NCBI RefSeq assembly: GCF_017744445.1
Contig: NZ_JAGIBH010000012.1
Coordinates: forward strand, 1-64,000
Reading direction: 5' to 3'
DNA: 64,000 nt
Origin: Caulobacter sp.
GTDB taxonomy: Bacteria > Pseudomonadota > Alphaproteobacteria > Caulobacterales > Caulobacteraceae
The notes under the pieces are model-generated. The model ran no database searches, was not told the DNA's origin, and worked only from the letters and a program-made list of their open reading frames with translations. Each line of letters begins with the position of its first letter. The first letter of the stretch is position 1. Positions 1 to 64,000 of this stretch are shown piece after piece. The position numbers and the translations under genes were made by a program.

Positions 1-85
1 AGAGCGCCGTCATGTCGATATTGTCCGGATTGTCGAACCAGGCGCGCGAGCGGAGGGCGCGGGGAGAAACAGGAGGAACGCTCAT
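1..85 (-). CDS. IlvD/Edd-family sugar-acid dehydratase, N-terminal fragment (cut by window start)
   Basis: Only the first 28 codons are inside the window, read leftwards from ATG at 85. They contain RSRAWFDNPDNIDMTAL, which is the N-terminal signature of the sugar-acid branch of the IlvD/Edd dehydratases (L-arabinonate, D-xylonate, galactonate and related enzymes). These are Fe-S or metal-dependent enzymes that convert aldonates to 2-keto-3-deoxy-aldonates. A purine-rich Shine-Dalgarno candidate is not obvious. The neighbours (aldose dehydrogenase, AraD1/GguC-like protein and mutarotase across the regulator) fit an oxidative galactose or arabinose route in which this enzyme acts after lactone opening. 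The substrate cannot be decided from this fragment. A putative GntR operator lies 111-125 bases upstream of the start. Confidence 0.82.
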   Translation of the reverse strand, partial: MSVPPVSPRALRSRAWFDNPDNIDMTAL

Positions 86-195
86 GACAATCCTTGAAGG
101 CGATGCGCCTTGTCGACGGGGCAGCGGAACACCGGCGAATTTGTAAACCAGGCGCGAGAATCGCGCGCTCAACCGTTCACGGCCCCGCCAGATCG

Positions 196-210
196 TATTT
201 GTCTGACTAT
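196..210. promoter_or_regulatory. Putative GntR/FadR-type operator upstream of the dehydratase gene
   Basis: TATTTGTCTGACTAT differs by one base from the site at 1314-1328. Bases 199-209 fit the FadR-subfamily consensus TNGTNNNACNA exactly. The site sits in the 228-base gap between the regulator gene (ends 314) and the dehydratase start (85). That gap holds no other gene I can support. Confidence 0.6.
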
Positions 211-313
211 ACCGTGCGGTATGGAGCGTCAATCAGGGCATGCGGCATCGAGCGCGCGCCGTAACAGGCGCGCACCTGTGAGTTCGAGAAGAACCTTGTC
301 CGATGATTGGCGC

Positions 314-1072
314 CTAACGCCCCGGTCGCCGATCGATGGCGGCGTGGGTGTCTTCCAGGGCCAGGCTGACCAGCTTCTCCATCGCCTGGCGGGCCTGGTC
401 GGCGCGGCCGGCGGCGATGGCGTCGAACACCTTCCAGTGCTCGGGCATCGGATCGCGGGCAAGCTCGCGGTCACGCTGCTTGAAGATGGTCGTCCAGCGC
501 ACGGCCGCGCCGATGCTGCTGCTCAGGGTGAACAGCGGCGCGTTGTTGGCGGCGCTCAGCACGGTGTCGTGGAAGTCGCGGTCGGCGGCCCGCCCTTCTT
601 CCGTGCCCAGTGTATGATGCTGCATGGCCACCAAGGCGGCGCGCATGCGCTCCAGCTGGGTGTCGTCGCGGCGCTCGGCGGCCAGGGCGGCGGCGGCCGG
701 CTCGACGATCATGCGCAGCTCGTACAGCTCCTGCAGGAAGGCCTCGCTGGGTTCCGATTCGAAGAACCACGCCAGAACCTCGGGATCCAGCAGGCTCCAG
801 CGCGTGCGGGGGCTGACGCGGGTGCCGGTCTTGGGACGGCTCTCGACCAGGCCCTTGGCGGCCAGGATGCGGATAGCTTCGCGATAGGCGCTGCGCGAGA
901 CCTGCAACTGCTCGGACGCGTCGATCTCGTTGTTCAGGACGTCGCCGGGCTGGTGCTTGCCCGACACGATGGCGACCCCCAGCGACCGAGCGATCGACCC
1001 GTGGATCCGGCCGGAGAAGCCTTCTTCGCGTTCGCCGTCACCGCCAACGCCCGCTTCCTTGGCCTTCGACAC
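314..1072 (-). CDS. GntR family transcriptional regulator, FadR subfamily (FCD domain)
   Basis: This is a 252-aa regulator read from GTG at 1072. I chose this start because GGGAG lies about nine bases upstream; an in-frame TTG at 1144 would add 24 unconserved residues. The N-terminal winged helix includes QLQVSRSAYREAIRILAAKG and the wing GLVESRPKTGTRVSPR. The C-terminal all-helical FCD ligand domain carries the expected Asp/His metal positions in DFHDTVLSAANN and EHWKVFDAI. The gene lies between the IlvD/Edd dehydratase and the divergent aldose operon. Both of those have a matching FadR-type operator upstream, so it is probably the local repressor, with a sugar acid as effector. The effector is inferred, not visible. 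Confidence 0.9.
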   Translation of the reverse strand: MSKAKEAGVGGDGEREEGFSGRIHGSIARSLGVAIVSGKHQPGDVLNNEIDASEQLQVSRSAYREAIRILAAKGLVESRPKTGTRVSPRTRWSLLDPEVLAWFFESEPSEAFLQELYELRMIVEPAAAALAAERRDDTQLERMRAALVAMQHHTLGTEEGRAADRDFHDTVLSAANNAPLFTLSSSIGAAVRWTTIFKQRDRELARDPMPEHWKVFDAIAAGRADQARQAMEKLVSLALEDTHAAIDRRPGR

Positions 1073-1313
1073 GCGTGTTTCGCTCCCGTTGCGCAGATCC
1101 CAGGTCGCTGTTTTGCGCCCTGCCAGTGACTCTAGCGAGACCAATTGTCCGAGAACAAGCGAATTCGCCTATGCGGTAAAGACGCATTGAAGTCGGGTCC
1201 TGGCTCAAATGTACGATGAATTGGGCCTCGAAGTTTCCTCGCGGAAACCGGCCTGGACGAATTTCTCCCGACGGATCGCACGAAACGTCGTTTGACAGCG
1301 CGCGTCGCCACGC

Positions 1314-1328
1314 TATTTGTCGGACTAT
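1314..1328. promoter_or_regulatory. Putative GntR/FadR-type operator upstream of the aldose operon
   Basis: TATTTGTCGGACTAT is a near copy of 196-210. Bases 1317-1327 (TTGTCGGACTA) match TNGTNNNACNA. It lies 26 bases before the chosen GTG at 1354, where bound repressor would block transcription or promoter escape. The remainder of the 1073-1353 gap shows no other gene. Confidence 0.6.
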
Positions 1329-1353
1329 TATAAAGCTTCAGAGGGTCGTCGCC

Positions 1354-2349
1354 GTGGTGTTCCGGTTCGTGCAATTGAAGACCTCTGACGGGGCCAGGCA
1401 GCTGGCCGCCGTCGACGACTCGGGTCGCGCCCGCAAGGTCGAGGTCGCCGACACCCTGTACGACTTGGCCCAGGTGGCCCTGAAGGTCGACGCCACCCTG
1501 GCCGAGGCCGCCCAAGCCCGCGCCCTGGGCGAGGAGATCGACATTCCGACAGCCCTGGCCGAAGGCCGCGTGCTGGCGCCGATCGACCATCCCGATCCCG
1601 CCCACCTGGCCATGACCGGCACGGGCCTGACCCACCTCGGCTCGGCCGAGGGGCGCGACAAGATGCACAAGGCCGCCCAGGCCGGTGAACAGCTGACCGA
1701 CTCCATGCGGATGTTCCTGATGGGCGTCGAGGGCGGCAAGCCGGCGGCCGGCCAGGAGGGCGTGCAACCGGAGTGGTTTTACAAGGGCGACGGCACGCAG
1801 TTGATCGGCCCCGGCCAGCCCCTCACCTCGCCCAGCTTCGCCAAGGACGGTGGCGAGGAGCCCGAGATCGCCGGCGTCTACCTGATCGGTCCGGACGGCA
1901 CGCCGCATCGCCTGGGCTTCTGCCTGGCCAACGAGTTCTCGGACCACGTGATCGAGCGTGGTAACTATCTATGGCTGGCTCACTCCAAGCTGCGCAACGC
2001 GGCCCTGGGCCCGGAACTGCTGACCGGCGAGTTGCCCGCCGACGTGCGCGGCGCCAGCCGCATCGTCCGCGACGGCGCGACCGTCTGGGAGAAGCCGTTC
2101 CTGTCGGGCGAGGCGAACATGTCCCACACGATCGCCAATCTCGAGCACCACCACTTCAAGTACGACCTGTTCCGCAAGCCGGGCGACATCCACGTGCACT
2201 TCTTCGGCACGGCCACCCTCTCCTTCTCGGAAGGTTTCCAGACCCAGGTCGGCGACGTGTTCGAGATCGAGGCCGCGCCGTTCCGCTACCCCGTGCGCAA
2301 CCCGCTGGCCCAGGCGCAAGCCCGTGCAGTCGTGGTGAAGTCGCTGTGA
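1354..2349 (+). CDS. AraD1/GguC family protein (fumarylacetoacetate-hydrolase-like)
   Basis: A protein of about 331 aa. The open frame extends upstream to 1216, but the conserved protein begins VVFRFVQLKTSDG. GTG at 1354 is preceded by AGAGGG at good spacing, and the upstream extension would run through the operator. The C-terminal half has the FAH-type fold signatures EPEIAGVYLIGPDG, GFCLANEFSDHVIER and WEKPFLSGEANMSHTI, with acidic metal ligands. AraD1/GguC proteins are found in arabinose/galactose oxidation operons and act on late 2-keto-3-deoxy intermediates; the exact reaction here is not settled. The stop overlaps the start of the downstream dehydrogenase (GTGA at 2346-2349), so the two are translationally coupled. 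Confidence 0.82.
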   Translation: MVFRFVQLKTSDGARQLAAVDDSGRARKVEVADTLYDLAQVALKVDATLAEAAQARALGEEIDIPTALAEGRVLAPIDHPDPAHLAMTGTGLTHLGSAEGRDKMHKAAQAGEQLTDSMRMFLMGVEGGKPAAGQEGVQPEWFYKGDGTQLIGPGQPLTSPSFAKDGGEEPEIAGVYLIGPDGTPHRLGFCLANEFSDHVIERGNYLWLAHSKLRNAALGPELLTGELPADVRGASRIVRDGATVWEKPFLSGEANMSHTIANLEHHHFKYDLFRKPGDIHVHFFGTATLSFSEGFQTQVGDVFEIEAAPFRYPVRNPLAQAQARAVVVKSL

Positions 2350-3278
2350 CGACGACGCCCATTCGTCTGGCTCTGGTCGGCCTGGGCAAGATCGCCCGCG
2401 ACCAGCACCTGCCGTCGATCGCCGCCGATCCGCGCTTCGAACTGGTCGCCATCGTCAGCCGCAACGCCGAGCTGGACGGCGTCGCGCACTTCACCGACCT
2501 GGCCGATCTGTTGGCCAGCGACGTGGCGGTGGATGCGGTGACGCTATGCACCCCGCCCCAGCCGCGCCACGCCCTGGCCCACCTGGCCCTGGCGGCCGGC
2601 AAGCACGTCATGCTGGAGAAGCCGCCCGGCGCGACGCTCAGCGAGGTCGAGGACCTGCGCCAGGCCGCCGCCGAGCGCGGCCTGACCCTGCAGACCACCT
2701 GGCACTCGCGCTACGCCGTCGGCGTCGAGCCCGCCCGGCAGTGGCTGGCCGAGCGCTCGGTCAAGGCCGTGCGCATCAACTGGAAGGAAGACGTGCGCGT
2801 CTGGCATCCCGGCCAGGATTGGATCTGGCAGGCCGGCGGTCTGGGCGTCTTCGACCCGGCCATCAACGCCCTGTCGATCGCTACAGCCATCCTGCCGCGC
2901 CCGTTCTTCCTGTCGAACGGCGTGCTGCACGTGCCCGAGAACTGTCAGTCGCCGATCCAGGCCGAGCTGGACTTCCGCGACGCGGCCGGCGCGCCGATCC
3001 GCGTCGAGCTCGACTTCCTGCAGACCGGTCCGCAGAGCTGGGACATCGAGGTCGACACCGATGACGGCCAGCTGAAACTGACCCATGGCGGCGCCAAGCT
3101 CTACATCGACGGCCAGCTGCTCCAGGAAGGGCCGGACCGCGAATATCCGGGTCTGTACGACGCCTTCGCCAAGCTGATCGCCGACGGCGCCAGCGACGTC
3201 GATATCAGCCCGCTAAGACATGTGGCTGACGCCTTCCTGCTCAGCGAGCGGGTCACGGCGCCAGCCTTCATCGAATAA
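2346..3278 (+). CDS. Gfo/Idh/MocA family aldose 1-dehydrogenase (galactose/arabinose dehydrogenase-like)
   Basis: A protein of 310 aa starting at GTG 2346, overlapping the stop of the preceding gene. The N-terminal Rossmann fold has LALVGLGKIARDQHLP. The family Lys-Pro motif is GKHVMLEKPPGATLSEV, and the substrate domain has GQDWIWQAGGLGVFDPAINA. This pattern matches NAD(P)-dependent D-galactose 1-dehydrogenase and the related L-arabinose 1-dehydrogenases, which oxidise the aldose to its lactone in the cytoplasm. The adjacent mutarotase would supply the reactive anomer, and the IlvD/Edd dehydratase would act on the opened aldonate. A lactonase is not seen in the window. Galactose versus arabinose specificity cannot be read from sequence alone. 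Confidence 0.85.
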   Translation: MTTTPIRLALVGLGKIARDQHLPSIAADPRFELVAIVSRNAELDGVAHFTDLADLLASDVAVDAVTLCTPPQPRHALAHLALAAGKHVMLEKPPGATLSEVEDLRQAAAERGLTLQTTWHSRYAVGVEPARQWLAERSVKAVRINWKEDVRVWHPGQDWIWQAGGLGVFDPAINALSIATAILPRPFFLSNGVLHVPENCQSPIQAELDFRDAAGAPIRVELDFLQTGPQSWDIEVDTDDGQLKLTHGGAKLYIDGQLLQEGPDREYPGLYDAFAKLIADGASDVDISPLRHVADAFLLSERVTAPAFIE

Positions 3279-3303
3279 TCAAGAACGACAAAGGGAGAGA
3301 AAC

Positions 3304-4443
3304 ATGAAGCTGAAGACAATCGCCCTCACGAGCGCACTCACCCTTGTCGCGGTCTCGTCGGCCAGCGCCACGGAGCTGTCGCGCAAGCCGTTCGGCGCCA
3401 TTTCATCGGGCGAGGCCGTCGAGGCCATTACCCTGACCAACGCCAAGGGCGTCAGCGCCACGATCATCACCTACGGCGCGACCCTGCAGTCGCTGATCGG
3501 CCCGGATCGCACGGGCAAGAAGGCCGACATCGCCCTGGGCTTTGGCGACGCCGCCACCTACGAGAAGTACGCCAGCTATTTCGGCGCCTCGGTGGGCCGC
3601 GTCGCCAACCGCATCGGCAAGGGCCGCTTCACCCTGGACGGCAAGAGCTATCAGCTGGCCCTGAACAACAACAAGGTCGCGGCCCTGCATGGCGGCCTGA
3701 AGGGCTTCGACAAGGTCGTGTGGAAGGTTCTGGACGCCAAGTCCGGCCCGACGGCCTCGGTGACCTTCGGCTATGTCAGCGCCGACGGCGAGGAAGGCTA
3801 TCCGGGGACCCTGACCGCCACGGCGACCTATGCCCTGGACGAGCAGAACAACCTGACGATCACCTACGGCGCCACGACCGACAAGCCGACCATCGTCAAC
3901 ATGACCAACCACGCCCTGTTCAACCTCGCTGGCGAAGGCGCGGCGGAAGGCGCGATGGGCAACGTCCTGACCATTCCGGCCGAGGGCTATACCCCTGTCG
4001 ACGCCGAGCTGATCCCGACCGGCGCGACCACGCCGGTGGCCGGCACGGTCTTCGACTTCCGCAAGCCCATGGCCGTCGGGACGCACATCCGCGACGCCAG
4101 TGATCCGCAGATCGTCGCCGGCCGCGGCTACGACCACAACTACGTCCTGAACGGCAAAGCCGGCGGCGCTCCGCGCCTGGCCGCGCGCCTGGCCGATCCC
4201 AAGAGCGGCCGCGTGCTGGAGATCCTCAGCGACCAGCCGGGCATCCAGTTCTATGCCGGCAACTTCATCGACGGCACGACCATCAGCAAGAGCGGCAAGA
4301 TCTATCGCCAGGGCGACGGCATCGCGCTGGAGCCGCAGCACTTCCCCGATGCGGTGAACAAGCCGCAGTTCGCGCCGATCCGCCTGGATCCAGGCCAGAA
4401 GTACAGCAACACCATGGTCTTCAGGATGACCGTCCAGAAGTAG
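3304..4443 (+). CDS. galM: Aldose 1-epimerase (mutarotase), secreted
   Basis: A protein of 379 aa from ATG 3304, preceded by GGGAGAG. Residues 1-23 form a Sec signal peptide ending at an AxA site (SSASATE). The mature part has GalM landmarks in order: ASVGRVANRIGKGRF, ALHGGLKGFDKVVW, MTNHALFNL with the catalytic His, the metal/sugar-binding YDHNYVLNG, GIQFYAGNFIDG, and the catalytic Glu in GIALEPQHFPD. It interconverts alpha and beta aldose anomers, here probably in the periplasm before uptake. It is the last gene of the aldose operon, 25 bases after the dehydrogenase, and is followed by a strong terminator. Confidence 0.93.
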   Translation: MKLKTIALTSALTLVAVSSASATELSRKPFGAISSGEAVEAITLTNAKGVSATIITYGATLQSLIGPDRTGKKADIALGFGDAATYEKYASYFGASVGRVANRIGKGRFTLDGKSYQLALNNNKVAALHGGLKGFDKVVWKVLDAKSGPTASVTFGYVSADGEEGYPGTLTATATYALDEQNNLTITYGATTDKPTIVNMTNHALFNLAGEGAAEGAMGNVLTIPAEGYTPVDAELIPTGATTPVAGTVFDFRKPMAVGTHIRDASDPQIVAGRGYDHNYVLNGKAGGAPRLAARLADPKSGRVLEILSDQPGIQFYAGNFIDGTTISKSGKIYRQGDGIALEPQHFPDAVNKPQFAPIRLDPGQKYSNTMVFRMTVQK

Positions 4444-4465
4444 GCGGTTCGCACGAACGACCCGA

Positions 4466-4494
4466 GGGGAGCGCGGCCACGCGCTCCCCTTTTT
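4466..4494 (+). terminator. Rho-independent terminator of the aldose operon
   Basis: A perfect 10-bp stem GGGGAGCGCG / CGCGCTCCCC (4466-4475 and 4480-4489) with a 4-base loop is followed by TTTTT at 4490-4494. It lies 23 bases after the mutarotase stop. Confidence 0.9.
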
Positions 4495-4552
4495 CGTTGC
4501 CAGATCGGAGCGGATCGCCGAGAAATCTCTACTCGCGTCGTAGAGTATTTGC

Positions 4553-5908
4553 ATGCCCCCAAAGCCAGCGCCTGTCATCGCCGTGGTCGGCGCGGGGTTT
4601 AGCGGCGTGATGACCGCCCTTAACATCCTGAGACGCTCGGCGGACGCCAAGGTCATCCTGTTCGAGCGCCGCACGCCCGTAGGCCTGGGGGCGGCCTACG
4701 CCACTCACAATCCTGGCCACCGCCTGAACGTCCGCGCCGGCAATATGAGCGCCTGGCCCGATCGGCCGGGACACTTCGTCGAGTGGATCCGCAAGGAGCG
4801 CTTCGGCCTGGGCCCCGCCGACTTCGCCACCCGCGCCGACTATGGCCGCTACCTCCAGAGTCAGGTGGCCGAGGTCGCCGAAGGCCCCGCCGGCGCCGGG
4901 CGGCTGATGGTGGTCCCCGACGCCGTGGTCGGCATCGAGCCGGGCGGCGACGGCTGGCGGCTGACCTGCGCCATGGGCAATGCGGTCACCGCTCACGCGG
5001 TCGTGCTGGCCCTGGGCAATCCGCCGCCCGCCCGGCCGCCGGGCATCGACGAGGCCTTCGCCGCCTCCAGCGCCTATGTCGCCGATCCCTGGCGCTGGAA
5101 CGCCGCCGACCTGCCTTCGGGACCGGTGCTGCTGATCGGCACGGGCCTGACCATGGTCGACGTCGCCCTGTCGCTGAACCAGGCTCAGCCGGGCCGGCCC
5201 ATGCTGGCGCTGTCGCGGCGCGGCCTTGCGCCGCTGGAGCATGACGGCGCGCCACCGCTGTCCCTGCCGCTGCCGCCAGCCAACGATCTGTCGCCGCTGG
5301 AGGCCTTCGGCTGGCTGCGCAACGCGGCGGCCGAGCACGGCTGGCGCACGGCCATCGACGCCACGCGGCCGGCGACCCAGAGCCTGTGGCGTGGCTGGTC
5401 GGCCCAGCAGAAGCAGGCCTTCCTGCGCCACGCCCGGCCGTTCTGGGACATCCACCGCCACCGTCTAGCCCCGCTGGTCGCCCGCCACATCGGGGCCATG
5501 CGCGCCACGGGACAGCTGACCCTGGCCGCCGGCAAGATCCGCAGCCTCCGCCTGGAGCCCGACGGCTTTGCCCTGTGTCGCTGGCGTGGACGCGGCGAGC
5601 ACGGCGGCTACGTCTTCCGCGCCGCCACGGTGATCAACTGCACCGGCCCGACGGGCGACGTGCTGACCTCGACCGATCCACTGATCAAAGACCTGGTCAA
5701 GCGCGGCCTGGCGCGCCCCGACGCTCTGCGCCTTGGCTTCGACGTCGACGACGACTACCGCGTGCGCGACGTCTCGGGCGAAGCTTCGCCCACCTTGCTG
5801 GCCGTCGGCCCCGCCACGCGCGGGACCTCGTGGGAGATTACCGCTGTGCCGGACATCCGCGGCCAAGCAGCTGCCGTGGCCAGAACGGTGCTGGCCGCCC
5901 TGACCTAA
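4553..5908 (+). CDS. FAD/NAD(P)-binding oxidoreductase (NAD_binding_9-like)
   Basis: A protein of 451 aa. The dinucleotide-binding motif IAVVGAGFSGVMTALNI is at the N-terminus, followed by ERRTPVGLGAAYATHNPGH and RLNVRAGNMSAWPDRPGHF. This is the layout of the FAD/NAD(P)-binding family found in siderophore-, sulfur- and nitrogen-related clusters. A second nucleotide-binding stretch, VLLIGTGLTMVDVALSL, lies near residue 200. The C-terminus carries VINCTGPTGDVLTS and WEITAVPDIRGQA, the usual closing FAD contacts. It is a cytoplasmic flavoprotein of unknown substrate. It stands alone between two terminator or regulatory regions, 44 bases after the aldose terminator and upstream of a GntR gene on the same strand. 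No function is assigned beyond the family. Confidence 0.8.
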   Translation: MPPKPAPVIAVVGAGFSGVMTALNILRRSADAKVILFERRTPVGLGAAYATHNPGHRLNVRAGNMSAWPDRPGHFVEWIRKERFGLGPADFATRADYGRYLQSQVAEVAEGPAGAGRLMVVPDAVVGIEPGGDGWRLTCAMGNAVTAHAVVLALGNPPPARPPGIDEAFAASSAYVADPWRWNAADLPSGPVLLIGTGLTMVDVALSLNQAQPGRPMLALSRRGLAPLEHDGAPPLSLPLPPANDLSPLEAFGWLRNAAAEHGWRTAIDATRPATQSLWRGWSAQQKQAFLRHARPFWDIHRHRLAPLVARHIGAMRATGQLTLAAGKIRSLRLEPDGFALCRWRGRGEHGGYVFRAATVINCTGPTGDVLTSTDPLIKDLVKRGLARPDALRLGFDVDDDYRVRDVSGEASPTLLAVGPATRGTSWEITAVPDIRGQAAAVARTVLAALT

Positions 5909-5920
5909 GGTCACATTTCA

Positions 5921-6053
5921 GATACCAAATTAATACCAATTAGACACCACCTGAAGCCAAACCGTGCAGATCATCTTGTTTACGCAAGATTTTCGCAGAA
6001 CTCGCGATTTCAGCGCCGATAAGCCCAGTTGAAATAGGATCTAAATTGGTATC
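5921..6053. promoter_or_regulatory. Intergenic region with three GATACCAA-type half-sites before the HutC-type regulator
   Basis: GATACCAAAT (5921-5930) and AATACCAATT (5932-5941) lie as a direct pair. The inverted copy AAATTGGTATC is at 6043-6053, about 60 bases before the regulator start. The AT-rich stretch contrasts with the GC-rich flanks. Autoregulatory binding by the downstream GntR protein is a reasonable inference; looping between the two clusters is possible. Confidence 0.45.
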
Positions 6054-6113
6054 TTTTTGATCCGACCAATCCGCGCTTCCCCTCGAAGCGAGTCGCATTG
6101 AGGAGCGCATCTC

Positions 6114-6854
6114 ATGTCGCTGGCCGCCCAGATCGGCCCCTTGGGCCAGGGGGACTCAGCGCCGCTCTACAAGCAGCTGCAAAAGGCCCTGCGCGAGGCG
6201 ATCCAGGACAAGGTGCTGGCGCCCGATGACGCCCTGCCGCCCGAGCGCGACATGGCCGACGAGTTCAACATCTCGCGCATCACCGTGCGCAAGGCGCTGG
6301 ACGGCCTGGTCAGCGAGGGCCTGCTGACCCGCCGCCAGGGCGCGGGCACCTTCGTCGCCGCGCGGGTCGAGAAGAACTTCTCCAAGCTGACCTGCTTCAC
6401 CGAGGACATGATCTCGCGCGGCCGCACGCCGCACAGCGAGTGGATCGCCCGGATGGAAGGCGCGGTGACGCCCGAGGAGTCGCTGACCCTGGGCCTGTCT
6501 CCCGGCGCGCCGGTCTATCGCTTCCACCGCGTGCGCTGCGCCGACGGCGCACCGATGGCGGTCGAGTACACCACCATCGCCGCCTTCGCCCTGCCCTCGC
6601 CTGAAGTGGTGACGACCTCGCTCTATGAGGCGATGGCAGCCACGGGGCATCGGCCCACGCGCGCCCTGCAGCGACTGCGCGGCGTGCTGATCACGCCCGA
6701 GCATGCCGAGCTACTGCACGTGAAGCCCAAGGATGCCGGCCTGCTGGTCGAGCGTCGCGGTTTCCTACGCGACGGCCGACCGGTCGAGGTCTCGCACTCG
6801 TACTATCGTGGCGACGCCTATGACTTCGTCGCCGAGCTGAACGATCTGGGCTGA
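6114..6854 (+). CDS. GntR family regulator, HutC subfamily (UTRA domain)
   Basis: A protein of 246 aa from ATG 6114, preceded by GAGGAG. The N-terminal winged helix includes DDALPPERDMADEFNISRI and TVRKALDGLVSEGLLTRRQ, closing with GAGTFVA. The C-terminal UTRA effector domain begins around residue 90 (LTCFTEDMISRG) and contains VYRFHRVRCADGAPM and PVEVSHSYYRGDAYDF. UTRA regulators typically sense sugars, phosphosugars, fatty acids or amino-acid breakdown products. Here the target is open: its own promoter carries repeated GATACCAA half-sites, and the next genes are transcribed towards it (stop 6854, partner stop 6865). It may control the flavoprotein upstream, itself, or distant genes. Confidence 0.88.
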   Translation: MSLAAQIGPLGQGDSAPLYKQLQKALREAIQDKVLAPDDALPPERDMADEFNISRITVRKALDGLVSEGLLTRRQGAGTFVAARVEKNFSKLTCFTEDMISRGRTPHSEWIARMEGAVTPEESLTLGLSPGAPVYRFHRVRCADGAPMAVEYTTIAAFALPSPEVVTTSLYEAMAATGHRPTRALQRLRGVLITPEHAELLHVKPKDAGLLVERRGFLRDGRPVEVSHSYYRGDAYDFVAELNDLG

Positions 6855-6864
6855 GGCCGGGGGG

Positions 6865-7431
6865 CTAGCGCGTCGCCCAGGCCTTGCCGATCTCGGCCAT
6901 CGGCACGCAGCCGTGATAGGCGCCGGGCACGGGATCGTACTTCAGCGCCTCGGTTGCCCCAGCTTCCGACGTGAAGTAGCCAACCGTCACCATATCCTCC
7001 AACGCCGGGAAGAAGTGCGACTGGCCCTGGCCACGCGCCGCGCCGCCTTCCTGGTCGTAGGTCGTCAGCAGCGCGACTTGCTGCTCGGGCGCCAGGTCAA
7101 CGAAGACATTCCCGCTCGCCGCGCGAGCGTCGGCGTCCATACGCGCCAGGCCGCTCAGCAGCTGATCCACCTGATCCTTGGTGTAATAATCGCCCACGGC
7201 CCGGTCGATGAACCGCGGAACGCCGGCGGCGCGAGCGCCGGGGGTGTCCGTCGCCGGAATGATCAACTCGGCCACCACGTCCAGCAGCCGCGCCTGGTCG
7301 ACAGTCAGGGCCTTGGGCGTCCAGCTGAGCGCCGGGGCCGGCGCGGCGGCCAGGGCGCGCTGAGCCCAGCCCGTCGAGGCGACGCCGACCGCCAGGGCCA
7401 GGCCGCGCAGAGTATCGCGTCGGTTCAGCAT
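6865..7431 (-). CDS. Tat-exported small subunit of a GMC dehydrogenase (gluconate 2-dehydrogenase subunit 3 family)
   Basis: A protein of 188 aa starting at ATG 7431, overlapping the stop of the GMC gene by one base. The N-terminus NRRDTLRGLALAVGVAST is a twin-arginine signal. The body is typical of the gluconate 2-dehydrogenase subunit 3 family: LLDVVAELIIPATDTPGARAAGV, FIDRAVGDYY, and the C-terminal FFPALEDMVTVGYFTSE and AYHGCVP. In characterised pairs (glucoside 3-dehydrogenase, FAD-glucose dehydrogenase) this subunit carries the flavoprotein through the Tat system and stabilises it. The large subunit here has no signal of its own, so it probably travels as a hitchhiker. Co-translation is implied by the overlap. 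Confidence 0.88.
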   Translation of the reverse strand: MLNRRDTLRGLALAVGVASTGWAQRALAAAPAPALSWTPKALTVDQARLLDVVAELIIPATDTPGARAAGVPRFIDRAVGDYYTKDQVDQLLSGLARMDADARAASGNVFVDLAPEQQVALLTTYDQEGGAARGQGQSHFFPALEDMVTVGYFTSEAGATEALKYDPVPGAYHGCVPMAEIGKAWATR

Positions 7432-9179
7432 CAGATGTCTCCCCGCTTGCGAGCCTTGACCGCGTGGTCGGCGGCGCGGGCTGTTAGGGCCATGTAGGTC
7501 AGGGACGGGTTCACGCACGAAGCCGAGGTCATCGCCGCCCCGTCGGTGACGTAGACGTTCGTGCACTCATGCACCTGGTTGTGGGCGTTCAGCACCGAAG
7601 TCTTGGGGTCGCGCCCCATGCGGGCGGTGCCCATCTCGTGGATGCCCAGGCCCGGAGCGAAGCCACTGTCGTAGCCCTTCACGTTCTTGAAGCCGGCGGC
7701 CTCCAGCATTTCAATCGCCGAAGCCTGCATGTCGCGCCGCATGGCCAGTTCGTTCTCGCGCATGGTGACGTTGATCGACAAGGTCGGCAGGCCAAAGGCG
7801 TCCTTCTTGTCCCGGTTCAAGGTGATACGGTTGTCCTCATAAGGCAGGAACTCGCCGAAGCCGCCCAGCCCCATGCTCCACGGCCCCGGCTGAGTCAGCG
7901 CGGCCTTGCGCGCCTCGCCAAAGCCCTTGGCGCCCTTAGCCCGGTTGCCCAGGTCGCGGTCCCAGGTCGAACGCGCCGCGCCGCCCTGGTAGCCGAAGCC
8001 CCGCAGGTAGTCGCTGCGCTTGGTGGTCTCGTCACCCAGATTGCGGAAACGCGGCACATAGATGCCGTTGGGCCGCCGCCCCGAATAGTACATGTCGGCG
8101 AACTCGGGCGCCTCGCCGGTCGCGCCGACGCCCAGGTGGTGGTCCATGACGTTGCGGCCCAGCTGGTCGCTGCCGTTACCGAAACCGTTCTCGAACCGCG
8201 AGCTGGTCGAGTTCATCAGGATCCAGGCCGAGTTGAAGGCCGAGGCGCAGATGAAGATGACGTCGGCGTGGAACTCCTCGTCCTTCTTGGTTTCGGCGTC
8301 CAGGATCCGCACGCCGGAAGCCTTTCCGGCCTTCGGGTCATAGACGATCTCGGTGACGATCGAGTTCGGACGGATAACCAGGTTGCCGGTGCGCTCGGCC
8401 GCCACCAGTCCGCCGGAGTTGGAGCTGTAGTAGCCGCCAAACGGGCAGCCCCGGATGCACATGTTGCGATACTGGCACTTGGTGCGACCCAGGCTGAGTT
8501 GCTCCTCGGTCGGATCGGTCAGGTGAGCCGTGCGACCCATGCTGATCCGGCGCTCGGGGAAGCGCGCCTCGGACTTGGCCTTGAAAGCCTTCTCGACGCA
8601 GTTCATCTCCATCGGCGGCTGGTAGTGGCCGTCCGGGAAGTGCGCCAAGCCCTCGTGCTGGCCCGAGACGCCGATGAAGCGTTCGACGTGCTCGTACCAG
8701 GGCGCCAGATCCTCGTAGCGGATCGGCCAGTCGACGGCGATCCCCTCACGGGCGTTGCCTTCGAAGTCTAGCTGGCTGTGGCGATAGCTCTGCCGCCCCC
8801 AGGTCAACGACCGGCCGCCGACGTGATAGCCGCGGATCCAGTCGAACCGGTTTTCCTCGGTATAGGGGTGCTCGTCGTCCTTGACGAAGAAGTGCCGCGT
8901 GTACTCGGTCATCGTGTAGTTGGTGCGGCGCTGCACCGGATAGTGCGCTTGCAGCTCCGCCTCCGGCAGCTGGCCCTGCGGGTACTGTGTCTGCCACGGA
9001 TCCAGGACGGCGGTCGGATAGTCCTCGAGGTGCTTGACCATGCGGCCCCGCTCAAGAACCAGGACCTTCAGGCCCTTCTGAGTCAGCTCCTTGGCCGCAA
9101 TACCACCCGTGATACCGCTACCAACAACAATCGCATCGTAGGTGTTCTTGCGCTTCGCGCGGCCGCTCACATTGGCCAT
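7431..9179 (-). CDS. GMC-family FAD dehydrogenase with predicted 3Fe-4S cluster (glucoside 3-dehydrogenase-like large subunit)
   Basis: A protein of 582 aa. The FAD-binding motif IVVGSGITGGIAAKEL is near residues 17-32. The catalytic GMC pair is His about 514 (LGIHEMGTARMG) and Asn about 557 (SCVNPSLTYMA). Cys235, Cys241 and Cys245 (KCQYRNMCIRGCPFG) have C-x5-C-x3-C spacing, the spacing reported for the 3Fe-4S cluster of bacterial FAD-glucose dehydrogenase. There is no signal peptide; export would rely on the Tat signal of the following subunit. With the nearby cytochrome c, DUF1080 proteins and isomerases, the best reading is a periplasmic enzyme that oxidises C3 of glycosides or sugars. Other sugar hydroxyl positions remain possible. 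Confidence 0.88.
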   Translation of the reverse strand: MANVSGRAKRKNTYDAIVVGSGITGGIAAKELTQKGLKVLVLERGRMVKHLEDYPTAVLDPWQTQYPQGQLPEAELQAHYPVQRRTNYTMTEYTRHFFVKDDEHPYTEENRFDWIRGYHVGGRSLTWGRQSYRHSQLDFEGNAREGIAVDWPIRYEDLAPWYEHVERFIGVSGQHEGLAHFPDGHYQPPMEMNCVEKAFKAKSEARFPERRISMGRTAHLTDPTEEQLSLGRTKCQYRNMCIRGCPFGGYYSSNSGGLVAAERTGNLVIRPNSIVTEIVYDPKAGKASGVRILDAETKKDEEFHADVIFICASAFNSAWILMNSTSSRFENGFGNGSDQLGRNVMDHHLGVGATGEAPEFADMYYSGRRPNGIYVPRFRNLGDETTKRSDYLRGFGYQGGAARSTWDRDLGNRAKGAKGFGEARKAALTQPGPWSMGLGGFGEFLPYEDNRITLNRDKKDAFGLPTLSINVTMRENELAMRRDMQASAIEMLEAAGFKNVKGYDSGFAPGLGIHEMGTARMGRDPKTSVLNAHNQVHECTNVYVTDGAAMTSASCVNPSLTYMALTARAADHAVKARKRGDI

Positions 9180-9352
9180 GTTCGCTCCCTTTGCGGCCGC
9201 TCGATGGACCGCGTCGGCAGCTGGTAAGCAACACGACGCCCCGACCTCGGCGAACCCCTCATTCTTGCCTGGAGGCTTCCATGAAATGGGTTACATTGCA
9301 AGAAAGCTCGGCATTTCATGTCAAAATCGTCGAGCGCCTGGGAGGGACAAGA
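9180..9352. promoter_or_regulatory. Divergent promoter region between the GMC dehydrogenase and DUF1080 genes
   Basis: A 173-base gap between two divergent starts. It contains CATGAAATG at 9280-9288 and ATTTCATG at 9313-9320, an imperfect inverted pair about 25 bases apart, with ATTGCAA between them. The + strand gene has a clear GGAGGG ribosome binding site at 9341-9346. I cannot assign a regulator; the island's LacI protein is the obvious candidate. Confidence 0.4.
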
Positions 9353-10159
9353 ATGATCAGATCGACCGCCGGGGCCCTGGCCCTGCTGCTGGCGCTTGGC
9401 GCGGGCGAGGCGCATGCGCAGGACGTGAAGGCCGGCCCGTGGAAGCCGCTATTCGACGGCAAGACCCTGAACGGCTGGACACCCAAGATTGCCAAGCATC
9501 CGGCCGGTGAGAACTATCGCGACACCTTCGTCGTCGACCATGGCGCGATCCGGGTCTCGTACGCCGGATACGACACGCTGGACGGCCAGTTCGGGCACCT
9601 CTTCTACAAGACGCCGTTCAAGGCCTACCGCCTGAAACTGACCTACCGCTTCCTGACCGAGGGCGGCCTGGCCGACACGCCGGCCTGGGCGCGCAGCAAC
9701 AGTGGGATCATGTTCCTGAGCCAGAGCCCAGAGAGCATGACCGTCGAGCAGCCGTTCCCGGTCTCGGTCGAATTCCAGCTGCTGGGCAAGGACGGCGACG
9801 CGCCCCGCTCCACCGGCTCGGTTTGTACGCCCGGCCTGACCATCGCCATCGACGGGACGAAGGTGAAGGAGCATTGCACGATCTCGAAGAACGCCCCGAC
9901 CATCCCGAACGGGACCTGGGTCCAGGCCGAACTGGAAGTCTTGCCCAACGGCGAGATCACCCAGAAGATCAACGGCGTGGCGGTCCACAAATATGCCGAC
10001 GTAACCCTGGATCCGGACGACACTGTCGCCGGCGGCGCCAAGCCCTACATCCTGGCGCGCGGCGCGGCTCCGGTGACCGAGGGTTACATCGCCCTGCAGA
10101 GCGAAGGCCACCCGATCGAATTCAAGGATATCCAGATCCAGGAGCTGACGGCGCGGTAG
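9353..10159 (+). CDS. Secreted DUF1080 protein (3-keto-disaccharide hydrolase family)
   Basis: A protein of 268 aa from ATG 9353 after GGAGGGACAAGA. Residues 1-22 form a Sec signal peptide (…GEAHAQDV). The single DUF1080 jelly-roll domain follows: WKPLFDGKTLNGWTPK, NSGIMFLSQSPES, VEFQLLGKDG, GTWVQAELEVLPNG, and the closing GYIALQSEGHPIEFKDI. PF06439 members are now annotated as 3-keto-disaccharide or 3-keto-glycoside cleaving enzymes. Placed divergently from the GMC dehydrogenase, this protein would cleave the 3-keto product in the periplasm. A purely carbohydrate-binding role cannot be excluded from sequence. There is a second DUF1080 protein at 16193-16993. Confidence 0.85.
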   Translation: MIRSTAGALALLLALGAGEAHAQDVKAGPWKPLFDGKTLNGWTPKIAKHPAGENYRDTFVVDHGAIRVSYAGYDTLDGQFGHLFYKTPFKAYRLKLTYRFLTEGGLADTPAWARSNSGIMFLSQSPESMTVEQPFPVSVEFQLLGKDGDAPRSTGSVCTPGLTIAIDGTKVKEHCTISKNAPTIPNGTWVQAELEVLPNGEITQKINGVAVHKYADVTLDPDDTVAGGAKPYILARGAAPVTEGYIALQSEGHPIEFKDIQIQELTAR

Positions 10160-10175
10160 TCCCACAAACACCGAG

Positions 10176-10275
10176 CATCCCCGCCGAAAGCGGGGATCCA
10201 TGCGGACTTTCGGGGGTTTGGCGCGGTCGGAAACTAACCCGCTGGCTCGGCTTGGATCCCCGCTTTCGCGGGGAT
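10176..10275. repeat. Pair of inverted REP-like extragenic palindromes
   Basis: Unit one, CATCCCCGCCGAAAGCGGGG (10176-10195, continuing ATCC), and unit two, ATCCCCGCTTTCGCGGGGAT (10256-10275), are each hairpin-forming. They are inverted relative to each other, separated by about 55 bases. They sit between the convergent DUF1080 and cytochrome c genes, so they may also end transcription from both sides. Confidence 0.75.
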
Positions 10276-10296
10276 GATCGGTTTGGGGAAATCGAT

Positions 10297-10656
10297 CTAT
10301 TTCTTGATGGACGTCAGGTACTGGATCACCGCCGCGCGCTTGGCGGCGTCCGCCTCTCCTAGCAGCATCTTGGTGCCCGGCACGGTCTTGCCCGGGGCCT
10401 TGATGAAGGCGTCCAGCTGGTCGGCGGTCCAGGTGATGTTCGAGCCCTTCAGCGCGGTGCTGTAGGCAAAGCCCGGCGCGGCCGCGGCCTTGCGACCGAC
10501 GACGCCGGCCAGCGGCGGCCCCATCTTGCCCGGCGCGGGCTGCAGCGAGTGGCACATGGTGCACTTCTGCTCGAACACCTGTTGGCCGGAGACCTGCGCG
10601 GCGGCGCTGGTCGCCATGCCCATCAGGATGGCGGCGAGCGTAAGCTGGAACTTCAT
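10297..10656 (-). CDS. Class I cytochrome c, periplasmic
   Basis: A protein of 119 aa with a Sec signal peptide (residues 1-20, ending SAAAQ). The haem-binding motif CTMCH is at about residues 32-36, PGKMGPPLAGVVGR follows, and the distal Met ligand is in PGTKMLL. The C-terminal helix is AVIQYLTSIKK. It is a soluble monohaem cytochrome of the c-550 type. It is the last gene of the five-gene operon that starts with the MFS transporter. Because the GMC dehydrogenase needs a periplasmic electron acceptor, this cytochrome is the likely partner linking it to the respiratory chain. That pairing is inferred from context. Confidence 0.92.
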   Translation of the reverse strand: MKFQLTLAAILMGMATSAAAQVSGQQVFEQKCTMCHSLQPAPGKMGPPLAGVVGRKAAAAPGFAYSTALKGSNITWTADQLDAFIKAPGKTVPGTKMLLGEADAAKRAAVIQYLTSIKK

Positions 10657-10690
10657 CGAGGAAACTCTCCGTCAGAATTTGGCGGCGGCC

Positions 10691-11746
10691 TTAAAGACCC
10701 AATAGCCGGCGATTGCGACCAGCGTCTGGCGCGCTGCCGGCGAAGTCGTCGAAGGCCTTGTCCGTGACCTGGATGATGTGGTCTCGGATGAACGGCGCGC
10801 CTTCGCGGGCGCCCTGTTCCGGGTGCTTCAGCGCGCACTCCCACTCCAGCACCGCCCAGCCGTCGAAATCGTATTGGGCCAGCTTGGAGAAGATCGCCTT
10901 GAAATCCACCTGGCCATCGCCCAGCGACCGGAAACGCCCTGGCCGCTCGGCCCAGCCCTGATAGCCGCCATAGACGCCCGACTGGGCCGTCGGCCGGAAC
11001 TCGGCGTCCTTGACGTGGAACGCCTTGATCCGCTCGTGGTAGCGGTCGATGTAGCCCAGATAGTCCAGCTGCTGCAGGACGAAGTGGCTGGGATCGAACA
11101 GGATATTGGCGCGCGGGTGGCCGCCGACCTCGTCCAGGAACCGCTCGAAGGTCGCGCCGTCGTGCAGGTCCTCGCCCGGATGGATCTCGTAGGCCGCGTC
11201 GACGCCGTTCTCCTCGAAGACGTCCAGGATCGGCTTCCAGCGCCGGCCAAGCTCGGCGAAAGCCTCCTCGATCAGGCCCGCCGGCCGCTGCGGCCACGGA
11301 TAGACATAGGGCCAGGCCAGCGAGCCCGAGAAGGTGGCGTGCGCCTTCAGCCCCAGGCGACGGCTGGCGACGGCGGCGGCCTTCACCTGCCCGACAGCCC
11401 ATTCCTGGCGCTCCTTGGGCTTGCCGCGCAGCTCGGGCGGCGCGAAGCCGTCGAACAGCTCGTCATAGGCCGGATGCACGGCGACCAGCTGGCCCTGCAG
11501 GTGGGTCGAGAGTTCGGTGATCTCCAGGCCGTATTCAGCGAGCAGACCGGCGATGTCGTCGCAATAGGTCTGGCTCTCGGCGGCCAGGGCCAGGTCGAAG
11601 AACGAATCCGCCCCGCCCGTCGGCATCTGCACGCCGAGATAGCCGAGGTCAGAGACCCATTTGGCCATGGTCTCCAGCTTGTCGAACGGCGGCTCGCTGC
11701 CGATGAACTGGGCCAGGAAGATGGCCGGTCCCTTGAGCGTCTTCAT
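10691..11746 (-). CDS. Sugar isomerase/epimerase-type TIM barrel (AP endonuclease 2 superfamily), cytoplasmic
   Basis: A protein of 351 aa starting at ATG 11746, which overlaps the stop of the oxidoreductase upstream (TGATG). There is no signal peptide. The metal-binding residues expected of this barrel are visible: Glu about 187 (AAYEIHPGEDLHD), Asp218 and His221 (LFDPSHFVLQ), His244 (KAFHVKDAEF) and Glu301 (AVLEWECAL). The family includes xylose isomerase-like, IolE-like and 3-keto-sugar isomerase enzymes. In this operon it probably isomerises or epimerises a 3-keto-sugar together with the Gfo/Idh/MocA enzyme. The exact reaction is not determinable from sequence. Confidence 0.88.
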   Translation of the reverse strand: MKTLKGPAIFLAQFIGSEPPFDKLETMAKWVSDLGYLGVQMPTGGADSFFDLALAAESQTYCDDIAGLLAEYGLEITELSTHLQGQLVAVHPAYDELFDGFAPPELRGKPKERQEWAVGQVKAAAVASRRLGLKAHATFSGSLAWPYVYPWPQRPAGLIEEAFAELGRRWKPILDVFEENGVDAAYEIHPGEDLHDGATFERFLDEVGGHPRANILFDPSHFVLQQLDYLGYIDRYHERIKAFHVKDAEFRPTAQSGVYGGYQGWAERPGRFRSLGDGQVDFKAIFSKLAQYDFDGWAVLEWECALKHPEQGAREGAPFIRDHIIQVTDKAFDDFAGSAPDAGRNRRLLGL

Positions 11747-12876
11747 CACGCCTCTCCTGTCAGCGACACCCAGCCGGCGTCGTCGCGGCTGGCGGCCACG
11801 GCGCGCTCGACGAAAGCCATGCCGCGCACGCCCTCGCCGATGTCGGGCACAAGCGCCCCGCCCCGCCCTTCGATGGCGTCGGCGAAATCGCGATAGATGT
11901 TGGCGAAGGCCTCGATGAAGCCCTCCGGATGGCCCGTCGGCAGGCGCGTCACGGCGCGAGCGCCCGCGCCCAGATAACCCGAACCGGCGTGCAGCACATG
12001 GCTGGGACCGTCCAGCCAGTCGATCGTCAGGACGTTGGGATCCTCGTGCGACCAGGTCAGGCCGCCCTTCTCGCCATAGACGCTCAGCGTCAGGCCGTTG
12101 CGGGCGCCCGCCGAGATCTGCGAAGCGATCAGCACGCCGCGCGCGCCACCGGCGAAGCGCAGCAGCACGTTGCAGTCGTCATCCAGGCTGCGGCCCGGCA
12201 CCACGGTGGCGACATCGGCGCACAGGCGCTCGACGCGGTGGCCAGTGACGAACTCGGCGATGTTGAAGGCGTGGACGCCGATGTCGCCGATGCAGCCGCC
12301 GACGCCGGACTGCTTGGGATCGCCGCGCCAGCTGGCCTGCTTGTTGGCCTCGTCCAGCTCCAGGGGCTTCGACAGCCAGCCTTGCGAATATTCGACCACC
12401 ACCTTGCGCACCGCGCCCAGGTCACCCCGCGCCACGATCTCACGCGCTTCGCGAACCATGGGATAGCCGGTGTAGGTGTAGGTGAGGCCGTAGTGTTTGC
12501 CAGACGCCGCGACGATGCCAGCCAACGCTTCCGCCTCGGCCAGATTCAGGGTCGCGGGCTTGTCGCTGATCACGTGCAGCCCACCCTTCAGCGCGGCGGC
12601 CGAGACGTCGAAGTGCAGGTGGTTGGGCGTCACCACCGAGACCAGCTGGACCCCATCCGGCCGCGCCGTCTCGGCGGCGATCATCGCGTGATGATCCGGA
12701 TAGACCCGGTCGGGCGCGACGCCCCAGGCGGCGGCCGCCTGGGCGTTCTTGGCCGGGTCGCGGCTGAACACCCCGGCGACCAGCCGGATACGGCCATCCA
12801 GCTCGGCGGCCATGCGGTGCACCGGCCCGATGAACGAGCCGGGACCGCCGCCGACCATGGCCATCCGCAGAGCCAT
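11746..12876 (-). CDS. Gfo/Idh/MocA family NAD(P)-dependent oxidoreductase
   Basis: A protein of 376 aa from ATG 12876; both ends overlap their neighbours by one base (TGATG). The Rossmann motif MVGGGPGSFIGPVHRMA is at residues 6-22. The Lys-Pro motif appears as ISDKPATLNLAEAEAL. The catalytic Asp/His stretch is GGCIGDIGVHAFNIAEFVTG. It is cytoplasmic. Members of this family in 3-keto-glycoside loci reduce or oxidise the C3 carbonyl with NAD(H). Here it is sandwiched between two TIM-barrel isomerases, so it would regenerate a normal sugar from the 3-keto form after uptake. The direction is inferred. Confidence 0.88.
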   Translation of the reverse strand: MALRMAMVGGGPGSFIGPVHRMAAELDGRIRLVAGVFSRDPAKNAQAAAAWGVAPDRVYPDHHAMIAAETARPDGVQLVSVVTPNHLHFDVSAAALKGGLHVISDKPATLNLAEAEALAGIVAASGKHYGLTYTYTGYPMVREAREIVARGDLGAVRKVVVEYSQGWLSKPLELDEANKQASWRGDPKQSGVGGCIGDIGVHAFNIAEFVTGHRVERLCADVATVVPGRSLDDDCNVLLRFAGGARGVLIASQISAGARNGLTLSVYGEKGGLTWSHEDPNVLTIDWLDGPSHVLHAGSGYLGAGARAVTRLPTGHPEGFIEAFANIYRDFADAIEGRGGALVPDIGEGVRGMAFVERAVAASRDDAGWVSLTGEA

Positions 12877-13802
12877 CAGGCGACGACCTTGGCGAGGTAA
12901 TCGTAGCTGATCTTGGCCGACTCCAGGCGCGGATGGGCGAACGGCGGCTCCTGCTCGTAGTAGAAGCCGCGGATGCCGGCGGCGTAGGCGGCGGGCAGCA
13001 ACTTCTTCCAGTCAATCATGCCGCCGCCGACCTCGGTCGGGTCCTGCTTCAGCTCGAAATTGGCCTTGGTGGTCGGCTTGATGTCCTTGACGTGCATCTG
13101 GGTGAAGCGCCCCGGATGCGCCTTCAGCATGGCCAGCGGATCGTGGCCGGCGGCGGTGACCCAGCCAGCGTCCATCTCGAAGGTGACCAGGTTCGGATCC
13201 GTGCCCTTCAGCAGGATCTCCATGCCGTTGGTGTCACCCAGCGGCGCGAACTCGAAATTGTGGTTGTGATAGCCGCTGATGATGCCGGCCTTCTTCAGCA
13301 CGGCGGCCTTCTCGTTGAGGAAGTCGGCGTTCCATTTCCAGTCGTCGGCGGTCATCTGCACGCCCGCCTGCCGCAGGTCGGCGCCGCCCATGCGATCGGG
13401 GATGTAGAAGATCGGCATCATCACCGACTTCACGCCGATCACGTGCATGTCGTCGGCCAGCTTGGCCAGGTCGCCGCTGAAGCCGCCCCCCCCCTTGGGC
13501 GAGATGTGGGCGCTGGGGCAGATCAGACCCGCCTTGTCGAACGCGGCGCGCAGCTCGGCCGGCGTGCGGCCCAGATAGCCGGCCAGTTCGACCGACTTGA
13601 AGCCGATCTTGGAAACCGTGGCCAGTTGGGCGTCCAGTTCCTTCGCCAGGTCCGGGCCCAGGCTGTAGAGCTGGATGCCGACCGGCTGCTTGTGGCGTTG
13701 GAAGAACGGCGCCTCAGCGGCGGTGGCGGCGCCGGTCAAGGTCGCGCCCAGCACAGCCGCGCCAGCGCCCAGAAGGCCACGTCGAGAAAGGTGTTGGTTC
13801 AC
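12876..13802 (-). CDS. Tat-exported sugar isomerase/epimerase-type TIM barrel
   Basis: A protein of 308 aa. I chose GTG 13802 because TAAGGAAAG lies just upstream, and because the protein then begins VNQHLSRRGLLGAGAAVL, a proper twin-arginine signal. The longer frame to 13871 adds a proline-rich, unlikely N-terminus. The barrel has PVGIQLYSLGPDL, SVELAGYLGRTPAELR, GYHNHNFEFAPLG with Glu, TFEMDAGWVTAAGHDP, THMHVKD-like MHVKDIKP and FYYEQEPP. It therefore acts in the periplasm, unlike its cytoplasmic relative at 10691-11746. A periplasmic isomerase beside a periplasmic 3-dehydrogenase suggests the keto-sugar is processed before uptake. Confidence 0.88.
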   Translation of the reverse strand: MNQHLSRRGLLGAGAAVLGATLTGAATAAEAPFFQRHKQPVGIQLYSLGPDLAKELDAQLATVSKIGFKSVELAGYLGRTPAELRAAFDKAGLICPSAHISPKGGGGFSGDLAKLADDMHVIGVKSVMMPIFYIPDRMGGADLRQAGVQMTADDWKWNADFLNEKAAVLKKAGIISGYHNHNFEFAPLGDTNGMEILLKGTDPNLVTFEMDAGWVTAAGHDPLAMLKAHPGRFTQMHVKDIKPTTKANFELKQDPTEVGGGMIDWKKLLPAAYAAGIRGFYYEQEPPFAHPRLESAKISYDYLAKVVA

Positions 13803-13812
13803 GGGGCTTTCC

Positions 13813-15054
13813 TTAGACTTGAGCCGCGGAGGCGGTGGCGGGAACGTCGTCGGTCTCGGCGACCGGACCATGCGACGGCGGGCGGAAGAACACCGCCAGC
13901 AGGCAGACGGCGGCCAGCGCCATGCCGGTCGGGACCAGGAACAGGGTGGTGTAGTCGACCGCTCCGCCGGCGCTCAGCTTGCTGACCAATTCGGGGAACA
14001 GGAAGCTGGCCACCACATTACCGATCCCCAGGATCAGCAGGTTGAACAGGCCCTGGGCGCTGGAGCGCACGTCCTTGGGGAACACCGCGTCGACAAAGAT
14101 GTACACGGTGGCGAAGAAGAACGCGTAGCAGATGCCGTGCAGCAATTGGACCGCCACGATGGTCGGGATGCTGTCGGCGAAGAAGGCGAAGACCGCGAAA
14201 CGAGCGGCGTGGCCCAGCACGCCGATGATCATCGTCACCTTCCAACCCAGCTTGGCCAGCACGCGGCCAAGTAGGAACATGGTCAGGATCTCGGCCACCT
14301 GGCCCAGGCTCAGCACGACCATCGACAGGTTGCCGGCGATGCCCACGCGGTTTGTGAGGAAGGCGTCGGCCATCACGAAGTAGCCGTTGTGGATGACGCT
14401 ATCGATGAAGGTGACGATGAACAGCACCAGCACGAATGGCGCGCCCAACAGCTTGAAGGCGCGGCGCCAGGCCAGGTTGTCGATGCCGGGCGCGTCCTTG
14501 CGGGCGGGCGTGTGCGGCAGGGTCAGGGCGTAGCCGGCGAAGGCGAACGAGACGATCGCCGCGACCAGGAAGATCCAGCGCACCTGCTCGACCGAGGCCT
14601 GGGCGCCCAGCAGGAAGACGAACGGCCAGCTGACCAGCACCCAGCCGACGGTCCCGCCCATCCGCACCGCGCCGAAGCCGGCGGCCGGATCCTTCAGGTT
14701 GGCGAAGGCGATCGAGTTGGTCACCGACAGGGTCGGCACATAGACCAGGCTGAACACCAGGTAGCAGGCGAAGAACGGCCAGAAGTCGGTGGCGAAAGCG
14801 GTGCCGACCAAGGCCAGGCCGCCGATTAGGTGGCTGACAGCCAGGAAACGCTCGGCCGCGAAGTTGCGGTCGGCGAACTGGTTGGAAAAGAAGATGCCGA
14901 CCAGGGCGGCCACGCCCCACGAGCTGCCGACCAGCGACTGCTGCCAGGGCTCGAAACCCAGCATGCCCATGTAGGGGAAGATCTTCGGCGCCCAGGCGCC
15001 CCAGATCGCCAGCTGCAGCACCATCATCACGAAGAGCCGGAAGCTCGTGTTCAT
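13813..15054 (-). CDS. MFS transporter, nucleoside:H+ symporter (NupG)-like
   Basis: A protein of 413 aa with about twelve hydrophobic segments. It starts MNTSFRLFVMMVLQLAIWGA. The stretches WGVAALVGIFFSNQFADRNF, VYVPTLSVTNSIAFANL and FGAVRMGGTVGWV are typical of the NupG/XapB-like subfamily that is common in glycoside-3-oxidation loci. It is an inner-membrane proton symporter, and the likely cargo is the glycoside or 3-keto-sugar. It is the first gene of the operon MFS, Tat isomerase, oxidoreductase, isomerase, cytochrome c, and ends ten bases before the next start. It is divergent from the LacI regulator. Confidence 0.87.
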   Translation of the reverse strand: MNTSFRLFVMMVLQLAIWGAWAPKIFPYMGMLGFEPWQQSLVGSSWGVAALVGIFFSNQFADRNFAAERFLAVSHLIGGLALVGTAFATDFWPFFACYLVFSLVYVPTLSVTNSIAFANLKDPAAGFGAVRMGGTVGWVLVSWPFVFLLGAQASVEQVRWIFLVAAIVSFAFAGYALTLPHTPARKDAPGIDNLAWRRAFKLLGAPFVLVLFIVTFIDSVIHNGYFVMADAFLTNRVGIAGNLSMVVLSLGQVAEILTMFLLGRVLAKLGWKVTMIIGVLGHAARFAVFAFFADSIPTIVAVQLLHGICYAFFFATVYIFVDAVFPKDVRSSAQGLFNLLILGIGNVVASFLFPELVSKLSAGGAVDYTTLFLVPTGMALAAVCLLAVFFRPPSHGPVAETDDVPATASAAQV

Positions 15055-15125
15055 GGACCTGGCCCTCCCCGACCAGTTTTGGGCGGCTGGTTTCGTCCGT
15101 TTTGGACGGCCTCCGCTCCGATGTA

Positions 15126-15140
15126 ATCGAAATCATCGAT
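15126..15140. promoter_or_regulatory. Putative LacI operator in the MFS / LacI divergent region
   Basis: The inverted repeat ATCGA-aatca-TCGAT is in the 139-base gap between the two divergent starts, 72 bases from the MFS ATG and 54 from the LacI ATG. A short palindrome at such a place is typical of LacI sites, but the match is modest. Confidence 0.4.
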
Positions 15141-15193
15141 AACAGGGGTCCGCTAGCTTGCCAAGCTGTCGGCTAGTCGCCAGTGTCCGGCCG

Positions 15194-16201
15194 ATGGCGA
15201 CCATTCAAGACGTTGCCCGCGACGCGGGCGTCTCCACAGCGACTGTTTCCAGGGTGTTCAGCGCGCCCGAACTGGTGCTGGAGACCACGCGCCATAAGGT
15301 GATGGAGGCTGTCACCCGCCTGGGTTACGAGCCCAACTTCGCGGCCAAGAGCCTGCGCACCCTTCGGACCGAAAAGATCCTGGTCACCGTGCCGGACATC
15401 TCCAACCCGTTCTTCTCGCAGGTCATCCGGGGCGTCGAGGAAGCCGCCCTGGCCGCCGGCTATTCGGTGCTGCTGGGCGACACCCGCCATGAGGAGACGC
15501 GCGAGGAGCAATATGCGGCCATGTTCCGCCGCAAGGAGGCCGACGGCCTGATCTTCCTGGGCCATCGCCTGCCCGACGTGCTGGCCGAGATGGTCGCCGC
15601 CAAGGGCCCCAAGACGCCGATCGTCAATGGCTGCGAGTTCCGCCCGGGCCTGGCCGTCTCCAGCGCCCATATCGACAACGAGCGCGCCGCCGCCGAGGCC
15701 GTCGAGTATCTCTACGAGCTTGGCCACACCCGCGTCGGCGCGGTGACCGGCCCGCTGGCCAGCCCGATCAGCAGCGACCGCCTGAACGGCGTGCTGGCCG
15801 CCGCCCAGCGTCATGGCCGCGCCAGCGCCCTACGCATCGCCATCGGCGACTTCTCGATCGAGTCGGGCGTGCGCCAGGCCGGCGAGCTGCTGGACGAGCC
15901 CGGCCGGCCGACGGCGATCTTCTGCTTCAGTGACGAGATGGCCATGGGCGCGCTGGAGGCGATCCGCCAGCGCGGCCTGCGGTGTCCCGAGGACGTGTCG
16001 CTGGTCGGCTTCGACGACATCCGCTTCGCCCAGTACCTGTATCCGCAGCTGACCACGGTGCGCCAGCCCAAGGAGCAGATCGGCCACGAGGTGGTGCGTT
16101 TGCTGTTGGACATCCTGGCCGACCGGACCAGCACCCTGCAGAACGTCACCCTGCCCCATCAACTGGTGGTGCGCTCCAGCACCGCGCCGCCGTCAGCCTA
16201 G
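15194..16201 (+). CDS. LacI family transcriptional regulator
   Basis: A protein of 335 aa. ATG 15194 gives the canonical LacI start MATIQDVARDAGVSTATVSR; the upstream extension to 15158 is not conserved. The hinge helix is NFAAKSLRTLRT. The periplasmic-binding-protein-like effector domain begins ILVTVPDISNPFFSQVIRGV and contains GHTRVGAVTGP, IFCFSDEMAMGALEAIRQRG, VSLVGFDDIRFA and LTTVRQPKEQIG. It is divergent from the 3-oxidation operon and is the likely repressor for the island, with the inducer being the sugar or its keto-derivative. Its last nine bases overlap the convergent DUF1080 gene. Confidence 0.93.
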   Translation: MATIQDVARDAGVSTATVSRVFSAPELVLETTRHKVMEAVTRLGYEPNFAAKSLRTLRTEKILVTVPDISNPFFSQVIRGVEEAALAAGYSVLLGDTRHEETREEQYAAMFRRKEADGLIFLGHRLPDVLAEMVAAKGPKTPIVNGCEFRPGLAVSSAHIDNERAAAEAVEYLYELGHTRVGAVTGPLASPISSDRLNGVLAAAQRHGRASALRIAIGDFSIESGVRQAGELLDEPGRPTAIFCFSDEMAMGALEAIRQRGLRCPEDVSLVGFDDIRFAQYLYPQLTTVRQPKEQIGHEVVRLLLDILADRTSTLQNVTLPHQLVVRSSTAPPSA

Positions 16202-16993
16202 CGGCGTCGGCAGCTCGCGAACCCAGATGTTGCGGAAGCTGATCGGCTCGCTGGGATCGCCATGCGCCTGCAGCTTGATCGGCGCAGCCCCGTGCGATTT
16301 GTAGGTCGGCTTGCCGATATAGACCGTCTCGCCGGCCAGCACGGCGTTGTCCTGCACCAGCACGCCATTGTGCAGCACCGTCACCGTCGCCGGCCTGGAC
16401 AGCGCTCCTTCGGCGCCGAAAGTCGGCGGATGCCAGATGATGTCGTAGGTCTGCCACTCGCCCGGCTTGCGGCTGGCGTTCGCCAGGGGCGGATGCTGCT
16501 TGTAGACGCTGGCGGCCTGGCCGTTGACGTAAGTGGCGTTGCCGTAGCTGTCGAGGATCTGCACCTCGTAGCCCTGGTCGCGCGGACCGGTGGACGCCAG
16601 GAAGACGCCGCTGTTGCCCCGCGCCTGCCCCGAGCCGGTGATATTGGCCGGGACACGCCATTCCAGGTGCAGTTGGTAGTCGCGGAACGAGCGCTTGGTC
16701 TCGATGTTGCCGCGCGCCTTGTTGACGGTGATCACTCCGTCGGAAACGGTCCAGCCAGCCGGCGACTTGTCCAGGGCCGAGACCCACTGATCCAGATTCT
16801 TGCCGTCAAAGAGGACGATCGCATCGGCCGGCGCACCGCCGACATCCTGGGCCGGCGCCACGACCGGAACCGCCGGCTTCCAGACCTCGGTCTCTTCCGG
16901 CTTGGCCCCTTCTGGCTTGGTTTGGGCCACAGCCAGAGACACCGCCGCCAGGCCGCCGACCATGGCGAACGCCAGGACGCTGCTACGCTTCAT
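16193..16993 (-). CDS. Secreted DUF1080 protein (3-keto-disaccharide hydrolase family), second copy
   Basis: A protein of 266 aa with a Sec signal peptide (residues 1-23) and a Pro/Glu-rich linker up to about residue 50. The DUF1080 domain has IVLFDGKNLDQWVSALDKS, LEWRVPANITGSGQARGNSG, VFLASTGPRDQGYEVQIL, WQTYDIIWHPPTF, and the closing PIKLQAHGDPSEPISFRNIW. These are the residues usual for the family's catalytic jelly roll, which is more classical here than in the copy at 9353-10159. Its 3' end overlaps the LacI gene by nine bases. Two divergent DUF1080 copies in one island suggest different linkages or anomers. The cleavage function follows from the family, not from this sequence alone. Confidence 0.87.
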   Translation of the reverse strand: MKRSSVLAFAMVGGLAAVSLAVAQTKPEGAKPEETEVWKPAVPVVAPAQDVGGAPADAIVLFDGKNLDQWVSALDKSPAGWTVSDGVITVNKARGNIETKRSFRDYQLHLEWRVPANITGSGQARGNSGVFLASTGPRDQGYEVQILDSYGNATYVNGQAASVYKQHPPLANASRKPGEWQTYDIIWHPPTFGAEGALSRPATVTVLHNGVLVQDNAVLAGETVYIGKPTYKSHGAAPIKLQAHGDPSEPISFRNIWVRELPTPLG

Positions 16994-17053
16994 CTTCGTT
17001 CCCGCTCCCTATCGAGAACGGCAGCATAGGCGCCCAGGCCCAGAAACAACAAC

Positions 17054-17080
17054 GCCTCCGCTGGACGTACCAGCGGAGGC
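17054..17080 (-). terminator. Rho-independent terminator after the small secreted protein
   Basis: A perfect 11-bp stem GCCTCCGCTGG / CCAGCGGAGGC (17054-17064 and 17070-17080) has a 5-base loop. On the minus strand it is followed by GTTGTTGTTT. It lies 30 bases past the stop at 17110. Confidence 0.7.
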
Positions 17081-17109
17081 CATTGCTCGTACCGTATGGA
17101 CGGTAAGTC

Positions 17110-17421
17110 TTACGCGCCGCCCGGGAAGCGGAACGGAACCTTCACGGTGCCGGTCTTGGCGCCCATCGGCAGCTTTTCAGCGATGCACATGGCGGCCTTG
17201 TCGAAGCCCTTACCACCGGCGCTGTTGTCGACGACCTTGCAGTCCGACAGCTTGCCGTCGGCGGCGTTGCACTCGAGCATGACCTGGGCGGCGTCGCGGG
17301 TGTTGGCGAACTGCTGCAGGCAGCGGCCCATCTGGTCTTCGAAACCGCCGGCGGCCGAAGCGGCCTGAGCGACGAAGAAGCTGGCGGCGACGCCGGCGGC
17401 GAGTGCGATCGAGAGTTTCAT
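17110..17421 (-). CDS. Small secreted protein with TonB C-terminal-like end
   Basis: A protein of 103 aa. I chose ATG 17421 because AGGGA is nine bases upstream; an ATG at 17430 is too close to it. Residues 1-23 form a Sec signal peptide (…AASAAGG). The mature part has a paired-cysteine pattern (GRCLQQF, LECNAADGKLSDCKV, MCIAEKL) and ends GTVKVPFRFPGG. The pattern DGKLSDCKVV … KVPFRFP resembles the beta-alpha-beta core of TonB C-terminal domains found alone in secreted proteins. It stands alone with its own terminator. The function is unknown; a periplasmic binding or scaffold role is possible. Confidence 0.7.
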   Translation of the reverse strand: MKLSIALAAGVAASFFVAQAASAAGGFEDQMGRCLQQFANTRDAAQVMLECNAADGKLSDCKVVDNSAGGKGFDKAAMCIAEKLPMGAKTGTVKVPFRFPGGA

Positions 17422-17644
17422 TGGCCCCATTCCCTGTAGCGAGCAACGCTTGGTTTTGATGGGATGGTTATCGCGCCTAAGCCCTAAAGAACGGCCAAGC
17501 TTCACGGTTAATCATATCCAAAAATCATCCGCCTGATGACGAAACCCGGACAGCGCTTGGCCTTGCTTCTGAAATAATAAAAGAGGTTTTCTTAATGGCG
17601 GGGCGGATGGTATCGCTTCCAATCCCAAGAGAGACAGCCCGACC

Positions 17645-18853
17645 ATGTCCGATGCGCAGAGCCGGCGTTCCCGCGAGCCGCACGACGAGGGGGCCAATCT
17701 GTCCGGCACCAATATCGAGCGGGCCGGCGACTACAATCAGCGCGTCGCCCTGCAATCGATCCGCATCGGCCTGGCCAAGACCAAGCAGGAAGTCGCCACC
17801 TATACGGGGCTGACCGTCCCGGCGATCACCAACATCACCAACCGCCTGCTCGAGGAAGGCCTGGTCATCGAGGCCGGCAAGCTGCACGGCGCCCGCGGAC
17901 AGCCGGCCATGACCTTCACGATCAATCCGGACGGCTGCTACTCGATCGGCCTGAATATCGACCGTGACCACATCACGATCGTGCTCCTGGACCTGGCCGG
18001 CAAGGTCCGCGCCCGCGCCTCGCGTGAGGTCGCCTTCGCCAGCCCCAGCCAGGTCGCCGACTTCTTCGAGCAACACCGCAAGGCGTTCCGTAGGCTGAAG
18101 GGTATCCAGGCCGACCGGATCATCGGTGTCGGCGTGGCCGTGCCCGACGACCTGGCCAAGGGCGACCTGCCCCATCGGCCGGCCGACTACGAGGCCTGGA
18201 ACACGGTCGACATCCGCGCCCTGCTCTCGCCCGGCCACGACTGGCCGATCATGGTCGAGAACGACGCCGCCGCGGCCGCCCTGGGCGAGCTGCATTTCGG
18301 CCACGGCATGCGCAATCCCAGCTTCTTCTACATGCTGGTCAGCTCGGGCCTGGGCGGCGGCCTGGTCGTCGACGGCGAGTACTTCCGCGGCGCGCATGGT
18401 CGCAGCGGCGAGCTGGGCTTCCTGCCGGTAAGTGGCTCGGGTTCGGCGACCCTGGAGGACTTCGTCTCGCTGTCGTCGCTGAACGAGGCCCTGGGCGACT
18501 TGGCGCCGGCGGATCCCGCGCAGCTCGCCGACCTGCCGCCGGAAGGCCATGCGCGAGTCGACGCGTGGCTGAACATCGCGGCCGAGCGGCTGTGCGATCC
18601 CCTGGTCGCCATCAGTTGCTTGATCGATCCGCAGGCGGTGTTCATCGGCGGCCGCCTGCCCGGCTCGCTGATCGACCGTCTGGCCCAGGCCGTGAACGAC
18701 AAGCTGGCGGCGCGAAATCTGGCCCTGGCCATGGCCCCGGTGCGCCACGCGGCCCTCGCCGCCGACGCGCCGGCCCTGGGCGCGGCCATCCTGCCGATCA
18801 TCGCGCGCTACCTGCCGGTGCGCTCGGTGCTGCGGAACACCGCCCAGGCCTAG
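17645..18853 (+). CDS. ROK family transcriptional regulator (NagC/Mlc/XylR-like)
   Basis: A protein of 402 aa. The N-terminal winged helix covers about residues 30-90 (TKQEVATYTGLTVPAITNI, then NRLLEEGLVIEAGKLHGARG). A ROK sugar-kinase-like fold follows: YSIGLNIDRDHITIVLLDLA, VMVEN-type IMVENDAAAAALGELHFGHG, LVSSGLGGGLVVDGEYFRGA, and HGRSGELGFLPVSGSG. The usual ROK zinc motif CxCGxxGC after GELG is absent and replaced by PVSGSGSAT, so this is a regulator without the structural zinc. It probably senses a sugar and controls the alpha-galactosidase / TonB receptor operon that converges on it. The target is inferred from position. Confidence 0.88.
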   Translation: MSDAQSRRSREPHDEGANLSGTNIERAGDYNQRVALQSIRIGLAKTKQEVATYTGLTVPAITNITNRLLEEGLVIEAGKLHGARGQPAMTFTINPDGCYSIGLNIDRDHITIVLLDLAGKVRARASREVAFASPSQVADFFEQHRKAFRRLKGIQADRIIGVGVAVPDDLAKGDLPHRPADYEAWNTVDIRALLSPGHDWPIMVENDAAAAALGELHFGHGMRNPSFFYMLVSSGLGGGLVVDGEYFRGAHGRSGELGFLPVSGSGSATLEDFVSLSSLNEALGDLAPADPAQLADLPPEGHARVDAWLNIAAERLCDPLVAISCLIDPQAVFIGGRLPGSLIDRLAQAVNDKLAARNLALAMAPVRHAALAADAPALGAAILPIIARYLPVRSVLRNTAQA

Positions 18854-19034
18854 CCGGTCTGTCCTGGCGCCCACAGCCGCGCTTCGATGCGCTCGACCAG
18901 ATCGCGAACGACGGCCAGGGCGGCGTCGTAGGTCGCCGGCGTCGGCATTCGCAGGCGCGCTACGACCTCGCCATCGGCGCCAGGCCGGCGGCCTCGATCT
19001 TGGTCCCGCCGAAATCGACACCAATCTGGATCAC
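18850..19034 (-). pseudogene. Frameshifted, truncated remnant of a ROK sugar kinase
   Basis: Read from GTG 19034, the minus strand encodes VIQIGVDFGGTKIEAAGL, the N-terminal phosphate-1 loop of ROK kinases such as fructokinase or glucokinase, then runs into a TAG about 24 codons in. In another frame it continues GEVVARLRMPTPATYDAALA followed by VVRDLVERIEARLWAPGQTG and a stop at 18850. These two pieces join as the first ~60 residues of a ~300-aa ROK kinase. The rest is missing. The stop overlaps the last bases of the neighbouring ROK regulator gene, so the truncation point coincides with that gene's end. This explains the otherwise empty 18854-19110 gap. Confidence 0.75.
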
Positions 19035-19110
19035 TGGAAAGCCTCGATAGCGCACGAAGGGGCGCCGCCCCGCGTCAGCGTTGGTTGGAGAAACAGGAAG
19101 ACGGACGCCG

Positions 19111-20313
19111 CTAGGGCGCGATGCGGACCATGACCACGCCGTGCGGCTGGACGGTCGCGACGAACCGCCCCTTCATCGCGACTAGGTCCTTGCCGGCCCA
19201 CAGATCGCGCACCTGAGCCTTCAGCGTCGCGGGATAGCCCAGCTCGGTCCAGTCGACCGTGATCGGCTTGGCCGCCTCGCCACGGTTGAACAGGATCACC
19301 GCCCGGCTGCCATCGGCCAGCGGCTTGGACCACACCTCCAGATCGCCATCGTCGCGCACGCGGCGCCCCTGGACGCCCAGTCGGTCCTGGTTCACGGCGA
19401 TGACCTCCCTGTTCAGCAGGATGTCGCGCGTGTCCTTGTCCATGTTGGCCACGTCATTGCCGGCGATCAGCGGCGCGGCCATCAGGGCCCACAGGCTGAA
19501 GTGCGAGCGATACTCGGTTGTGGTCAGGCCGCCATTGCCGACCTCCAGCATGTCCGGATCGTTCCAGTGGCCTGGCCCCGCGAACGGATGCAGCGGCTCG
19601 TTCAAGTCGACGATGCGAAGGACGCCCAGCGAGTAGTCATGCTTGCCGTCCCACTTGTCGGTGATGTCGCCGGTCGTGCGCCACAGATTACCGATGGCGC
19701 TGGCCCACAGCCACGGCTTGGCCGTGCCCCATTCGCACATCGAGAAGACGATATCGCGGCCGGTCTCGCGCAAGGCGTCCGCCATCAGGGTGTAGGCTTC
19801 CTCGGCGTTGCGTGTACCGGTGGAGCACCAGTCGTACTTCAGATAGTCGACACCCCAGGCGGCATAGGTCTTGGCGTCCTGGTACTCATGTCCCTGGCTG
19901 CCCGGACGACCACCGCAGGTCTGCCGGCCAGCGTCGGAATAGATGCCGAACTTCAAGCCCTTCGAATGGACATAGTCCGCCAGCGCCTTGATGCCGCCGG
20001 GAAAGCGCTTGGCGTCATAGGTAATGAAGCCGTTCGCATCACGCGCGCCATGCCAGCAATCGTCGATCACCACATATTGGTAGCCGGCGTCCTTCATACC
20101 GTTCGAAGCCATGGCGTCAGCGACGCGGCGCACCGTGGCCTCGTCGATATTGCAGGCGAACTTGTTCCAGCTGTTCCAGCCCATCGGCGGCGTCTGGGCC
20201 AGGCCATTGGCGACGCGCGGCGGCGGGTCCTTGTCGGCCGCGAACGCAGCGGATGGGAGAACCAGCGCGGCGGTCGCCAGCAAGGCGATCAGACGCGGGG
20301 ATGGCCTAGGCAT
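19111..20313 (-). CDS. Alpha-galactosidase, GH27, secreted
   Basis: A protein of 400 aa from ATG 20313. Residues 1-26 form a Sec signal peptide (…PSAAFAADK). GH27 landmarks run through the whole catalytic barrel: TPPMGWNSWNKFACNID, YVVIDDCWHGARD, GIYSDAGRQTCGGRPGS, the nucleophile Asp161 in DYLKYDWCS, the acid/base Asp216 in LWRTTGDI, and GHWNDPDMLEVGNGGLT. A short C-terminal beta-sandwich ends VQPHGVVMVRI. It hydrolyses terminal alpha-galactosides in the periplasm or at the cell surface. Its start overlaps the end of the halogenase gene by eight bases, placing it third in the TonB receptor operon. Asn-to-Trp after the nucleophile (KYDWC rather than KYDNC) is a visible variation. Confidence 0.93.
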   Translation of the reverse strand: MPRPSPRLIALLATAALVLPSAAFAADKDPPPRVANGLAQTPPMGWNSWNKFACNIDEATVRRVADAMASNGMKDAGYQYVVIDDCWHGARDANGFITYDAKRFPGGIKALADYVHSKGLKFGIYSDAGRQTCGGRPGSQGHEYQDAKTYAAWGVDYLKYDWCSTGTRNAEEAYTLMADALRETGRDIVFSMCEWGTAKPWLWASAIGNLWRTTGDITDKWDGKHDYSLGVLRIVDLNEPLHPFAGPGHWNDPDMLEVGNGGLTTTEYRSHFSLWALMAAPLIAGNDVANMDKDTRDILLNREVIAVNQDRLGVQGRRVRDDGDLEVWSKPLADGSRAVILFNRGEAAKPITVDWTELGYPATLKAQVRDLWAGKDLVAMKGRFVATVQPHGVVMVRIAP

Positions 20314-21853
20314 CAACGGTTCCTTTCATGGGATCGGGCGTGGAGACACGCTCGAGAATGCTGGCGTGGGTCGGCATCTGCGCCGCGGCCTGACGGCAGG
20401 CCATCCGCACGTGCCGCAGGCGCTCGGCCATGACGCGCTCGTCCATCAGATTGGCCAGCGGGTCGTGGCCCTCGGGCATGCCGCCCTGGCCGATCATGAT
20501 CGCCAGCCAGTTCGGCTCCTGGAAGATGGTCTGGTTGGGGAAGATGGTCGCGCCGCGGGTGCGGAACAGCTCCATCTTCAGCTTCAGCGAGTCCGGGATC
20601 GTCATGTGGCGCATGCGGTCCCACAGCGGCTGACCGACCCGGCGATTGGCGTGGTAGTGGTAGATCAGGAAATCCCGGATCTGCTCCATCTCCTCGCCCA
20701 TCATCTGGCTGTAGAGATCGGCGACGGGCGCATCGATCTTGGCCAGCGGGAAACTGCCGGCCAGCTTGATCAGGCCATGCTGGATCAGGTGGATCGAGGT
20801 CGACTCCAGGGGCTCCAGGAAGCCGCTGGACAGGCCGATCGCCGCGCAGTTCTTGAACCGCGACTTCTTGCGCCGCCCGGTGGTGAACCGCAGGAAACGC
20901 GGATCGGCCAGCACCTTGTTGCCCGGATGCTCGGCCGCCAGGGCCGCCAGCAGGTCGTCGGCCGCCTGGTCGTCGCTGATGAAGTCGCTGACATAGACGT
21001 AGCCGTTGCCGGTGCGGTGCTGCAGCGGGATGCGCCAGCGCCAGCCAGCCGTGTCGGCGGTGGCGCGGGTATAGGGAATCGGATCCTCATAGCGCGTCGT
21101 CGGCACGGCGATGGCGCGGTTGGCCGGCAGGAATTCCGACCAATCGTCATAGCCCACGCCCAGCGCGTCGCCGATCAGCAGACCTCGGAAGCCCGTGCAG
21201 TCGATGAAGAAGTCGCCCGCCAGGGTCTCGCCATCGTCCAGCGCCAGCGAGGCGATCGCGCCGTCCAGCCCATCGAGGTTCACGCCCTTGATCGTGCGTT
21301 CGACACGCTTGACGCCCCGGCCCTCGGCCACCTCACGCAGTAGCTTTGCGTAGAGCGAGGCGTCGAAGTGATAGGCGTGGGCCATGGCCGAGCGCGGGTC
21401 GCGCGGATCCTCCGTGCGCCAGTCGAACTTGCCGGCCTTGGCGGCCACGCAGCTCAGCGAGAACTCGGAAAGGTCAGCCTGGTAGCCCAGCTTGCGGGCC
21501 CGCAGCCAGAAGGCGTGGAACGACACCCCGTCCATCGGCGGGCCGTAGTTGCCGAACGGATGAATATAGGCGTCGCCGGGATCGCCCCAGCCGACGAACT
21601 CGATGCCCAGCTTGTACGTGCCTTGCGTCGACGTCAGCATCCGGCGCTCGTCGACGCCCACCACCTGGTTAAAGAAGGTGATCGGCGGGATCGTCGCCTC
21701 GCCCACCCCGACCGTGCCGATGTCGGCCGACTCCACCAGGGTGATCTTCATCTGCTGGGGCGTGAAGACCTTCGAGAAGAACGCCGCCGACATCCAACCG
21801 GCCGTGCCCCCGCCGACGATGACCAGGTGTGAGATCTTTCCCGCGTTTTCCAT
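20306..21853 (-). CDS. Flavin-dependent (tryptophan-type) halogenase
   Basis: A protein of 515 aa from ATG 21853, which has GAAGG just upstream; an in-frame TTG at 21871 is less likely. The FAD-binding motif VIVGGGTAGWMSAAFF is at residues 11-26. The active-site Lys is about residue 81 (TYKLGIEFVGWG). The halogenase signature WxWxIP is present as GWRWRIPLQ (about 270-278), and the catalytic-Glu region is SGFLEPLESTSIHLI. All marks of a functional PrnA-type enzyme are therefore present, yet it lies between a TonB receptor and an alpha-galactosidase. Halogenase homologues next to TonB receptors are common in this group and their real substrate is unknown. It needs a flavin reductase, which is not in the window. 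Confidence 0.9.
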   Translation of the reverse strand: MENAGKISHLVIVGGGTAGWMSAAFFSKVFTPQQMKITLVESADIGTVGVGEATIPPITFFNQVVGVDERRMLTSTQGTYKLGIEFVGWGDPGDAYIHPFGNYGPPMDGVSFHAFWLRARKLGYQADLSEFSLSCVAAKAGKFDWRTEDPRDPRSAMAHAYHFDASLYAKLLREVAEGRGVKRVERTIKGVNLDGLDGAIASLALDDGETLAGDFFIDCTGFRGLLIGDALGVGYDDWSEFLPANRAIAVPTTRYEDPIPYTRATADTAGWRWRIPLQHRTGNGYVYVSDFISDDQAADDLLAALAAEHPGNKVLADPRFLRFTTGRRKKSRFKNCAAIGLSSGFLEPLESTSIHLIQHGLIKLAGSFPLAKIDAPVADLYSQMMGEEMEQIRDFLIYHYHANRRVGQPLWDRMRHMTIPDSLKLKMELFRTRGATIFPNQTIFQEPNWLAIMIGQGGMPEGHDPLANLMDERVMAERLRHVRMACRQAAAQMPTHASILERVSTPDPMKGTVDA

Positions 21854-21877
21854 GCCGCCTTCGTTCGTCAAAAGGGT

Positions 21878-21902
21878 CCCCGCCGGCGAGAGGCCGGCGG
21901 GG
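21878..21902 (-). terminator. Hairpin between receptor and halogenase genes, possible partial terminator
   Basis: A perfect 10-bp GC stem CCCCGCCGGC / GCCGGCGGGG (21878-21887 and 21893-21902) has a 5-base loop. On the minus strand it is followed by ACCCTTTTG. It lies directly after the receptor stop. A leaky terminator would set more receptor than enzyme from one promoter; it could also be an mRNA-stabilising hairpin. Confidence 0.55.
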
Positions 21903-21913
21903 TTACAGGGGGC

Positions 21914-24900
21914 CTAGAAGGTCCCGCGCACGATGAACGAAACACGGCGGTCGCTGACGGTCCAGCTGTGGGTGCGGACCAGGGATTTCGAGAAGTTCCC
22001 CTGCGTGCCCAGGTACCAGCTGTCACGCTGGTCCATCTCCAGGTCGTAGCGAGAGTTCAGCAGGTTCACGACCTGGACGCCGACCTTGACCTGCGGGGTC
22101 AGGCCGTAGGTCACAGAGCCGTCCAACTGGCCGTAGGCCTTGGCGTATACCGGAACCACCAGGTTCGAGGCCGAGGCGCTCATCAGGTAGCGCGAGCGCC
22201 AGTTGTAGGCCAGGCGCGCGTCGATGCCGTACTTACTGTAAAGGAGCGTGGCGTTGTACGTGTAGCGCGATAGCTGCTCCAGCGGCAGGTCCAGCTTCGA
22301 GGCGTTGATCTGCGAGGCGTCCGTCGTGCTGGACGAGACGTTCGACGTTCCCTTGCTCTCCAGGATGGTGGCGTTGAATTCCGTGCCCAGGCCGCCGAAG
22401 GCGCCCGGCAGGAAGTCGTAGTACTGCTGGTACTGGAACTCGAGGCCGTAGACCTTCCCGTGGCCCATGTTCTGCGGGATCGTGCCAACGGCCTGCACGG
22501 ACTTGCCGTCGGACTTGGTGATCGTCGCCAGGGTCGGGGTCGACTGGATGTAATCGTAGACGTCCTTGTGGAAGGCGCCCACGGCCATCATGCCGCCTTT
22601 GAAGTACCATTCGCCCGACAGGTCGAACGAGTTGGCGCGCATGGGTTTCAGGTTCGGATTGCCTGAGTAGAAACCGAAGGCGACGTCGCTGTGGTACTGC
22701 ACGGGCGAACCGCCGGCCGACGCCGTGTCGAGTTGCGCCTGGGTATAGGCCGCACTGGTCTGCGGGTTGATAATGCCGTCGGCGACCGTGGCGTTACGCG
22801 ACTGCAGCGTGGCCGACATGTTGACCGAGGGGTCCAGCTGGTAGAAGTCCGGCCGGACGATGTTCTTGGACGCCGCGAAGCGCAGGAACAGGCTCTCGTT
22901 GGCTTTCAGGCGCAGGTTCAGGCTGGGCAGCACGTTGGTGTAGCTGGTGCTGCCGACCGAGGCGAACGGCTTGCCGTCGGCGAAGTCGATCTTGGCTTGC
23001 GCCACGCTGGAGGCGAAGCGCTTCTGCGAGGCGTCGATGAAGCCGACCGTGCCGTACCCCTGGCCGTCGGTCGAGGCATGCACCACGCGCAGGCCCAGAT
23101 TGCCATCCCAGGTCATGGCCCGACCGCCCCACTCGAACGGCAGATCGCCGCCGAAGCGGGCCTTGGCATAGATCGCCTCGGTCTTCTCCCACTGGCGATT
23201 GACGCCGCGACCGCCCGAATTGGCGAAGCTGGTGTTCACGTCGCCCAACGGCTGCCAGTAGCTGATGTTGCCCGTCGGCGCGGCCCAGATGGGCATGTAG
23301 CTCATCAGGGCGCCTTGGGCGAACGGGCTGTAGGTCCCGCCGGCCGGCGACCAGGTCGGGATCGTGCCGTTGGGCCCGCCCCGCGGATAATAGCCGTACT
23401 CGCCGTCGTTATAGGCCGGACCGCCGCCAGGGATGGGGCCGTTCCAGATAGTGTTCCTCAGATAGGCGTAGAGCGCCGTCGGGTCCTTGGCCAAATCGAA
23501 TGACGGCATGATCAGGCCGGGGACGCTGAGGTCGCCCTTGAAGAAGTTATCGAAGCTGACCTTGTCCTGGTGCTGGGTGTACTTGTCGGCCGTGGCCGTG
23601 ACGCGCGTGGCCCAGGGCGCCGAGATCAGGTTCCAGTTATAGCCCGCGTCGCGCGAGGTGGCGTCGCGCGAGGTGGCCCGGACGCCCAGCTTCAGGTCCT
23701 TGAGCCAGTTGTCCTCGTCGAACGAATAGGTGACGTCGAACTTACCCGAATACTCACGTGCGTCGTTGTCGTCGATGTGGTCCATGGCGGCGTACAGGTT
23801 GAACGCCGCCGGATTGGCGGTGGCGTTGGCCATGGTGATCTTCGGCAGCTCGCCGGTCAGATCCAGGCCGAAGCCGCCCGCCAGGGTGACGGTGTTGTAG
23901 ACCGTCAGGTCCGTGCCTTCGCGGTGCGAATAGACGTATTGCAGATCGCCCGTGACCAGCCAGCGATCGTTGCCCCACTTGAAGCCGGCCGAGACGTCGT
24001 TGGTGTTGTCCTTCACCTTGCCGTAGCGCGTGCCCAGGTTCAGCAGGAACGAGTTGGACACGCCGTTGCCGCCGCCACCGCCGTCGATCAGATGGCCCTT
24101 GAGGAAGTTGCCATCGGAGTCGAAGGTGAACGAAGTCCCCGTCGCCGGACCGACCACGAACGACTGGTTGTTGGTCGCCGAGCAGCAGGCCGAGGTCTGG
24201 GCGAAGCGGTCCTTAAAGGTCTGCTTGGCCTCGGTGCGGAACAGGGTCGTGTAGAGCTCCAGATTATCGTTCGGCCGCCACTGGAAGGCGCCATAGAAGC
24301 CGTTGCGGTTCCGGTCCTGCTCGTTGTTGCGGTACTGCACGCCGACCGGCACGAAGACGCGGCTCTTACCCTGGCCGGCGACCGAATTGTCGCCATTGAA
24401 GTTCAGCGTCGCACCGCCGTCATACGAGGACTGCACGCCCACGCCGTGGGCGTTGTACGGGTCGACCGCGATACTGTTGACCGCGGTCGCCAGCTTGGAG
24501 CTGGACATGCTGACCAGCATGCCGAACTCGCCCACATTGGTGTCGAAGCGATCGCTCAGCAGGAAGCTGCCCGACGGCGTGCCTTCCTTGCGCAGGTCGC
24601 CGCGCGTGTAGTCGGCCGAGAAGGCCATCTGCCGGCCGGCCTGATCGAACGGCATGCGCGTGCGCAGGTTCACCGTGCCGCCCAGGCCGCCTTCGACGAT
24701 GTCGGCCGACGGGTTCTTGTAGACGTCGACGCCGGCGAACAGCTCGGGCGTCACGTCTTCCCACGAGATGGCCCGGCCGCCGCGCGCCGAGAACATGTCG
24801 CGTCCGTTCAGTTCCGAGCGCACCCAGGTCAGGCCGCGGATCTGGATGCCCGAGCCCTCGGCGTTCAGGCGGTCCACGTCGCGGGGCTGGTTGGTCCGGC

Positions 24901-25192
24901 CGATGGTCACGCCCGGCACGCGCTGCAGCGCCTCGGTCACCGAGCGGTCCGGCAAGCCGCCGATGTCGACGGCGGTGATCGAGTCGACGATTTCTTCGGA
25001 GTTCTTCTTCAGGTCCTGGGCCGACTGAATCGCCTTGCGCTGGCCGACGACCACGACTTCGGTCACTTGATCGACAGCGCTGTCCGCACCGACCGCAGTT
25101 GTCTGGGCCTGAGCCGACGCGACCAGGACTCCGGACCAGGCGACGGCCGCGACCGACGCCAAGAGCACACTTTTCCTGTTGATTGCCTTCAC
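21914..25192 (-). CDS. TonB-dependent receptor (large, carbohydrate-type)
   Basis: A protein of 1092 aa. Residues 1-29 are a Sec signal peptide (…VASAQAQTT). The TonB box region is TEVVVVGQRKAIQ. The plug has IVDSITAVDIGGLPDRSVTE, ALQRVPGVTIGR, IQIRGLTWVRSELNGRD, VDVYKNPSADIVEGGLGGTV. The barrel ends with the conserved terminal strand RVSFIVRGTF. The size and the duplicated loop lengths fit the receptors that import oligosaccharides in Caulobacter-like bacteria. It is the first gene of the operon with the halogenase and GH27 alpha-galactosidase, so an alpha-galactose-containing glycan or glycoside is a reasonable substrate; this is inferred. Confidence 0.93.
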   Translation of the reverse strand: MKAINRKSVLLASVAAVAWSGVLVASAQAQTTAVGADSAVDQVTEVVVVGQRKAIQSAQDLKKNSEEIVDSITAVDIGGLPDRSVTEALQRVPGVTIGRTNQPRDVDRLNAEGSGIQIRGLTWVRSELNGRDMFSARGGRAISWEDVTPELFAGVDVYKNPSADIVEGGLGGTVNLRTRMPFDQAGRQMAFSADYTRGDLRKEGTPSGSFLLSDRFDTNVGEFGMLVSMSSSKLATAVNSIAVDPYNAHGVGVQSSYDGGATLNFNGDNSVAGQGKSRVFVPVGVQYRNNEQDRNRNGFYGAFQWRPNDNLELYTTLFRTEAKQTFKDRFAQTSACCSATNNQSFVVGPATGTSFTFDSDGNFLKGHLIDGGGGGNGVSNSFLLNLGTRYGKVKDNTNDVSAGFKWGNDRWLVTGDLQYVYSHREGTDLTVYNTVTLAGGFGLDLTGELPKITMANATANPAAFNLYAAMDHIDDNDAREYSGKFDVTYSFDEDNWLKDLKLGVRATSRDATSRDAGYNWNLISAPWATRVTATADKYTQHQDKVSFDNFFKGDLSVPGLIMPSFDLAKDPTALYAYLRNTIWNGPIPGGGPAYNDGEYGYYPRGGPNGTIPTWSPAGGTYSPFAQGALMSYMPIWAAPTGNISYWQPLGDVNTSFANSGGRGVNRQWEKTEAIYAKARFGGDLPFEWGGRAMTWDGNLGLRVVHASTDGQGYGTVGFIDASQKRFASSVAQAKIDFADGKPFASVGSTSYTNVLPSLNLRLKANESLFLRFAASKNIVRPDFYQLDPSVNMSATLQSRNATVADGIINPQTSAAYTQAQLDTASAGGSPVQYHSDVAFGFYSGNPNLKPMRANSFDLSGEWYFKGGMMAVGAFHKDVYDYIQSTPTLATITKSDGKSVQAVGTIPQNMGHGKVYGLEFQYQQYYDFLPGAFGGLGTEFNATILESKGTSNVSSSTTDASQINASKLDLPLEQLSRYTYNATLLYSKYGIDARLAYNWRSRYLMSASASNLVVPVYAKAYGQLDGSVTYGLTPQVKVGVQVVNLLNSRYDLEMDQRDSWYLGTQGNFSKSLVRTHSWTVSDRRVSFIVRGTF

Positions 25193-25420
25193 GTTTCCAC
25201 CCCTGAAACTGCCGCCGAACCGATTGATCAGACGGACCGCCGCTTGCAGAGAGTTCGACGTTTCGTCGCCTCACCGCCTCGGAATATTTTATTTAATTTG
25301 TTTTATTTAATCGGCTGGCATTTATCATACAAGACGGTTTTTCACGATGACGGATCGTGACTGCTCCCCAGCAGCGACGGGGTGAGCCGCTGCCGGGTTT
25401 TCAAGAGACTTCAGGGTTTC
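25193..25420 (-). promoter_or_regulatory. AT-rich promoter region of the receptor operon with an 11-base direct repeat
   Basis: TTTTATTTAAT occurs at 25287-25297 and again at 25301-25311, 14 bases apart, in a region otherwise GC-rich. It lies about 95-120 bases before the receptor start. The rest of this 228-base gap holds no gene. A promoter or a regulator direct-repeat site is likely, but neither -35/-10 boxes nor the binding protein are clear. Confidence 0.4.
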
Positions 25421-26122
25421 TCAGTCTGCGCTTTCCAGCGGCGCGATCGAGACGAAGCCATGGGCTTCGACCAGGCTGGCCTGGCCGGCGGCGATCCGAG
25501 CCGACGGATTGGGGCGCGGCTCAGCCACCTTGTGCAGAGTGTTGCGATCGAGATGCCGGAACGGCGCCGCCCTGCCCCGCACCTGCAGCATGGTGGTCGA
25601 GGTATAGGACCAGCCGCCATCGGCCTCGAAGCAGACGTCCAGCTCGTAGGAGTCTGTCCGGAACGCCCACTCCAGGAAATCGGTCGAGCTGATGCCATAG
25701 CTGGGGCTGCTCCGCTCGGCGCGAACGATCAGACCCGAGCCGTCCTCGGCGGCTCGGCCGGCCGCCAATAGCGACTGGCCGCGCGGGATAGCCAGGGTCT
25801 GCATGATCAGGCCCGTCGCCGGCTCCCACAGCCAGTAGCCGACCTGGTCGTGAAAGGTCGCGTCCTCGTCAGAGGCGACGATGTGGACGTGATACCGCAG
25901 GCCGTACAACAGCTGCGGGCCGTTGGCCTGCGGGTCGATCGGCTGCATCTCGATACGCTCAAGAAACTCGCGGCGCTCGGGGCCGTCGGCCTTGGGGTTC
26001 AGGTCGATGCCCTTCATCCCCTCCCAGACGCCGGCCAGACGACGCAGCGGACCCAAATTGGCCAGGGTGTCCGGATCCACGTCCTCGGGTTCGGTGAAGA
26101 TGTCGTCGGGAAAGTCGTGCAT
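25421..26122 (-). CDS. Nitrobindin-like heme-binding beta-barrel domain protein
   Basis: A protein of 233 aa without a signal peptide. Residues about 20-215 form a fatty-acid-binding-protein-like barrel of the nitrobindin/THAP4 C-terminal type. The family motif GxWxG appears as LRRLAGVWEGMKG. Later strands include VGYWLWEPATGLIMQTLAIP and a C-terminal region FRHLDRNTLHKV. In characterised nitrobindins a C-terminal His binds ferric heme; His in LHKVAEP is a candidate here but not proven. It is a single gene between two secreted-enzyme operons. A link to peroxynitrite or NO handling is family knowledge only. Confidence 0.65.
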   Translation of the reverse strand: MHDFPDDIFTEPEDVDPDTLANLGPLRRLAGVWEGMKGIDLNPKADGPERREFLERIEMQPIDPQANGPQLLYGLRYHVHIVASDEDATFHDQVGYWLWEPATGLIMQTLAIPRGQSLLAAGRAAEDGSGLIVRAERSSPSYGISSTDFLEWAFRTDSYELDVCFEADGGWSYTSTTMLQVRGRAAPFRHLDRNTLHKVAEPRPNPSARIAAGQASLVEAHGFVSIAPLESAD

Positions 26123-26177
26123 GGCGTCCGCGCTCTGGTGAAGCTTGCCGCCGGCTCTACCGCCCCGAACGGGCGCG

Positions 26178-28073
26178 TCAAGCGGTGCTGATCACCAAGC
26201 TAGCGGTCTCGCCATCACGCAGCTTGATCGAAAGCGGTACGGCTTGCAGACCAGGCACGAGATTGAAGATCCTTGTGCCAACGTCACCGTCCAGATCGGC
26301 GTCGGGACTAGAGACCAGAATCGCGCCGCCGGGCTTGGCGATGACGACCGAGCGGGCGTCGCGGCGCGCGGCCGCTTCGTCCTTGCGCGCGATGACCGGC
26401 GCCACGAGGCGCGCTGCGCGATCACCCAAGCCGGACACCGTCGCGCTCAGCTCCAACCCGCGCGGCGTCAGGCTATAGGTTACGGCGAAAGCGACCGGCG
26501 GCTCCAGTTCGCGCCCCTCCGGCGTCTTCAAACGACCGGAGGTCCTGGCGACGACCGCGCCATCCCGCTCGACCGCCTCCAGGTTCGCGGAAAGGTCGGC
26601 GACGCTGGTGAAGACGTCCTTGCCTTGGACCACGTCGATCCGCAGCGTCAGCGGCTGATGCGCGGCGTCGATCGGGACCTGCTGGTTGCTGATCTCGACG
26701 GCCTTGTAGCGCGTCATGCTGGCCGCCAGCACCGGCCCCAGCGCCTGGTGTTGCAGCAACGAGATCGCCCCACCCGACGCGTGACCGCCACCGGCCGGCG
26801 CCAGGTAGTCGAAGTCGTAGTCGGTGAAGGTCGCCCGCCAGGGACCGACCGACGCCAGATGGGTCCCGATCTCCGGAAAACGTTTCAGGCCATAGGGCTT
26901 GTCGCGTGGCAGCTCGGCGCGCGGCGACGACGCCAGTGGCCGAGCCAGATCCAGCACCGCCGCCAGCGCCTTGGCGTGGCTGAAGGTGTGGTGGATGCAC
27001 GGCCGATAGCCCGCCGCGCGGTAGTGCGGACCGCCGTAGAGCAGACCGTCGTGCGTACAGGTCGCCATCAGGGCCAGGTTGCGCGCCGAGACTTCCGCGA
27101 AGCGCGGGTCGCGGTCGGCCAACAGGCGGTAGGCCGGATGGCAGCCATCGCTGGTGCGGCTGCCCCACCAGGTCCACTTGAAGTTCCGCGTGCCCCAACT
27201 GTTGTCCCAGCCGCCGTCGGGCAGCATGAACTCCATGTGAGCGCGCAGGCTCGTAGCGACCTGGTCCAGCAACGCCCGATCACCGGCCCGCAGGCCGTAC
27301 ATTGCCAGGGCTGGCAAAGACTCCTCGACATTGTAGCCAAGATCCACCGGCGGACGGCCTTTGGGCGTCCTGCCCCGCTGCGGATGACCTTCGCCGAACA
27401 GCAGGCCGTTGGGCGTGAAAAAGTCGAGGCTGGCCTGGGCGAAATCCCGCGCCTTGGCGACATAGGCCTCGCGCCCCAGCACCTCGGCCCCGAGCGAGAA
27501 GGCGTAGGCCGACGAGATCGGATAGTTGATGTTGCCGGTGTCGATCTTCATGAAGCCGTCGAGGAAGTCGAAGGCCTTGGCCAACCGACTCCGCCAAGCT
27601 TCGCGCGTCGCGGCATCCAGCAGGTCGCCGTGGTGCAGCAGCGTCTCCGACAGGGCGATGGCGCGGAAGACGGTGATGCCCTTCCAGTCGTTCAGGAAGA
27701 CGTCGTTGACCCAGCTACCGTCCGGCCGGCTGACATTGTGCTCGCTCCAATCCTGGGCGGCCTTGGCGGCGCGGACATAGCGGGTGTCGCCGCTGGTCCG
27801 GGCCGTGCGCATCAGCGGATAGACCGTGTCGGCGACGCGCCCGTGGACCATGCCGCAGCCCGGGCACAGGAAACCGCCATTTGCGCCCCGCCCGGCCAGC
27901 CCCGTCACCTGGTAAGCCAGCAGCCCGTCGCACCAGGTCTTCAGCAGACGCTCATAGGGCTGGAGGTCAGCCCGAACGGGCGCCGCCGCCTCGACCATGG
28001 CGGGCGCCAGCACGGCCGCCGTCGAGATCCCCAGCATCCCCCTGCGCGAAAGCCCCTCGCCTTGCCCGGTCAT
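26178..28073 (-). CDS. Tat-exported protein of unrecognised family, probably an alpha-barrel glycan-active enzyme
   Basis: A protein of 631 aa. I chose ATG 28073 because GGAGG is five bases upstream; ATG 28085 would add four residues. The signal GLSRRGMLGISTAAVLAPAM is twin-arginine. The N-terminal 400 residues look like an alpha/alpha toroid: repeated helices with FLCPGCGMVHGRVADTVYPL (two cysteines, CPGC), NYPISSAYAFSLGAEVLGRE, GYNVEESLPALAMYGLRAGD, and ESLPALAMY/GGWDNSWGTRNFKWTWWG. The C-terminal ~200 residues are beta-rich (FTDYDFDYLAPAGGGHASGG; ELSATVSGLGD), as in polysaccharide lyases with a beta-sandwich. I cannot name the family. Its neighbours suggest a role in glycan degradation. 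It stands alone, with 256 bases of promoter region upstream. Confidence 0.6.
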   Translation of the reverse strand: MTGQGEGLSRRGMLGISTAAVLAPAMVEAAAPVRADLQPYERLLKTWCDGLLAYQVTGLAGRGANGGFLCPGCGMVHGRVADTVYPLMRTARTSGDTRYVRAAKAAQDWSEHNVSRPDGSWVNDVFLNDWKGITVFRAIALSETLLHHGDLLDAATREAWRSRLAKAFDFLDGFMKIDTGNINYPISSAYAFSLGAEVLGREAYVAKARDFAQASLDFFTPNGLLFGEGHPQRGRTPKGRPPVDLGYNVEESLPALAMYGLRAGDRALLDQVATSLRAHMEFMLPDGGWDNSWGTRNFKWTWWGSRTSDGCHPAYRLLADRDPRFAEVSARNLALMATCTHDGLLYGGPHYRAAGYRPCIHHTFSHAKALAAVLDLARPLASSPRAELPRDKPYGLKRFPEIGTHLASVGPWRATFTDYDFDYLAPAGGGHASGGAISLLQHQALGPVLAASMTRYKAVEISNQQVPIDAAHQPLTLRIDVVQGKDVFTSVADLSANLEAVERDGAVVARTSGRLKTPEGRELEPPVAFAVTYSLTPRGLELSATVSGLGDRAARLVAPVIARKDEAAARRDARSVVIAKPGGAILVSSPDADLDGDVGTRIFNLVPGLQAVPLSIKLRDGETASLVISTA

Positions 28074-28329
28074 CCACCCCTCCATCGTTATGGCGGCACC
28101 ATGACGGCGCGATCGAGATTTGGACAGGCCAATTTTAGATACAGGTCATGCCAATTTAAGCTAGAGTCACATTGAACGCGATTGATGAATCCAGCTCATC
28201 AGCATGTGGAGAAAAACGGACTAATCGCTTGTCGTTTGGTCCGATAGCCTGAGCCGCACCTTTGCGCGGCAACTACCCGCCGTTCCCGTCGCTTATAGTC
28301 GCGGCGTCCGCGGAGGATCGGAGAATGAC
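28074..28329. promoter_or_regulatory. Divergent promoter region with direct repeat GCCAATTT(T/A)AG
   Basis: GCCAATTTTAG at 28128-28138 is repeated as GCCAATTTAAG at 28150-28160, 22 bases apart (two helical turns). The region separates the Tat protein gene (start 28073) from paoA (start 28330). The remaining sequence shows no gene, and the regulator is unknown. Confidence 0.4.
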
Positions 28330-28974
28330 ATGGCCGACACGGAAGACCTCAGCCTCTCGAGGCGCGACCTGATGGCCGCCGGCGCGGCCTCCGCCGCCAT
28401 CGCCGGCGCGCCCGCCACGGCCAGCGCCGCGACGCCGGATGCGCCCCACCTGGCCCAGGTGACCTTCAAGGTGAACGGCCAGAAGCGGTCGCTGACCCTG
28501 GACACCCGCACCACCCTGCTGGACGCCCTGCGCGAACACCTGCGGCTGACCGGCACCAAGAAGGGCTGCGACCACGGCCAGTGCGGCGCCTGCACGGTCA
28601 TCGTCGACGGCCGGCGGATCAATTCGTGCCTGAGCCTGGCGGTCATGCACGAGGGCGACGAGATCACCACGATCGAGGGCCTGGGCGCGCCCGACAAGCT
28701 GCACCCGCTGCAGGCGGCCTTCATCAAGCATGACGGCTACCAGTGCGGCTATTGCACGCCGGGCCAGATCTGCTCGGCCAAGGCGGTGCTGGACGAGATC
28801 AAGGCCGGCGTGCCCAGCCACGTCACGGCGGATCTGACCGACGCGCTCAAGGTCACGGCCGAGGAACTCCGTGAACGGATGAGCGGCAACATCTGTCGCT
28901 GCGGGGCCTATTCCAACATCGTCGAAGCCATCGGCGAAGTCGCGGGAGGCCTCTCCAAGGGGGAAATGGCATGA
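28330..28974 (+). CDS. paoA: Periplasmic aldehyde oxidoreductase, 2Fe-2S subunit
   Basis: A protein of 214 aa starting ATG 28330. The N-terminus [19 protein letters not shown] is a twin-arginine signal. The plant-type ferredoxin domain has [16 protein letters not shown] and NSC (cluster one). The helical domain has [17 protein letters not shown] and [16 protein letters not shown] (cluster two), so both 2Fe-2S centres are complete. Together with the two downstream genes it matches the E. coli PaoABC layout (229/318/732 aa there; 214/316/732 here). The enzyme oxidises aldehydes in the periplasm and passes electrons through these clusters. The last four bases overlap paoB (ATGA). Confidence 0.93.
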
Positions 28975-29921
28975 AAGCCTTCACCTACGAACGCGCCCGC
29001 ACCCCAGCCGAAGCTGCCTCAGCTGCCGCCAAGGACCCGACGGCCCGCTTCATCGCCGGCGGCACCAACCTGCTGGACCTGATGAAGCTGGAGATCGAGA
29101 CGCCCCGCCGGCTGATCGACGTCAATGGCCTGAGGCTGGACAAGATCGAAGCCACGAAGGACGGCGGCTTGCGCATCGGCGCCCTGGTGCGCAACACCGA
29201 CCTGGCCGCCGACAAACGCGTGCGCAAGGACTACGGCGTCCTCTCGCGCGCCCTGCTGGCCGGTGCCTCGGGCCAGCTGCGCAACAAGGCCACCACGGCC
29301 GGCAACCTCTTGCAGCGGACGCGGTGCCCGTACTTCTACGACACCAACATGCCCTGCAATAAGCGCACGCCCGGTGCGGGCTGCTCGGCGATCGGCGGCT
29401 TCACCCGCTCGCACGCGGTGCTGGGCACTAGCGAGGCCTGCATCGCCACCCACCCCAGCGACATGGCCGTGGCCATGCGGGTGCTGGACGCTAGCGTCGA
29501 GACCGTGAAGCCGGACGGCGTGACCCGCTCGATCCCGATCGCCGACTTCCATCGCCTGCCAGGCAATACCCCGCATGTGGAGACAGCCCTGACGCCCGGA
29601 GAGCTGATCACCGCCGTGACCCTGCCCAAGCCGGTCGGCGGCATGCACGCCTACCACAAGGTCCGCGACCGGGCCTCGTACGCCTTCGCCCTCGTCTCGG
29701 TGGCGACCATCCTGCACAAAGACGGTTCCGGCCGCGTGGCCCTGGGCGGCGTCGCGCACAAGCCGTGGCGGGTCGAGGCGGCCGACAGCGCCCTGCCGCA
29801 GGGCATCAAGTCCGTGTCCGAACTCCTGCTCGCCGGCGCCAAGACCACCTCCCAGAACGCCTTCAAGCTGACCCTGGCCGAGCGCGCCCTGGGCGCGGCC
29901 ATGGCCCAGGCGCGGAGCTAG
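28971..29921 (+). CDS. paoB: Periplasmic aldehyde oxidoreductase, FAD (and predicted 4Fe-4S) subunit
   Basis: A protein of 316 aa. The FAD-binding domain has [49 protein letters not shown] and [18 protein letters not shown]. The insert [20 protein letters not shown] plus the following Cys gives three to four cysteines in the region that binds an extra 4Fe-4S cluster in PaoB. The C-terminal CO-dehydrogenase flavoprotein domain ends [17 protein letters not shown]. It has no signal; like E. coli PaoB it would be exported with PaoA through Tat. It starts inside the paoA stop codon and ends four bases before paoC. Confidence 0.93.
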
Positions 29922-29925
29922 GACC

Positions 29926-32124
29926 ATGAAGTTCGACACCCCCGCCACGACCAATCCGATCGACCAGCTGAAGGTGGTCGGCAAGCCGACCGACCGCATC
30001 GATGGCCCGCTGAAGACCACCGGCATGGCCCCCTACGCCTATGAGCGGCACGACGCCCTGGAGAACGTGGCCTATGGCTACGTCCTGGGCTCGGCGATCG
30101 CCAAGGGCAGCATCAAGGCCACGGACGTCAGCCGCGCCAAGGCCGCGCCTGGCGTGCTGACCGTGGTCACCGCCCAGACCGCCGGCAAGCTGGGCAAGGG
30201 CGACTTCAACACCGCCAAGCTGCTGGGCGGTCCCGACATCCAGCACTACCACCAGGCCGTCGCGGTCGTGGTCGCCGAGACCTTCGAGCAGGCCCGCGCC
30301 GCCGCCGCCCTGATCAAGGTGGACTATGAGCGGGCCAAGGGGACCTTCGACCTGGCCTCCGCCAAGGACGGCGCGCCGCCGGCCGGCAAGGACAATCCCG
30401 ACACCGCCGTCGGCGACTTCGACAAGGCCTTCGCCGACGCGCCGGTCAAGCTGGACGAAACCTACCTCACGCCCGACCATGCCCACGCCATGATGGAGCC
30501 GCACGCCACCATCGCGGCCTGGAAGGGCGATAAGCTGACGGTATGGACGGCCAACCAGATGGTGGCCTGGAGCCGTGGCGATGTGGCCAAGACCCTGGGC
30601 ATCCCGAAGGACAATGTCCGGCTGGTCTCGCCCTATATTGGCGGCGGCTTTGGCGGCAAGCTGTTCATCCGCGCCGACGTGATCCTGGCGGCGTTGGGGG
30701 CCAAGGCGGCGGGTCGGCCGGTCAAGATCGCCCTTCAGCGGCCGCTGATGTTCAACAACACCACTCACCGTCCGGCGACCATCCAGCGCATCCGGATCGG
30801 CGCCACCCAGGACGGCAAGATCACCGCCATCGGTCACGAAAGCTGGTCCGGCGACCTGCCCGGCGGCGGCCCCGAGACCGCCACTCAGCAGACCCGCCTT
30901 CTGTATGCCGGCGCCAACCGCATGATGAAGATGAAGCTGGCCGTGCTGGATCTGCCGGAAGGCAACGCCATGCGCGCGCCGGGCGAGGCGCCGGGCCTGA
31001 TGGCGCTGGAAGTGGCGATCGACGAGCTGGCCGAGAAGCTGGGCGTCGATCCGATCGAGCTGCGCGTCCTCAACGACACTCAGGTCGATCCGGAAAAACC
31101 CGGCCGTCCGTTCTCGCAGCGCAAGCTGATCGAGTGCCTGCGCACCGGCGCCGACAAGTTCGGCTGGGCCAAGCGCAGCGCGCGACCCGGTCAGGTCCGT
31201 GCCGGCCGCTGGCTGGTCGGCATGGGCGTGGCGGCGGCGTTCCGCAACAACCTGGTCATGAAGTCGGCCGCCCGCGTGCGCCTGGAAAAGACCGGTCGGA
31301 TCGTGGTCGAGACCGACATGACCGACATCGGCACCGGCAGCTACACGATCATCGCCCAGACCGCCGCCGAGATGATGGGCGTGCCTCTGCACCAAGTGAC
31401 GGTGAAGCTGGGCGACTCTTCGTTCCCCGTCTCGGCCGGCTCCGGCGGCCAGTGGGGCGCCAACAGCTCGACGGCCGGCGTCTACGCCGCCTGCGTGAAG
31501 CTGCGCGAGGCCGTGGCGACCAAACTGGGCCTCGATCCAGCGATCGCCGAGTTCTCGGACGGCCGCGTGAAGCTGGGCAATCAGAGCCTGCCGCTGGCCC
31601 AGGCCGCCGCCGACGCGCCGATCGTCGCCGAGGACGCCATGGAGTATGGCGACCTGACCAAGACCCACCAGCAGTCGACCTTCGGCGGCCACTTCGTCGA
31701 GGTCGGGGTCGACGCGGCCACCTGCGAGATCCGCATCCGCCGCATGCTGGCCGTCTGCGCCGCTGGTCGGATCCTCAATCCCAAGGCCGCGCGCAGCCAG
31801 GTGATCGGGGCCATGACCATGGGCGCCGGCGCGGCGCTCATGGAGGAACTGGTCGTCGACAAGCGGATCGGCTTCTTCGTCAACCACGACCTGGCCGGCT
31901 ACGAGGTGCCCGTCCATGCCGACATCCCGCACCAGGAGGTGATCTTTCTGGACGAGACCGACCCCATGTCCTCGCCGATGAAGGCCAAGGGCGTCGGCGA
32001 GCTGGGCATCTGCGGGGTCGGCGCGGCGGTGGCCAACGCCATCTACAACGCCACCGGCGTGCGGGTGCGCGAGTACCCGGTCACGCTGGACAAGCTGCTG
32101 AAGGACATGCCGGTCGTCGCCTAG
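29926..32124 (+). CDS. paoC: Periplasmic aldehyde oxidoreductase, molybdopterin subunit
   Basis: A protein of 732 aa, the same length as E. coli PaoC. The xanthine-dehydrogenase-type Mo domains show QHYHQAVAVVVAETFEQARA, SPYIGGGFGGKLFIRADV, AMRAPGEAPGLMALEVAID, AGSGGQWGANSSTAGVYAA and the catalytic Glu at about residue 692 (KGVGELGICGVG), the position reported for PaoC. It binds molybdopterin cytosine dinucleotide and oxidises aldehydes to acids. The dedicated maturation factor (paoD/xdhC type) is not in this window, so it must be supplied elsewhere. It is the third gene of a tight three-gene operon. Confidence 0.94.
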   Translation: MKFDTPATTNPIDQLKVVGKPTDRIDGPLKTTGMAPYAYERHDALENVAYGYVLGSAIAKGSIKATDVSRAKAAPGVLTVVTAQTAGKLGKGDFNTAKLLGGPDIQHYHQAVAVVVAETFEQARAAAALIKVDYERAKGTFDLASAKDGAPPAGKDNPDTAVGDFDKAFADAPVKLDETYLTPDHAHAMMEPHATIAAWKGDKLTVWTANQMVAWSRGDVAKTLGIPKDNVRLVSPYIGGGFGGKLFIRADVILAALGAKAAGRPVKIALQRPLMFNNTTHRPATIQRIRIGATQDGKITAIGHESWSGDLPGGGPETATQQTRLLYAGANRMMKMKLAVLDLPEGNAMRAPGEAPGLMALEVAIDELAEKLGVDPIELRVLNDTQVDPEKPGRPFSQRKLIECLRTGADKFGWAKRSARPGQVRAGRWLVGMGVAAAFRNNLVMKSAARVRLEKTGRIVVETDMTDIGTGSYTIIAQTAAEMMGVPLHQVTVKLGDSSFPVSAGSGGQWGANSSTAGVYAACVKLREAVATKLGLDPAIAEFSDGRVKLGNQSLPLAQAAADAPIVAEDAMEYGDLTKTHQQSTFGGHFVEVGVDAATCEIRIRRMLAVCAAGRILNPKAARSQVIGAMTMGAGAALMEELVVDKRIGFFVNHDLAGYEVPVHADIPHQEVIFLDETDPMSSPMKAKGVGELGICGVGAAVANAIYNATGVRVREYPVTLDKLLKDMPVVA

Positions 32125-32128
32125 GCGA

Positions 32129-32641
32129 TTACTCGCCCAGCAGGGCCCGCGCATAGTGCTGGCGGTCTATGATCGGCCGGCAGAAGGTCAGTTGGCCGTC
32201 GATGACGGCTGGCTCGGCCAGCAGTCCCTTGAACCACTGGTTCGCCTCGGCCACCCCGCGATGCAGAGCGGTTATGCGGTAGCTGTGTTTGCCGGTCACC
32301 GCCGCCGCCGCCGAAACGGCGGGGTCATTGCGCAGGCGCGCTTCGAACCGGTCCAGGTCGCGCACCTCCAGCAGCTTCGTGCGCAGATCGGCGACGCAAT
32401 GGCAGACCTCGTCGGGCAGCCGCACGCGGTCGACCAGCTTGAGCAAACCGCTCTGCTTGAATCGCGTGATGATCCGGTGCGCCGTGGTCTGCGAGACGTC
32501 GAACATATGGGCCAGTTCGGCCACCGTCGGCAGTGGCTTGCCCTCCAGCTGGGCGAGGATTTCCAGGTCCGCCTCCAGGCCGACGCGCGGCGCGGCGGTC
32601 TGGCGAGAGGCGTACGGCGGTCCGGGTCTGATCTGGTTCAC
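32129..32641 (-). CDS. Winged-helix regulator, Lrp/AsnC- or MarR-like
   Basis: A protein of 170 aa from GTG 32641. The helix-turn-helix is clear: TVAELAHMFDVSQTTAHRII, then TRFKQSGLLKLVDRVRLP. The C-terminal ~100 residues (LLEVRDLDRFEARLRNDPAV, then TGKHSYRITALHRGVAEANQ) resemble the alpha-beta ligand domain of Lrp/AsnC proteins, with a pattern RVxxDxxxV-type turn. The gene converges on paoC with a four-base gap, and its own upstream region carries a perfect 9+4+9 palindrome (32727-32748). A related half-site is in the receptor promoter at 38856-38899, so it may regulate the neighbouring peptide island, besides itself. Confidence 0.7.
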   Translation of the reverse strand: MNQIRPGPPYASRQTAAPRVGLEADLEILAQLEGKPLPTVAELAHMFDVSQTTAHRIITRFKQSGLLKLVDRVRLPDEVCHCVADLRTKLLEVRDLDRFEARLRNDPAVSAAAAVTGKHSYRITALHRGVAEANQWFKGLLAEPAVIDGQLTFCRPIIDRQHYARALLGE

Positions 32642-32726
32642 GGGCGCCTCGCCTGGTTTGGAGGCGGGCGCCGCCCGCCCCTCCGCGACTTGATCAGTAG
32701 ACCGCTGAAACCTCTGAATAGCAAGA

Positions 32727-32748
32727 AAATTCTCTGATTAGAGAATTT
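32727..32748. promoter_or_regulatory. Perfect 22-base palindrome, putative operator of the Lrp-like regulator
   Basis: AAATTCTCT-gatt-AGAGAATTT has arms at 32727-32735 and 32740-32748. It lies 86 bases upstream of the regulator GTG and 22 bases after the serine hydrolase stop. It lacks a T-tract, so it is an operator rather than a terminator. Confidence 0.65.
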
Positions 32749-32770
32749 ACGCCTATATTGAGAAAACCTC

Positions 32771-34327
32771 TTACTGACCCCGTTTCGGCGTGAATAGCAG
32801 GTCGTGATAGTCCCAGCTGAAGTCGGCGATCGGCGACGCCGCCTTCATGATCACGCGCTCGACCCCGCCGTCGGCATTCAGGTTGAACGTGACGTAGGCC
32901 GGCTCCAGCGCCTTATCGTCGAAGCGGGTGACGAAGGTGTCGTACTGCCAGTGCTCCAGCTTGCCAGCCATGCGCGGCGTCGATTTGAAGTCGATGCGTA
33001 GGCCGCCCTCGCCTTGCGTAACCACGATGTCGCCGTACCAGGGATCGCTGTAGGTTCCGGCATATTTGGCCACCGGCAGCGAGGGCCCAACGCCCGCCGG
33101 CTTGGCCTGGACGCCGCCCATGGCTTTCACCGCTCCGGCGACCAGCTGCTTCTTGTAGGTGATGTAGCGCTCGGTCCACGGCTCGGGCTTGAGGCCCAGA
33201 TAGTGGTCCAGCAGCTCGTACATCAGGCCGCGCGGCAGCTCGCCGTCCTCGCTGTTCAGCTCGATCGAGAAGCCGACATTGCGGTCGGGGATCAGCACGA
33301 CCACGGTCTTGAAGCCGAACACCGCCCCGCCGTGCCAGACGATCTGGGTCCCGCGATAGTCCTGGATCTCCCAGCCCAGGGCATAAGCCTGGAAGGTCGA
33401 CCGGGTGACCTCGAAGCCCGGCGGGACCTTGTCCAGCGGCTGGATCACGGTCGGCTGCCACATGGCCTTGGACTGGTCCTCGCTGAACAGTCGCTTGCCG
33501 TCTGGCAGAGCGCCGTGGGCCAACTGCAGCTTCAGCCACTTGGCCATGTCGTTTGCGCTGACGGCCATGCCGCCGGCCGGGGCGGCGCTGGTCGAGAGCT
33601 CATCGCGCTCGTCCAGCACCTCCTGGTCGCCCGCCCCGCGCAGGCCGCCGTTCATGCGGGCGTGCGGCTGGGCGCGGTTGGCGATCTGGAAACGACGGCC
33701 GTCGGTAGTGGAGCTGGTCATGCCGGCGGCGGCGAAGACGTGCTCGCGGACATAGTCCTCCCAGGTCTGGCCGGTGACCGCCTCAATCAGCTGACCGGCC
33801 ACCATGTAGAGGACATTGTCGTAGGCATAGCCGCTGCGGAAGCTGGTGGCGGGCTTGAGGTAGCGCAGGCGGCGCACGGCCTCGGCGCGGGGAATGTTGC
33901 TGCGCGGCACGAACAGCAGGTCGCCCTGCCCCAGACCCAGCCCGCTGCGGTGGACCAACAGGTCGCGCACGGTCAGCTCGCGCGTCACCCACGGATCGTA
34001 CATCTGGAAGCCCGGCAGGCGGTCGGTGACCTTGTCGTCCCAGGACAGCTTGCCGGCGTCGACCAGGGTGGCCAGGGCCGCCACGGTCATCGCCTTGCCG
34101 GTCGAGCCGGTCATGAACAGGGTGTCGGCGTCGACCTTCTCGGGGCTGCCCAGCTTGCGCACGCCATAGCCCTTGGCCAGCACGGTCTGACCTTCGTCGA
34201 CAATGGCGATCGACAGGCCCGGCGCGCCCACCTTCTGGCGCAGCGCCTCGACATGCGCGTCGAAGTTCTTGGGCGGCTGAACGACAGGACCGGCGGCAAG
34301 CGCCGCGGCGAGGACGAGGCTGATCAT
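32771..34327 (-). CDS. Serine hydrolase of the beta-lactamase / penicillin-binding fold, with C-terminal DUF3471-like domain
   Basis: A protein of 518 aa from ATG 34327, overlapping the stop of the permease gene (ATGA). A long open frame reaches further upstream but is the shifted shadow of the permease gene. A short signal peptide (residues 1-13, …AALAAGP) is plausible. The catalytic SxxK is Ser75-Thr-Gly-Lys78 (FMTGSTGKAMT), the YxN motif is Tyr169-Asp-Asn171, and the third motif is WHGGAVFGF. The C-terminal domain (about 400-518, KYAGTYSDPWYGDIVV) is the lipocalin-like domain often attached to such hydrolases. Family members are D-aminopeptidases, carboxypeptidases or esterases. In this island a peptidase acting on D-residue peptides is likely. 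Confidence 0.87.
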   Translation of the reverse strand: MISLVLAAALAAGPVVQPPKNFDAHVEALRQKVGAPGLSIAIVDEGQTVLAKGYGVRKLGSPEKVDADTLFMTGSTGKAMTVAALATLVDAGKLSWDDKVTDRLPGFQMYDPWVTRELTVRDLLVHRSGLGLGQGDLLFVPRSNIPRAEAVRRLRYLKPATSFRSGYAYDNVLYMVAGQLIEAVTGQTWEDYVREHVFAAAGMTSSTTDGRRFQIANRAQPHARMNGGLRGAGDQEVLDERDELSTSAAPAGGMAVSANDMAKWLKLQLAHGALPDGKRLFSEDQSKAMWQPTVIQPLDKVPPGFEVTRSTFQAYALGWEIQDYRGTQIVWHGGAVFGFKTVVVLIPDRNVGFSIELNSEDGELPRGLMYELLDHYLGLKPEPWTERYITYKKQLVAGAVKAMGGVQAKPAGVGPSLPVAKYAGTYSDPWYGDIVVTQGEGGLRIDFKSTPRMAGKLEHWQYDTFVTRFDDKALEPAYVTFNLNADGGVERVIMKAASPIADFSWDYHDLLFTPKRGQ

Positions 34328-35445
34328 GAGACCTCCGGTTGGAAGGCGGGACGCTTGGCGAGGCGGGCAAGACCCAGGGTCGCCAGCGGAATGACGTAGA
34401 GCGCGATCAGGGCGTAGGCCAAGAGGCGGTAGCCGCCGGCGATCAGGCCGACCAGCCCGACCCGCTCGGCCAGCACCATGCAGAAGACCAGGAGGGCCAG
34501 AGTGCAGGCGGCGCGAGCCCGGACGCCGAAGTTGCGGCCCATCCGCGCCTGGAAGGCCCCGGCGACCCGCTCGTTGATGGCGTTCACCGCGCCCGTACCG
34601 CTCTCCAGCAAGGCGGCGAAGACCATCAGCTGGAACAGCAGGTGGAAGATCGGCAGGTTCAGCTTGGCCAGCAGCACGTCGGACGGCAGGGCCGCTCCGC
34701 TGACTTCCGGCGCATAGGCGCACATGCAGACGAAGAAGACGAACGCTGGGATCATCGCCAGCGGCCCGGCGATCAGGCCAGCGGTGACGGCGTCGCGGTC
34801 GCTGAGCAGGTGGCGGGTCACCGGCAGGATGATCACCGCCCCGATGATGTTGTAGCCGGCATAGGTGGCCCCGCCGACCAAGGCGTCCGTCCCGACCTGG
34901 ATCGGGACCGAGAAGGCGGCGGCGATGTCGTGGCCGAAGGTCGTCAGCGCCAGCACAAGGAACAGGCCATAGACGCCGTAGAGCAAGATCGAGACCCAGG
35001 CGAATAGCTGCTCGACCACCTTGTTGCCGAAGGCCGCGAAAGCGGTGACGCCCGCCAGCAGCGCCAACATGCCCGCCCACTTGGGCGCGCCGAACACCAC
35101 ATGGCCGATCTCGCCCGCCGCGGCGCCGAACACGGCCAGCACGATGATGACGAAGAAGGCGTAGGCCAGCTCGAAGGCGATCCAGCCCTTGCCCAGCAAC
35201 GCCTGAAAGAAGCTGCGATAGTCCCGCGCCCCGCTCGCCCGCGCGAACAAGAAGGTCAGGACGCACATGCCGCTCCAGATCAGCGTCGCCAGGGTCAGGC
35301 CGGCCAGGCCGCCCCACGGGCCGGCGGGCAGGAAGAATTCGGCGATCTCGCGACCTGTGGCGTAGCCGCCGCCAATGACGGCGGCCTTGAAGGCCAGACC
35401 CGGCAGCAGCCATCGGCTGAACCAGCCTGTCGTCTTCCCCCTCAT
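34324..35445 (-). CDS. YkvI-like membrane permease
   Basis: A protein of 373 aa from ATG 35445, overlapping the DUF1611 stop (ATGA). It has about eleven hydrophobic segments. The YkvI-family stretches are LAFKAAVIGGGYATGREIAE, GGLAGLTLATLIWSGMC, FLFARASGARDYRSF and VGGATYAGYNIIGAVIILPV. YkvI proteins are relatives of the LeuT-like superfamily with no settled substrate. The position between a DgcN-like enzyme and a serine hydrolase, with overlaps on both sides, suggests transport of an amino acid such as D-glutamate or a peptide product. This is an inference. There is no good ribosome binding site, consistent with translational coupling. Confidence 0.8.
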   Translation of the reverse strand: MRGKTTGWFSRWLLPGLAFKAAVIGGGYATGREIAEFFLPAGPWGGLAGLTLATLIWSGMCVLTFLFARASGARDYRSFFQALLGKGWIAFELAYAFFVIIVLAVFGAAAGEIGHVVFGAPKWAGMLALLAGVTAFAAFGNKVVEQLFAWVSILLYGVYGLFLVLALTTFGHDIAAAFSVPIQVGTDALVGGATYAGYNIIGAVIILPVTRHLLSDRDAVTAGLIAGPLAMIPAFVFFVCMCAYAPEVSGAALPSDVLLAKLNLPIFHLLFQLMVFAALLESGTGAVNAINERVAGAFQARMGRNFGVRARAACTLALLVFCMVLAERVGLVGLIAGGYRLLAYALIALYVIPLATLGLARLAKRPAFQPEVS

Positions 35446-36497
35446 AGGAGGCAGGAATCCAGCAGACGCTCGAAGGCGGCTCCGCCGCGCAGAGGATCGG
35501 CGGCCGGCAGACCCAGCCGCGTCGCAACCGCCTCGATCTCGGCCTGGGCCGCCTCGGACGACAGCTTGCCGGTGTTGAGGCTGATCCCAGCGCAACGGAT
35601 GTTCGGACTGGTCACCCGGCCCAAGGCGATGGTCGCCTCGATCACCGCCTCGATCGACGGAACGGCGTGGCCAGCATGACCCAGGATCTCGCTGCGGCCC
35701 GGCTCGTGACAGACGACGAAGGCGTCCGGCTGGCTGCCTTGCAGGAGGCCCAGCGACACCGCGCCATAGGCCGGATGCAGCAGCGAGCCCTGCCCCTCGA
35801 TCACGTCGATATGGCTGGCCGACGCCGCCGGGCTCAACATCTCGGCGGCCCCCGCGATGAAGTCGGAGACCACGGCGTCGATCGGTATGCCCGAGCCAGC
35901 GATCATGATGCCGGTCTGCCCCGTGGCCCGGAAGTCGACGTCCAAGCCCCTGCCCTTCAGCCCCCGCGTGATGGCCAAGGCCGCGTACTTCTTGCCCAGC
36001 GCGCAGTCAGTGCCGACGGTCAGGATCCGGCGCCCCGAGCGCGGCTTGCCCGAGCCGACCGGAATGCCCGGCGGCGGGGTGCGCACGTCGATCAGACGCC
36101 GCCCTGTCCGCTCGGCGGCGGCCTTCAGCTCGGGAATGTCGCTAAGCTTGGCGTGCATGCCCGAGATGATGTCCAGCCCCGCTTCCAGCGCCTCGATCAG
36201 GCCGGCGATCCAGGCCGGCGGGATGAACCCGCCGGCATTGGCGACGCCGATCACCAGGCCCCGTGCGCCCTCGGCCGCCGCTTGCGCGGGAGCCAGGGCC
36301 GGCAGGCCGGTGCTGACCCGCCCGCCGGTCAGGACGAATTCGCCCACGCAGCGCTCGCCAACCCAGTCACGCAGGCCGAAAGCGGTCTTGGCGTAGCCGG
36401 GTTCGACCGTGTCGCCGAGGAACAGGAGGTACGGCGACGGCAAGCCGCCGACTTCCTCGTCGGCGTCATCACGCGGTGCTCTGGCGATGGCGCTCAT
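35442..36497 (-). CDS. dgcN: DUF1611 family protein, DgcN-like (D-glutamate N-acetyltransferase)
   Basis: A protein of 351 aa. The N-terminal Rossmann-like domain starts PYLLFLGDTVEPGYAKTAFG. The C-terminal P-loop-like domain has RILTVGTDCALGKKYAALAI, then TGQTGIMIAGSGIPIDAVVS, and SHIDVIEGQGSLLHPAYGAV. This is the DUF1611 family. A DUF1611 member, DgcN, was characterised as a D-Glu N-acetyltransferase acting with DgcA, an enolase-superfamily racemase. A DgcA-like gene is present at 40187-41200. The name is assigned from family plus context. It starts four bases after the receptor gene and overlaps the permease gene. Confidence 0.72.
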   Translation of the reverse strand: MSAIARAPRDDADEEVGGLPSPYLLFLGDTVEPGYAKTAFGLRDWVGERCVGEFVLTGGRVSTGLPALAPAQAAAEGARGLVIGVANAGGFIPPAWIAGLIEALEAGLDIISGMHAKLSDIPELKAAAERTGRRLIDVRTPPPGIPVGSGKPRSGRRILTVGTDCALGKKYAALAITRGLKGRGLDVDFRATGQTGIMIAGSGIPIDAVVSDFIAGAAEMLSPAASASHIDVIEGQGSLLHPAYGAVSLGLLQGSQPDAFVVCHEPGRSEILGHAGHAVPSIEAVIEATIALGRVTSPNIRCAGISLNTGKLSSEAAQAEIEAVATRLGLPAADPLRGGAAFERLLDSCLL

Positions 36498-36501
36498 GCG
36501 A

Positions 36502-38736
36502 TCAGAAGCCGGCCGTCAGGCTGACGCCGATGGTGCGCGGCCGGATCACGCCCGTGCCCATCGCCCCGCCCGGATAGACCGGCAAGCCATTGGCGGTAAC
36601 CGCGGCCGTCGAGGTCTTGCCGTCGGCGTCGAAGGCGTTCTTGACGTAGGCCTCCAGGTCAACCTTGCCGAAGGTCATGCCGGCCCGGAAGTCGACCACC
36701 TCGTAGGACGGGATCTGGCGCTGCTTGCCATTGGCGGTGCGATAGGTCGCGTCGAACGTGCCGCTCTGCTTGCCCATCACCCGCAGCGATGCGCCGACAT
36801 AGGCCTCGTTCTCGCCGACCGACCAGCTGTAGTCGCCATTGAAGCCCAGGCTGACCTTGGGCGTGAACGGCAGCTGGTCGCCCTTCTTGCCGCCGACCAG
36901 GGCGCTGGTGTCGCCCGACAGTTTGGCGTCGGTATAGGCGCCGTTGGCCGACAGCGTCAGGCCATTGGCCAGCCGCGCCGTGGCGTTGAACTCCACGCCG
37001 TCGCTTTTCGCATCCGCGCCGTTCGCGTTGATGCCGAAGTTGTTGACCACGGTCAGCAGCTGGATGCCCTTCCAGTCGATATGGAAGGCGGCGACGTCCA
37101 GGGTGAAGCGGCGGTCCGCGCTCTCGCCCTTGAAGCCGGCCTCGTAGCTGGTGACCGTGTCGGGATCGAAGCTGGCCGGGGTGCCGGCCGGGGCGCTGGG
37201 CGGGATCACGTTCGGGCCGCCGGGGCGATAGCCCTTGGCGACGCGGGCGTAGATCGAGCGGCGCTCGTCCAACTTGAACTTCGGGGCCAGCGAATAGGTG
37301 AAGACGTTGTCCGAGGACGTCAGGTTGCTGGCGATCGGCGTACCGCCGGCCAGCACGCCCTTGGCCGCCTGGCTGGCGCTCTGCTTGTTGTGGCTGTAAC
37401 GGCCGCCGACATCGACGTCGATGCGATCGCTCAGGTGCACGGTGGCGTTGGCAAAGCCCGCATACTCCTTGTAGCGCGAGCTCAGATCCAGGTCGGCCAG
37501 CAGCGGCAGGGTCGTCAGCGGGGTCAGCGTGCCCGGCTGGACGGCGATGTACTCCTGGTGGATCAGGCCCTTCTCGTCGGTGAAGTAGCCGCCGACCATC
37601 CAGTCGAACTTGGCGCCGGGGTTCGAGGCCAGGCGGACTTCCTGGGTGTATTTCCGGTTGTTGGTGTTCTGGCCCAGATAGAGCTCGTTGGTAGCGCCGA
37701 ACACGCTTTTGATCAGGCCGCTCAGGTTGAACGAGGCGTCGTCGCGCTTGGTCTGGTTCAGCTTGCTGTAGCTGCTGGACGAGGTGAAGGTCGCGAAACC
37801 CAGGTCATAGTTCCAGACACCGTTATAGACGCGGTAGTCAGCGTCCGAGAACGCCGGCACGAACTGCGACAGGCTCGGTCGGCCGTACTTGGTCGCCAGC
37901 GTGTTCGGATCGCTCTCGACCACGGTCGGGGCGTCGGCCTTGATGTCCTGCAGCACCGCCGTCAGACGCAGGTCGAATTTGTCGTTCGGCTTGAACAGCA
38001 GCGAGGCCCGGCCGCCATAGACCTTGGCGTCGTTGATGTCCTTCTCGACGTCCGAACCGCTGGTTCCGATCGAGTCGATGAAGCCGCCATCCTTGCGATA
38101 GAAGCCCGAGGCGCGCAGGGCCACCGTCTCGCCCAGCGGGATGTTGACCATCGCCGTGGTGCGATACGACATCGCGCCGCCCTTGGAGTCCTCGACCGAG
38201 GCGCGGGCGCGGGCCGTGAAGCCGCCGGTGTCGGGCGTGTTGGTCACGAACTTCAGCAGACCGCCCATCGAGCTGGCGCCGTACAGGGTGCCCTGCGGGC
38301 CGCGTAGCACCTCGATGCGGGCGACGTCGAAGGTGTCGAAGTCGCCGGCCAGCACCGCGCCATTGACCAGGGCGCTGCTCGAGCCGAACGGCGTCTCGTC
38401 CATATAGACGGCCACGGTCGAAGCCACGCCGCCGGTGTTGATGCCGCGCATCACCAGGCGCCCCTGGCCGGGCGTGCTCTGGACCAGCTGCAGGCCGGGC
38501 ACCAGCTTCAGGTAGTCGCTGAAGTTGGTCGCCGCGTGGATCTCCAGGGCGTCCCCCGACACCACCGAGATAGCCTGCGGAATGTCGATTAGCGTCTGCT
38601 CGCGCTTCTGGGCGGTGACGACGATCTCCTCGACGGTCGAGACCTTGGGAGCTTCATCTGCCGCCAGGGCGGCGGAGTGGGTCAGCAGCGCGCCGACGGC
38701 GCTGGAGATGAGCAAGGTCGTACGCTTGAGCTTCAT
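36502..38736 (-). CDS. TonB-dependent receptor of the peptide / D-glutamate island
   Basis: A protein of 744 aa. Residues 1-25 are a Sec signal peptide (…SAALAADE). The TonB box region and plug are VEEIVVTAQKREQTLIDIPQ, AISVVSGDALEIH, and VARIEVLRGPQGTLYGASSM. The barrel ends RPRTIGVSLTAGF with the terminal aromatic. It is the first gene of the operon receptor, DUF1611, YkvI permease, serine hydrolase, all coupled by overlaps or a four-base gap. It would import a peptide, peptidoglycan fragment or amino-acid-derived ligand across the outer membrane. Its promoter shares a long block with that of the second operon. Confidence 0.93.
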   Translation of the reverse strand: MKLKRTTLLISSAVGALLTHSAALAADEAPKVSTVEEIVVTAQKREQTLIDIPQAISVVSGDALEIHAATNFSDYLKLVPGLQLVQSTPGQGRLVMRGINTGGVASTVAVYMDETPFGSSSALVNGAVLAGDFDTFDVARIEVLRGPQGTLYGASSMGGLLKFVTNTPDTGGFTARARASVEDSKGGAMSYRTTAMVNIPLGETVALRASGFYRKDGGFIDSIGTSGSDVEKDINDAKVYGGRASLLFKPNDKFDLRLTAVLQDIKADAPTVVESDPNTLATKYGRPSLSQFVPAFSDADYRVYNGVWNYDLGFATFTSSSSYSKLNQTKRDDASFNLSGLIKSVFGATNELYLGQNTNNRKYTQEVRLASNPGAKFDWMVGGYFTDEKGLIHQEYIAVQPGTLTPLTTLPLLADLDLSSRYKEYAGFANATVHLSDRIDVDVGGRYSHNKQSASQAAKGVLAGGTPIASNLTSSDNVFTYSLAPKFKLDERRSIYARVAKGYRPGGPNVIPPSAPAGTPASFDPDTVTSYEAGFKGESADRRFTLDVAAFHIDWKGIQLLTVVNNFGINANGADAKSDGVEFNATARLANGLTLSANGAYTDAKLSGDTSALVGGKKGDQLPFTPKVSLGFNGDYSWSVGENEAYVGASLRVMGKQSGTFDATYRTANGKQRQIPSYEVVDFRAGMTFGKVDLEAYVKNAFDADGKTSTAAVTANGLPVYPGGAMGTGVIRPRTIGVSLTAGF

Positions 38737-38855
38737 TCTAGTCCCCTCATTGTTGTGTGCGCCGGACGGCCCCCGGGGCGATGCGCCCTCTTCCCGCCGA
38801 CGCTGAGAGGTCGTCCGGGTTCCCCGTTTCCGACCTCAGCCCATTACGCAAATTT

Positions 38856-38899
38856 AATCCTATTCAGGACACTGTTATCCCAATCAGAGAATTGTCAAC
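38856..38899 (-). promoter_or_regulatory. Receptor operon promoter with shared regulatory block
   Basis: On the minus strand, GTTGACA (with -35-like TTGACA at 38898-38893) is followed by ATTCTCTGATTGGGATAACA, then GTGTCCTGAATAGGATT. The near-palindrome TCCTGAATAGGA (38858-38869 on the plus strand) and a second degenerate copy about 20 bases away match the block at 43291-43336 almost base for base. It lies about 120-160 bases before the receptor start. Confidence 0.65.
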
Positions 38900-38912
38900 G
38901 GCAATTACGCGG

Positions 38913-40190
38913 CTAGGCGGACGGTTCGCCGGCCTCGACGCGACGCGCCCATGGATCGATCAGACGCAGGAGGATCGCGGCCGTGACGGCCAGGCCTGCC
39001 AGCAGCGCGAAATAGGTCGTGTGGGACATCTTGCTCCACAGCGTCCCGACCAGACCGGCGCTGAGGCTGCCGGCGAAGATGGTCAGGTACCAGGCCGCCA
39101 CCGTGGTCGCGCCGAATCCCGGCGGGGCCAGGCGCGCGAACAGACCCAGGCCCGTGGGCAGGATGAAGAGCTCGCCGAAGGTGTAGATCCCGAAGAAGAC
39201 CACCAGCCACAGCCAGTGCGCCTTGCCGCCGCTGAAGGCGTCGACGGCGCACAGCAGCAGGTAGGCCCCGGCCACAATCAAAGCCCCGGTGGCCATGCGC
39301 TGGGCCGGCGACGTATCGCGACCGTGGTCGGCCCGCTTCTTCCAGCCCGCCAGCAGCATCGGCGTCATGGCCATCACCAGCAGCGGGTTCAGCGACTGGA
39401 ACCAGGTCATCGGCACGGTCCAGGACCCCAACGCCCGGTTCACGCCCGCATCGGCCCATAGAGCCACCGTGTTGCCGGCCTGCTCGTAAGCGCCGCGGAA
39501 GACGGTGACCGACAACGCCACGCCCGCCAGGACCAGCACGGTTGGCAGGCCCATACGGCCTCGCGGAGCCGTTGGCGTGGCGGTCACCCTGCCCTGCTCG
39601 GCCGGCAAGTAACGTTGCCCCCACAGATAGATCAGCAGGCCCGCGAGCATCCCGAGGCCCGCCACCGCGAAGCCAACGTGCCAGCCGAACACCTCGCCCA
39701 GCGTCCCGCACAGCAGCGGGGCCAGGAAGCCGCCGATATTGATGCCCAGATAATAGACGTTGTAGGCCCAGCCCCGCCGGGGATCGCCCTCGGCATAGAG
39801 GTCGTTGATCTGGCTGGGCAGGGTTGGCAGGAACAGGCCGTTGCCCAGGGCGATCGTGGCCAGGGCGACGTACAGCAGGTTCTCGAAGCCCATCATGAAA
39901 TGGCCGGCGGCCATGACGCTGGCGCCGATGATGATCGCCCGCCGCTTGCCCAGCAGCCGGTCGGCGATCACCCCGCCGACGATCGGCGTGAAATAGGCGC
40001 AGGCCGTGTAGGTCCCATAGATCAGGGAAGCTGTCCCCTGGGCGATCAGCAGCTGCTTGGTCATGTAATAGACCAACAGCGCGCGCATGCCGAAGTAGGA
40101 GAACTGCTCCCACATGTTCGTCAGGAACAGGACGGTCAGGCCGCGCGGCTGACCAAACCACGGCGACGGCTCGAGAGCCTTGTCGGTCAT
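38913..40190 (-). CDS. POT family peptide:H+ symporter
   Basis: A protein of 425 aa from ATG 40190, overlapping the DgcA stop (ATGA). About twelve transmembrane segments. POT signatures are visible: the N-terminal ExxER-like motif NMWEQFSYFGMRALLVYYM, GGVIADRLLGKRRAIIIGAS, and the PTR2 motif YNVYYLGINIGGFLAPLLCG. These transporters import di- and tripeptides with protons. In the operon with a serine hydrolase and a dipeptide-epimerase-type racemase, it would import peptides containing D-Glu or L-Ala-D-Glu. The C-terminus ends in the cytoplasm. Confidence 0.9.
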   Translation of the reverse strand: MTDKALEPSPWFGQPRGLTVLFLTNMWEQFSYFGMRALLVYYMTKQLLIAQGTASLIYGTYTACAYFTPIVGGVIADRLLGKRRAIIIGASVMAAGHFMMGFENLLYVALATIALGNGLFLPTLPSQINDLYAEGDPRRGWAYNVYYLGINIGGFLAPLLCGTLGEVFGWHVGFAVAGLGMLAGLLIYLWGQRYLPAEQGRVTATPTAPRGRMGLPTVLVLAGVALSVTVFRGAYEQAGNTVALWADAGVNRALGSWTVPMTWFQSLNPLLVMAMTPMLLAGWKKRADHGRDTSPAQRMATGALIVAGAYLLLCAVDAFSGGKAHWLWLVVFFGIYTFGELFILPTGLGLFARLAPPGFGATTVAAWYLTIFAGSLSAGLVGTLWSKMSHTTYFALLAGLAVTAAILLRLIDPWARRVEAGEPSA

Positions 40191-41200
40191 GCGGCCGCCG
40201 CCGAGGCCGGCGCGCCCCATACGCCCTCGCCCGCCCAGACCGTGCCGTCCTTGTAGACCGCGCCGGGCGGCCGGTCCTTGGCCAGGAAGGTCGGACCGTC
40301 CAGGTCGACGAGGTCGCAGATCTGGCCCAGCACGAAGCCCGGCCCGGTGGCCAGACTGGTGCCGACCATGGTGCCGACCATGACTCCCAGACCCAGTCGC
40401 CGCGCCTTGGCCGCCATCAGCAGGCCCTCGGTCAGGCCGCCGCACTTGTCGAGCTTGATGTTGATGACCTGGAAACGCCCCACCGCCGCCGCCACGTCGG
40501 GCAGCGACACGCAGCTCTCGTCGGCCGCGATCGGGATCGGGCTGTCGAAGCCCTCCAGCTCATGCTCATGGCCACGCGCCAGGGGCTGCTCCAGCAGCGA
40601 TACGCGCTGCTCGACCAGGGTCTCGATCAGGCCGTCCAGGTCGGCGCGGACGAAGCCCTGGTTGCCGTCGACGCCCAGCCAGGCGTCCGGGCGCGCGGCG
40701 CGGATGGCCCGCACCCGGTCCTGGTCGAGGGCCAGGTCGCCGGTCAGCTTGATCTTGATCGAGCGTGCCTGGCCGTAGCCCATCGCGCCCCTGGCCATCG
40801 CCTCGGGCGTGTCCGCACCTAGTGTGAAGGTGGTGCGCAGCGGCTGGGGGGCGTCAAGCCCCGCCAGCTTCCACACCGGCTGCCCGGTGAGCGCCGCCTC
40901 CAGCTCCCACAGGGCGCAGTCGACGGCGTTGCGGGCCCCGCCCGGCGGCAGGATGAACCGCAGCGCCTCACGGGTCGGCCAGGCCTCGATGGCCTCGCGG
41001 ACCGCTTCCAGCTGGGCCCGCATGCTGTCCACGGTCTCCTTCAGGAAGAAGACCCCGGACGCTTCGCCTCGGCCTTTCGCGTTTCCGGCCGACAGGGTGA
41101 CAACGATGATGTCGGACGTGTCGAACACGTGGCCGGCGATCCGGAACGGCTGAGCCAGCCGCAGGGCCTCGCTGGCGATGTCCAGGGTCAGCCGGCCCAT
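40187..41200 (-). CDS. dgcA: Enolase-superfamily dipeptide epimerase, DgcA-like (N-acetyl-D-glutamate racemase)
   Basis: A protein of 337 aa from ATG 41200, overlapping the stop of the hydrolase gene (TGATG). The active site of the dipeptide-epimerase branch is complete: Lys149 and Lys151 (SIKIKLTG), the three metal ligands Asp178 (GVDGNQG), Glu204 (LLEQPLARG) and Asp227 (AADESC), and Lys249 (NIKLDKCGG). Two readings fit: L-Ala-D/L-Glu epimerase of murein peptide recycling, or N-acetyl-D-Glu racemase DgcA. The DgcN-like partner in the neighbouring operon favours DgcA. A dipeptide epimerase role remains the alternative. It is cytoplasmic. Confidence 0.82.
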   Translation of the reverse strand: MGRLTLDIASEALRLAQPFRIAGHVFDTSDIIVVTLSAGNAKGRGEASGVFFLKETVDSMRAQLEAVREAIEAWPTREALRFILPPGGARNAVDCALWELEAALTGQPVWKLAGLDAPQPLRTTFTLGADTPEAMARGAMGYGQARSIKIKLTGDLALDQDRVRAIRAARPDAWLGVDGNQGFVRADLDGLIETLVEQRVSLLEQPLARGHEHELEGFDSPIPIAADESCVSLPDVAAAVGRFQVINIKLDKCGGLTEGLLMAAKARRLGLGVMVGTMVGTSLATGPGFVLGQICDLVDLDGPTFLAKDRPPGAVYKDGTVWAGEGVWGAPASAAAA

Positions 41201-43221
41201 CAGTAGTGCACCGACATGGCCAGCAGGTGGAAGGTCAGGGCGACGTAGAACAGCAGCAGGGTCGCCAGGACCAGCAGCACGCTCCACAGCTTGCGCGCCC
41301 AGCCGCGGCCGTCGGTCCAGGTCAGCCAGGCGTTCCAGCCGGCGGTTGCCAGAGCCAGCGGCAGCACCACCCAGCCCAGCCCCTGGAGCAGCAGCATGAT
41401 GCCGTCCATGCCGCCGGCCATGGCGGCCGCGCTGGACGTCATCGCTGTCACGCCCACGCCCCAGCCCACGATCAGGGCCAGCAGCAGGCCCGCGCCGCCG
41501 CGCGCGGCCCGCGAGGCCGTCAACGCCTTGCCGGAGATGTCGGCCTTGGTCTTGTAGCGACGACGGATCAGGGCCACGATCGGCCAGTACAGGAAGGTCA
41601 GGGCCAGGACGCCGATGCTGGCGAACAGCGCCGGCAGCAGCCACGCGCCGTTCTGGCCGGCCGGGATGCGATCGAAGACCATGAACGGCGAGCCGAAGTC
41701 CCAGCTCCAGCGGACAGGCTTGCCGTCGACAACCTGGGCGGCCAGGCGGTCGTGACCGCCGACTTCACGCCAGACGTAGGGCGCGATCTCGACCCACTCC
41801 TTCGGACGACCATTGGCGCCCAGGATGCTGGGAACGATCAGCTCGCCCTTGGGACCGACCGCGACCTTGGCCTGGCCCATCATGTAGAACAGCGACAGGA
41901 AGCTGCCGTCGGCGCGGCGGCTGACCTGCCAGGGACCGGCCAAGGCCTTGGCGTGCTCGGCGGAGGTCTTGGCGTCAACCTTGCCGTCCGGCGCGCCGGC
42001 ATAGGGCAGATAACGATCCGAGAAGTCACGGAAGATGGCCGTACGCAACGTGCCCGCCGCGCCCTGGCGACCGCCGCTGTTCACCGACAGATACAGGCCG
42101 ACATTCTCATTCATGTAGAGGTGGAGCGAGGAGTGGAAGCCCTCGGTGTCGCCCAGGTGGCCGATCACATAGCGGCCGTTGATCGAGGTCTGGAAGAAGC
42201 CCAGCTCCATGCGATCCAGCGGCCCGATCAGCGACTTGGGGTTCACCTTGTCGAGCGGGCTGTAGTGCATCGTATGGGCCGTTTCCGCCGACAGGATGCG
42301 CTGGCCGTCCAGCTCGCCGCCCTGGAGGTGGGCGATCATGAAGCGGCCCATGTCCGCGCCGGTCGACGAGGCCGAGCCGGCCGGGGCCGGTCCGACGATC
42401 TCGAAGCCCTTCGAAGGCTTGCCGGGCTTGGAGTAGCCGATGGCGTCCGTGCCGGCCAAGTTGGCGGGCAGCGGCTGTCGCAGCGTGGTGTTCCGCATGT
42501 TCAGCGGACCCGTGACGTGACGGTCGATATAGTCGTTGAACTTCTCGCCCGACACACGCTCGACCAGATAGCCGGCCAGGGCCGTGCCGTAGTTCGAGTA
42601 GGCCGGCGTCACGCCCGCCTCGAAGATGCGCTTGGGCACGTGGTTCTTCAGATAGGCGCCCAGCTCAGGCTCGGGCTTGCCGTAGAAGATCAGCTCCTTG
42701 ACCACTTCCTCGAAGCCGGCCGTGTGGGTCATCAGCTGACGCGTGGTGACGGGCTTGCCCTTGTAGGCCGGGATCTTGAAATCCAGGTACTGGTTGATGT
42801 CGGCGTCCAGGTCGATCTTGCCGGCCTCGACCTGCTGCATCACGGCCGTCCAGGTGAACAGCTTCGAGATCGAGCCCGGACGGAACAGGGTCCTGTAGGG
42901 ATCGACCGGGGTGTGCTTGTCACGATCGGCATAGCCGAAGCCGCGCGTCGTCAGGATCTGGCCGTCCTTGACCACCGTGACCACGGCGCCGGGAATGTCG
43001 CCGACGCGCAGGGCGTAGGGCATGTAGCCGTCCAGCCAGAGATCGACATCGGCCTTGGTCAGCGTGGCGCTGGCCGACGGAATCACTGGCGCGGCGGCCG
43101 GCGGCGGTGCGACCTTGGCGACCGGCGGCGTCGCCGTTTCCTGCCGCGTCTGCGCCTGGACGGACCCCAGCCCCGCCAGTACCGCGGCCACCGTGACCGC
43201 CACTCTTCTGATCGAACGCAT
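41200..43221 (-). CDS. Serine hydrolase of the beta-lactamase fold with C-terminal membrane segments
   Basis: A protein of 673 aa. Residues 1-24 are a Sec signal peptide (…GSVQAQTR). The catalytic SxxK is Ser117-Ile-Ser-Lys120 (RPGSISKLFTW), YxN is Tyr208-Ser-Asn210 (PAYSNYGTAL), and HxG is in IGHLGDTEGF. A middle beta-domain (KVAVGPKGELIVP) leads to a C-terminal part of about four transmembrane segments (LLPALFASIGVLALTFLYWP; a final SVLLVLATLLLFYVALTFHL). The catalytic domain thus faces the periplasm on the inner membrane. In the operon with DgcA-like and POT genes it probably trims D-residue peptides before import. A beta-lactamase role is less likely in this setting. Confidence 0.88.
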   Translation of the reverse strand: MRSIRRVAVTVAAVLAGLGSVQAQTRQETATPPVAKVAPPPAAAPVIPSASATLTKADVDLWLDGYMPYALRVGDIPGAVVTVVKDGQILTTRGFGYADRDKHTPVDPYRTLFRPGSISKLFTWTAVMQQVEAGKIDLDADINQYLDFKIPAYKGKPVTTRQLMTHTAGFEEVVKELIFYGKPEPELGAYLKNHVPKRIFEAGVTPAYSNYGTALAGYLVERVSGEKFNDYIDRHVTGPLNMRNTTLRQPLPANLAGTDAIGYSKPGKPSKGFEIVGPAPAGSASSTGADMGRFMIAHLQGGELDGQRILSAETAHTMHYSPLDKVNPKSLIGPLDRMELGFFQTSINGRYVIGHLGDTEGFHSSLHLYMNENVGLYLSVNSGGRQGAAGTLRTAIFRDFSDRYLPYAGAPDGKVDAKTSAEHAKALAGPWQVSRRADGSFLSLFYMMGQAKVAVGPKGELIVPSILGANGRPKEWVEIAPYVWREVGGHDRLAAQVVDGKPVRWSWDFGSPFMVFDRIPAGQNGAWLLPALFASIGVLALTFLYWPIVALIRRRYKTKADISGKALTASRAARGGAGLLLALIVGWGVGVTAMTSSAAAMAGGMDGIMLLLQGLGWVVLPLALATAGWNAWLTWTDGRGWARKLWSVLLVLATLLLFYVALTFHLLAMSVHY

Positions 43222-43290
43222 TCCCTCGCCCTCCCTCGACCTTTGGCAGGATTGCTCCCGCTCGGCTCAGCCGATAGATTGGGAGACAAC

Positions 43291-43336
43291 AATCCTGATC
43301 AGGACAATTGCTATCCTGATTGGAAAATTCGTCAAC
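43291..43336 (-). promoter_or_regulatory. Serine hydrolase / XRE divergent promoter with shared regulatory block
   Basis: The perfect palindrome TCCTGATCAGGA (43293-43304) and a second copy TCCTGATTGGA (43314-43324) are 21 bases apart (two helical turns). On the minus strand the block reads GTTGACGAATTTTCCAATCA, then GGATAGCAATTGTCCTGATC, then AGGATT. It matches the receptor promoter at 38856-38899. The 136-base gap to the divergent XRE-cupin gene holds this block, so that regulator is the likely binder. Confidence 0.7.
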
Positions 43337-43357
43337 TGCCTCGAGGAGTCGTGGCGC

Positions 43358-43996
43358 GTGCCTGCCAATGCCCACACGCTTGGAACCCTGCTGCGTGGAC
43401 TGAGAGATCGTGAGGGCTGGACGCTCAAGCAGATGAGCGAGAAGAGCGGCATCCCCGTCTCGACCCTGTCCAAGGTCGAGCACGACCGCCTGACCCTGAC
43501 CTACGACAAGCTCCAGCAGCTTTCGCAGCGACTGGGCATGCGGATGTCCGAGCTATTCGCGGAAGAGGATACGAGCCCGCCCCAGGCGGTGACCGCGCGG
43601 CGCAGTCTGGGCGATGTCGACCGCGCCGTGCGCGTCGAGACCCCGAACTACGACTACTACTACCTGCACACCGAGCTGCGCGGGAAACGGATGATTCCGG
43701 TGATCACCAAGATCCGCGCCAAGAGCGCCGAGCAGTTCGGCGACCTGGTCAGCCACGCCGGCGAGGAATACATCTTCGTGCTGAAAGGCCGGATCGTCGT
43801 CACGACCGAGTTCTACGATCCGGTGGTGCTGGAGGAAGGCCAGTCGATCTACATCGACTCCAGCATGGGCCATGCCTATCTGGCGGCTGAAGGCTGCGAC
43901 GAGGCCGAGGTGTTGGGCGTGATGTCCAGCGAGGACGCCGAGTTGATGAACGCCCTGCTGGACATCCACGAGGACCAGAAGGCGGCGCGCCGCTAG
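43358..43996 (+). CDS. XRE family regulator with C-terminal cupin domain
   Basis: A protein of 212 aa from GTG 43358, which has GAGGAG nine bases upstream. The N-terminal HTH is LGTLLRGLRDREGWTLKQMS, then EKSGIPVSTLSKVEHDRLTL. The C-terminal cupin has SHAGEEYIFVLKGRIVVTTE and LEEGQSIYIDSSMGHAYLAA, with a His/Glu metal site in part (HAGEE … GHAY). XRE-cupin regulators often sense amino acids or polyamines. The divergent hydrolase-dgcA-POT operon and the receptor operon both carry TCCTGA(N)2AGGA sites, so it is the best candidate for their common regulator. It is convergent with the LacI gene, overlapping by four bases. Confidence 0.9.
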   Translation: MPANAHTLGTLLRGLRDREGWTLKQMSEKSGIPVSTLSKVEHDRLTLTYDKLQQLSQRLGMRMSELFAEEDTSPPQAVTARRSLGDVDRAVRVETPNYDYYYLHTELRGKRMIPVITKIRAKSAEQFGDLVSHAGEEYIFVLKGRIVVTTEFYDPVVLEEGQSIYIDSSMGHAYLAAEGCDEAEVLGVMSSEDAELMNALLDIHEDQKAARR

Positions 43997-45045
43997 ACCA
44001 GGCGCGGCGGGGCCGTCGAGTCCCGTTGGACCAGGGCATGGTCCAACACGTGGTCGGCGAAGATCTCGTCCGCCTCGTCATTGGACCGCAGGGCGCGGAT
44101 CAGGCGGTCCAGGGCGATGGCCGCCATCTGCCGCACAGGCTGGCGGATCGTCGTGAGCGGCGGCCACAGCGTCGTGGCGACCGTGGTGTCATCGAACCCG
44201 ACAACGGTCAGGTCGCGCGGCACGTCCAGGCGCCGGCGGTGCGCGACCGAGACGGCGGCGGCGGCCATGTCGTCGTTGCTGGCGAAGATCGCGGTCGGCG
44301 GCCGCTGGGCGTCCAGAAGCGTCTCGGCAGCACGCAGACCCGAGTCATAGGAAAAGGCGCCCGACGCCACGAACAGCTCGGCCCCCTCGACGGCGGCGAT
44401 CGCCGCCCGCGCGCCTTCCAGGCGAACGGCGCTGGCGGTCTGGTCGGGATTGCCGGCAATGAAGCCGATCCGCCGGTGGCCCAGGCCCAGCAAGTGCTGC
44501 GTCATGGCCTGGCTGGCCTGGCGATCGTCGATACGGACGTTGATGGCGTCGTTGGGAGGCTTGCCCGCCGCGACCACGGCGACCGGCACGTGGGCGGCCC
44601 GGAGGATGTCGCGCGCAAGCGCGGACTCGCCCAGCGGCGGCGCCAGGACCACACCGTGGACGCCGGCTCCGACCAGCCGCTGCAGCTCCTCCAGCGACGG
44701 CGGCTGACCGTTCTCGCCGCGCACCAGGATCAGGCGCGCCCCGGCGCTGGTGGCCTCCTCGAAGACCCCGACCAGGAAGTCGCTCATGAAGGCCGAACTG
44801 GGGTTGGAATACACCACCCCGATCCGCAGTTCGCCCGACATGACCAGATTACGGGCCGCCAGGTTGGGTTCGAAATTCAGGTCGCGGATCGCGGCCAGGA
44901 CCGCCGCCCGCGTCTCTTCACGCACCTTGGCGCCTTCGTTGATGACCCGCGATACGGTCATGCGCGAGACACCCGCCCGGTCGGCGACGTCGGCCATGGT
45001 GGCGCCGCGCGAGAGGCGGGGCTTTCGGGTCGCTGGCGCTGTCAT
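43993..45045 (-). CDS. LacI family transcriptional regulator (GntR/IdnR-like)
   Basis: A protein of 350 aa. I chose ATG 45045 because GGGAGA is nine bases upstream; ATG 45066 adds seven residues. The HTH is ATMADVADRAGVSRMTVSRV and the hinge is EPNLAARNLVMSGE. The effector domain begins LRIGVVYSNPSSAFMSDFLV and contains GLGHRRIGFIAGNPDQTA, PPTAIFASNDDMAAAAV and DLTVVGFDDTTVATTLWPPL. Its N-terminus resembles the gluconate regulators. The palindrome CGACCATGGTCG lies before the receptor gene downstream and before the beta-helix genes and gluconokinase, so this protein is the likely repressor of all of them. The inducer is probably gluconate or a uronate derivative; this is inferred. Confidence 0.9.
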   Translation of the reverse strand: MTAPATRKPRLSRGATMADVADRAGVSRMTVSRVINEGAKVREETRAAVLAAIRDLNFEPNLAARNLVMSGELRIGVVYSNPSSAFMSDFLVGVFEEATSAGARLILVRGENGQPPSLEELQRLVGAGVHGVVLAPPLGESALARDILRAAHVPVAVVAAGKPPNDAINVRIDDRQASQAMTQHLLGLGHRRIGFIAGNPDQTASAVRLEGARAAIAAVEGAELFVASGAFSYDSGLRAAETLLDAQRPPTAIFASNDDMAAAAVSVAHRRRLDVPRDLTVVGFDDTTVATTLWPPLTTIRQPVRQMAAIALDRLIRALRSNDEADEIFADHVLDHALVQRDSTAPPRLV

Positions 45046-45091
45046 ATCGGTGAGTCTCCCGCGCATGATCGAGCCATAGCGCAAAGAAAGA

Positions 45092-45130
45092 CGCCCGGGC
45101 CACTGCGGGGAGACCGCTCGGGCCCGGGCG
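45092..45130 (-). terminator. Rho-independent terminator between receptor and LacI genes
   Basis: A perfect 10-bp stem CGCCCGGGCC / GGCCCGGGCG (45092-45101 and 45121-45130) is followed on the minus strand by TCTTTCTTT. It lies 40-80 bases past the receptor stop, between two genes read in the same direction. The 19-base loop is long. Confidence 0.65.
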
Positions 45131-45170
45131 AGGCCGCCCAGGGGGAGGTGGTGGGCGGGCGGCCTGGGAC

Positions 45171-48143
45171 TTAGAAGCTGTACCGCAGGCCTAGGTGGTA
45201 GAACCGGCCCAGCAGGTCATAGAGCGCCGGGTTGGCGTCCAGACCCGTGTTGGTCTGCGGCGACGGCGTCGGATCGCGGTCCAGCAGGTTGTCGATCTTG
45301 CCGTAGAGCTGCAGGCCATTGCCGAACTTGTAGGACGCGCTGATGTCGACATAGGTCGCGCCCTTCATCCGGTTATAGTCGATGGTCGGGTTGCTGCCGG
45401 TCGAGACCGGGCAGCTTGACTGGCACTCGATATAGTCCGTGGTGGTCCCACCGAACCGGCCGTCACTGAACCAGCGCTCCTGGACGCTGAAGGCGAACCG
45501 GTCATTGTCCCAGGACTGGATGGCCAGGAACTTCCAGTCCGGCGTGGCGCCGGAGTTCTGGCCAGCCGAGTCGACGGCGACCGCGCCGGGGATGCCCGGG
45601 TTGGTGACGAACTTGTGCGTGTTCGTCGCCAGGCCCCGGACCGTGAAGCGGCCCGGCACGCTGGGCAGCTCGAACCGATAGCTGCTCTCGATATCGAACC
45701 CGCTGGTCTTGATCGAAGCCAGATTGAACGTCTGCGAGTTGATGAAGGCGTTCGGCGTGTTGAGATTGAAGGCGCCGCAGAACTGGGTCATGCCCGCATA
45801 GCAGAAGTTGACGATCTGCTGAGCGCCCAGGCTGGAGATCCCGCCGTTGAGGACGATGTTGTACCAGTCGACCGAAACGCTGAAGCCTGGCAGCCATTGC
45901 GGGTTCGATAGCACCGCGCCGATGGTCACGTTCTTGGCGATTTCCGGCTTCAGGTTCGGGTTGCCCACCACGTTCTGGAACGCCGTCACCGCGCCGCCCG
46001 AGGGCTGGCCGGCGGGCGGCGTGCCGTTCGAGGGGATGGTGAAGTTCGGCAGCGTGGTCGTCACCGGCGCGGCGAACAGTTCAGACAGGTTGGGCGCGCG
46101 GACGTCACGCGAGGTGACGGCCCGCAGGCGGACGCCGTCGATCGGCGTGTCCCAGGTCGCGCCGACCTTCCAGGTGTAGACGGTGCCCGAGGTGCTGTAG
46201 TCGGTCCAGCGGCCAGCCATGTTCAGGTTGGCCCGGCCCGCCGCGTCCGAGTTGACCAGCGGGATGTTCACTTCGGCATAGGCTTCCTTCACCGAATACG
46301 AGCCGCGGCCGGAGTGGTAGTTGCCCGCGAACCAGTTGGCGCCCGAGGCGACAAGGACCGGATCGTTGGGATAGTCGGCGGTGTTGGGCGAGTCGGTGTT
46401 GCCGTCGCCGTAGGGGTCGCCTTGGACGTGGTACTGCTCCTTGCGCCACTCGCCGCCGAACGCCAGCGACACGGGACCGGCCCACGACGAGAAGGGCTCG
46501 CCGCTGAAGTTGATGCTGGCGACGTCCTGCTTCTGCACCGAGTGCTGGTACGGGCCGTTCTTGGGCGTGATGTAGGCCAGGGCCGCTTCGCTGGGCGTCT
46601 TGCCGCCGAAGATGTTGATCGGCACGCAGCCATTGGCGCGGGCGACCGGGTCGGCGCAGACGATCTGACCATTCACCGTCGCCGCCTGGATAGCCGCGCG
46701 ATAACGCGGCATCAGCAGGATGTCGTTGACGTGGATGTTCGTCGTGTTCTGGCCGTGGGTGTAATAGGCGTCGTAGCGCCATTCCTTGCCCAGGGCGTTG
46801 AACTTGCCGTCGGCGCCGACCACGGCACGATATTGCGTACGCGTCGGATGGACCGAGATGTTGCGCGGCAGCAGGGCGTTGCTGGTGCCGAAGTTGAAGG
46901 TCGTGATGTTGTTGGCCGCGCAGGCGGCCACGATCGAGGCCGGCAGGAACGGGTTCGAGCACGACATCGTCAAATTGGTGCTGGCAGCGCCCGGGTTGGG
47001 CTGGTTGCTGCTTTCCACACGCGCGACGTTCAGGGTCGCATAGATCTCGTTGTTGTCGTCCAGGTCGTAGCCGATGCGGCCGTAGCTGTTCATCCGCTTG
47101 ATGCGGGACTGCAGCGAGGTGCCGATACCGACGTTGCCGGACAGGTCGCCACCGACGCAGAAGCCGCCGTTCGAGTAACAGCCGCTGACGTTGCCGGCGG
47201 CGTTTTTGGCAGGCACGCCGCCACCACCGTACTGGAACGTGAACGGATTGCCGTTGACGTCGAAGGCCGTGCCTTGCAGCGGGCCGTTACTGATCAGGCC
47301 GTACTTGGTGTACTGATAGGCTTGGGCGTGTTCGCGGTAGAGATACTGCGGCGCGCCGTCGTTGGTCACGCCGCGGTTGACCAGGGTGGCGGTCGTATAC
47401 CAGTCGCGACTGCCCGGCGCGTCCTCCCCGAAGCCGCCCGCCGGGACGCCTTCCTGCCAGTCGTATTCGCCGCTGACCTGCACGTGCAGGCGGTTGTCCA
47501 TGAAGTTCTTGCCGGCAGCGACCTGGGCCAGCCACTGGTGGTTGTCACCGTACGTCGTGACCCCGCCCAGGACATTGGCCTTGAAGCCCTCGAACTTCTT
47601 GTTGGTGACGAAGTTGACCACGCCGCCCACGGCATCCGAGCCGTAGGACGCCGAAGCGCCGCCCGTCACCACGTCGACTCGCTCGACCAGCAGCTGCGGG
47701 AACAGGCTGATGTCGGGGACGCCGGTGACGTTGGCCGGCACGACCCGCTGGCCGTCCAGCAGGGTCAGGGTGCGGATGGTGCCCAGGCCGCGCAGCGAGA
47801 ACGAGGAGAGACCCTGCTGGCCGCTCGAGGTGCTGAAGGTGCCGGTGGTGGCGCCGCTGGAGCCCTGCAGCGACGGCAGCTGGGTGATAGCGGTGAAGAT
47901 GTTCGGCTGGGCCGCGCGCTCCAGCTCCTGCTGACCCAGCACCTGGGTCGGCGTCGGCGCGGTGAAGCCCTCGGATTTGATCCGCGAGCCCGTGACGACG
48001 ATCTCGGTCACGGTGCTGTTGTCCGAGGCCGGGGCCTCCTGCGCATAGGCCGCGCCACCTGCGATGATCGTCGCGAAAGCGCTCGTCGCGAGCAGAGCGC
48101 TCATAAAGGACGGTCCCCCTCGCGTGCCGTTAACAGCACTCAT
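45171..48143 (-). CDS. TonB-dependent receptor of the LacI regulon
   Basis: A protein of 990 aa from ATG 48143 (GGGAGG is about eight bases upstream; ATG 48167 is an alternative). The signal peptide ends about IAGGAAYAQEAP. The TonB box and plug are VTEIVVTGSRIKSEGFTAPT, ERAAQPNIFTAITQLPSLQG, SLRGLGTIRTLTLLDGQRVV and ERVDVVTGGASASYGSDAVG. The barrel ends FYHLGLRYSF. This plug type (serine/glycine-rich with LRGLG) is typical of Caulobacter-Sphingomonas sugar or vitamin receptors. Its promoter region has the LacI palindrome TACGACCATGGTCGTA, as do the beta-helix genes. A polysaccharide fragment such as pectin- or uronate-rich material is a reasonable cargo. That is inferred from context. Confidence 0.93.
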   Translation of the reverse strand: MSAVNGTRGGPSFMSALLATSAFATIIAGGAAYAQEAPASDNSTVTEIVVTGSRIKSEGFTAPTPTQVLGQQELERAAQPNIFTAITQLPSLQGSSGATTGTFSTSSGQQGLSSFSLRGLGTIRTLTLLDGQRVVPANVTGVPDISLFPQLLVERVDVVTGGASASYGSDAVGGVVNFVTNKKFEGFKANVLGGVTTYGDNHQWLAQVAAGKNFMDNRLHVQVSGEYDWQEGVPAGGFGEDAPGSRDWYTTATLVNRGVTNDGAPQYLYREHAQAYQYTKYGLISNGPLQGTAFDVNGNPFTFQYGGGGVPAKNAAGNVSGCYSNGGFCVGGDLSGNVGIGTSLQSRIKRMNSYGRIGYDLDDNNEIYATLNVARVESSNQPNPGAASTNLTMSCSNPFLPASIVAACAANNITTFNFGTSNALLPRNISVHPTRTQYRAVVGADGKFNALGKEWRYDAYYTHGQNTTNIHVNDILLMPRYRAAIQAATVNGQIVCADPVARANGCVPINIFGGKTPSEAALAYITPKNGPYQHSVQKQDVASINFSGEPFSSWAGPVSLAFGGEWRKEQYHVQGDPYGDGNTDSPNTADYPNDPVLVASGANWFAGNYHSGRGSYSVKEAYAEVNIPLVNSDAAGRANLNMAGRWTDYSTSGTVYTWKVGATWDTPIDGVRLRAVTSRDVRAPNLSELFAAPVTTTLPNFTIPSNGTPPAGQPSGGAVTAFQNVVGNPNLKPEIAKNVTIGAVLSNPQWLPGFSVSVDWYNIVLNGGISSLGAQQIVNFCYAGMTQFCGAFNLNTPNAFINSQTFNLASIKTSGFDIESSYRFELPSVPGRFTVRGLATNTHKFVTNPGIPGAVAVDSAGQNSGATPDWKFLAIQSWDNDRFAFSVQERWFSDGRFGGTTTDYIECQSSCPVSTGSNPTIDYNRMKGATYVDISASYKFGNGLQLYGKIDNLLDRDPTPSPQTNTGLDANPALYDLLGRFYHLGLRYSF

Positions 48144-48220
48144 CCTGCATCCCTCCCAGTTTTTCATTGGGCCATCTCATGGCCTGCTGGGAATTTGTCA
48201 GACGATGGGACCGCTAACTA

Positions 48221-48236
48221 TACGACCATGGTCGTA
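48221..48236. promoter_or_regulatory. LacI operator palindrome before the TonB receptor gene
   Basis: TACGACCATGGTCGTA is a perfect 16-base palindrome, 78 bases upstream of the receptor start. The stretch CGACCATGGTCGTAG is identical for 15 bases to the site at 54405-54419. The rest of the gap 48144-48268 shows no gene. Confidence 0.8.
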
Positions 48237-48268
48237 GGCCTTTTGGGGACCGCTCTCCTATTGTGGGA

Positions 48269-51200
48269 CTACTTGGTTCGCACCGCGTAGAGCGCGTGAT
48301 GAGTCAGCACATACAAGGTACGCATACCCGTACCGCCGAACAGCAATTGCAGGGGCCTTTCGGGAATATCCAGGCGTCCCAGCTCACGCCCGTCCGGCGC
48401 GTAGACGAACACCTGGCCGTTGGCGACATAGACCCTGCCCGCGGCGTCGACGGCGACGCTCTCTCCGCCCCGCTCGGCGAAGACCTTCAGGTCGGTGATC
48501 GCGCCCTTTTGTCCGACAACACCGCTGTAGGTCTTGTTTTCCGAACTGTTGGCGACGAACACCCGCTGACCGGGCTTGGCGGTGGTGAAGCCATAGGTGT
48601 CCAGCGAGTCGGAGAACCGCAGCCCGCGATAGTCCGGCGGACCATTGGAGAACGTCCGATAGGCTGGCAACACCAGGCTGCCGTCGGGCGAGACATATTC
48701 CTTGGCCTTGGGCAGCGCCATGTCGCGGGCGAACAGCTCTGCCAGGGTTGTAAACTCGTAGGTGTCGAGGTTCAGCTGGTCCTTGAACTCGCCGTTGTTC
48801 CACCAGTTGACCGGCAACACCGTCGCCGCCTTCGCGCCTTCACCCGCCGGCGTCGGGGCGATCACCGTCACCTCGGTGTCCGGGCTGCCGGGCTTGAAGC
48901 TGTAGACCGAAGCATTGCGCCCTTCCGACGACAGCACCAGCAGGTTACCCGAGGCGTCGACGGCCAGGTTGACGGGGTCCAGGGTGTTGTCGCGCACGAT
49001 CGACAGCTTGCGATCTTCCGACCAGCTGTAGATCCGCTGGTGGCGACGATCGATGAAGTACAGCGTTCCGGCCGCATCCACGGCTCCGCCGCCCAGCGAA
49101 TAGAAGCCGTCGCCCAGCTTCTCGACGGTCGCACCGGCCGGGAAGATTGACGGCGCGACCGGCTTGGGCGGCCCGCCGATGTCCAGCACCGCGAACTGGC
49201 GCTCGCGCACCTCAAGACCGCTTGTGATGTCCTGGATGGCGTTCTCGTACGGATACTTGGTCAGGCGGGTGAAGGTGCCGCAGCCATTGTCGTCACAGGT
49301 CCCGAAACCACTCTCGCCGTTGACGGCCACGTTGCGGAACCGGATGTCGTGCGAATTGTAGATCCGCACCGCCGCCGGCGCCGGACGGCGGGTCCGAGTG
49401 ACGCGATAGCCGTGGTAGTTGGCCAGCAGGATGTTGCTGGAGTCGCGGATCTCCAGCGAGACGGTGTCCTCGCCCTCGCCCGCCTCTTCCTCGGTCTGCG
49501 GGGCCAGGAACTCCCAGTTGGCGACGCGGTTCAGGCTGATCTCGCTGCGCAGGTGATGCTCGACCGAGGCCTGGTAGACATGGCCGGGCGTCTGGGTGTC
49601 GGAGACGTAGATGCCCGAATAGGCGTAGGTGCTGGGGCTCCAGATGTTGGAAAACGTCCCGCCCCCATCATTGGTCACCCACAGGCTGGGATACTGCCCG
49701 CCCCAGCGCTTGGTGGCGTCGGCGTCGGCCGTGGCGTTGTTGTTGTACGGGCTGAACCGCGTACCGTCGTAAAGGTTGGTGCCGTGGCCGCCCTGGAACT
49801 TGACGTCGTTGACCATCGAGTTAGCGCCGGCCGTCCACAGCAGCGCCGTGGCGCGCGGATTGGCGCCGTCGGTATAGAGGCCAAGGCCAAAGACGATGTT
49901 GTCGCCGCCATCCGCCGACTGCACCAAGGCCTTTGGCGCGCCGACGCCCTGGAAGGCCGGCGTGGCGTGGGGCAGCACGATCTGGGTCAGGCTGGGGTGC
50001 AGGCCGATCAGTACCGTGTCGGGCTTGAGCTTCAAGGTGTCGGTGACACGATAGAAGCCGGTCGGGAAATAGACCACGCGATGACTATCGATCGCCTTCT
50101 GGATCGCGGCGGTGTCGTCGGTCGTGTTGTCGCCCTTGGCGCCGAGCGTGCGGACGTTCGTCCATTCCGAGGTCGGCGGCAGCGCCCGGATCGCGGGCTT
50201 GGCGGGCTTGGGCCCGGAGACAGCCTCGGCCTCGAACGTAGTCTTGTAGTCGCCCGTCTGGCCCAGGCCCGGCACGGTCAGGCCGTGGTTGAAGGCGGCG
50301 ACGCGATAGGCCTTGCCCTTGCCTGCCGTCGTCTTGCCGCTGTCGCGGAAGCGCGCGAACACCGGCGTGTTGATCGCTGAGGCGTTCTCGAAGCCTACCT
50401 GGGTGTAGACGTTCCGCTCGTTGGAGATGACGACGCCGGCCTTGGAGACGTTCTCGAACCGGACGTCCCTGCCCCACAACCAATCGCCATAGCCGCGGTC
50501 GATCTCGATGCCGACCGGCGTATCCTTCATGGCCACATTGACCAGGGTCAGGCCGGCCTCGTGCTCGCGGATCGCTGCGTCGCGCTGGCCCTCGAAGGTC
50601 GAGTCCAGCAGCACGAAGCCCCAGGCCGCCGACGGCTTCTCGGCCAGTATGCCGTAGCGGCCGCCCTTGAAGTGCAGGTCCTCGGCCTCGTTGGCGACGT
50701 GGTACAGACCCGCCAGGCCCGAGCCGATGTCGAACGTCATGTGACTGAGCACCGCGTGCTGGGCGGCGTGGAAGCGGATCGCCGTGGCGGCCGGATTGCC
50801 ATTGCCGATCGTGAAATCGACATTGCTGATGGCGCTATAGAAGGTGCCAGGATTGGCGTCGGCGATATCCTTGTTGAAAGGCACGCTGCCGGGCGGCGGG
50901 AAGGCCGGCTTGAAGGCCCGCGCCGGATCGGGCTTGGCCCCAGCGAAGATCAGCATGTTGGCCAGGCCCTTCTGGAAGCCTGGCGTCGCGTTACCCAACA
51001 CAATCTCGGGCCGCGTCGTCCCGACACCGAACAGCCGCACGCCGGGCCACAGGAACAGGGTCTTGCTGATCCGGTAACGGCCCGACGGCAGAAAGACGAG
51101 ACCACCGCCCGGCTTGGCCGCCGCCGCGTCCAGCGCAGCCTGGAGGGCAGCGGTGTCGTCGGCGCGGCCGTCGCCCTTGGCCTTCGCCATGATGGCGGCG

Positions 51201-51310
51201 GGATCGTCGGGCGCTGTCGCGAAGGCCGAGATCGAAGCCCAGGCTGGCGTTCCCGCCGCACAGGCCAACGCGATAGACGCCACGCTCGCGGCGACCAGCC
51301 AACGCTTCAT
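48269..51310 (-). CDS. Secreted double beta-helix / beta-propeller protein (pectate-lyase-3-like), copy A
   Basis: A protein of 1013 aa with a signal peptide (residues 1-26, …AGTPAWASI). Domain one (about 30-380) starts with the Pectate_lyase_3 motif GDGRADDTAALQAALDAA and GLVFLPSGRYRISKTLF. Domain two (about 385-720) repeats it as LGAKGDNTTDDTAAIQKAID and VYFPTGFYRVTDTLKLKPD. The C-terminal ~270 residues look like an NHL/SMP-30-type propeller (GDGFYSLGGGAVDAAGTLYF, DRRHQRIYSWSEDRKLSIVR). Such right-handed helices act on pectin-type or other acidic polysaccharides; the family cannot be narrowed. It is the second gene after copy B (gap 22 bases), and ends before the LacI palindrome of the receptor. 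It is a candidate undescribed polysaccharide lyase or hydrolase. Confidence 0.85.
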   Translation of the reverse strand: MKRWLVAASVASIALACAAGTPAWASISAFATAPDDPAAIMAKAKGDGRADDTAALQAALDAAAAKPGGGLVFLPSGRYRISKTLFLWPGVRLFGVGTTRPEIVLGNATPGFQKGLANMLIFAGAKPDPARAFKPAFPPPGSVPFNKDIADANPGTFYSAISNVDFTIGNGNPAATAIRFHAAQHAVLSHMTFDIGSGLAGLYHVANEAEDLHFKGGRYGILAEKPSAAWGFVLLDSTFEGQRDAAIREHEAGLTLVNVAMKDTPVGIEIDRGYGDWLWGRDVRFENVSKAGVVISNERNVYTQVGFENASAINTPVFARFRDSGKTTAGKGKAYRVAAFNHGLTVPGLGQTGDYKTTFEAEAVSGPKPAKPAIRALPPTSEWTNVRTLGAKGDNTTDDTAAIQKAIDSHRVVYFPTGFYRVTDTLKLKPDTVLIGLHPSLTQIVLPHATPAFQGVGAPKALVQSADGGDNIVFGLGLYTDGANPRATALLWTAGANSMVNDVKFQGGHGTNLYDGTRFSPYNNNATADADATKRWGGQYPSLWVTNDGGGTFSNIWSPSTYAYSGIYVSDTQTPGHVYQASVEHHLRSEISLNRVANWEFLAPQTEEEAGEGEDTVSLEIRDSSNILLANYHGYRVTRTRRPAPAAVRIYNSHDIRFRNVAVNGESGFGTCDDNGCGTFTRLTKYPYENAIQDITSGLEVRERQFAVLDIGGPPKPVAPSIFPAGATVEKLGDGFYSLGGGAVDAAGTLYFIDRRHQRIYSWSEDRKLSIVRDNTLDPVNLAVDASGNLLVLSSEGRNASVYSFKPGSPDTEVTVIAPTPAGEGAKAATVLPVNWWNNGEFKDQLNLDTYEFTTLAELFARDMALPKAKEYVSPDGSLVLPAYRTFSNGPPDYRGLRFSDSLDTYGFTTAKPGQRVFVANSSENKTYSGVVGQKGAITDLKVFAERGGESVAVDAAGRVYVANGQVFVYAPDGRELGRLDIPERPLQLLFGGTGMRTLYVLTHHALYAVRTK

Positions 51311-51332
51311 ACTCGACTCCCCAACCCGACTG

Positions 51333-54300
51333 TTATGGCGTGACAGCGTAGAGCGAACGGTGAGTCAGGACGAACAGTGTTTTCCCGCCCTCGCCGCCGA
51401 AGATCAGTTGCAGCGGACGCTCGGGCACGTCGATGCGGCCGGTCAGGCTGCCGTCAGCGGCGTACTGGAAGATCTGGCCATTGGCGACGAACACCCGGCC
51501 CTGCCCGTCGACCGCGACGCTCTCGCCGCCGCGATTGGCGAAGACCTTGAGGTCCGTCAGCGTCCCGCCGGGACCGACCTGGCCGCTATAGGTCTTGTTC
51601 TCCGAGCCGTTGGTGAAGAACAGCCGCTCGCCGACCGCGCCGCCGATCAGGCCGTTGGCCTGCAGGCTGTCGGCCCAGCGCCAGCCGACATGGTCCGGCG
51701 GACCTTGCTGCCACACCCGGAAGGCCGGCAGCGACACGCTGCCGTCGGGCGAGACGTATTCCTGGGCCTTGGGCGCACCCACGTCGCGGGCGAACATCTG
51801 CGCCAGGGTGGTGAACTCGCCCTTGGCCGGATCGTACTGGTCCTTGAACTCGCCGTTGTTCCACCAGTTGACCGGCAGAAGCGTCTTGCCCTTGCCGCGC
51901 GCAGTGACGGCCGTGGGCGCGATCATCGTCATCGCATCGTGGGGACCATTCGGGTCGATCGAATAGACCGCGCCCTGCGGACCTAGCGACGATACCACCA
52001 GCAGCTTGCCCGAGGCGTCCATCGCCAGGTTGGTCGGATCCAGCGAGCTGTCGCGGACGATCTCCAGGCCCTTGGCCGCCGTCCAGCGGTAGATCCGCTG
52101 GAAACGCTTCTCGACGAAGTACAGCGCCCCATCCGCGCCGGTCGTCGCGCCCGAAATCGACCAGAAACCGGTCTCCAGCTTCTTGACCCGGGGATCGGCC
52201 GGGGCCGGCGCGGGCTGGTCTCCCTTGATATCCAGCACCGCGAACTCGCGCTCGCGCACCTCCAGCTTGGAGGTCTTGTCCTGGATGGCGTTCTCGAACG
52301 GGTACTTGCTGGCCCTCAGATAGGTGCCGCAGCCGATCTTATCGCACAGGGCCACGCCGCTCTCGGCATTGATGTGGACGTTGCGGAAGCGGATGTCCGA
52401 CGAGTTGTAGAGCTTCACCGCCGTCTCGGCCGGGTGATACGAGCGCGTGACCCGATAGCCGTGATAGTTGGCGAACAGGATGTTCTTGGAGTTGCGGATC
52501 TCCAGCGACACGGCGTCAGGGCCGTCTCCAACCTCCTGCTCGGTCTGGGGCGCCAGGAATTCCCAGTTCTCGACATTGTCGAGCACGAACTCATTGCGTA
52601 CGTGGTGCTCGACCGAGACCTCGTAGATGTGGCCCGGCGTCTTGGTGTCGCTGATGTAGAAGCCGGCCGAGGCGAAGGTGTTGGGGCTCCAGACATTGGC
52701 GAAGGTCCCGCCGCCGCCATCCGTCACCCAGATGCTAGGATACTGGGCGTCCCAGCGACCGTCGGCCACGGGGTCGCCGCTGCGGGCCTGGGCCGCGCCC
52801 AGCGGCTTGCCGTCGGCGGTTGGCGTGCCGCCGCCGCCCATGATCTTCACGTCGGTGACCAGCGACTTCTCGCCCGACCGCCATAGCAGCGCCGAGGCGC
52901 GCGGGTTGATGCGGCCGGTGAAGAGCCCGATGCCCGAGACGATGTTGTCGCCGCCCTTGGGCGTTTCCAGGATCGGCCGCACGGGTCCGACGCCGACGTG
53001 ATTGGAATTGCCGTCCGGAATGACCAGCTGGGTCAGGGCCGGATGCAGGCCGATCAGCACGGTGTCGGGCTTCAGCTTCAGGGTGTCGCTGACCATGTAG
53101 AAGCCGATAGGCAGGTACAGAATCTTGTGACTGTCGATCGCCTTCTGCAGGGCGGCCGTATCGTCGGTCGAGCTGTCGCCCTTCACGCCCAGCGTCTTGA
53201 CGTTGACCCACTCGCTCATCGGCGGCAGCGAGCGCAATGTCGGCGCGTTGGCAGCCGGCAAGGCCTTCAGCGGCGTGATGTCCGAAAGGGTCTTGTACTC
53301 GCCCATCTGGCCCATGGCCGGCAGGGTCAGGCCGTAGGTGAACGAGCCGACCCGATAAGCCTTGCCCTTGCCGTCCACCGTCTTGCCGCTGTCGCGGAAG
53401 CGGGCGAACACCGGCGTGTTGGATGCTACGGCGTTGTCGAAGCCGACCTGGGTGAAGACGTTGTCCTCGGCCGAAATCACGACGCCGGCCTTGGAAACGT
53501 TCTCAAAGCGGACGTTCTTGCCCCACAGGCTGTCGCTGTAGCCCTTGTCGATCTCGATCCCGACCGGCGTGTTCTTGATCGCCACATTGACCAGGGTCAG
53601 GTCGACCTCGTGCTCGCGGATCGCCGCGTCGCGCTGGCCGTCGAAGGTGGAGTCCACCAGGGTGAACTGCCAGGCCGGCGAGGTCTTCTCGGTGACAATG
53701 CCATAGCGGCCGCCCTGGAAGTGGACGTCCTCCATGATGTTGCCGGCCTGGTAGACGCCGGCGAAAGCCGAGCCCAGGCGGAAGTTCATGTGCTTGAGGA
53801 AGGCGTGTTGGGCCATGCGGAAGCGCACGCCCGCGGCGGCCGGATTGCCGTCGCCGATCTCGATGTCGATATTGGCCATCGACGAATAGAAGGTGCCGGA
53901 ATTGGCGTCGCGCACCTTGGCGGTCGTCGGTCGGACGCTGGGCACCGGTACGGGAATGTCGCCGACCTGGTACTGGTCGCCGCCCGTAAACGAGACCATC
54001 GTGCCCACACCTTCCTGGAAGCCGGGCGTGTTCGCCCCCAACAAGAGGACCGGCCGGGTCTTGCCCACGCCGAAGACGCGCACGCCGGGCGGGATCAGGA
54101 TGGTCCGGCTCAGGCGATAGCGGCCCGAGGGCAGGAAGACGAGGCCATGGCCGGTGCTGTCGCGCGCGGCGTCGATGGCCTTCTGGATGGCGTCGGTGTC
54201 GTCGGCCTTGCCGTCGCCGACGGCCTTGACCATGATCGCTCGGGGATCGTCCGGCGCGGTCGGCCAAGCCGAATTGGAAGCGGCGGCGGCCGCGAGAACG

Positions 54301-54344
54301 GGGCTCGAGGCCGCCAGCAACAACGACAACACAAGCGCTCTCAT
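51333..54344 (-). CDS. Secreted double beta-helix / beta-propeller protein (pectate-lyase-3-like), copy B
   Basis: A protein of 1003 aa from ATG 54344, chosen because GGGGAG is just upstream. The signal peptide ends about SSPVLAAAAAS. Two helix domains begin VGDGKADDTDAIQKAIDAAR and LGVKGDSSTDDTAALQKAID. The C-terminal propeller has KLETGFWSISGATTGADGAL, then YFVEKRFQRIYRWTAAKGLE. It aligns with copy A along the full length (shared FRDSGKT, AIREHE, LVNVA, PVGIEID, DSLWGKNVRFENVSKAGVV, MPLNWWNNGEFKDQ-type segments), so the two arose by tandem duplication. It is the first gene of the pair, and is divergent from gluconokinase with the LacI palindrome between. The enzyme activity is unknown. Confidence 0.85.
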   Translation of the reverse strand: MRALVLSLLLAASSPVLAAAAASNSAWPTAPDDPRAIMVKAVGDGKADDTDAIQKAIDAARDSTGHGLVFLPSGRYRLSRTILIPPGVRVFGVGKTRPVLLLGANTPGFQEGVGTMVSFTGGDQYQVGDIPVPVPSVRPTTAKVRDANSGTFYSSMANIDIEIGDGNPAAAGVRFRMAQHAFLKHMNFRLGSAFAGVYQAGNIMEDVHFQGGRYGIVTEKTSPAWQFTLVDSTFDGQRDAAIREHEVDLTLVNVAIKNTPVGIEIDKGYSDSLWGKNVRFENVSKAGVVISAEDNVFTQVGFDNAVASNTPVFARFRDSGKTVDGKGKAYRVGSFTYGLTLPAMGQMGEYKTLSDITPLKALPAANAPTLRSLPPMSEWVNVKTLGVKGDSSTDDTAALQKAIDSHKILYLPIGFYMVSDTLKLKPDTVLIGLHPALTQLVIPDGNSNHVGVGPVRPILETPKGGDNIVSGIGLFTGRINPRASALLWRSGEKSLVTDVKIMGGGGTPTADGKPLGAAQARSGDPVADGRWDAQYPSIWVTDGGGGTFANVWSPNTFASAGFYISDTKTPGHIYEVSVEHHVRNEFVLDNVENWEFLAPQTEQEVGDGPDAVSLEIRNSKNILFANYHGYRVTRSYHPAETAVKLYNSSDIRFRNVHINAESGVALCDKIGCGTYLRASKYPFENAIQDKTSKLEVREREFAVLDIKGDQPAPAPADPRVKKLETGFWSISGATTGADGALYFVEKRFQRIYRWTAAKGLEIVRDSSLDPTNLAMDASGKLLVVSSLGPQGAVYSIDPNGPHDAMTMIAPTAVTARGKGKTLLPVNWWNNGEFKDQYDPAKGEFTTLAQMFARDVGAPKAQEYVSPDGSVSLPAFRVWQQGPPDHVGWRWADSLQANGLIGGAVGERLFFTNGSENKTYSGQVGPGGTLTDLKVFANRGGESVAVDGQGRVFVANGQIFQYAADGSLTGRIDVPERPLQLIFGGEGGKTLFVLTHRSLYAVTP

Positions 54345-54404
54345 GCCACTCCCCAAAATCTACTTTCGGTAAGTGATAAGGCCCCATCCCTGCCCGACCA
54401 TCCT

Positions 54405-54419
54405 CGACCATGGTCGTAG
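54405..54419. promoter_or_regulatory. LacI operator between the beta-helix genes and gluconokinase
   Basis: CGACCATGGTCGTAG contains the perfect palindrome CGACCATGGTCG (54405-54416), identical to part of the site at 48221-48236. It is 61 bases from the beta-helix start and 62 bases before the gluconokinase start, so one operator would serve both directions. Confidence 0.78.
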
Positions 54420-54480
54420 TTACGCACCGCGAGGGCGTCGGTAGAAGCGAAGTCCCACCCCACCGGACCAGGGACGACGT

Positions 54481-55035
54481 TTGCCGCCGCCATCCAGCCC
54501 CCTACGACCTGCCGGCCTCGCCATCATCGCCATGGGCGTGAGCGGCAGTGGCAAGTCGACCTTGGGCGCCCTGCTGGCCCGGAAGCTGGATTGCCCCTTC
54601 CTGGAAGGCGACGCGTTCCACGACGCCAACGCGGTCGCCAAGATGCGCGCCGGCCTGCCGCTGGACGATGACGACCGCTGGCCATGGCTGGACCGGATCG
54701 GCGCGGCGATGGGCGAGGCCCTGACTTCCGGCGGACCGGTCGTGGCGGCTTGCTCCGCCCTACGCCGCCGCTATCGCGAGCGCCTGCGGGCGGCCATCCC
54801 GGTTCAGGTCCGCTTCGTGCTGCTGGACGCCGGCTACGACGAGCTGCTTCGCCGCCTGACCCAGCGGCCGGGCCACTACATGCCTGCCAGCCTGTTGGAC
54901 AGCCAACTGGCGACCTTGGAGCGGCCTAGCGCTGACGAAGGCGTCTTCACCCTCGACGCCGCCGAGCCGCCCGAGCGGCTGTGCGAGATCACCCAGACCT
55001 GGCTGACAGAACCCACCCTGTCAGTTCGCGCCTAG
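54481..55035 (+). CDS. gntK: Gluconokinase (thermoresistant type)
   Basis: A protein of 184 aa from TTG 54481 (AGGGA about eight bases upstream; no better start is seen). The P-loop is GVSGSGKSTLGALLA. Gluconokinase motifs follow: FLEGDAFHDANAVAKMRAGL, PLDDDDRWPWLDRIGAAM, VVAACSALRRRYRERLR, FVLLDAGYDELLRRL and HYMPASLLDSQLATLERP. It phosphorylates gluconate to 6-phosphogluconate, feeding Entner-Doudoroff or pentose-phosphate. It is divergent from the beta-helix pair under one LacI palindrome and converges, overlapping by four bases, with the FadR-type gene. No gluconate permease is seen nearby. Confidence 0.92.
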   Translation: MPPPSSPLRPAGLAIIAMGVSGSGKSTLGALLARKLDCPFLEGDAFHDANAVAKMRAGLPLDDDDRWPWLDRIGAAMGEALTSGGPVVAACSALRRRYRERLRAAIPVQVRFVLLDAGYDELLRRLTQRPGHYMPASLLDSQLATLERPSADEGVFTLDAAEPPERLCEITQTWLTEPTLSVRA

Positions 55036-55709
55036 GGCATCAGCCGCTTGCGACCTCGCGAGAGGTGCCAGCGCATAGCCAAAGCCGCCTGGTCGCCATC
55101 CTGAGCTCGGATCGCCTCCACGATCATCTCGTGCTCGCGCATCATCTCCGCGATCGCCTCGGGCGGCCGCGAGCGTGAGATGTCGACGCCGGCTCGCATG
55201 ATCTTGTCGACATCGGCCTCCAGCGCCTCGAAGGCGACCAGGAAGGCCGGATTGGCGGTGGCCAGCACGATCTGACGATGCAACTCCATGTCCTCGGCAT
55301 GGGCCGGCGCGCTGGACAGCAGCGCCGCGCGCAGGTTCGAGAGCGCCGTCTCGATCGCGTCCATCTCCTCGGCCGAGCGCCGCACGGCCGCCAGGCGCGC
55401 CGCCTCAGCCTCCAGCACGAATCGCACCTCGTAACTGCCCATGGTCGACGGCAGCTCCGACAACGGCATATAGGCGCCCAGCTTGTCGGACGGCCGGTTC
55501 TTCACATACGAGCCCGCGCCGCGGCGGGCTTCGGTGATGCTGTCGGCGGCCAGACGGACCAGGGCCTCGCGCACGATGGTGCGCGACATGCCGAAGATCT
55601 CTGCCAGGCGGGCCTCCGACGGCAGGCGATCGCCGACTTCCAACCCGTCACCGTTGATCATCTCGACGATGCCCGTATAGGCCCGGTCAGCCAGACGGCC
55701 CTCGCTCAT
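55032..55709 (-). CDS. GntR family transcriptional regulator, FadR subfamily
   Basis: A protein of 225 aa. The winged helix has GDRLPSEARLAEIFGMSRTI, VREALVRLAADSITEARRG and AGSYV. The FCD domain has YEVRFVLEAEAARLAAVRRS, DMELHRQIVLATANPAFLV and MREHEMIVEAIRAQDG with the expected metal-binding His/Asp. The strongest sequence mark is a perfect palindrome (55795-55815) about 86 bases upstream, probably its own operator. It ends inside the gluconokinase gene end (four-base convergent overlap). Neighbouring FadR-type regulators often respond to uronates, gluconate or lactate. Confidence 0.9.
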   Translation of the reverse strand: MSEGRLADRAYTGIVEMINGDGLEVGDRLPSEARLAEIFGMSRTIVREALVRLAADSITEARRGAGSYVKNRPSDKLGAYMPLSELPSTMGSYEVRFVLEAEAARLAAVRRSAEEMDAIETALSNLRAALLSSAPAHAEDMELHRQIVLATANPAFLVAFEALEADVDKIMRAGVDISRSRPPEAIAEMMREHEMIVEAIRAQDGDQAALAMRWHLSRGRKRLMP

Positions 55710-55794
55710 CCCTTAAGTCTCCAACTTCACGGCGCAGCATCGGGCCATTCGCGGCGCATGGCAAAATCACCTCCGCCCTACAACCCTAACACCA

Positions 55795-55815
55795 AAAACC
55801 TGTATGACAGGTTTT
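55795..55815. promoter_or_regulatory. Putative operator palindrome of the FadR-type regulator
   Basis: Arms AAAACCTGT (55795-55803) and ACAGGTTTT (55807-55815) are perfectly inverted around ATG. The core TGT-N3-ACA resembles FadR-subfamily sites (GT-N3-AC). It is 86-106 bases upstream of the start. The gap 55710-55999 otherwise shows no gene. Confidence 0.65.
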
Positions 55816-55999
55816 ATATCGTTCCGGTTCATTTCGCGATGTTCACGCTCACATCGCCAAAATCACTTGAACTTGTCCAACAGATAGCGCTAACGTGAGT
55901 CACATAACCCGGATCGCTCGGCGCAGAGTCGTCGAACAAAGAAGACGGGGTTGCGCGCCTCTAGGGCGGCTTGCAGGGATGAGGCAGAGGGGTTCAGCG

Positions 56000-56254
56000 A
56001 TGAGCACGACGGACGTTGCCGGTCGGGATCTGAAGACGGCGCTGGGCGGCCTGACGCCGACCCAGATGAAAGTGCTGGAAGGCGTCAATTCCGGCCTTCT
56101 CAACAAGCAGATCGCCTTCGACCTCGGGATCGCCGAGGCTACGGTCAAGGCGCACATGACCGCGCTCATGCGCAAGCTGAACGTTCACAACCGCACCCAG
56201 GCCGCCATCGCGGCCCAATCGCTGGTCCAGGGCCTGCGATCAGCCGGCGGCTAG
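56000..56254 (+). CDS. Small stand-alone LuxR-type HTH regulator
   Basis: A protein of 84 aa from ATG 56000, preceded by GAGGCAGAGGGG. An in-frame start at 55895 adds a basic, unconserved N-terminus. It is almost entirely a GerE/LuxR helix-turn-helix: GGLTPTQMKVLEGVNSGLLN, then KQIAFDLGIAEATVKAHMTA, then LMRKLNVHNRTQAAIAA. There is no receiver or ligand domain. Such single-domain LuxR proteins usually act with partners or as DNA-only modulators. Its close position upstream of the peptidoglycan hydrolase (87-base gap, same strand) suggests that they are linked. No operator is visible. Confidence 0.85.
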   Translation: MSTTDVAGRDLKTALGGLTPTQMKVLEGVNSGLLNKQIAFDLGIAEATVKAHMTALMRKLNVHNRTQAAIAAQSLVQGLRSAGG

Positions 56255-56341
56255 CGCGCGGGCAATCATCATAATTCATCTTATGGTGGTGAAATTCAGA
56301 GATACGCGCCTATAGTCACACCTTCCTGCGGAGGGCGTGAC

Positions 56342-57499
56342 ATGACCAACGAGCTGTTTCGGCGTCTGGCGACCATCTATCTGGGCGAAGCTATTCGTTA
56401 TCCCAAACTGCGGGCGGTGACGCTGGCGCAGTGGGCGCTTGAAAGCGGTCGCGGCAGCTCGGCGCTGGCGCGTGATCACTACAATTTCGGCGGCTTGAAG
56501 TGGCGCAAGGAAATGACGCCATACGCCACTAAGGTGAAGTATGCCGCCCATGACGGCGAGGACTTCTACTGCAAGTTCGCCACGCTCGAGAACTTCATCG
56601 CCGGCTACTGGGCCTTCCTGAACCGAACGCCTTACTCCGGTTGGGAAGCCAATGTGGCGACCCCCGAGAAATTCATTCGCTTCGTTGGTCCGATCTACAC
56701 GCCTCGCCCCAACTATGCCGACGCCGTGCTGGCGCTGGCGCCGGAGGCCGAAGCCCTGCTGGCCGATGTCGAGAAGGCCGAAGCCGCGGCCGTGAAACCG
56801 GCCGCCGCGCCGGCGGTCAGCCTCGGCGTCATCGTCATCGACCCTGGCCACGGCGGCAACAGCGACGTCTCGGGCAGCAGCGCCAACAACGCGATCTCGG
56901 TCAGCAACGTCAAAGAGAAGAAGCTGACCCTGGATTTCGCGCTGATCCTGCGCGACGAGTTGCTGCGCCAGGCGGCGGCGCGCAATGAGACGGTCCAGGT
57001 CGTGCTGACTCGCACCACCGACATCAACGTGACCGGCAAGGCCCGCGCGGCAATGGCTTTCGACCACAAGGCCAAGCTCTTCCTGTGCATCCACTTCAAC
57101 GGCAACAAGAGCGCCACGGTCCGAGGAACCGAGACGTTCTATCGAGCCAAGGAGAACAACAACATCAACCTGGCGGCGGACATGGAGTTCGCCGGCGCGG
57201 TCCAGACAGCCTTGTTCACCGCGCTCAAGACTATCGACCCCGGGGCCAAGGATCGCGGCATCAAGCCCGACAACCAGGGCAATCCCAACCTGCCGGGCTT
57301 TGGCGTGCTGAACGACATCAGCCTGGGCAATGACCGCCGCCAGACGCCCTGCCGCGCCGCCTATATCGAGGCGGAGTTCATCACCAACCCGTCTGTCGAC
57401 AAGCTGCTGATCTCAGGCCCCAACGCCGTGCCGAACCGAATCGCCGCGATGGCGGCTGTCGCCGGCGCCTGCCTGGCGCAGATGCGGAAGATCCCCTGA
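56342..57499 (+). CDS. Two-domain peptidoglycan hydrolase: glucosaminidase plus N-acetylmuramoyl-L-alanine amidase
   Basis: A protein of 385 aa from ATG 56342. Residues about 10-130 are a glucosaminidase (LYZ2-type) domain: TLAQWALESGRGSSALARDH with Glu34, YNFGGLKWRKEM, and ENFIAGYWAFLNRTPYSGWE. A Pro/Ala linker (150-158) leads to an amidase_3 domain: IVIDPGHGGNSDVSG with zinc His170, LFLCIHFNGN with the second His, and AYIEAEFITNP with the Glu. Both active sites look intact. No signal peptide or membrane segment is seen, so how it reaches the wall is unclear: a phage-type lysin, secretion-system effector or lysis protein are possible. It follows a LuxR-type protein. Confidence 0.88.
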   Translation: MTNELFRRLATIYLGEAIRYPKLRAVTLAQWALESGRGSSALARDHYNFGGLKWRKEMTPYATKVKYAAHDGEDFYCKFATLENFIAGYWAFLNRTPYSGWEANVATPEKFIRFVGPIYTPRPNYADAVLALAPEAEALLADVEKAEAAAVKPAAAPAVSLGVIVIDPGHGGNSDVSGSSANNAISVSNVKEKKLTLDFALILRDELLRQAAARNETVQVVLTRTTDINVTGKARAAMAFDHKAKLFLCIHFNGNKSATVRGTETFYRAKENNNINLAADMEFAGAVQTALFTALKTIDPGAKDRGIKPDNQGNPNLPGFGVLNDISLGNDRRQTPCRAAYIEAEFITNPSVDKLLISGPNAVPNRIAAMAAVAGACLAQMRKIP

Positions 57500-57504
57500 G
57501 CGAA

Positions 57505-57530
57505 GGGGCCGCCTCCATCAGGGCGGCCCC
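57505..57530. terminator. Bidirectional hairpin between convergent amidase and monooxygenase genes
   Basis: A perfect 9-bp stem GGGGCCGCC / GGCGGCCCC (57505-57513 and 57522-57530) with an 8-base loop fills the 38-base gap between two convergent genes. There is no T-tract, so the terminator call is moderate. Confidence 0.5.
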
Positions 57531-57537
57531 ACCTTCC

Positions 57538-58872
57538 CTACTCGGCCGCCTGCAACGCCCCGGCGTAACGGTTGATCGGAAAGTCCAGGCCCAGGCTGTC
57601 GCGGAAGGTCGTTCCTTCGTACTCGGTGCGGAACAGGCCGCGCGCCTGAAGGATCGGCACGACTAGCTCGACGAAGGCCTCCAGCTGACCTGGCAAGCTT
57701 TCGAACAGCACGAAGCCGTCGGCGGCCCGCGCCTCGAACCACTGCTGCAGGCTGTCGGCCACCTGCTCGGGCGCGCCGACGAAGTGTCCGCGCGGCGTGG
57801 CGAAGCGCAAGGCGGTCTCGCGCAAGGTCAGGTTCTCGGCCTGCACCGCCGCAACGATACGACTCACGGCGCTCTGGTTGGAGTTGGCGCCGAACTCGGC
57901 CGCCTCCAGCGGGAACGGACCGTCCGGGTCGTGCTGGCTGAAGTCGTACTCGTTGAACGGCCGGGCCAGCATCGACAAGGCGTTGTCCAGCGACACCAGT
58001 TCGGTCAGTTCCTTGTAGAGCGCCTCGGCCTCCTCGGCTGTGCGACCCACCACCGGACGCGCAGCAGGCAAGACATGCAGCTGATCTGCATCGCGACCGA
58101 AGCCGGCGGCCCGGGCCTTGATGTCCTTGTAGTAGGCCTGGGCCGCGTCGACGTCCTCGTGCGAGACGAAGATGGCGTCGGCGCGCCTAGCGGCGAAGGC
58201 CTTGCCGTCTTCCGAAGCGCCCGCTTGGAAGATCACTGGCTGGCCCTGGGGCGAACGGCTGATGTTCAGCGGTCCCTTCACCGAGAAGAACTCGCCCTTG
58301 TGGTTCAGGGCATGAAGCTTAGCCGGATCAAAGAATTGCCCGCCTTTCTTGTCGAAGGTCAGGGCGTCGTCCTCCCACGAGTCCCACAGCCCCTGGACCA
58401 CGTCCAGATACTCGCCGGCCAGGCGGTAGCGGACGTCGTGGGCGTAGTGCTTGTCGCGGCTATAGTTGGCGGCGCTGCCTTCCAGCCATGAAGTGACGAC
58501 GTTCCAGCCGGCCCGGCCGCCGCTGATATGGTCCAGCGAGGCGAACTGGCGGGCGACATTGAACGGCTCGCTGTAGCTCACCGTCAGGGTGGCCACGAGG
58601 CCGATATTGTTCGTGGCGCCAGCCAGGGCCGACAGGATGGTCAGCGGCTCGAAGCGGTTCAGATAGTGCGGGCTGGATTTCTCGGTGATGTAGACGCTGT
58701 CGGCGACGAACAGGAAGTCGAACTTGCCCTTCTCGGCCACTTGGGCCTGGCGCTTGTAGAACTGGAAGTCGGTGCTGGCGCTGGGCTGGGCGTCCGGGTG
58801 ACGCCAGTCGCCCCAGCCGGGGCCGACGCCATGCAGGATGAAGCCGAGCTTCAATTGACGCTGAGAAGACAT
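57538..58872 (-). CDS. FMN-dependent monooxygenase (LLM class; NtaA/SnaA/DszA type)
   Basis: A protein of 444 aa. Family marks run along it: [99 protein letters not shown] and [20 protein letters not shown]. This branch uses FMNH2 supplied by a reductase to oxygenate substrates, e.g. nitrilotriacetate, dibenzothiophene sulfone or other organosulfur compounds. It is the last gene of the operon receptor, binding protein, flavoprotein, ferredoxin, peroxiredoxin, monooxygenase. It fits desulfurisation of an organosulfur compound; the substrate is unknown. A cognate flavin reductase is not in the window. Confidence 0.9.
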
Positions 58873-58886
58873 TGAACTCTCCGATC

Positions 58887-59558
58887 TTATTCGGCTGGAA
58901 CCAGGGTGATGTCGCGGACGGCCTGCAGGACCGGGCCGGCCTCGGTGCGGACCAGCCAGTCGGGACTGACGTCGACGAAGCGGACGACGCGCTCGTGGTC
59001 GATGACGACGATGGCGGGCTGGGGCAGCTCCCAGGTTCCCGTGCCCGTCGTCTCGCCGATAAAGCCGCCCTTGGCGCGCTGGGCCGCCTGGCTGGCTTCG
59101 TCGGCCGTGTAGAGGATGCCAAACCGCCGCCCCAGGGCATTGCCGATGTCCGAGGCGACCTTGAAGGTCAGATTATGGCGGCTGCGGATCTCGCCCAGGC
59201 GCTCGGGAACCTGCGGGCTGATCGCCACCAGGGTCGCGCCCAGGTCGCGCAGGCCCGGCGCCAGGGTCTCGTCATAGTACGGCAGGGCGATGTTGCAGGC
59301 CGGGCAGCCGGCGAAGCGGAAGAACACCAGCACCGCCGGACCACGTTGCAGCAGCGTCTCCAGAGCTAGCTCGCCGCCCTCGACATCCTGCAACACGAAC
59401 GGCTCCAGGCTGTCGCCGACCTTGACCCACTGCGACGGGTCGGCCGTCTCGACCAGGGTCTGTCGCTGGTCGATGTTGATCCTCAGCGCCGCCGGATCCC
59501 AAGTGCGCACGCGCTCGGCATGCAGGTCGCCCAGGCGGGCCTTCAGGCTCTTGCTCAT
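58887..59558 (-). CDS. Peroxiredoxin-like (AhpC/TSA) protein
   Basis: A protein of 223 aa from ATG 59558, overlapping the ferredoxin stop (ATGA). The N-terminal 45 residues are a helical extension. The thioredoxin fold has [33 protein letters not shown] with CPAC (Cys85, Cys88), and [19 protein letters not shown]. The C-terminus has [21 protein letters not shown] CxxC active site places it nearer to the PrxQ/AhpC-TSA type with a nearby resolving Cys than to the classical 2-Cys form. Its role may be to handle peroxides made by the adjacent flavoenzymes or to reduce a thiol intermediate. There is no signal peptide. Confidence 0.85.
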
Positions 59559-59920
59559 CGGGTCTTCTCCCCTTCGGGTTTGGCCATGCGGTAGGCGCGC
59601 TCGAAGATCGCCCCCATCCGCCAATGCTGGTTGGTGTGGGTGGCGGCGTGCTCGCCCCAGCCGTGGTCACGGCGGAAGGCGCCCAGCTGGCCCGAGGCCA
59701 GGGCCTGCTCGGCCGTGATCCCGGCGACGCGGTCGACCTCCGGCCAGACGAACAGGGCGTCCGTCGGACAATAGAGCTCGCACAGCAGGCAAGTCTGGCA
59801 GTCGGCCTGGGCGGCGATCACCGCCTTGCCGCCCTCGCCCACCCGCAGCACGTCGCTGGGACATGCGTCGACGCAGTCTCCGAAGCCGCCGCAGCGGTCC
59901 TCGATCACGACCTCGATCAT
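59555..59920 (-). CDS. Ferredoxin with two 4Fe-4S clusters, AsfB-like
   Basis: A protein of 121 aa overlapping both neighbours. Two complete cluster motifs are seen: CGGFGDCVDACP (first) and CQTCLLCELYCP (second). After about residue 60 a C-terminal extension follows (GWGEHAATHTNQHWRMGAIF). The flavoprotein immediately upstream and this ferredoxin form a two-component pair resembling AsfA/AsfB of aryl-sulfonate-utilising Pseudomonas, or the AprA/AprB layout. It would carry electrons to or from the flavoprotein. The start is at 59920 with the flavoprotein stop overlapping at the same base. Confidence 0.9.
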   Translation of the reverse strand: MIEVVIEDRCGGFGDCVDACPSDVLRVGEGGKAVIAAQADCQTCLLCELYCPTDALFVWPEVDRVAGITAEQALASGQLGAFRRDHGWGEHAATHTNQHWRMGAIFERAYRMAKPEGEKTR

Positions 59921-61494
59921 CAGGCGACCTCCGCCTGAGCGACTGCCGGCTCGAAGCGGGTGAAGATCCTCGCCAGGCCCTGGGCGCGCTGTCGGTTGGC
60001 CAAACGCGGATCCAGGCCTGGCGCATCCTCACGACGATGCATGCCCCGACTCTCGCGACGCGCCAGGGCGGCGGCCTTGCTCCATCGACCGGCCGCGACC
60101 AAGGCTGCGGCTTCCCGTAGCCGCAGGGCCGCACGACCCTCGGCTCGACCGTGATCGGCCAGTTCGCGCCAGACCTCGTCCAGGCGCTCCAGCGAGGCGG
60201 CCAGGGCCTCGCCCCGGCGGAAGATGTTCTTGTCGTAGGCGTTCAGCTCCTCGCGCACCGCCTGGACAGCGCCGGCGGTGTCGAAGGCGCGCGCGGAGAG
60301 CCTCGGCGCCAGGCCAGCCTGACCAGTAGCGATCACCAGGTCCGTCTCGCGCGCGCCGATCGACCGCGCCCGCCGCGCCGCCGCCGCCCCGGCCCACTGG
60401 CCCGACGACAGCGCCCAGGACGAATTGACCGCCCCACCACCCGAGATCGCGCCGGTGACCAACTCACGGCTTCCAGCATCACCCGCGACATAGAGGCCGG
60501 GTACGGCGGTCTGGCAGTCCTCGTCGTCGACGCGTAGCCCGCCAATGCCGCGCACGGTGCCTTCGGCATGCAGCGTGACCTCGAAGCGCTGGCTGTAGGT
60601 ATCGATCCCAAGCCTTTGGAAAGGCAGGACGAAGTTAGGCTGCACCTGCGGCATCACCGCCCGGATGTCCTCCGGCACGCGATCCAGACGACAGAACAGC
60701 GGTCCCGTCAGCAGCGCTCGCGCCAGATGCGGGGTGACGTCGGGACCGTTCGGAATGTCCAGCTCCCGGTCATCGGCGTCGAACCAGCGCGCGAAGCTGT
60801 AGGCCATCGAGCGGGCCATGTTCGTGCCGGCCAGGGCGGGCGTGTAGTAGTTGGTGAACTCCATGCCGGAGAGGTCGGCGCCGGCCTCGACGCCCATCAG
60901 CAGGCCATCGCCGGTGTTGGTCGCCGACCCCAGCAGGCGCGAGGCGAAGGCCGTGCCGCCGGTGGCCAGCACCACGGCCCCAGCCCGGATCGTCCAGGGC
61001 CGCTCGCCACGCAGGGCGATCCCCGACGCACCGGCGATCGATCCGTCGCCATGCCGCAGCAGCTGCAGGGCCGGATGGTGGTCCAGGATCCTCGCCCCCG
61101 CCGCCAGGGCGTAGGCGCGCATGGCCCGCATGTACTCGGGACCTCGCAGGGCCCGGCACTGCACCTCGCCCTTGTCGTCGGTCGAGAAGGCGTAGTGGCC
61201 GGCGAGGCCCGGCAGGCTGGTCCAGGTCAGGTCCAGGATCCGCCGCATCCAGTCCGGATCGCCTAGGCCCAGCGAGCGCTTCAGACGATCAGCCACGGCG
61301 GCTTCGCGGCGTTCGGGCGGGACCCACCAGTGGCCTGGGCCGGCCGTGGCAGTGACGCCGCTGGTCCCGCAATGGCCCTTGTCGACCAACACGACGTCCG
61401 CCCCCTCCCGCGCCGCCGCCATGGCCGCCCAGGCGCCGGCCAGCCCTCCGCCGATGACCAGGACGTCGGTCGCCAGGGTCAGCGGCTCGCTCAC
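59920..61494 (-). CDS. FAD-dependent oxidoreductase of the fumarate reductase / AprA superfamily, AsfA-like
   Basis: A protein of 524 aa. The FAD motif is VLVIGGGLAGAWAAMAAARE. Other family marks: GTSGVTATAGPGHWWVPPER, GAVVLATGGTAFASRLLGSA, NTGDGLLMGVEAGADLSGME, and VPGLYVAGDAGSRELVTGAI. The C-terminal helical domain has LNAYDKNIFRRGEALAASLE and ESRGMHRREDAPGLDPRL, with the RGxHxRxD arginine/histidine pattern typical of AprA/fumarate reductase flavoproteins. With the ferredoxin it forms a reductase pair. In organosulfur-scavenging clusters (asfRABC of Pseudomonas putida) such a pair supports aryl-sulfonate desulfonation together with a binding protein. The sulfur role is inferred from the matching set. 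Confidence 0.85.
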   Translation of the reverse strand: MSEPLTLATDVLVIGGGLAGAWAAMAAAREGADVVLVDKGHCGTSGVTATAGPGHWWVPPERREAAVADRLKRSLGLGDPDWMRRILDLTWTSLPGLAGHYAFSTDDKGEVQCRALRGPEYMRAMRAYALAAGARILDHHPALQLLRHGDGSIAGASGIALRGERPWTIRAGAVVLATGGTAFASRLLGSATNTGDGLLMGVEAGADLSGMEFTNYYTPALAGTNMARSMAYSFARWFDADDRELDIPNGPDVTPHLARALLTGPLFCRLDRVPEDIRAVMPQVQPNFVLPFQRLGIDTYSQRFEVTLHAEGTVRGIGGLRVDDEDCQTAVPGLYVAGDAGSRELVTGAISGGGAVNSSWALSSGQWAGAAAARRARSIGARETDLVIATGQAGLAPRLSARAFDTAGAVQAVREELNAYDKNIFRRGEALAASLERLDEVWRELADHGRAEGRAALRLREAAALVAAGRWSKAAALARRESRGMHRREDAPGLDPRLANRQRAQGLARIFTRFEPAVAQAEVA

Positions 61495-62447
61495 GCCACG
61501 GCCCCGTTGAACGAGGTGTCAAAAGCCTGCGCGGGATCGCGCGTGCTATTCACCGTCCCGGCCGCCCGGAAACGATCGAGCACCGCCCTCGCCTCCGCGA
61601 TCGACTGCTCGCCCAGCGGCGATGGCTGGATGCGGTACTGGCGCACGGTGTAGAGGGCGACCTCTTCGGACAGCCCGGTCTCCTTGGCCAGCACCTTGCC
61701 GAACACATCTGGATTGTCGGCCGCCCAGCGACGGGCCTTGGCCAGGCGACGCAGGAAGTCCTCGACCTGCGGCCGCTTCTCGGCGATCGCCTTCTCGCTG
61801 GCCGCCTCATAGCCGAAGCCGCCCAGCAGCCCCTCGCCGTCGATCAGGATGCGCGCCGCATCGTGCAGCCGCGCCAGGGCGACGTACGAGCCCCAGGTCA
61901 CCCAGGCGTCGATCGAGCCGGCCGTGAAGGCAGCCTTGGCGTCGCCAGGGTTCAGGTAGGCGATCGAAACGTCGGAGGGCTTTAGGCCCGCCTTCTCCAG
62001 CACCACCAGCAGAAGGTAGTGGCCAATCGAACCGCGCCCGGTGGCGATCTTCTTGCCGCGCAGGTCGGCTGGCGTCCGGATCGGCGAGTCCTTGCCAACC
62101 AGGATCGCCGTCGACGAACCGCCGCTGCGGCCCGCCTGCACGGCCTTGATCTTGGCCCCGCCGGCATAGGCGAACAGGAACGGCGCATCGCCGGCCTCGC
62201 CCAAGTCGACCGCTCCGGCGCTCACCGCCTCCAGAAGCGGCGCGGCGGCCGGGAACTCGCTCCATTCGATCTTGTACGGCGCGCCTTCCAGGGCGTCGGA
62301 CGCGATCAGCACCGCCTTGGTGCCGCCCCGCTGGCTGCCGACCTTGAGGACGGGCTGGCCGCCTCCGGTCTTGGTGCAGGCGGCCAAACCTACGGAAGAA
62401 AGCCCAGCGGAGGCGATGCCGGTGACGAGTAGCTGGCGTCGGTTCAT
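61491..62447 (-). CDS. ABC-type substrate-binding lipoprotein (sulfonate / taurine SsuA-TauA family)
   Basis: A protein of 318 aa. The N-terminus NRRQLLVTGIASAGLSSVGL is a Tat-type signal, and the following AAC is a lipobox candidate (Cys24). The mature part has VLKVGSQRGGTKAVLIASDA, the domain hinge AGAVDLGEAGDAPFLFAYAG, GKDSPIRTPADLRGKKIATG and AWVTWGSYVALARLHDAARI. This is the SsuA/TauA family of periplasmic binding proteins for alkane- or aryl-sulfonates. No ABC permease or ATPase is seen beside it; the window ends one gene later. It overlaps the flavoprotein by four bases. AsfC of the Pseudomonas asf cluster is the same kind of protein. Confidence 0.88.
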   Translation of the reverse strand: MNRRQLLVTGIASAGLSSVGLAACTKTGGGQPVLKVGSQRGGTKAVLIASDALEGAPYKIEWSEFPAAAPLLEAVSAGAVDLGEAGDAPFLFAYAGGAKIKAVQAGRSGGSSTAILVGKDSPIRTPADLRGKKIATGRGSIGHYLLLVVLEKAGLKPSDVSIAYLNPGDAKAAFTAGSIDAWVTWGSYVALARLHDAARILIDGEGLLGGFGYEAASEKAIAEKRPQVEDFLRRLAKARRWAADNPDVFGKVLAKETGLSEEVALYTVRQYRIQPSPLGEQSIAEARAVLDRFRAAGTVNSTRDPAQAFDTSFNGAVA

Positions 62448-62458
62448 CGCGCCCTCCC

Positions 62459-64000
62459 TCAGAAGCTCTGGGTCAGGCGGGCGTAGTAGTAGCCGCCGGT
62501 GATGCCGAAGGGTGAGAAGGTCCCGAACTGGCCCGTGCCCTGGTCGGCGTTGAGGATTCCGATCTTGTCGGGATGCTTATCGAACAGGTTGTTGGCCCCG
62601 ATCGCGATGTTGGTGCGCTCACGCACCTGCCAGGCGATATCGAGGTCGGTGATCCACTTGGGACTGAAGGTCCGGTCCAGGTTCGCCGACGTCCCGGCCT
62701 CGGTGTAACGGCCATAGCGGGTGTTGCGCAGGCCGGCGGTCCAGGCGCCGCGCGACCACTGGGCGCCGACGATGATCTTCTCGCGCGGCGTGCCAATGGT
62801 CAGGTCGGCGATCTTCTGGCGGTCGAACAAGACGAGGCTGGGATTGACCGCCTTCAGGACCGCGGGCGTCGCCTTCAGCTTGGTGATCTTGGTCTTGTTG
62901 AAGGCGTAGGCGGCATTGAGGTTCAGACGGCCGAAGTCGCCCAGGCTGAAGCCGTACTCGCCGACGAAGTCGACGCCCGTCGTCCGGGTCGAGACCGCGT
63001 TGGTGTAGTAGGTCGCTGTCAGGCCCTGCGGGAAACGCGCCAGCAGCGGAGCCAGGTCGGCGCGCGACCCCAACTGCGCCACCGACAGGTCCAGGTTGCT
63101 GGTGTCGACGATGCGGTCGTCGATCTGGATCTCGTAGGCGTCCAGGGTCAGGCGCAGGCCGGCGAACGGCTCGGCCGTGACGCCGAAGCTGTAGTTGGTC
63201 GAGGTTTCCGGCTTAAGCGTTTCCGCGCCCAGCGCTTTTGCCTCAACGCTGTCCGTGCGCAGCACCTTGGTCGGGAAGGTCAGGTACTCGCCGGGGACGC
63301 AGGGCGCGCCGCGGAAGATGTTGTTCGGCGCGGCCGGGCACAGGCTGCCGTTGATGGTCGAGGTCGCGAACAGGGTCTGGCCCAGCGACGGCGCGCGGAA
63401 GCCGTTGCTGACCGTGGCCCGCACGGCATAGCCCGGCAGGAACTCCCAGCGCGTGGTCAGCTTGCCGCTGAACGTATCGCCCACGCCCTTGCCGTACTTC
63501 TCGTACCGACCGGCCAGGCCTACATACCAGGTGTCGGTGACATCGGTCCCGACATCGACATACGCCGCGCCACTGTGGCGGTGCATCGCGCCGGCGTCCT
63601 CGGGCGCGGTGCCGGCATAGGACGCCAGGCCCGGGTTCGGACGCAGACCGGCGAACGGCTGACCGGCCGGGATCACATAGTCGCCGACGATGTACGACGC
63701 CTCGTCGCCCGCCTCGATCAGGAAGCGCTCATAGCGATGTTCAAGCCCCCAGGAGACTTGCAGCGGATTCTTCAGCCAGCCCGAGAACTCGCGCGTGAAG
63801 TCCAGGTTGTTGGTCCACTGCCGGAACTCGTGGGTCGACAGGTGGAAATAGGTCGGGCTGTTCGGACCCAGGGTGGCATTCAGGGTGTTCTGGCCGTCCA
63901 GCTGGGCGTGGTCCTGGGCCAGGGTGGTCGACAGGTCCCAGGCCCAGCCAGCCTTCTCGCCGCGCGCGCCGAAGCTGGTCTGGAAGTCCAGCTCGAAGAT
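62459..64000 (-). CDS. TonB-dependent receptor, C-terminal part (cut by window end)
   Basis: The minus-strand reading frame is open from 64000 down to the stop at 62459 (513 codons visible); a start lies beyond the window. Visible barrel stretches: DLSTTLAQDHAQLDGQNTLN, NPLQVSWGLEHRYERFLIEA, YVDVGTDVTDTWYVGLAGRY, VRATVSNGFRAPSLGQTLFA, DAYEIQIDDRIVDTSNLDL and TGGYYYARLTQSF at the C-terminus with terminal Phe. There is no plug or signal peptide in view. It ends 11 bases before the substrate-binding protein start, so it is in the same operon. Uptake of an organosulfur ligand is inferred. Confidence 0.92.
   Translation of the reverse strand: MFELDFQTSFGARGEKAGWAWDLSTTLAQDHAQLDGQNTLNATLGPNSPTYFHLSTHEFRQWTNNLDFTREFSGWLKNPLQVSWGLEHRYERFLIEAGDEASYIVGDYVIPAGQPFAGLRPNPGLASYAGTAPEDAGAMHRHSGAAYVDVGTDVTDTWYVGLAGRYEKYGKGVGDTFSGKLTTRWEFLPGYAVRATVSNGFRAPSLGQTLFATSTINGSLCPAAPNNIFRGAPCVPGEYLTFPTKVLRTDSVEAKALGAETLKPETSTNYSFGVTAEPFAGLRLTLDAYEIQIDDRIVDTSNLDLSVAQLGSRADLAPLLARFPQGLTATYYTNAVSTRTTGVDFVGEYGFSLGDFGRLNLNAAYAFNKTKITKLKATPAVLKAVNPSLVLFDRQKIADLTIGTPREKIIVGAQWSRGAWTAGLRNTRYGRYTEAGTSANLDRTFSPKWITDLDIAWQVRERTNIAIGANNLFDKHPDKIGILNADQGTGQFGTFSPFGITGGYYYARLTQSF

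What the first reader, a model, noticed from the sequence alone, without database searches (positions are those of the whole stretch)
6865..16993. Complete periplasmic glycoside 3-oxidation island
A GMC dehydrogenase with a Tat-exported small subunit, a cytochrome c acceptor, two secreted DUF1080 proteins, a periplasmic and a cytoplasmic TIM-barrel isomerase, a Gfo/Idh/MocA enzyme, an MFS transporter and a LacI regulator are together. Family knowledge (DUF1080 as 3-keto-disaccharide cleaving proteins; glucoside 3-dehydrogenases with this subunit type) supports an oxidise-at-C3, cleave, then re-reduce route that breaks glycosides without classical hydrolases. The Tat-signal isomerase in the periplasm is unusual.
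Basis: partly seen in the sequence, partly recalled or inferred. Interest (0 to 1): 0.85.

Follow-up and report, generated by a model that had tools for sequence, protein, structure and literature searches.

The report
Caulobacter lac-type 3-keto-glycoside utilization locus
This gene block probably lets a Caulobacter bacterium oxidise sugars outside its inner membrane, break them without an ordinary glycosidase and finish the job inside; a matching block is already known from Caulobacter crescentus, but its two 'isomerases' are better read as a periplasmic lyase and a cytoplasmic hydratase.

Summary
The window is from the genus Caulobacter. By gene content and order the island fits the published description of the C. 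crescentus lacABC/DUF1080 locus, with mutant phenotypes on lactose, raffinose and salicin (PMC9007349), so it is not new. Mechanism can be sharpened. The cytoplasmic TIM barrel closely matches a solved 2-hydroxy-3-keto-glucal hydratase (8ro4, E 2.5e-184). The Tat-exported one is nearest to the O-glycoside beta-eliminase AtOGE (8bvk), whose catalytic His and metal ligands it keeps (40 of 40 sequences). The DUF1080 folds resemble 3-keto-glycoside eliminase/hydratases. Likely route: oxidation and elimination in the periplasm, import of a keto-glycal and/or keto-hexose, hydration, then Gfo/Idh reduction. The exported TIM barrel is not unusual: it is in all 18 other Caulobacter islands fetched, and an exported TIM barrel of another subfamily lies in 7 of 7 Bacteroidota clusters checked. 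Additions: a 23-bp candidate operator found once in the genome, and Ala in place of the proton-coupling Asp of the carrier's family. Interest modest.

The parts
6865..7434 (-). Small subunit of the dehydrogenase (Gluconate_2-dh3), Tat-like signal; proposed to carry the GMC subunit out
   Evidence: PF13618 126 bits; start and ATGA overlap read; only PF13618 match found in the assembly
7431..9179 (-). GMC flavoprotein, LacA-type glycoside 3-dehydrogenase; Cys 235, 241, 245 could bind a 3Fe-4S cluster as in fructose/glucose dehydrogenase (cluster recalled); His514/Asn557 pair
   Evidence: PF00732/PF05199; best PDB relative fructose dehydrogenase large subunit, E 2.6e-41; Cys 84 of 84, His and Asn 81 of 84 with 3 gaps
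9280..9301 (+). Conserved block CATGAAATGGGTTACATTGCAA between divergent GMC and DUF1080-A: candidate regulatory site or start of a short leader ORF
   Evidence: Identical in 19 of 20 aligned sequences incl. the window, 2 substitutions in L073; one copy in the assembly at up to 3 mismatches
9353..10159 (+). Secreted DUF1080 protein A; counterpart by position of CCNA_01705 (lactose); proposed periplasmic 3-keto-glycoside eliminase and/or hydratase
   Evidence: PF06439 130 bits; AlphaFold2 model pLDDT 89.3; Foldseek hits 8tda, 8rr2, 9fbe, E 2e-11 to 6e-11, TM 0.57-0.60
10297..10656 (-). c-type cytochrome with Sec-like signal, proposed electron acceptor (LacB-type by position)
   Evidence: PF00034, CxxCH
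10691..11749 (-). TIM2: proposed cytoplasmic 2-hydroxy-3-keto-glucal hydratase
   Evidence: 8ro4 '2-hydroxy-3-keto-glucal hydratase', 615.9 bits, E 2.5e-184, residues 2-352; no recognisable signal in homologues
11746..12876 (-). Gfo/Idh/MocA oxidoreductase, proposed cytoplasmic 3-keto-hexose reductase
   Evidence: PF01408, PF22725, PF02894; best PDB match 3v5n, E 7.9e-101, named only 'Oxidoreductase'
12876..13802 (-). TIM1: Tat-exported AtOGE-like TIM barrel, proposed periplasmic 3-keto-O-glycoside beta-eliminase
   Evidence: 8bvk (AtOGE) E 2.7e-22, 82.9 bits; next 3l23 74.2 bits; AtOGE H132, H134, D163, H189, E233 conserved 40 of 40; Tat motif
13813..15054 (-). Nuc_H_symport MFS carrier (YegT/NupG type), proposed importer of the cleaved keto-sugar; GxxxD Asp is Ala
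   Evidence: PF03825 549 bits; YegT 8zoj E 1.5e-37; Ala in 22 of 23 Caulobacteraceae sequences, exception L091
15122..15144 (.). Candidate LacI operator TGTAATCGA-AATCA-TCGATAACA
   Evidence: Both arms exact in 17 of 17 full-island genus loci that hold the gap; one place in the assembly at up to 3 mismatches, reversed-pattern control 0
15194..16201 (+). LacI-family regulator
   Evidence: PF00356, PF13377
16193..16993 (-). Secreted DUF1080 protein B; counterpart by position of CCNA_01698 (raffinose)
   Evidence: PF06439 161 bits; 4qhz ('putative glycosyl hydrolase') E 8.4e-83; model pLDDT 83.0; Foldseek 8rr2 5.2e-10, 8tda 6.2e-10

Best explanation
A lac-type 3-keto-glycoside utilization locus of Caulobacter that works in two compartments. 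In the periplasm the GMC/small-subunit/cytochrome c complex oxidises C3 of the non-reducing sugar of a glycoside (probably lactose, raffinose and aryl glucosides) and passes electrons to the respiratory chain. The 3-keto-glycoside is cleaved there without classical hydrolysis: the Tat-exported TIM1 by beta-elimination and the two DUF1080 proteins as eliminases and/or hydratases, giving the aglycone or second sugar and a 2-hydroxy-3-keto-glycal (perhaps partly hydrated to a 3-keto-hexose). A NupG/YegT-type carrier brings the product in; cytoplasmic TIM2 hydrates the glycal to a 3-keto-hexose and Gfo/Idh reduces it to the hexose. The LacI protein controls the divergent main promoter. Shown here: gene set, conservation, active-site residues, signals by eye. 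From the literature on homologues: chemistry of AtOGE, and phenotypes in C. crescentus. Inferred: all activities in this genome, the imported intermediate, substrates, the direction of the Gfo enzyme, and which site LacI binds.
For: Pfam for all parts. Published text: lacABC, a DUF1080, a transporter, two 'epimerases' and a reductase important for lactose in C. crescentus; the arrangement here fits. TIM2 closely matches a solved hydratase. TIM1 nearest AtOGE, its catalytic and metal residues 40 of 40; AtOGE chemistry and residues read. DUF1080 folds resemble 3-keto-glycoside eliminase/hydratases. Contrast within the genus: in 11 of 11 type II clusters, which give no hit to small subunit, DUF1080 or carrier profiles, TIM1 has no signal; in 18 of 18 fetched full islands it has a twin-arginine signal. 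29 of 30 TIM2 rows show the homologous start with no recognisable signal (the other is a cut copy of the window), although elimination is predicted outside: this fits a glycal crossing the membrane.
Against: No enzyme of this genome was assayed. DUF1080-A is remote from solved DUF1080s (best phmmer E 1.8e-8; Foldseek TM about 0.6, rmsd about 6 A). PDB titles disagree: 8tda and 8v31 say hydratase, 8rr2 and 9fbe eliminase/hydratase. If DUF1080s hydrate in the periplasm, a 3-keto-hexose rather than the glycal could be imported. Price et al. propose hydrolysis. TIM1's lead for AtOGE over other TIM barrels is modest (82.9 against 74.2 and 67.7 bits), so a hydratase or isomerase role is not excluded. 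The Agrobacterium hydratase was supported only by preliminary evidence in the paper read. The best Gfo matches have no stated function. Of 12 Bacteroidota loci with TIM2, one (L046) shows no carrier.
Confidence: 0.7

Rival explanations
1. Hydrolytic version (the published proposal for C. crescentus): DUF1080s hydrolyse 3'-ketolactose in the periplasm to glucose and 3-keto-galactose; the transporter, two 'epimerases' (the TIM barrels) and the reductase handle 3-keto-galactose.
For: Text of PMC9007349 section 10; Pfam names DUF1080 a hydrolase.
Against: TIM2 closely matches a solved 2-hydroxy-3-keto-glucal hydratase, which has no role if no glycal forms; entries for solved DUF1080s are titled eliminase/hydratase, one in complex with 2-hydroxy-3-keto-glucal; TIM1 resembles an eliminase.
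Confidence: 0.15
2. All cleavage and hydration happen in the periplasm (DUF1080s and TIM1); the carrier imports 3-keto-hexose, and TIM2 is a cytoplasmic back-up for leaked glycal.
For: PDB titles of solved DUF1080s include hydratase; the DUF1080s and TIM1 carry signals.
Against: TIM2 is the best kept of the island proteins across distant loci (90-100% in Caulobacter islands, 74-75% in Pseudoxanthomonas, 64-68% in Bacteroidota, against 52-61% for GMC in Bacteroidota loci with TIM2) and stays in both kinds of Caulobacter cluster, more than expected of a back-up.
Confidence: 0.3
3. The carrier is a true nucleoside permease that only happens to lie in the operon.
For: Family name Nuc_H_symport; NupG is a relative at E 2.9e-27.
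Against: Closer to YegT, for which ITC gave no significant nucleoside result; NupG uridine contacts Phe143, Tyr318 and Phe322 (named) are Trp, His and Tyr here (alignment; Asn228 could not be placed); a carrier of this family lies with TIM2 and Gfo in 11 of 12 Bacteroidota loci with TIM2; published lactose phenotype of the transporter at the C. crescentus locus.
Confidence: 0.04

Closest known systems
C. crescentus lacABC / CCNA_01698-CCNA_01705 lactose 3-oxidation locus (PMC9007349; Arellano 2010, cited there, not read)
   Same: LacABC dehydrogenase, two DUF1080s, transporter, two 'epimerases' and a reductase upstream of lacB, as described in the text
   Different: The section read calls cleavage hydrolysis, leaves the fate of 3-keto-galactose open and assigns no reaction to the 'epimerases'. 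Its figure and the C. crescentus sequence were not seen.
Agrobacterium tumefaciens GlycDH-AtOGE-AtHYD-Gfo operon (PMC10628242)
   Same: Dehydrogenase (GlycDH; that it is a GMC protein is recalled), AtOGE-like eliminase, putative hydratase, Gfo reductase: oxidation, elimination, hydration, reduction. A Tat-pathway protein was expressed with the Rhizobium GlycDH
   Different: AtOGE by its residue numbering starts at the barrel with no signal; here the eliminase is exported, DUF1080s are added and a NupG/YegT-type carrier is in the operon
Bacteroides/Alistipes DUF1080 entries 8tda, 8v31, 8rr2, 9fbe (PDB titles only)
   Same: DUF1080 fold
   Different: About 20% identity to the window proteins; partner genes not compared
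Levoglucosan pathway of Bacillus smithii (PMC7676230; search listing with title and start of abstract only; mentioned)
   Same: Oxidation, elimination, hydration, reduction logic
   Different: Starts with levoglucosan dehydrogenase; other substrate

Membership tests
LacABC-type periplasmic glycoside 3-dehydrogenase | GMC flavoprotein close to a Gluconate_2-dh3 small subunit and a c-type cytochrome | tested here: met
LacABC-type periplasmic glycoside 3-dehydrogenase | Oxidises lactose or glucosides at C3 | not testable with these tools
   needs enzyme assay
C. crescentus lac locus | Same gene content and order | tested here: inconclusive
   Fits the text and the spacing of locus tags 01698 and 01705; the C. 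crescentus sequence was not fetched
2-hydroxy-3-keto-glucal hydratase (8ro4; that this entry is AtHYD is recalled) | Full-length close homology | tested here: met
   615.9 bits over residues 2-352
2-hydroxy-3-keto-glucal hydratase (8ro4) | Hydrates the glycal | not testable with these tools
   needs assay
AtOGE beta-eliminase | Catalytic His134 and metal ligands H132, D163, H189, E233 | tested here: met
   40 of 40 sequences incl. the window, those above 100 bits with identical ones removed; residues
AtOGE beta-eliminase | Elimination of 3-keto-O-glucosides | not testable with these tools
   needs assay
DUF1080 / PF06439 | Profile score above curated cut-off | tested here: met
   130.1 and 160.8 against 26.8 bits
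NHS nucleoside-proton symporters | GxxxD motif with protonatable Asp in TM10 | tested here: not met
   Ala in the window; of 39 carriers, Ala in 22 and Asp in 17; motif from PMC11979927 passages

The most novel reading that the evidence does not exclude
[quoted passage not shown] That would be a new class of transport substrate for the Nuc_H_symport family.
Probability: 0.4. Interest if true: 0.55.

Novelty: new member of a known kind. Interest (0 to 1): 0.35.

Why it matters
The C. crescentus locus has published phenotypes but, in the section I could read, no assigned reaction for its two TIM barrels or its transporter. Reading them as eliminase, hydratase and keto-sugar importer gives a testable four-step scheme, and suggests that periplasmic, carrier-coupled, non-hydrolytic glycoside breakdown is a recurrent alternative to cytoplasmic versions.

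Tried and rejected
An N-terminal extension of DUF1080-A through the conserved block: the frame from the block's ATG runs into DUF1080-A in only 5 of 20 sequences and stops before in 15; a short leader peptide is not excluded.

Led nowhere: a simple TGTTATCGATAACA scan (one palindromic place elsewhere in the genome, control also 1 and 1; two 3-mismatch sites in the window against 0.25 expected; one 2-mismatch site in one of 32 loci), replaced by the spaced 9+5+9 palindrome. Neither conserved motif had a second copy in the assembly at up to 3 mismatches, so no outer-membrane receptor could be tied to the regulon. No PDB relative of the small subunit at E 0.01. The library did not hold Arellano 2010, nor papers under two DOIs that I remembered for this chemistry; searches did not show such papers; from that work only PDB names and titles are used. 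The Bacteroidota exported TIM barrels keep only the catalytic His and last Glu columns of the five AtOGE positions, so they are another subfamily or misaligned.
Full report
What is there. Pfam places Gluconate_2-dh3, GMC, two DUF1080, two AP_endonuc_2 TIM barrels, Gfo/Idh/MocA, Nuc_H_symport and LacI above their cut-offs, and the cytochrome c with CxxCH is at 10297-10656. Better starts are 7434 for the small subunit, 9353 for DUF1080-A, 13802 for the Tat TIM barrel and 15194 for LacI. Signals were judged by eye.

Where it is. The GMC protein is 84-95% identical (best segment) in the Caulobacter and near-Caulobacter loci, so the window is from Caulobacter. In a genus survey 36 of 61 genomes had a TIM2 match, 32 of them strong (E below 1e-160): the window's own genome and 31 others, whose neighbourhoods I fetched. 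Of the 31, 18 carry the order DUF1080-B, LacI, carrier, TIM1, Gfo, TIM2, cytochrome, DUF1080-A, GMC, small subunit (L087 and L089 are cut at contig ends and lack terminal genes; in L081 the GMC frame is split in two); 11 carry a second type; L088 and L091 are partial. So 19 of 61 genomes surveyed, with the window's own, hold the full type; 29 had no strong TIM2 match, some of them incomplete assemblies.

What is known. PMC9007349 (passages; section 10 in full; figure not seen) reports that in C. [quoted passage not shown] Two DUF1080s seven locus tags apart is the spacing seen here. I therefore take the island as the counterpart of that locus; I did not fetch the C. crescentus sequence.

Chemistry of the TIM barrels. 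TIM2 matches 8ro4, '2-hydroxy-3-keto-glucal hydratase', with E 2.5e-184 over residues 2-352. TIM1's best solved relative is 8bvk (82.9 bits, E 2.7e-22; next 3l23 at 74.2 and 3obe at 67.7 bits). PMC10628242 (abstract and outline; sections 7 and 8; passages) identifies 8bvk as AtOGE, which cleaves a 3-keto-O-beta-glucoside by beta-elimination. The ligands H132, D163, H189, E233 and catalytic H134 named there are conserved in 40 of 40 TIM1-type sequences above 100 bits, identical ones removed. The same paper describes an oxidation, elimination, hydration, reduction operon in Agrobacterium, with the hydratase supported by preliminary evidence. The DUF1080 models (pLDDT 89.3 and 83.0) find, besides unassigned structural-genomics entries, entries titled 3-Keto-2-hydroxy-glucal-hydratase (8tda, 8v31) and 3-keto-glycoside eliminase/hydratase (8rr2, 9fbe). 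Identity is only about 20%, so the fold is sure and the exact step is not.

Compartments. In 18 of 18 fetched full islands TIM1 has a twin-arginine signal; the 13 Caulobacteraceae rows agree, while two of four Pseudoxanthomonas rows there lack the second Arg and look Sec-like. In 11 of 11 type II clusters, TIM2-Gfo-TIM3-GMC-TIM1 (TIM3 found in 11 of 11; named AP_endonuc_2 in L090), TIM1 starts at the barrel without a signal. Within the fetched 15-19.5 kb these clusters gave no hit to small-subunit, DUF1080 or carrier profiles even at E 0.01, and one weak cytochrome-profile hit (L095, E 0.0035) away from the cluster. In 7 of 7 Bacteroidota clusters examined, of 12 with TIM2, a protein with a Tat- or lipoprotein-like start and an AP_endonuc_2 domain lies between carrier and GMC; it is of another subfamily. 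The other five were not examined this way, except that L046 has a TIM1-type protein with a Tat-like start. Of the 30 TIM2 rows, 29 show the homologous start without a recognisable signal and one is a cut copy of the window. Elimination outside with the hydratase inside suggests that the glycal crosses the membrane; this is inference, and periplasmic hydration by DUF1080s is a live rival.

Carrier. It is closer to YegT (E 1.5e-37) than to NupG (E 2.9e-27). PMC11979927 (passages) reports a GxxxD motif whose Asp is the protonation site, that NupG's Phe143, Tyr318, Phe322 and Asn228 are not conserved in YegT, and that ITC gave no significant nucleoside result for YegT. Here the first three are Trp, His and Tyr (alignment). 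In 39 distinct carrier sequences above 250 bits the Asp position is Ala in 22, all Caulobacteraceae, and Asp in 17 (Bacteroidota, Pseudoxanthomonas and the Caulobacter-genus L091); the motif Gly and NupG's Glu264 position are invariant. So the Caulobacter carrier may be uncoupled or coupled elsewhere.

Electron path. The GMC protein keeps three Cys in 84 of 84 sequences and the His and Asn in 81 of 84, gaps in three. That such Cys bind a 3Fe-4S cluster is recalled from fructose and glucose dehydrogenases, its best solved relatives. The type II GMC proteins keep the Cys too, so the Cys alone do not mark the periplasmic type.

Regulation. A 23-bp imperfect palindrome, TGTAATCGA-AATCA-TCGATAACA, lies at 15122-15144 between LacI and the carrier. 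Both arms are exact in 17 of 17 full-island genus loci that hold this gap and in Phenylobacterium L015; the spacer is AATCA or ATTCA. At up to 4 mismatches it is absent from L009 and L089 (cut before the gap), the partial islands L016, L088 and L091, and from 10 of 11 type II loci (L097 has one 4-mismatch match; L017 and L081 have one extra 4-mismatch match). It occurs at one place in the 5.34 Mb assembly at up to 3 mismatches, reversed-pattern control 0. A second block, CATGAAATGGGTTACATTGCAA, lies between GMC and DUF1080-A: 19 of 20 aligned sequences identical, two substitutions in L073, one copy in the assembly. That the LacI protein binds the palindrome is inference.

Verdict. I make no claim that these are unpublished: searches cover open-licence papers only.

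Noticed in passing
L090, L092-L101: Second, apparently cytoplasmic 3-keto-glycoside cluster in 11 Caulobacter-genus genomes: TIM2-Gfo-TIM3-GMC-TIM1 without signals; in L090 a phage-integrase-family frame lies beside it.
   Followed up: partly
window 13813-15054: The Nuc_H_symport GxxxD Asp is Ala in 22 of 23 Caulobacteraceae carriers (exception L091) but Asp in the Bacteroidota and Pseudoxanthomonas ones.
   Followed up: partly
window 15122-15144 and 9280-9301: Two conserved blocks with one copy each in the assembly: a spaced palindrome next to LacI, and a block that could be a regulatory site or the start of a short leader ORF (MKWVTLQ...).
   Followed up: partly
window 1216-4443: GguC/AraD1-family protein (522.9 bits), a Gfo/Idh protein and an aldose/galactose 1-epimerase beside the island: possibly an oxidative route for released galactose.
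   Followed up: no
window 17645-25192: ROK protein, alpha-galactosidase (Melibiase_2), tryptophan-halogenase-family protein and TonB receptor follow the island.
   Followed up: no
window 32771-43221: Beta-lactamase-fold proteins, DUF1611, TonB receptor, POT-family transporter and an enolase-superfamily protein: looks like a dipeptide utilization block.
   Followed up: no
window 48269-54356: Two adjacent ~1,000-aa pectate-lyase-like proteins with weak C-terminal SGL matches.
   Followed up: no
L017 / L081: GMC gene split in two frames in Caulobacter sp. BP25: frameshift or sequencing error.
   Followed up: no
L088, L091: Partial islands: L088 has carrier, Tat TIM1, TIM2, Gfo and LacI with no GMC or DUF1080 hit; L091 has LacI, carrier, Gfo, TIM2 and a weak cytochrome hit near a MobA/MobL gene.
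   Followed up: no
G000 contig C126: 85295 and 375838: Two further DUF1080 matches elsewhere in the genome, one below the curated cut-off.
   Followed up: no
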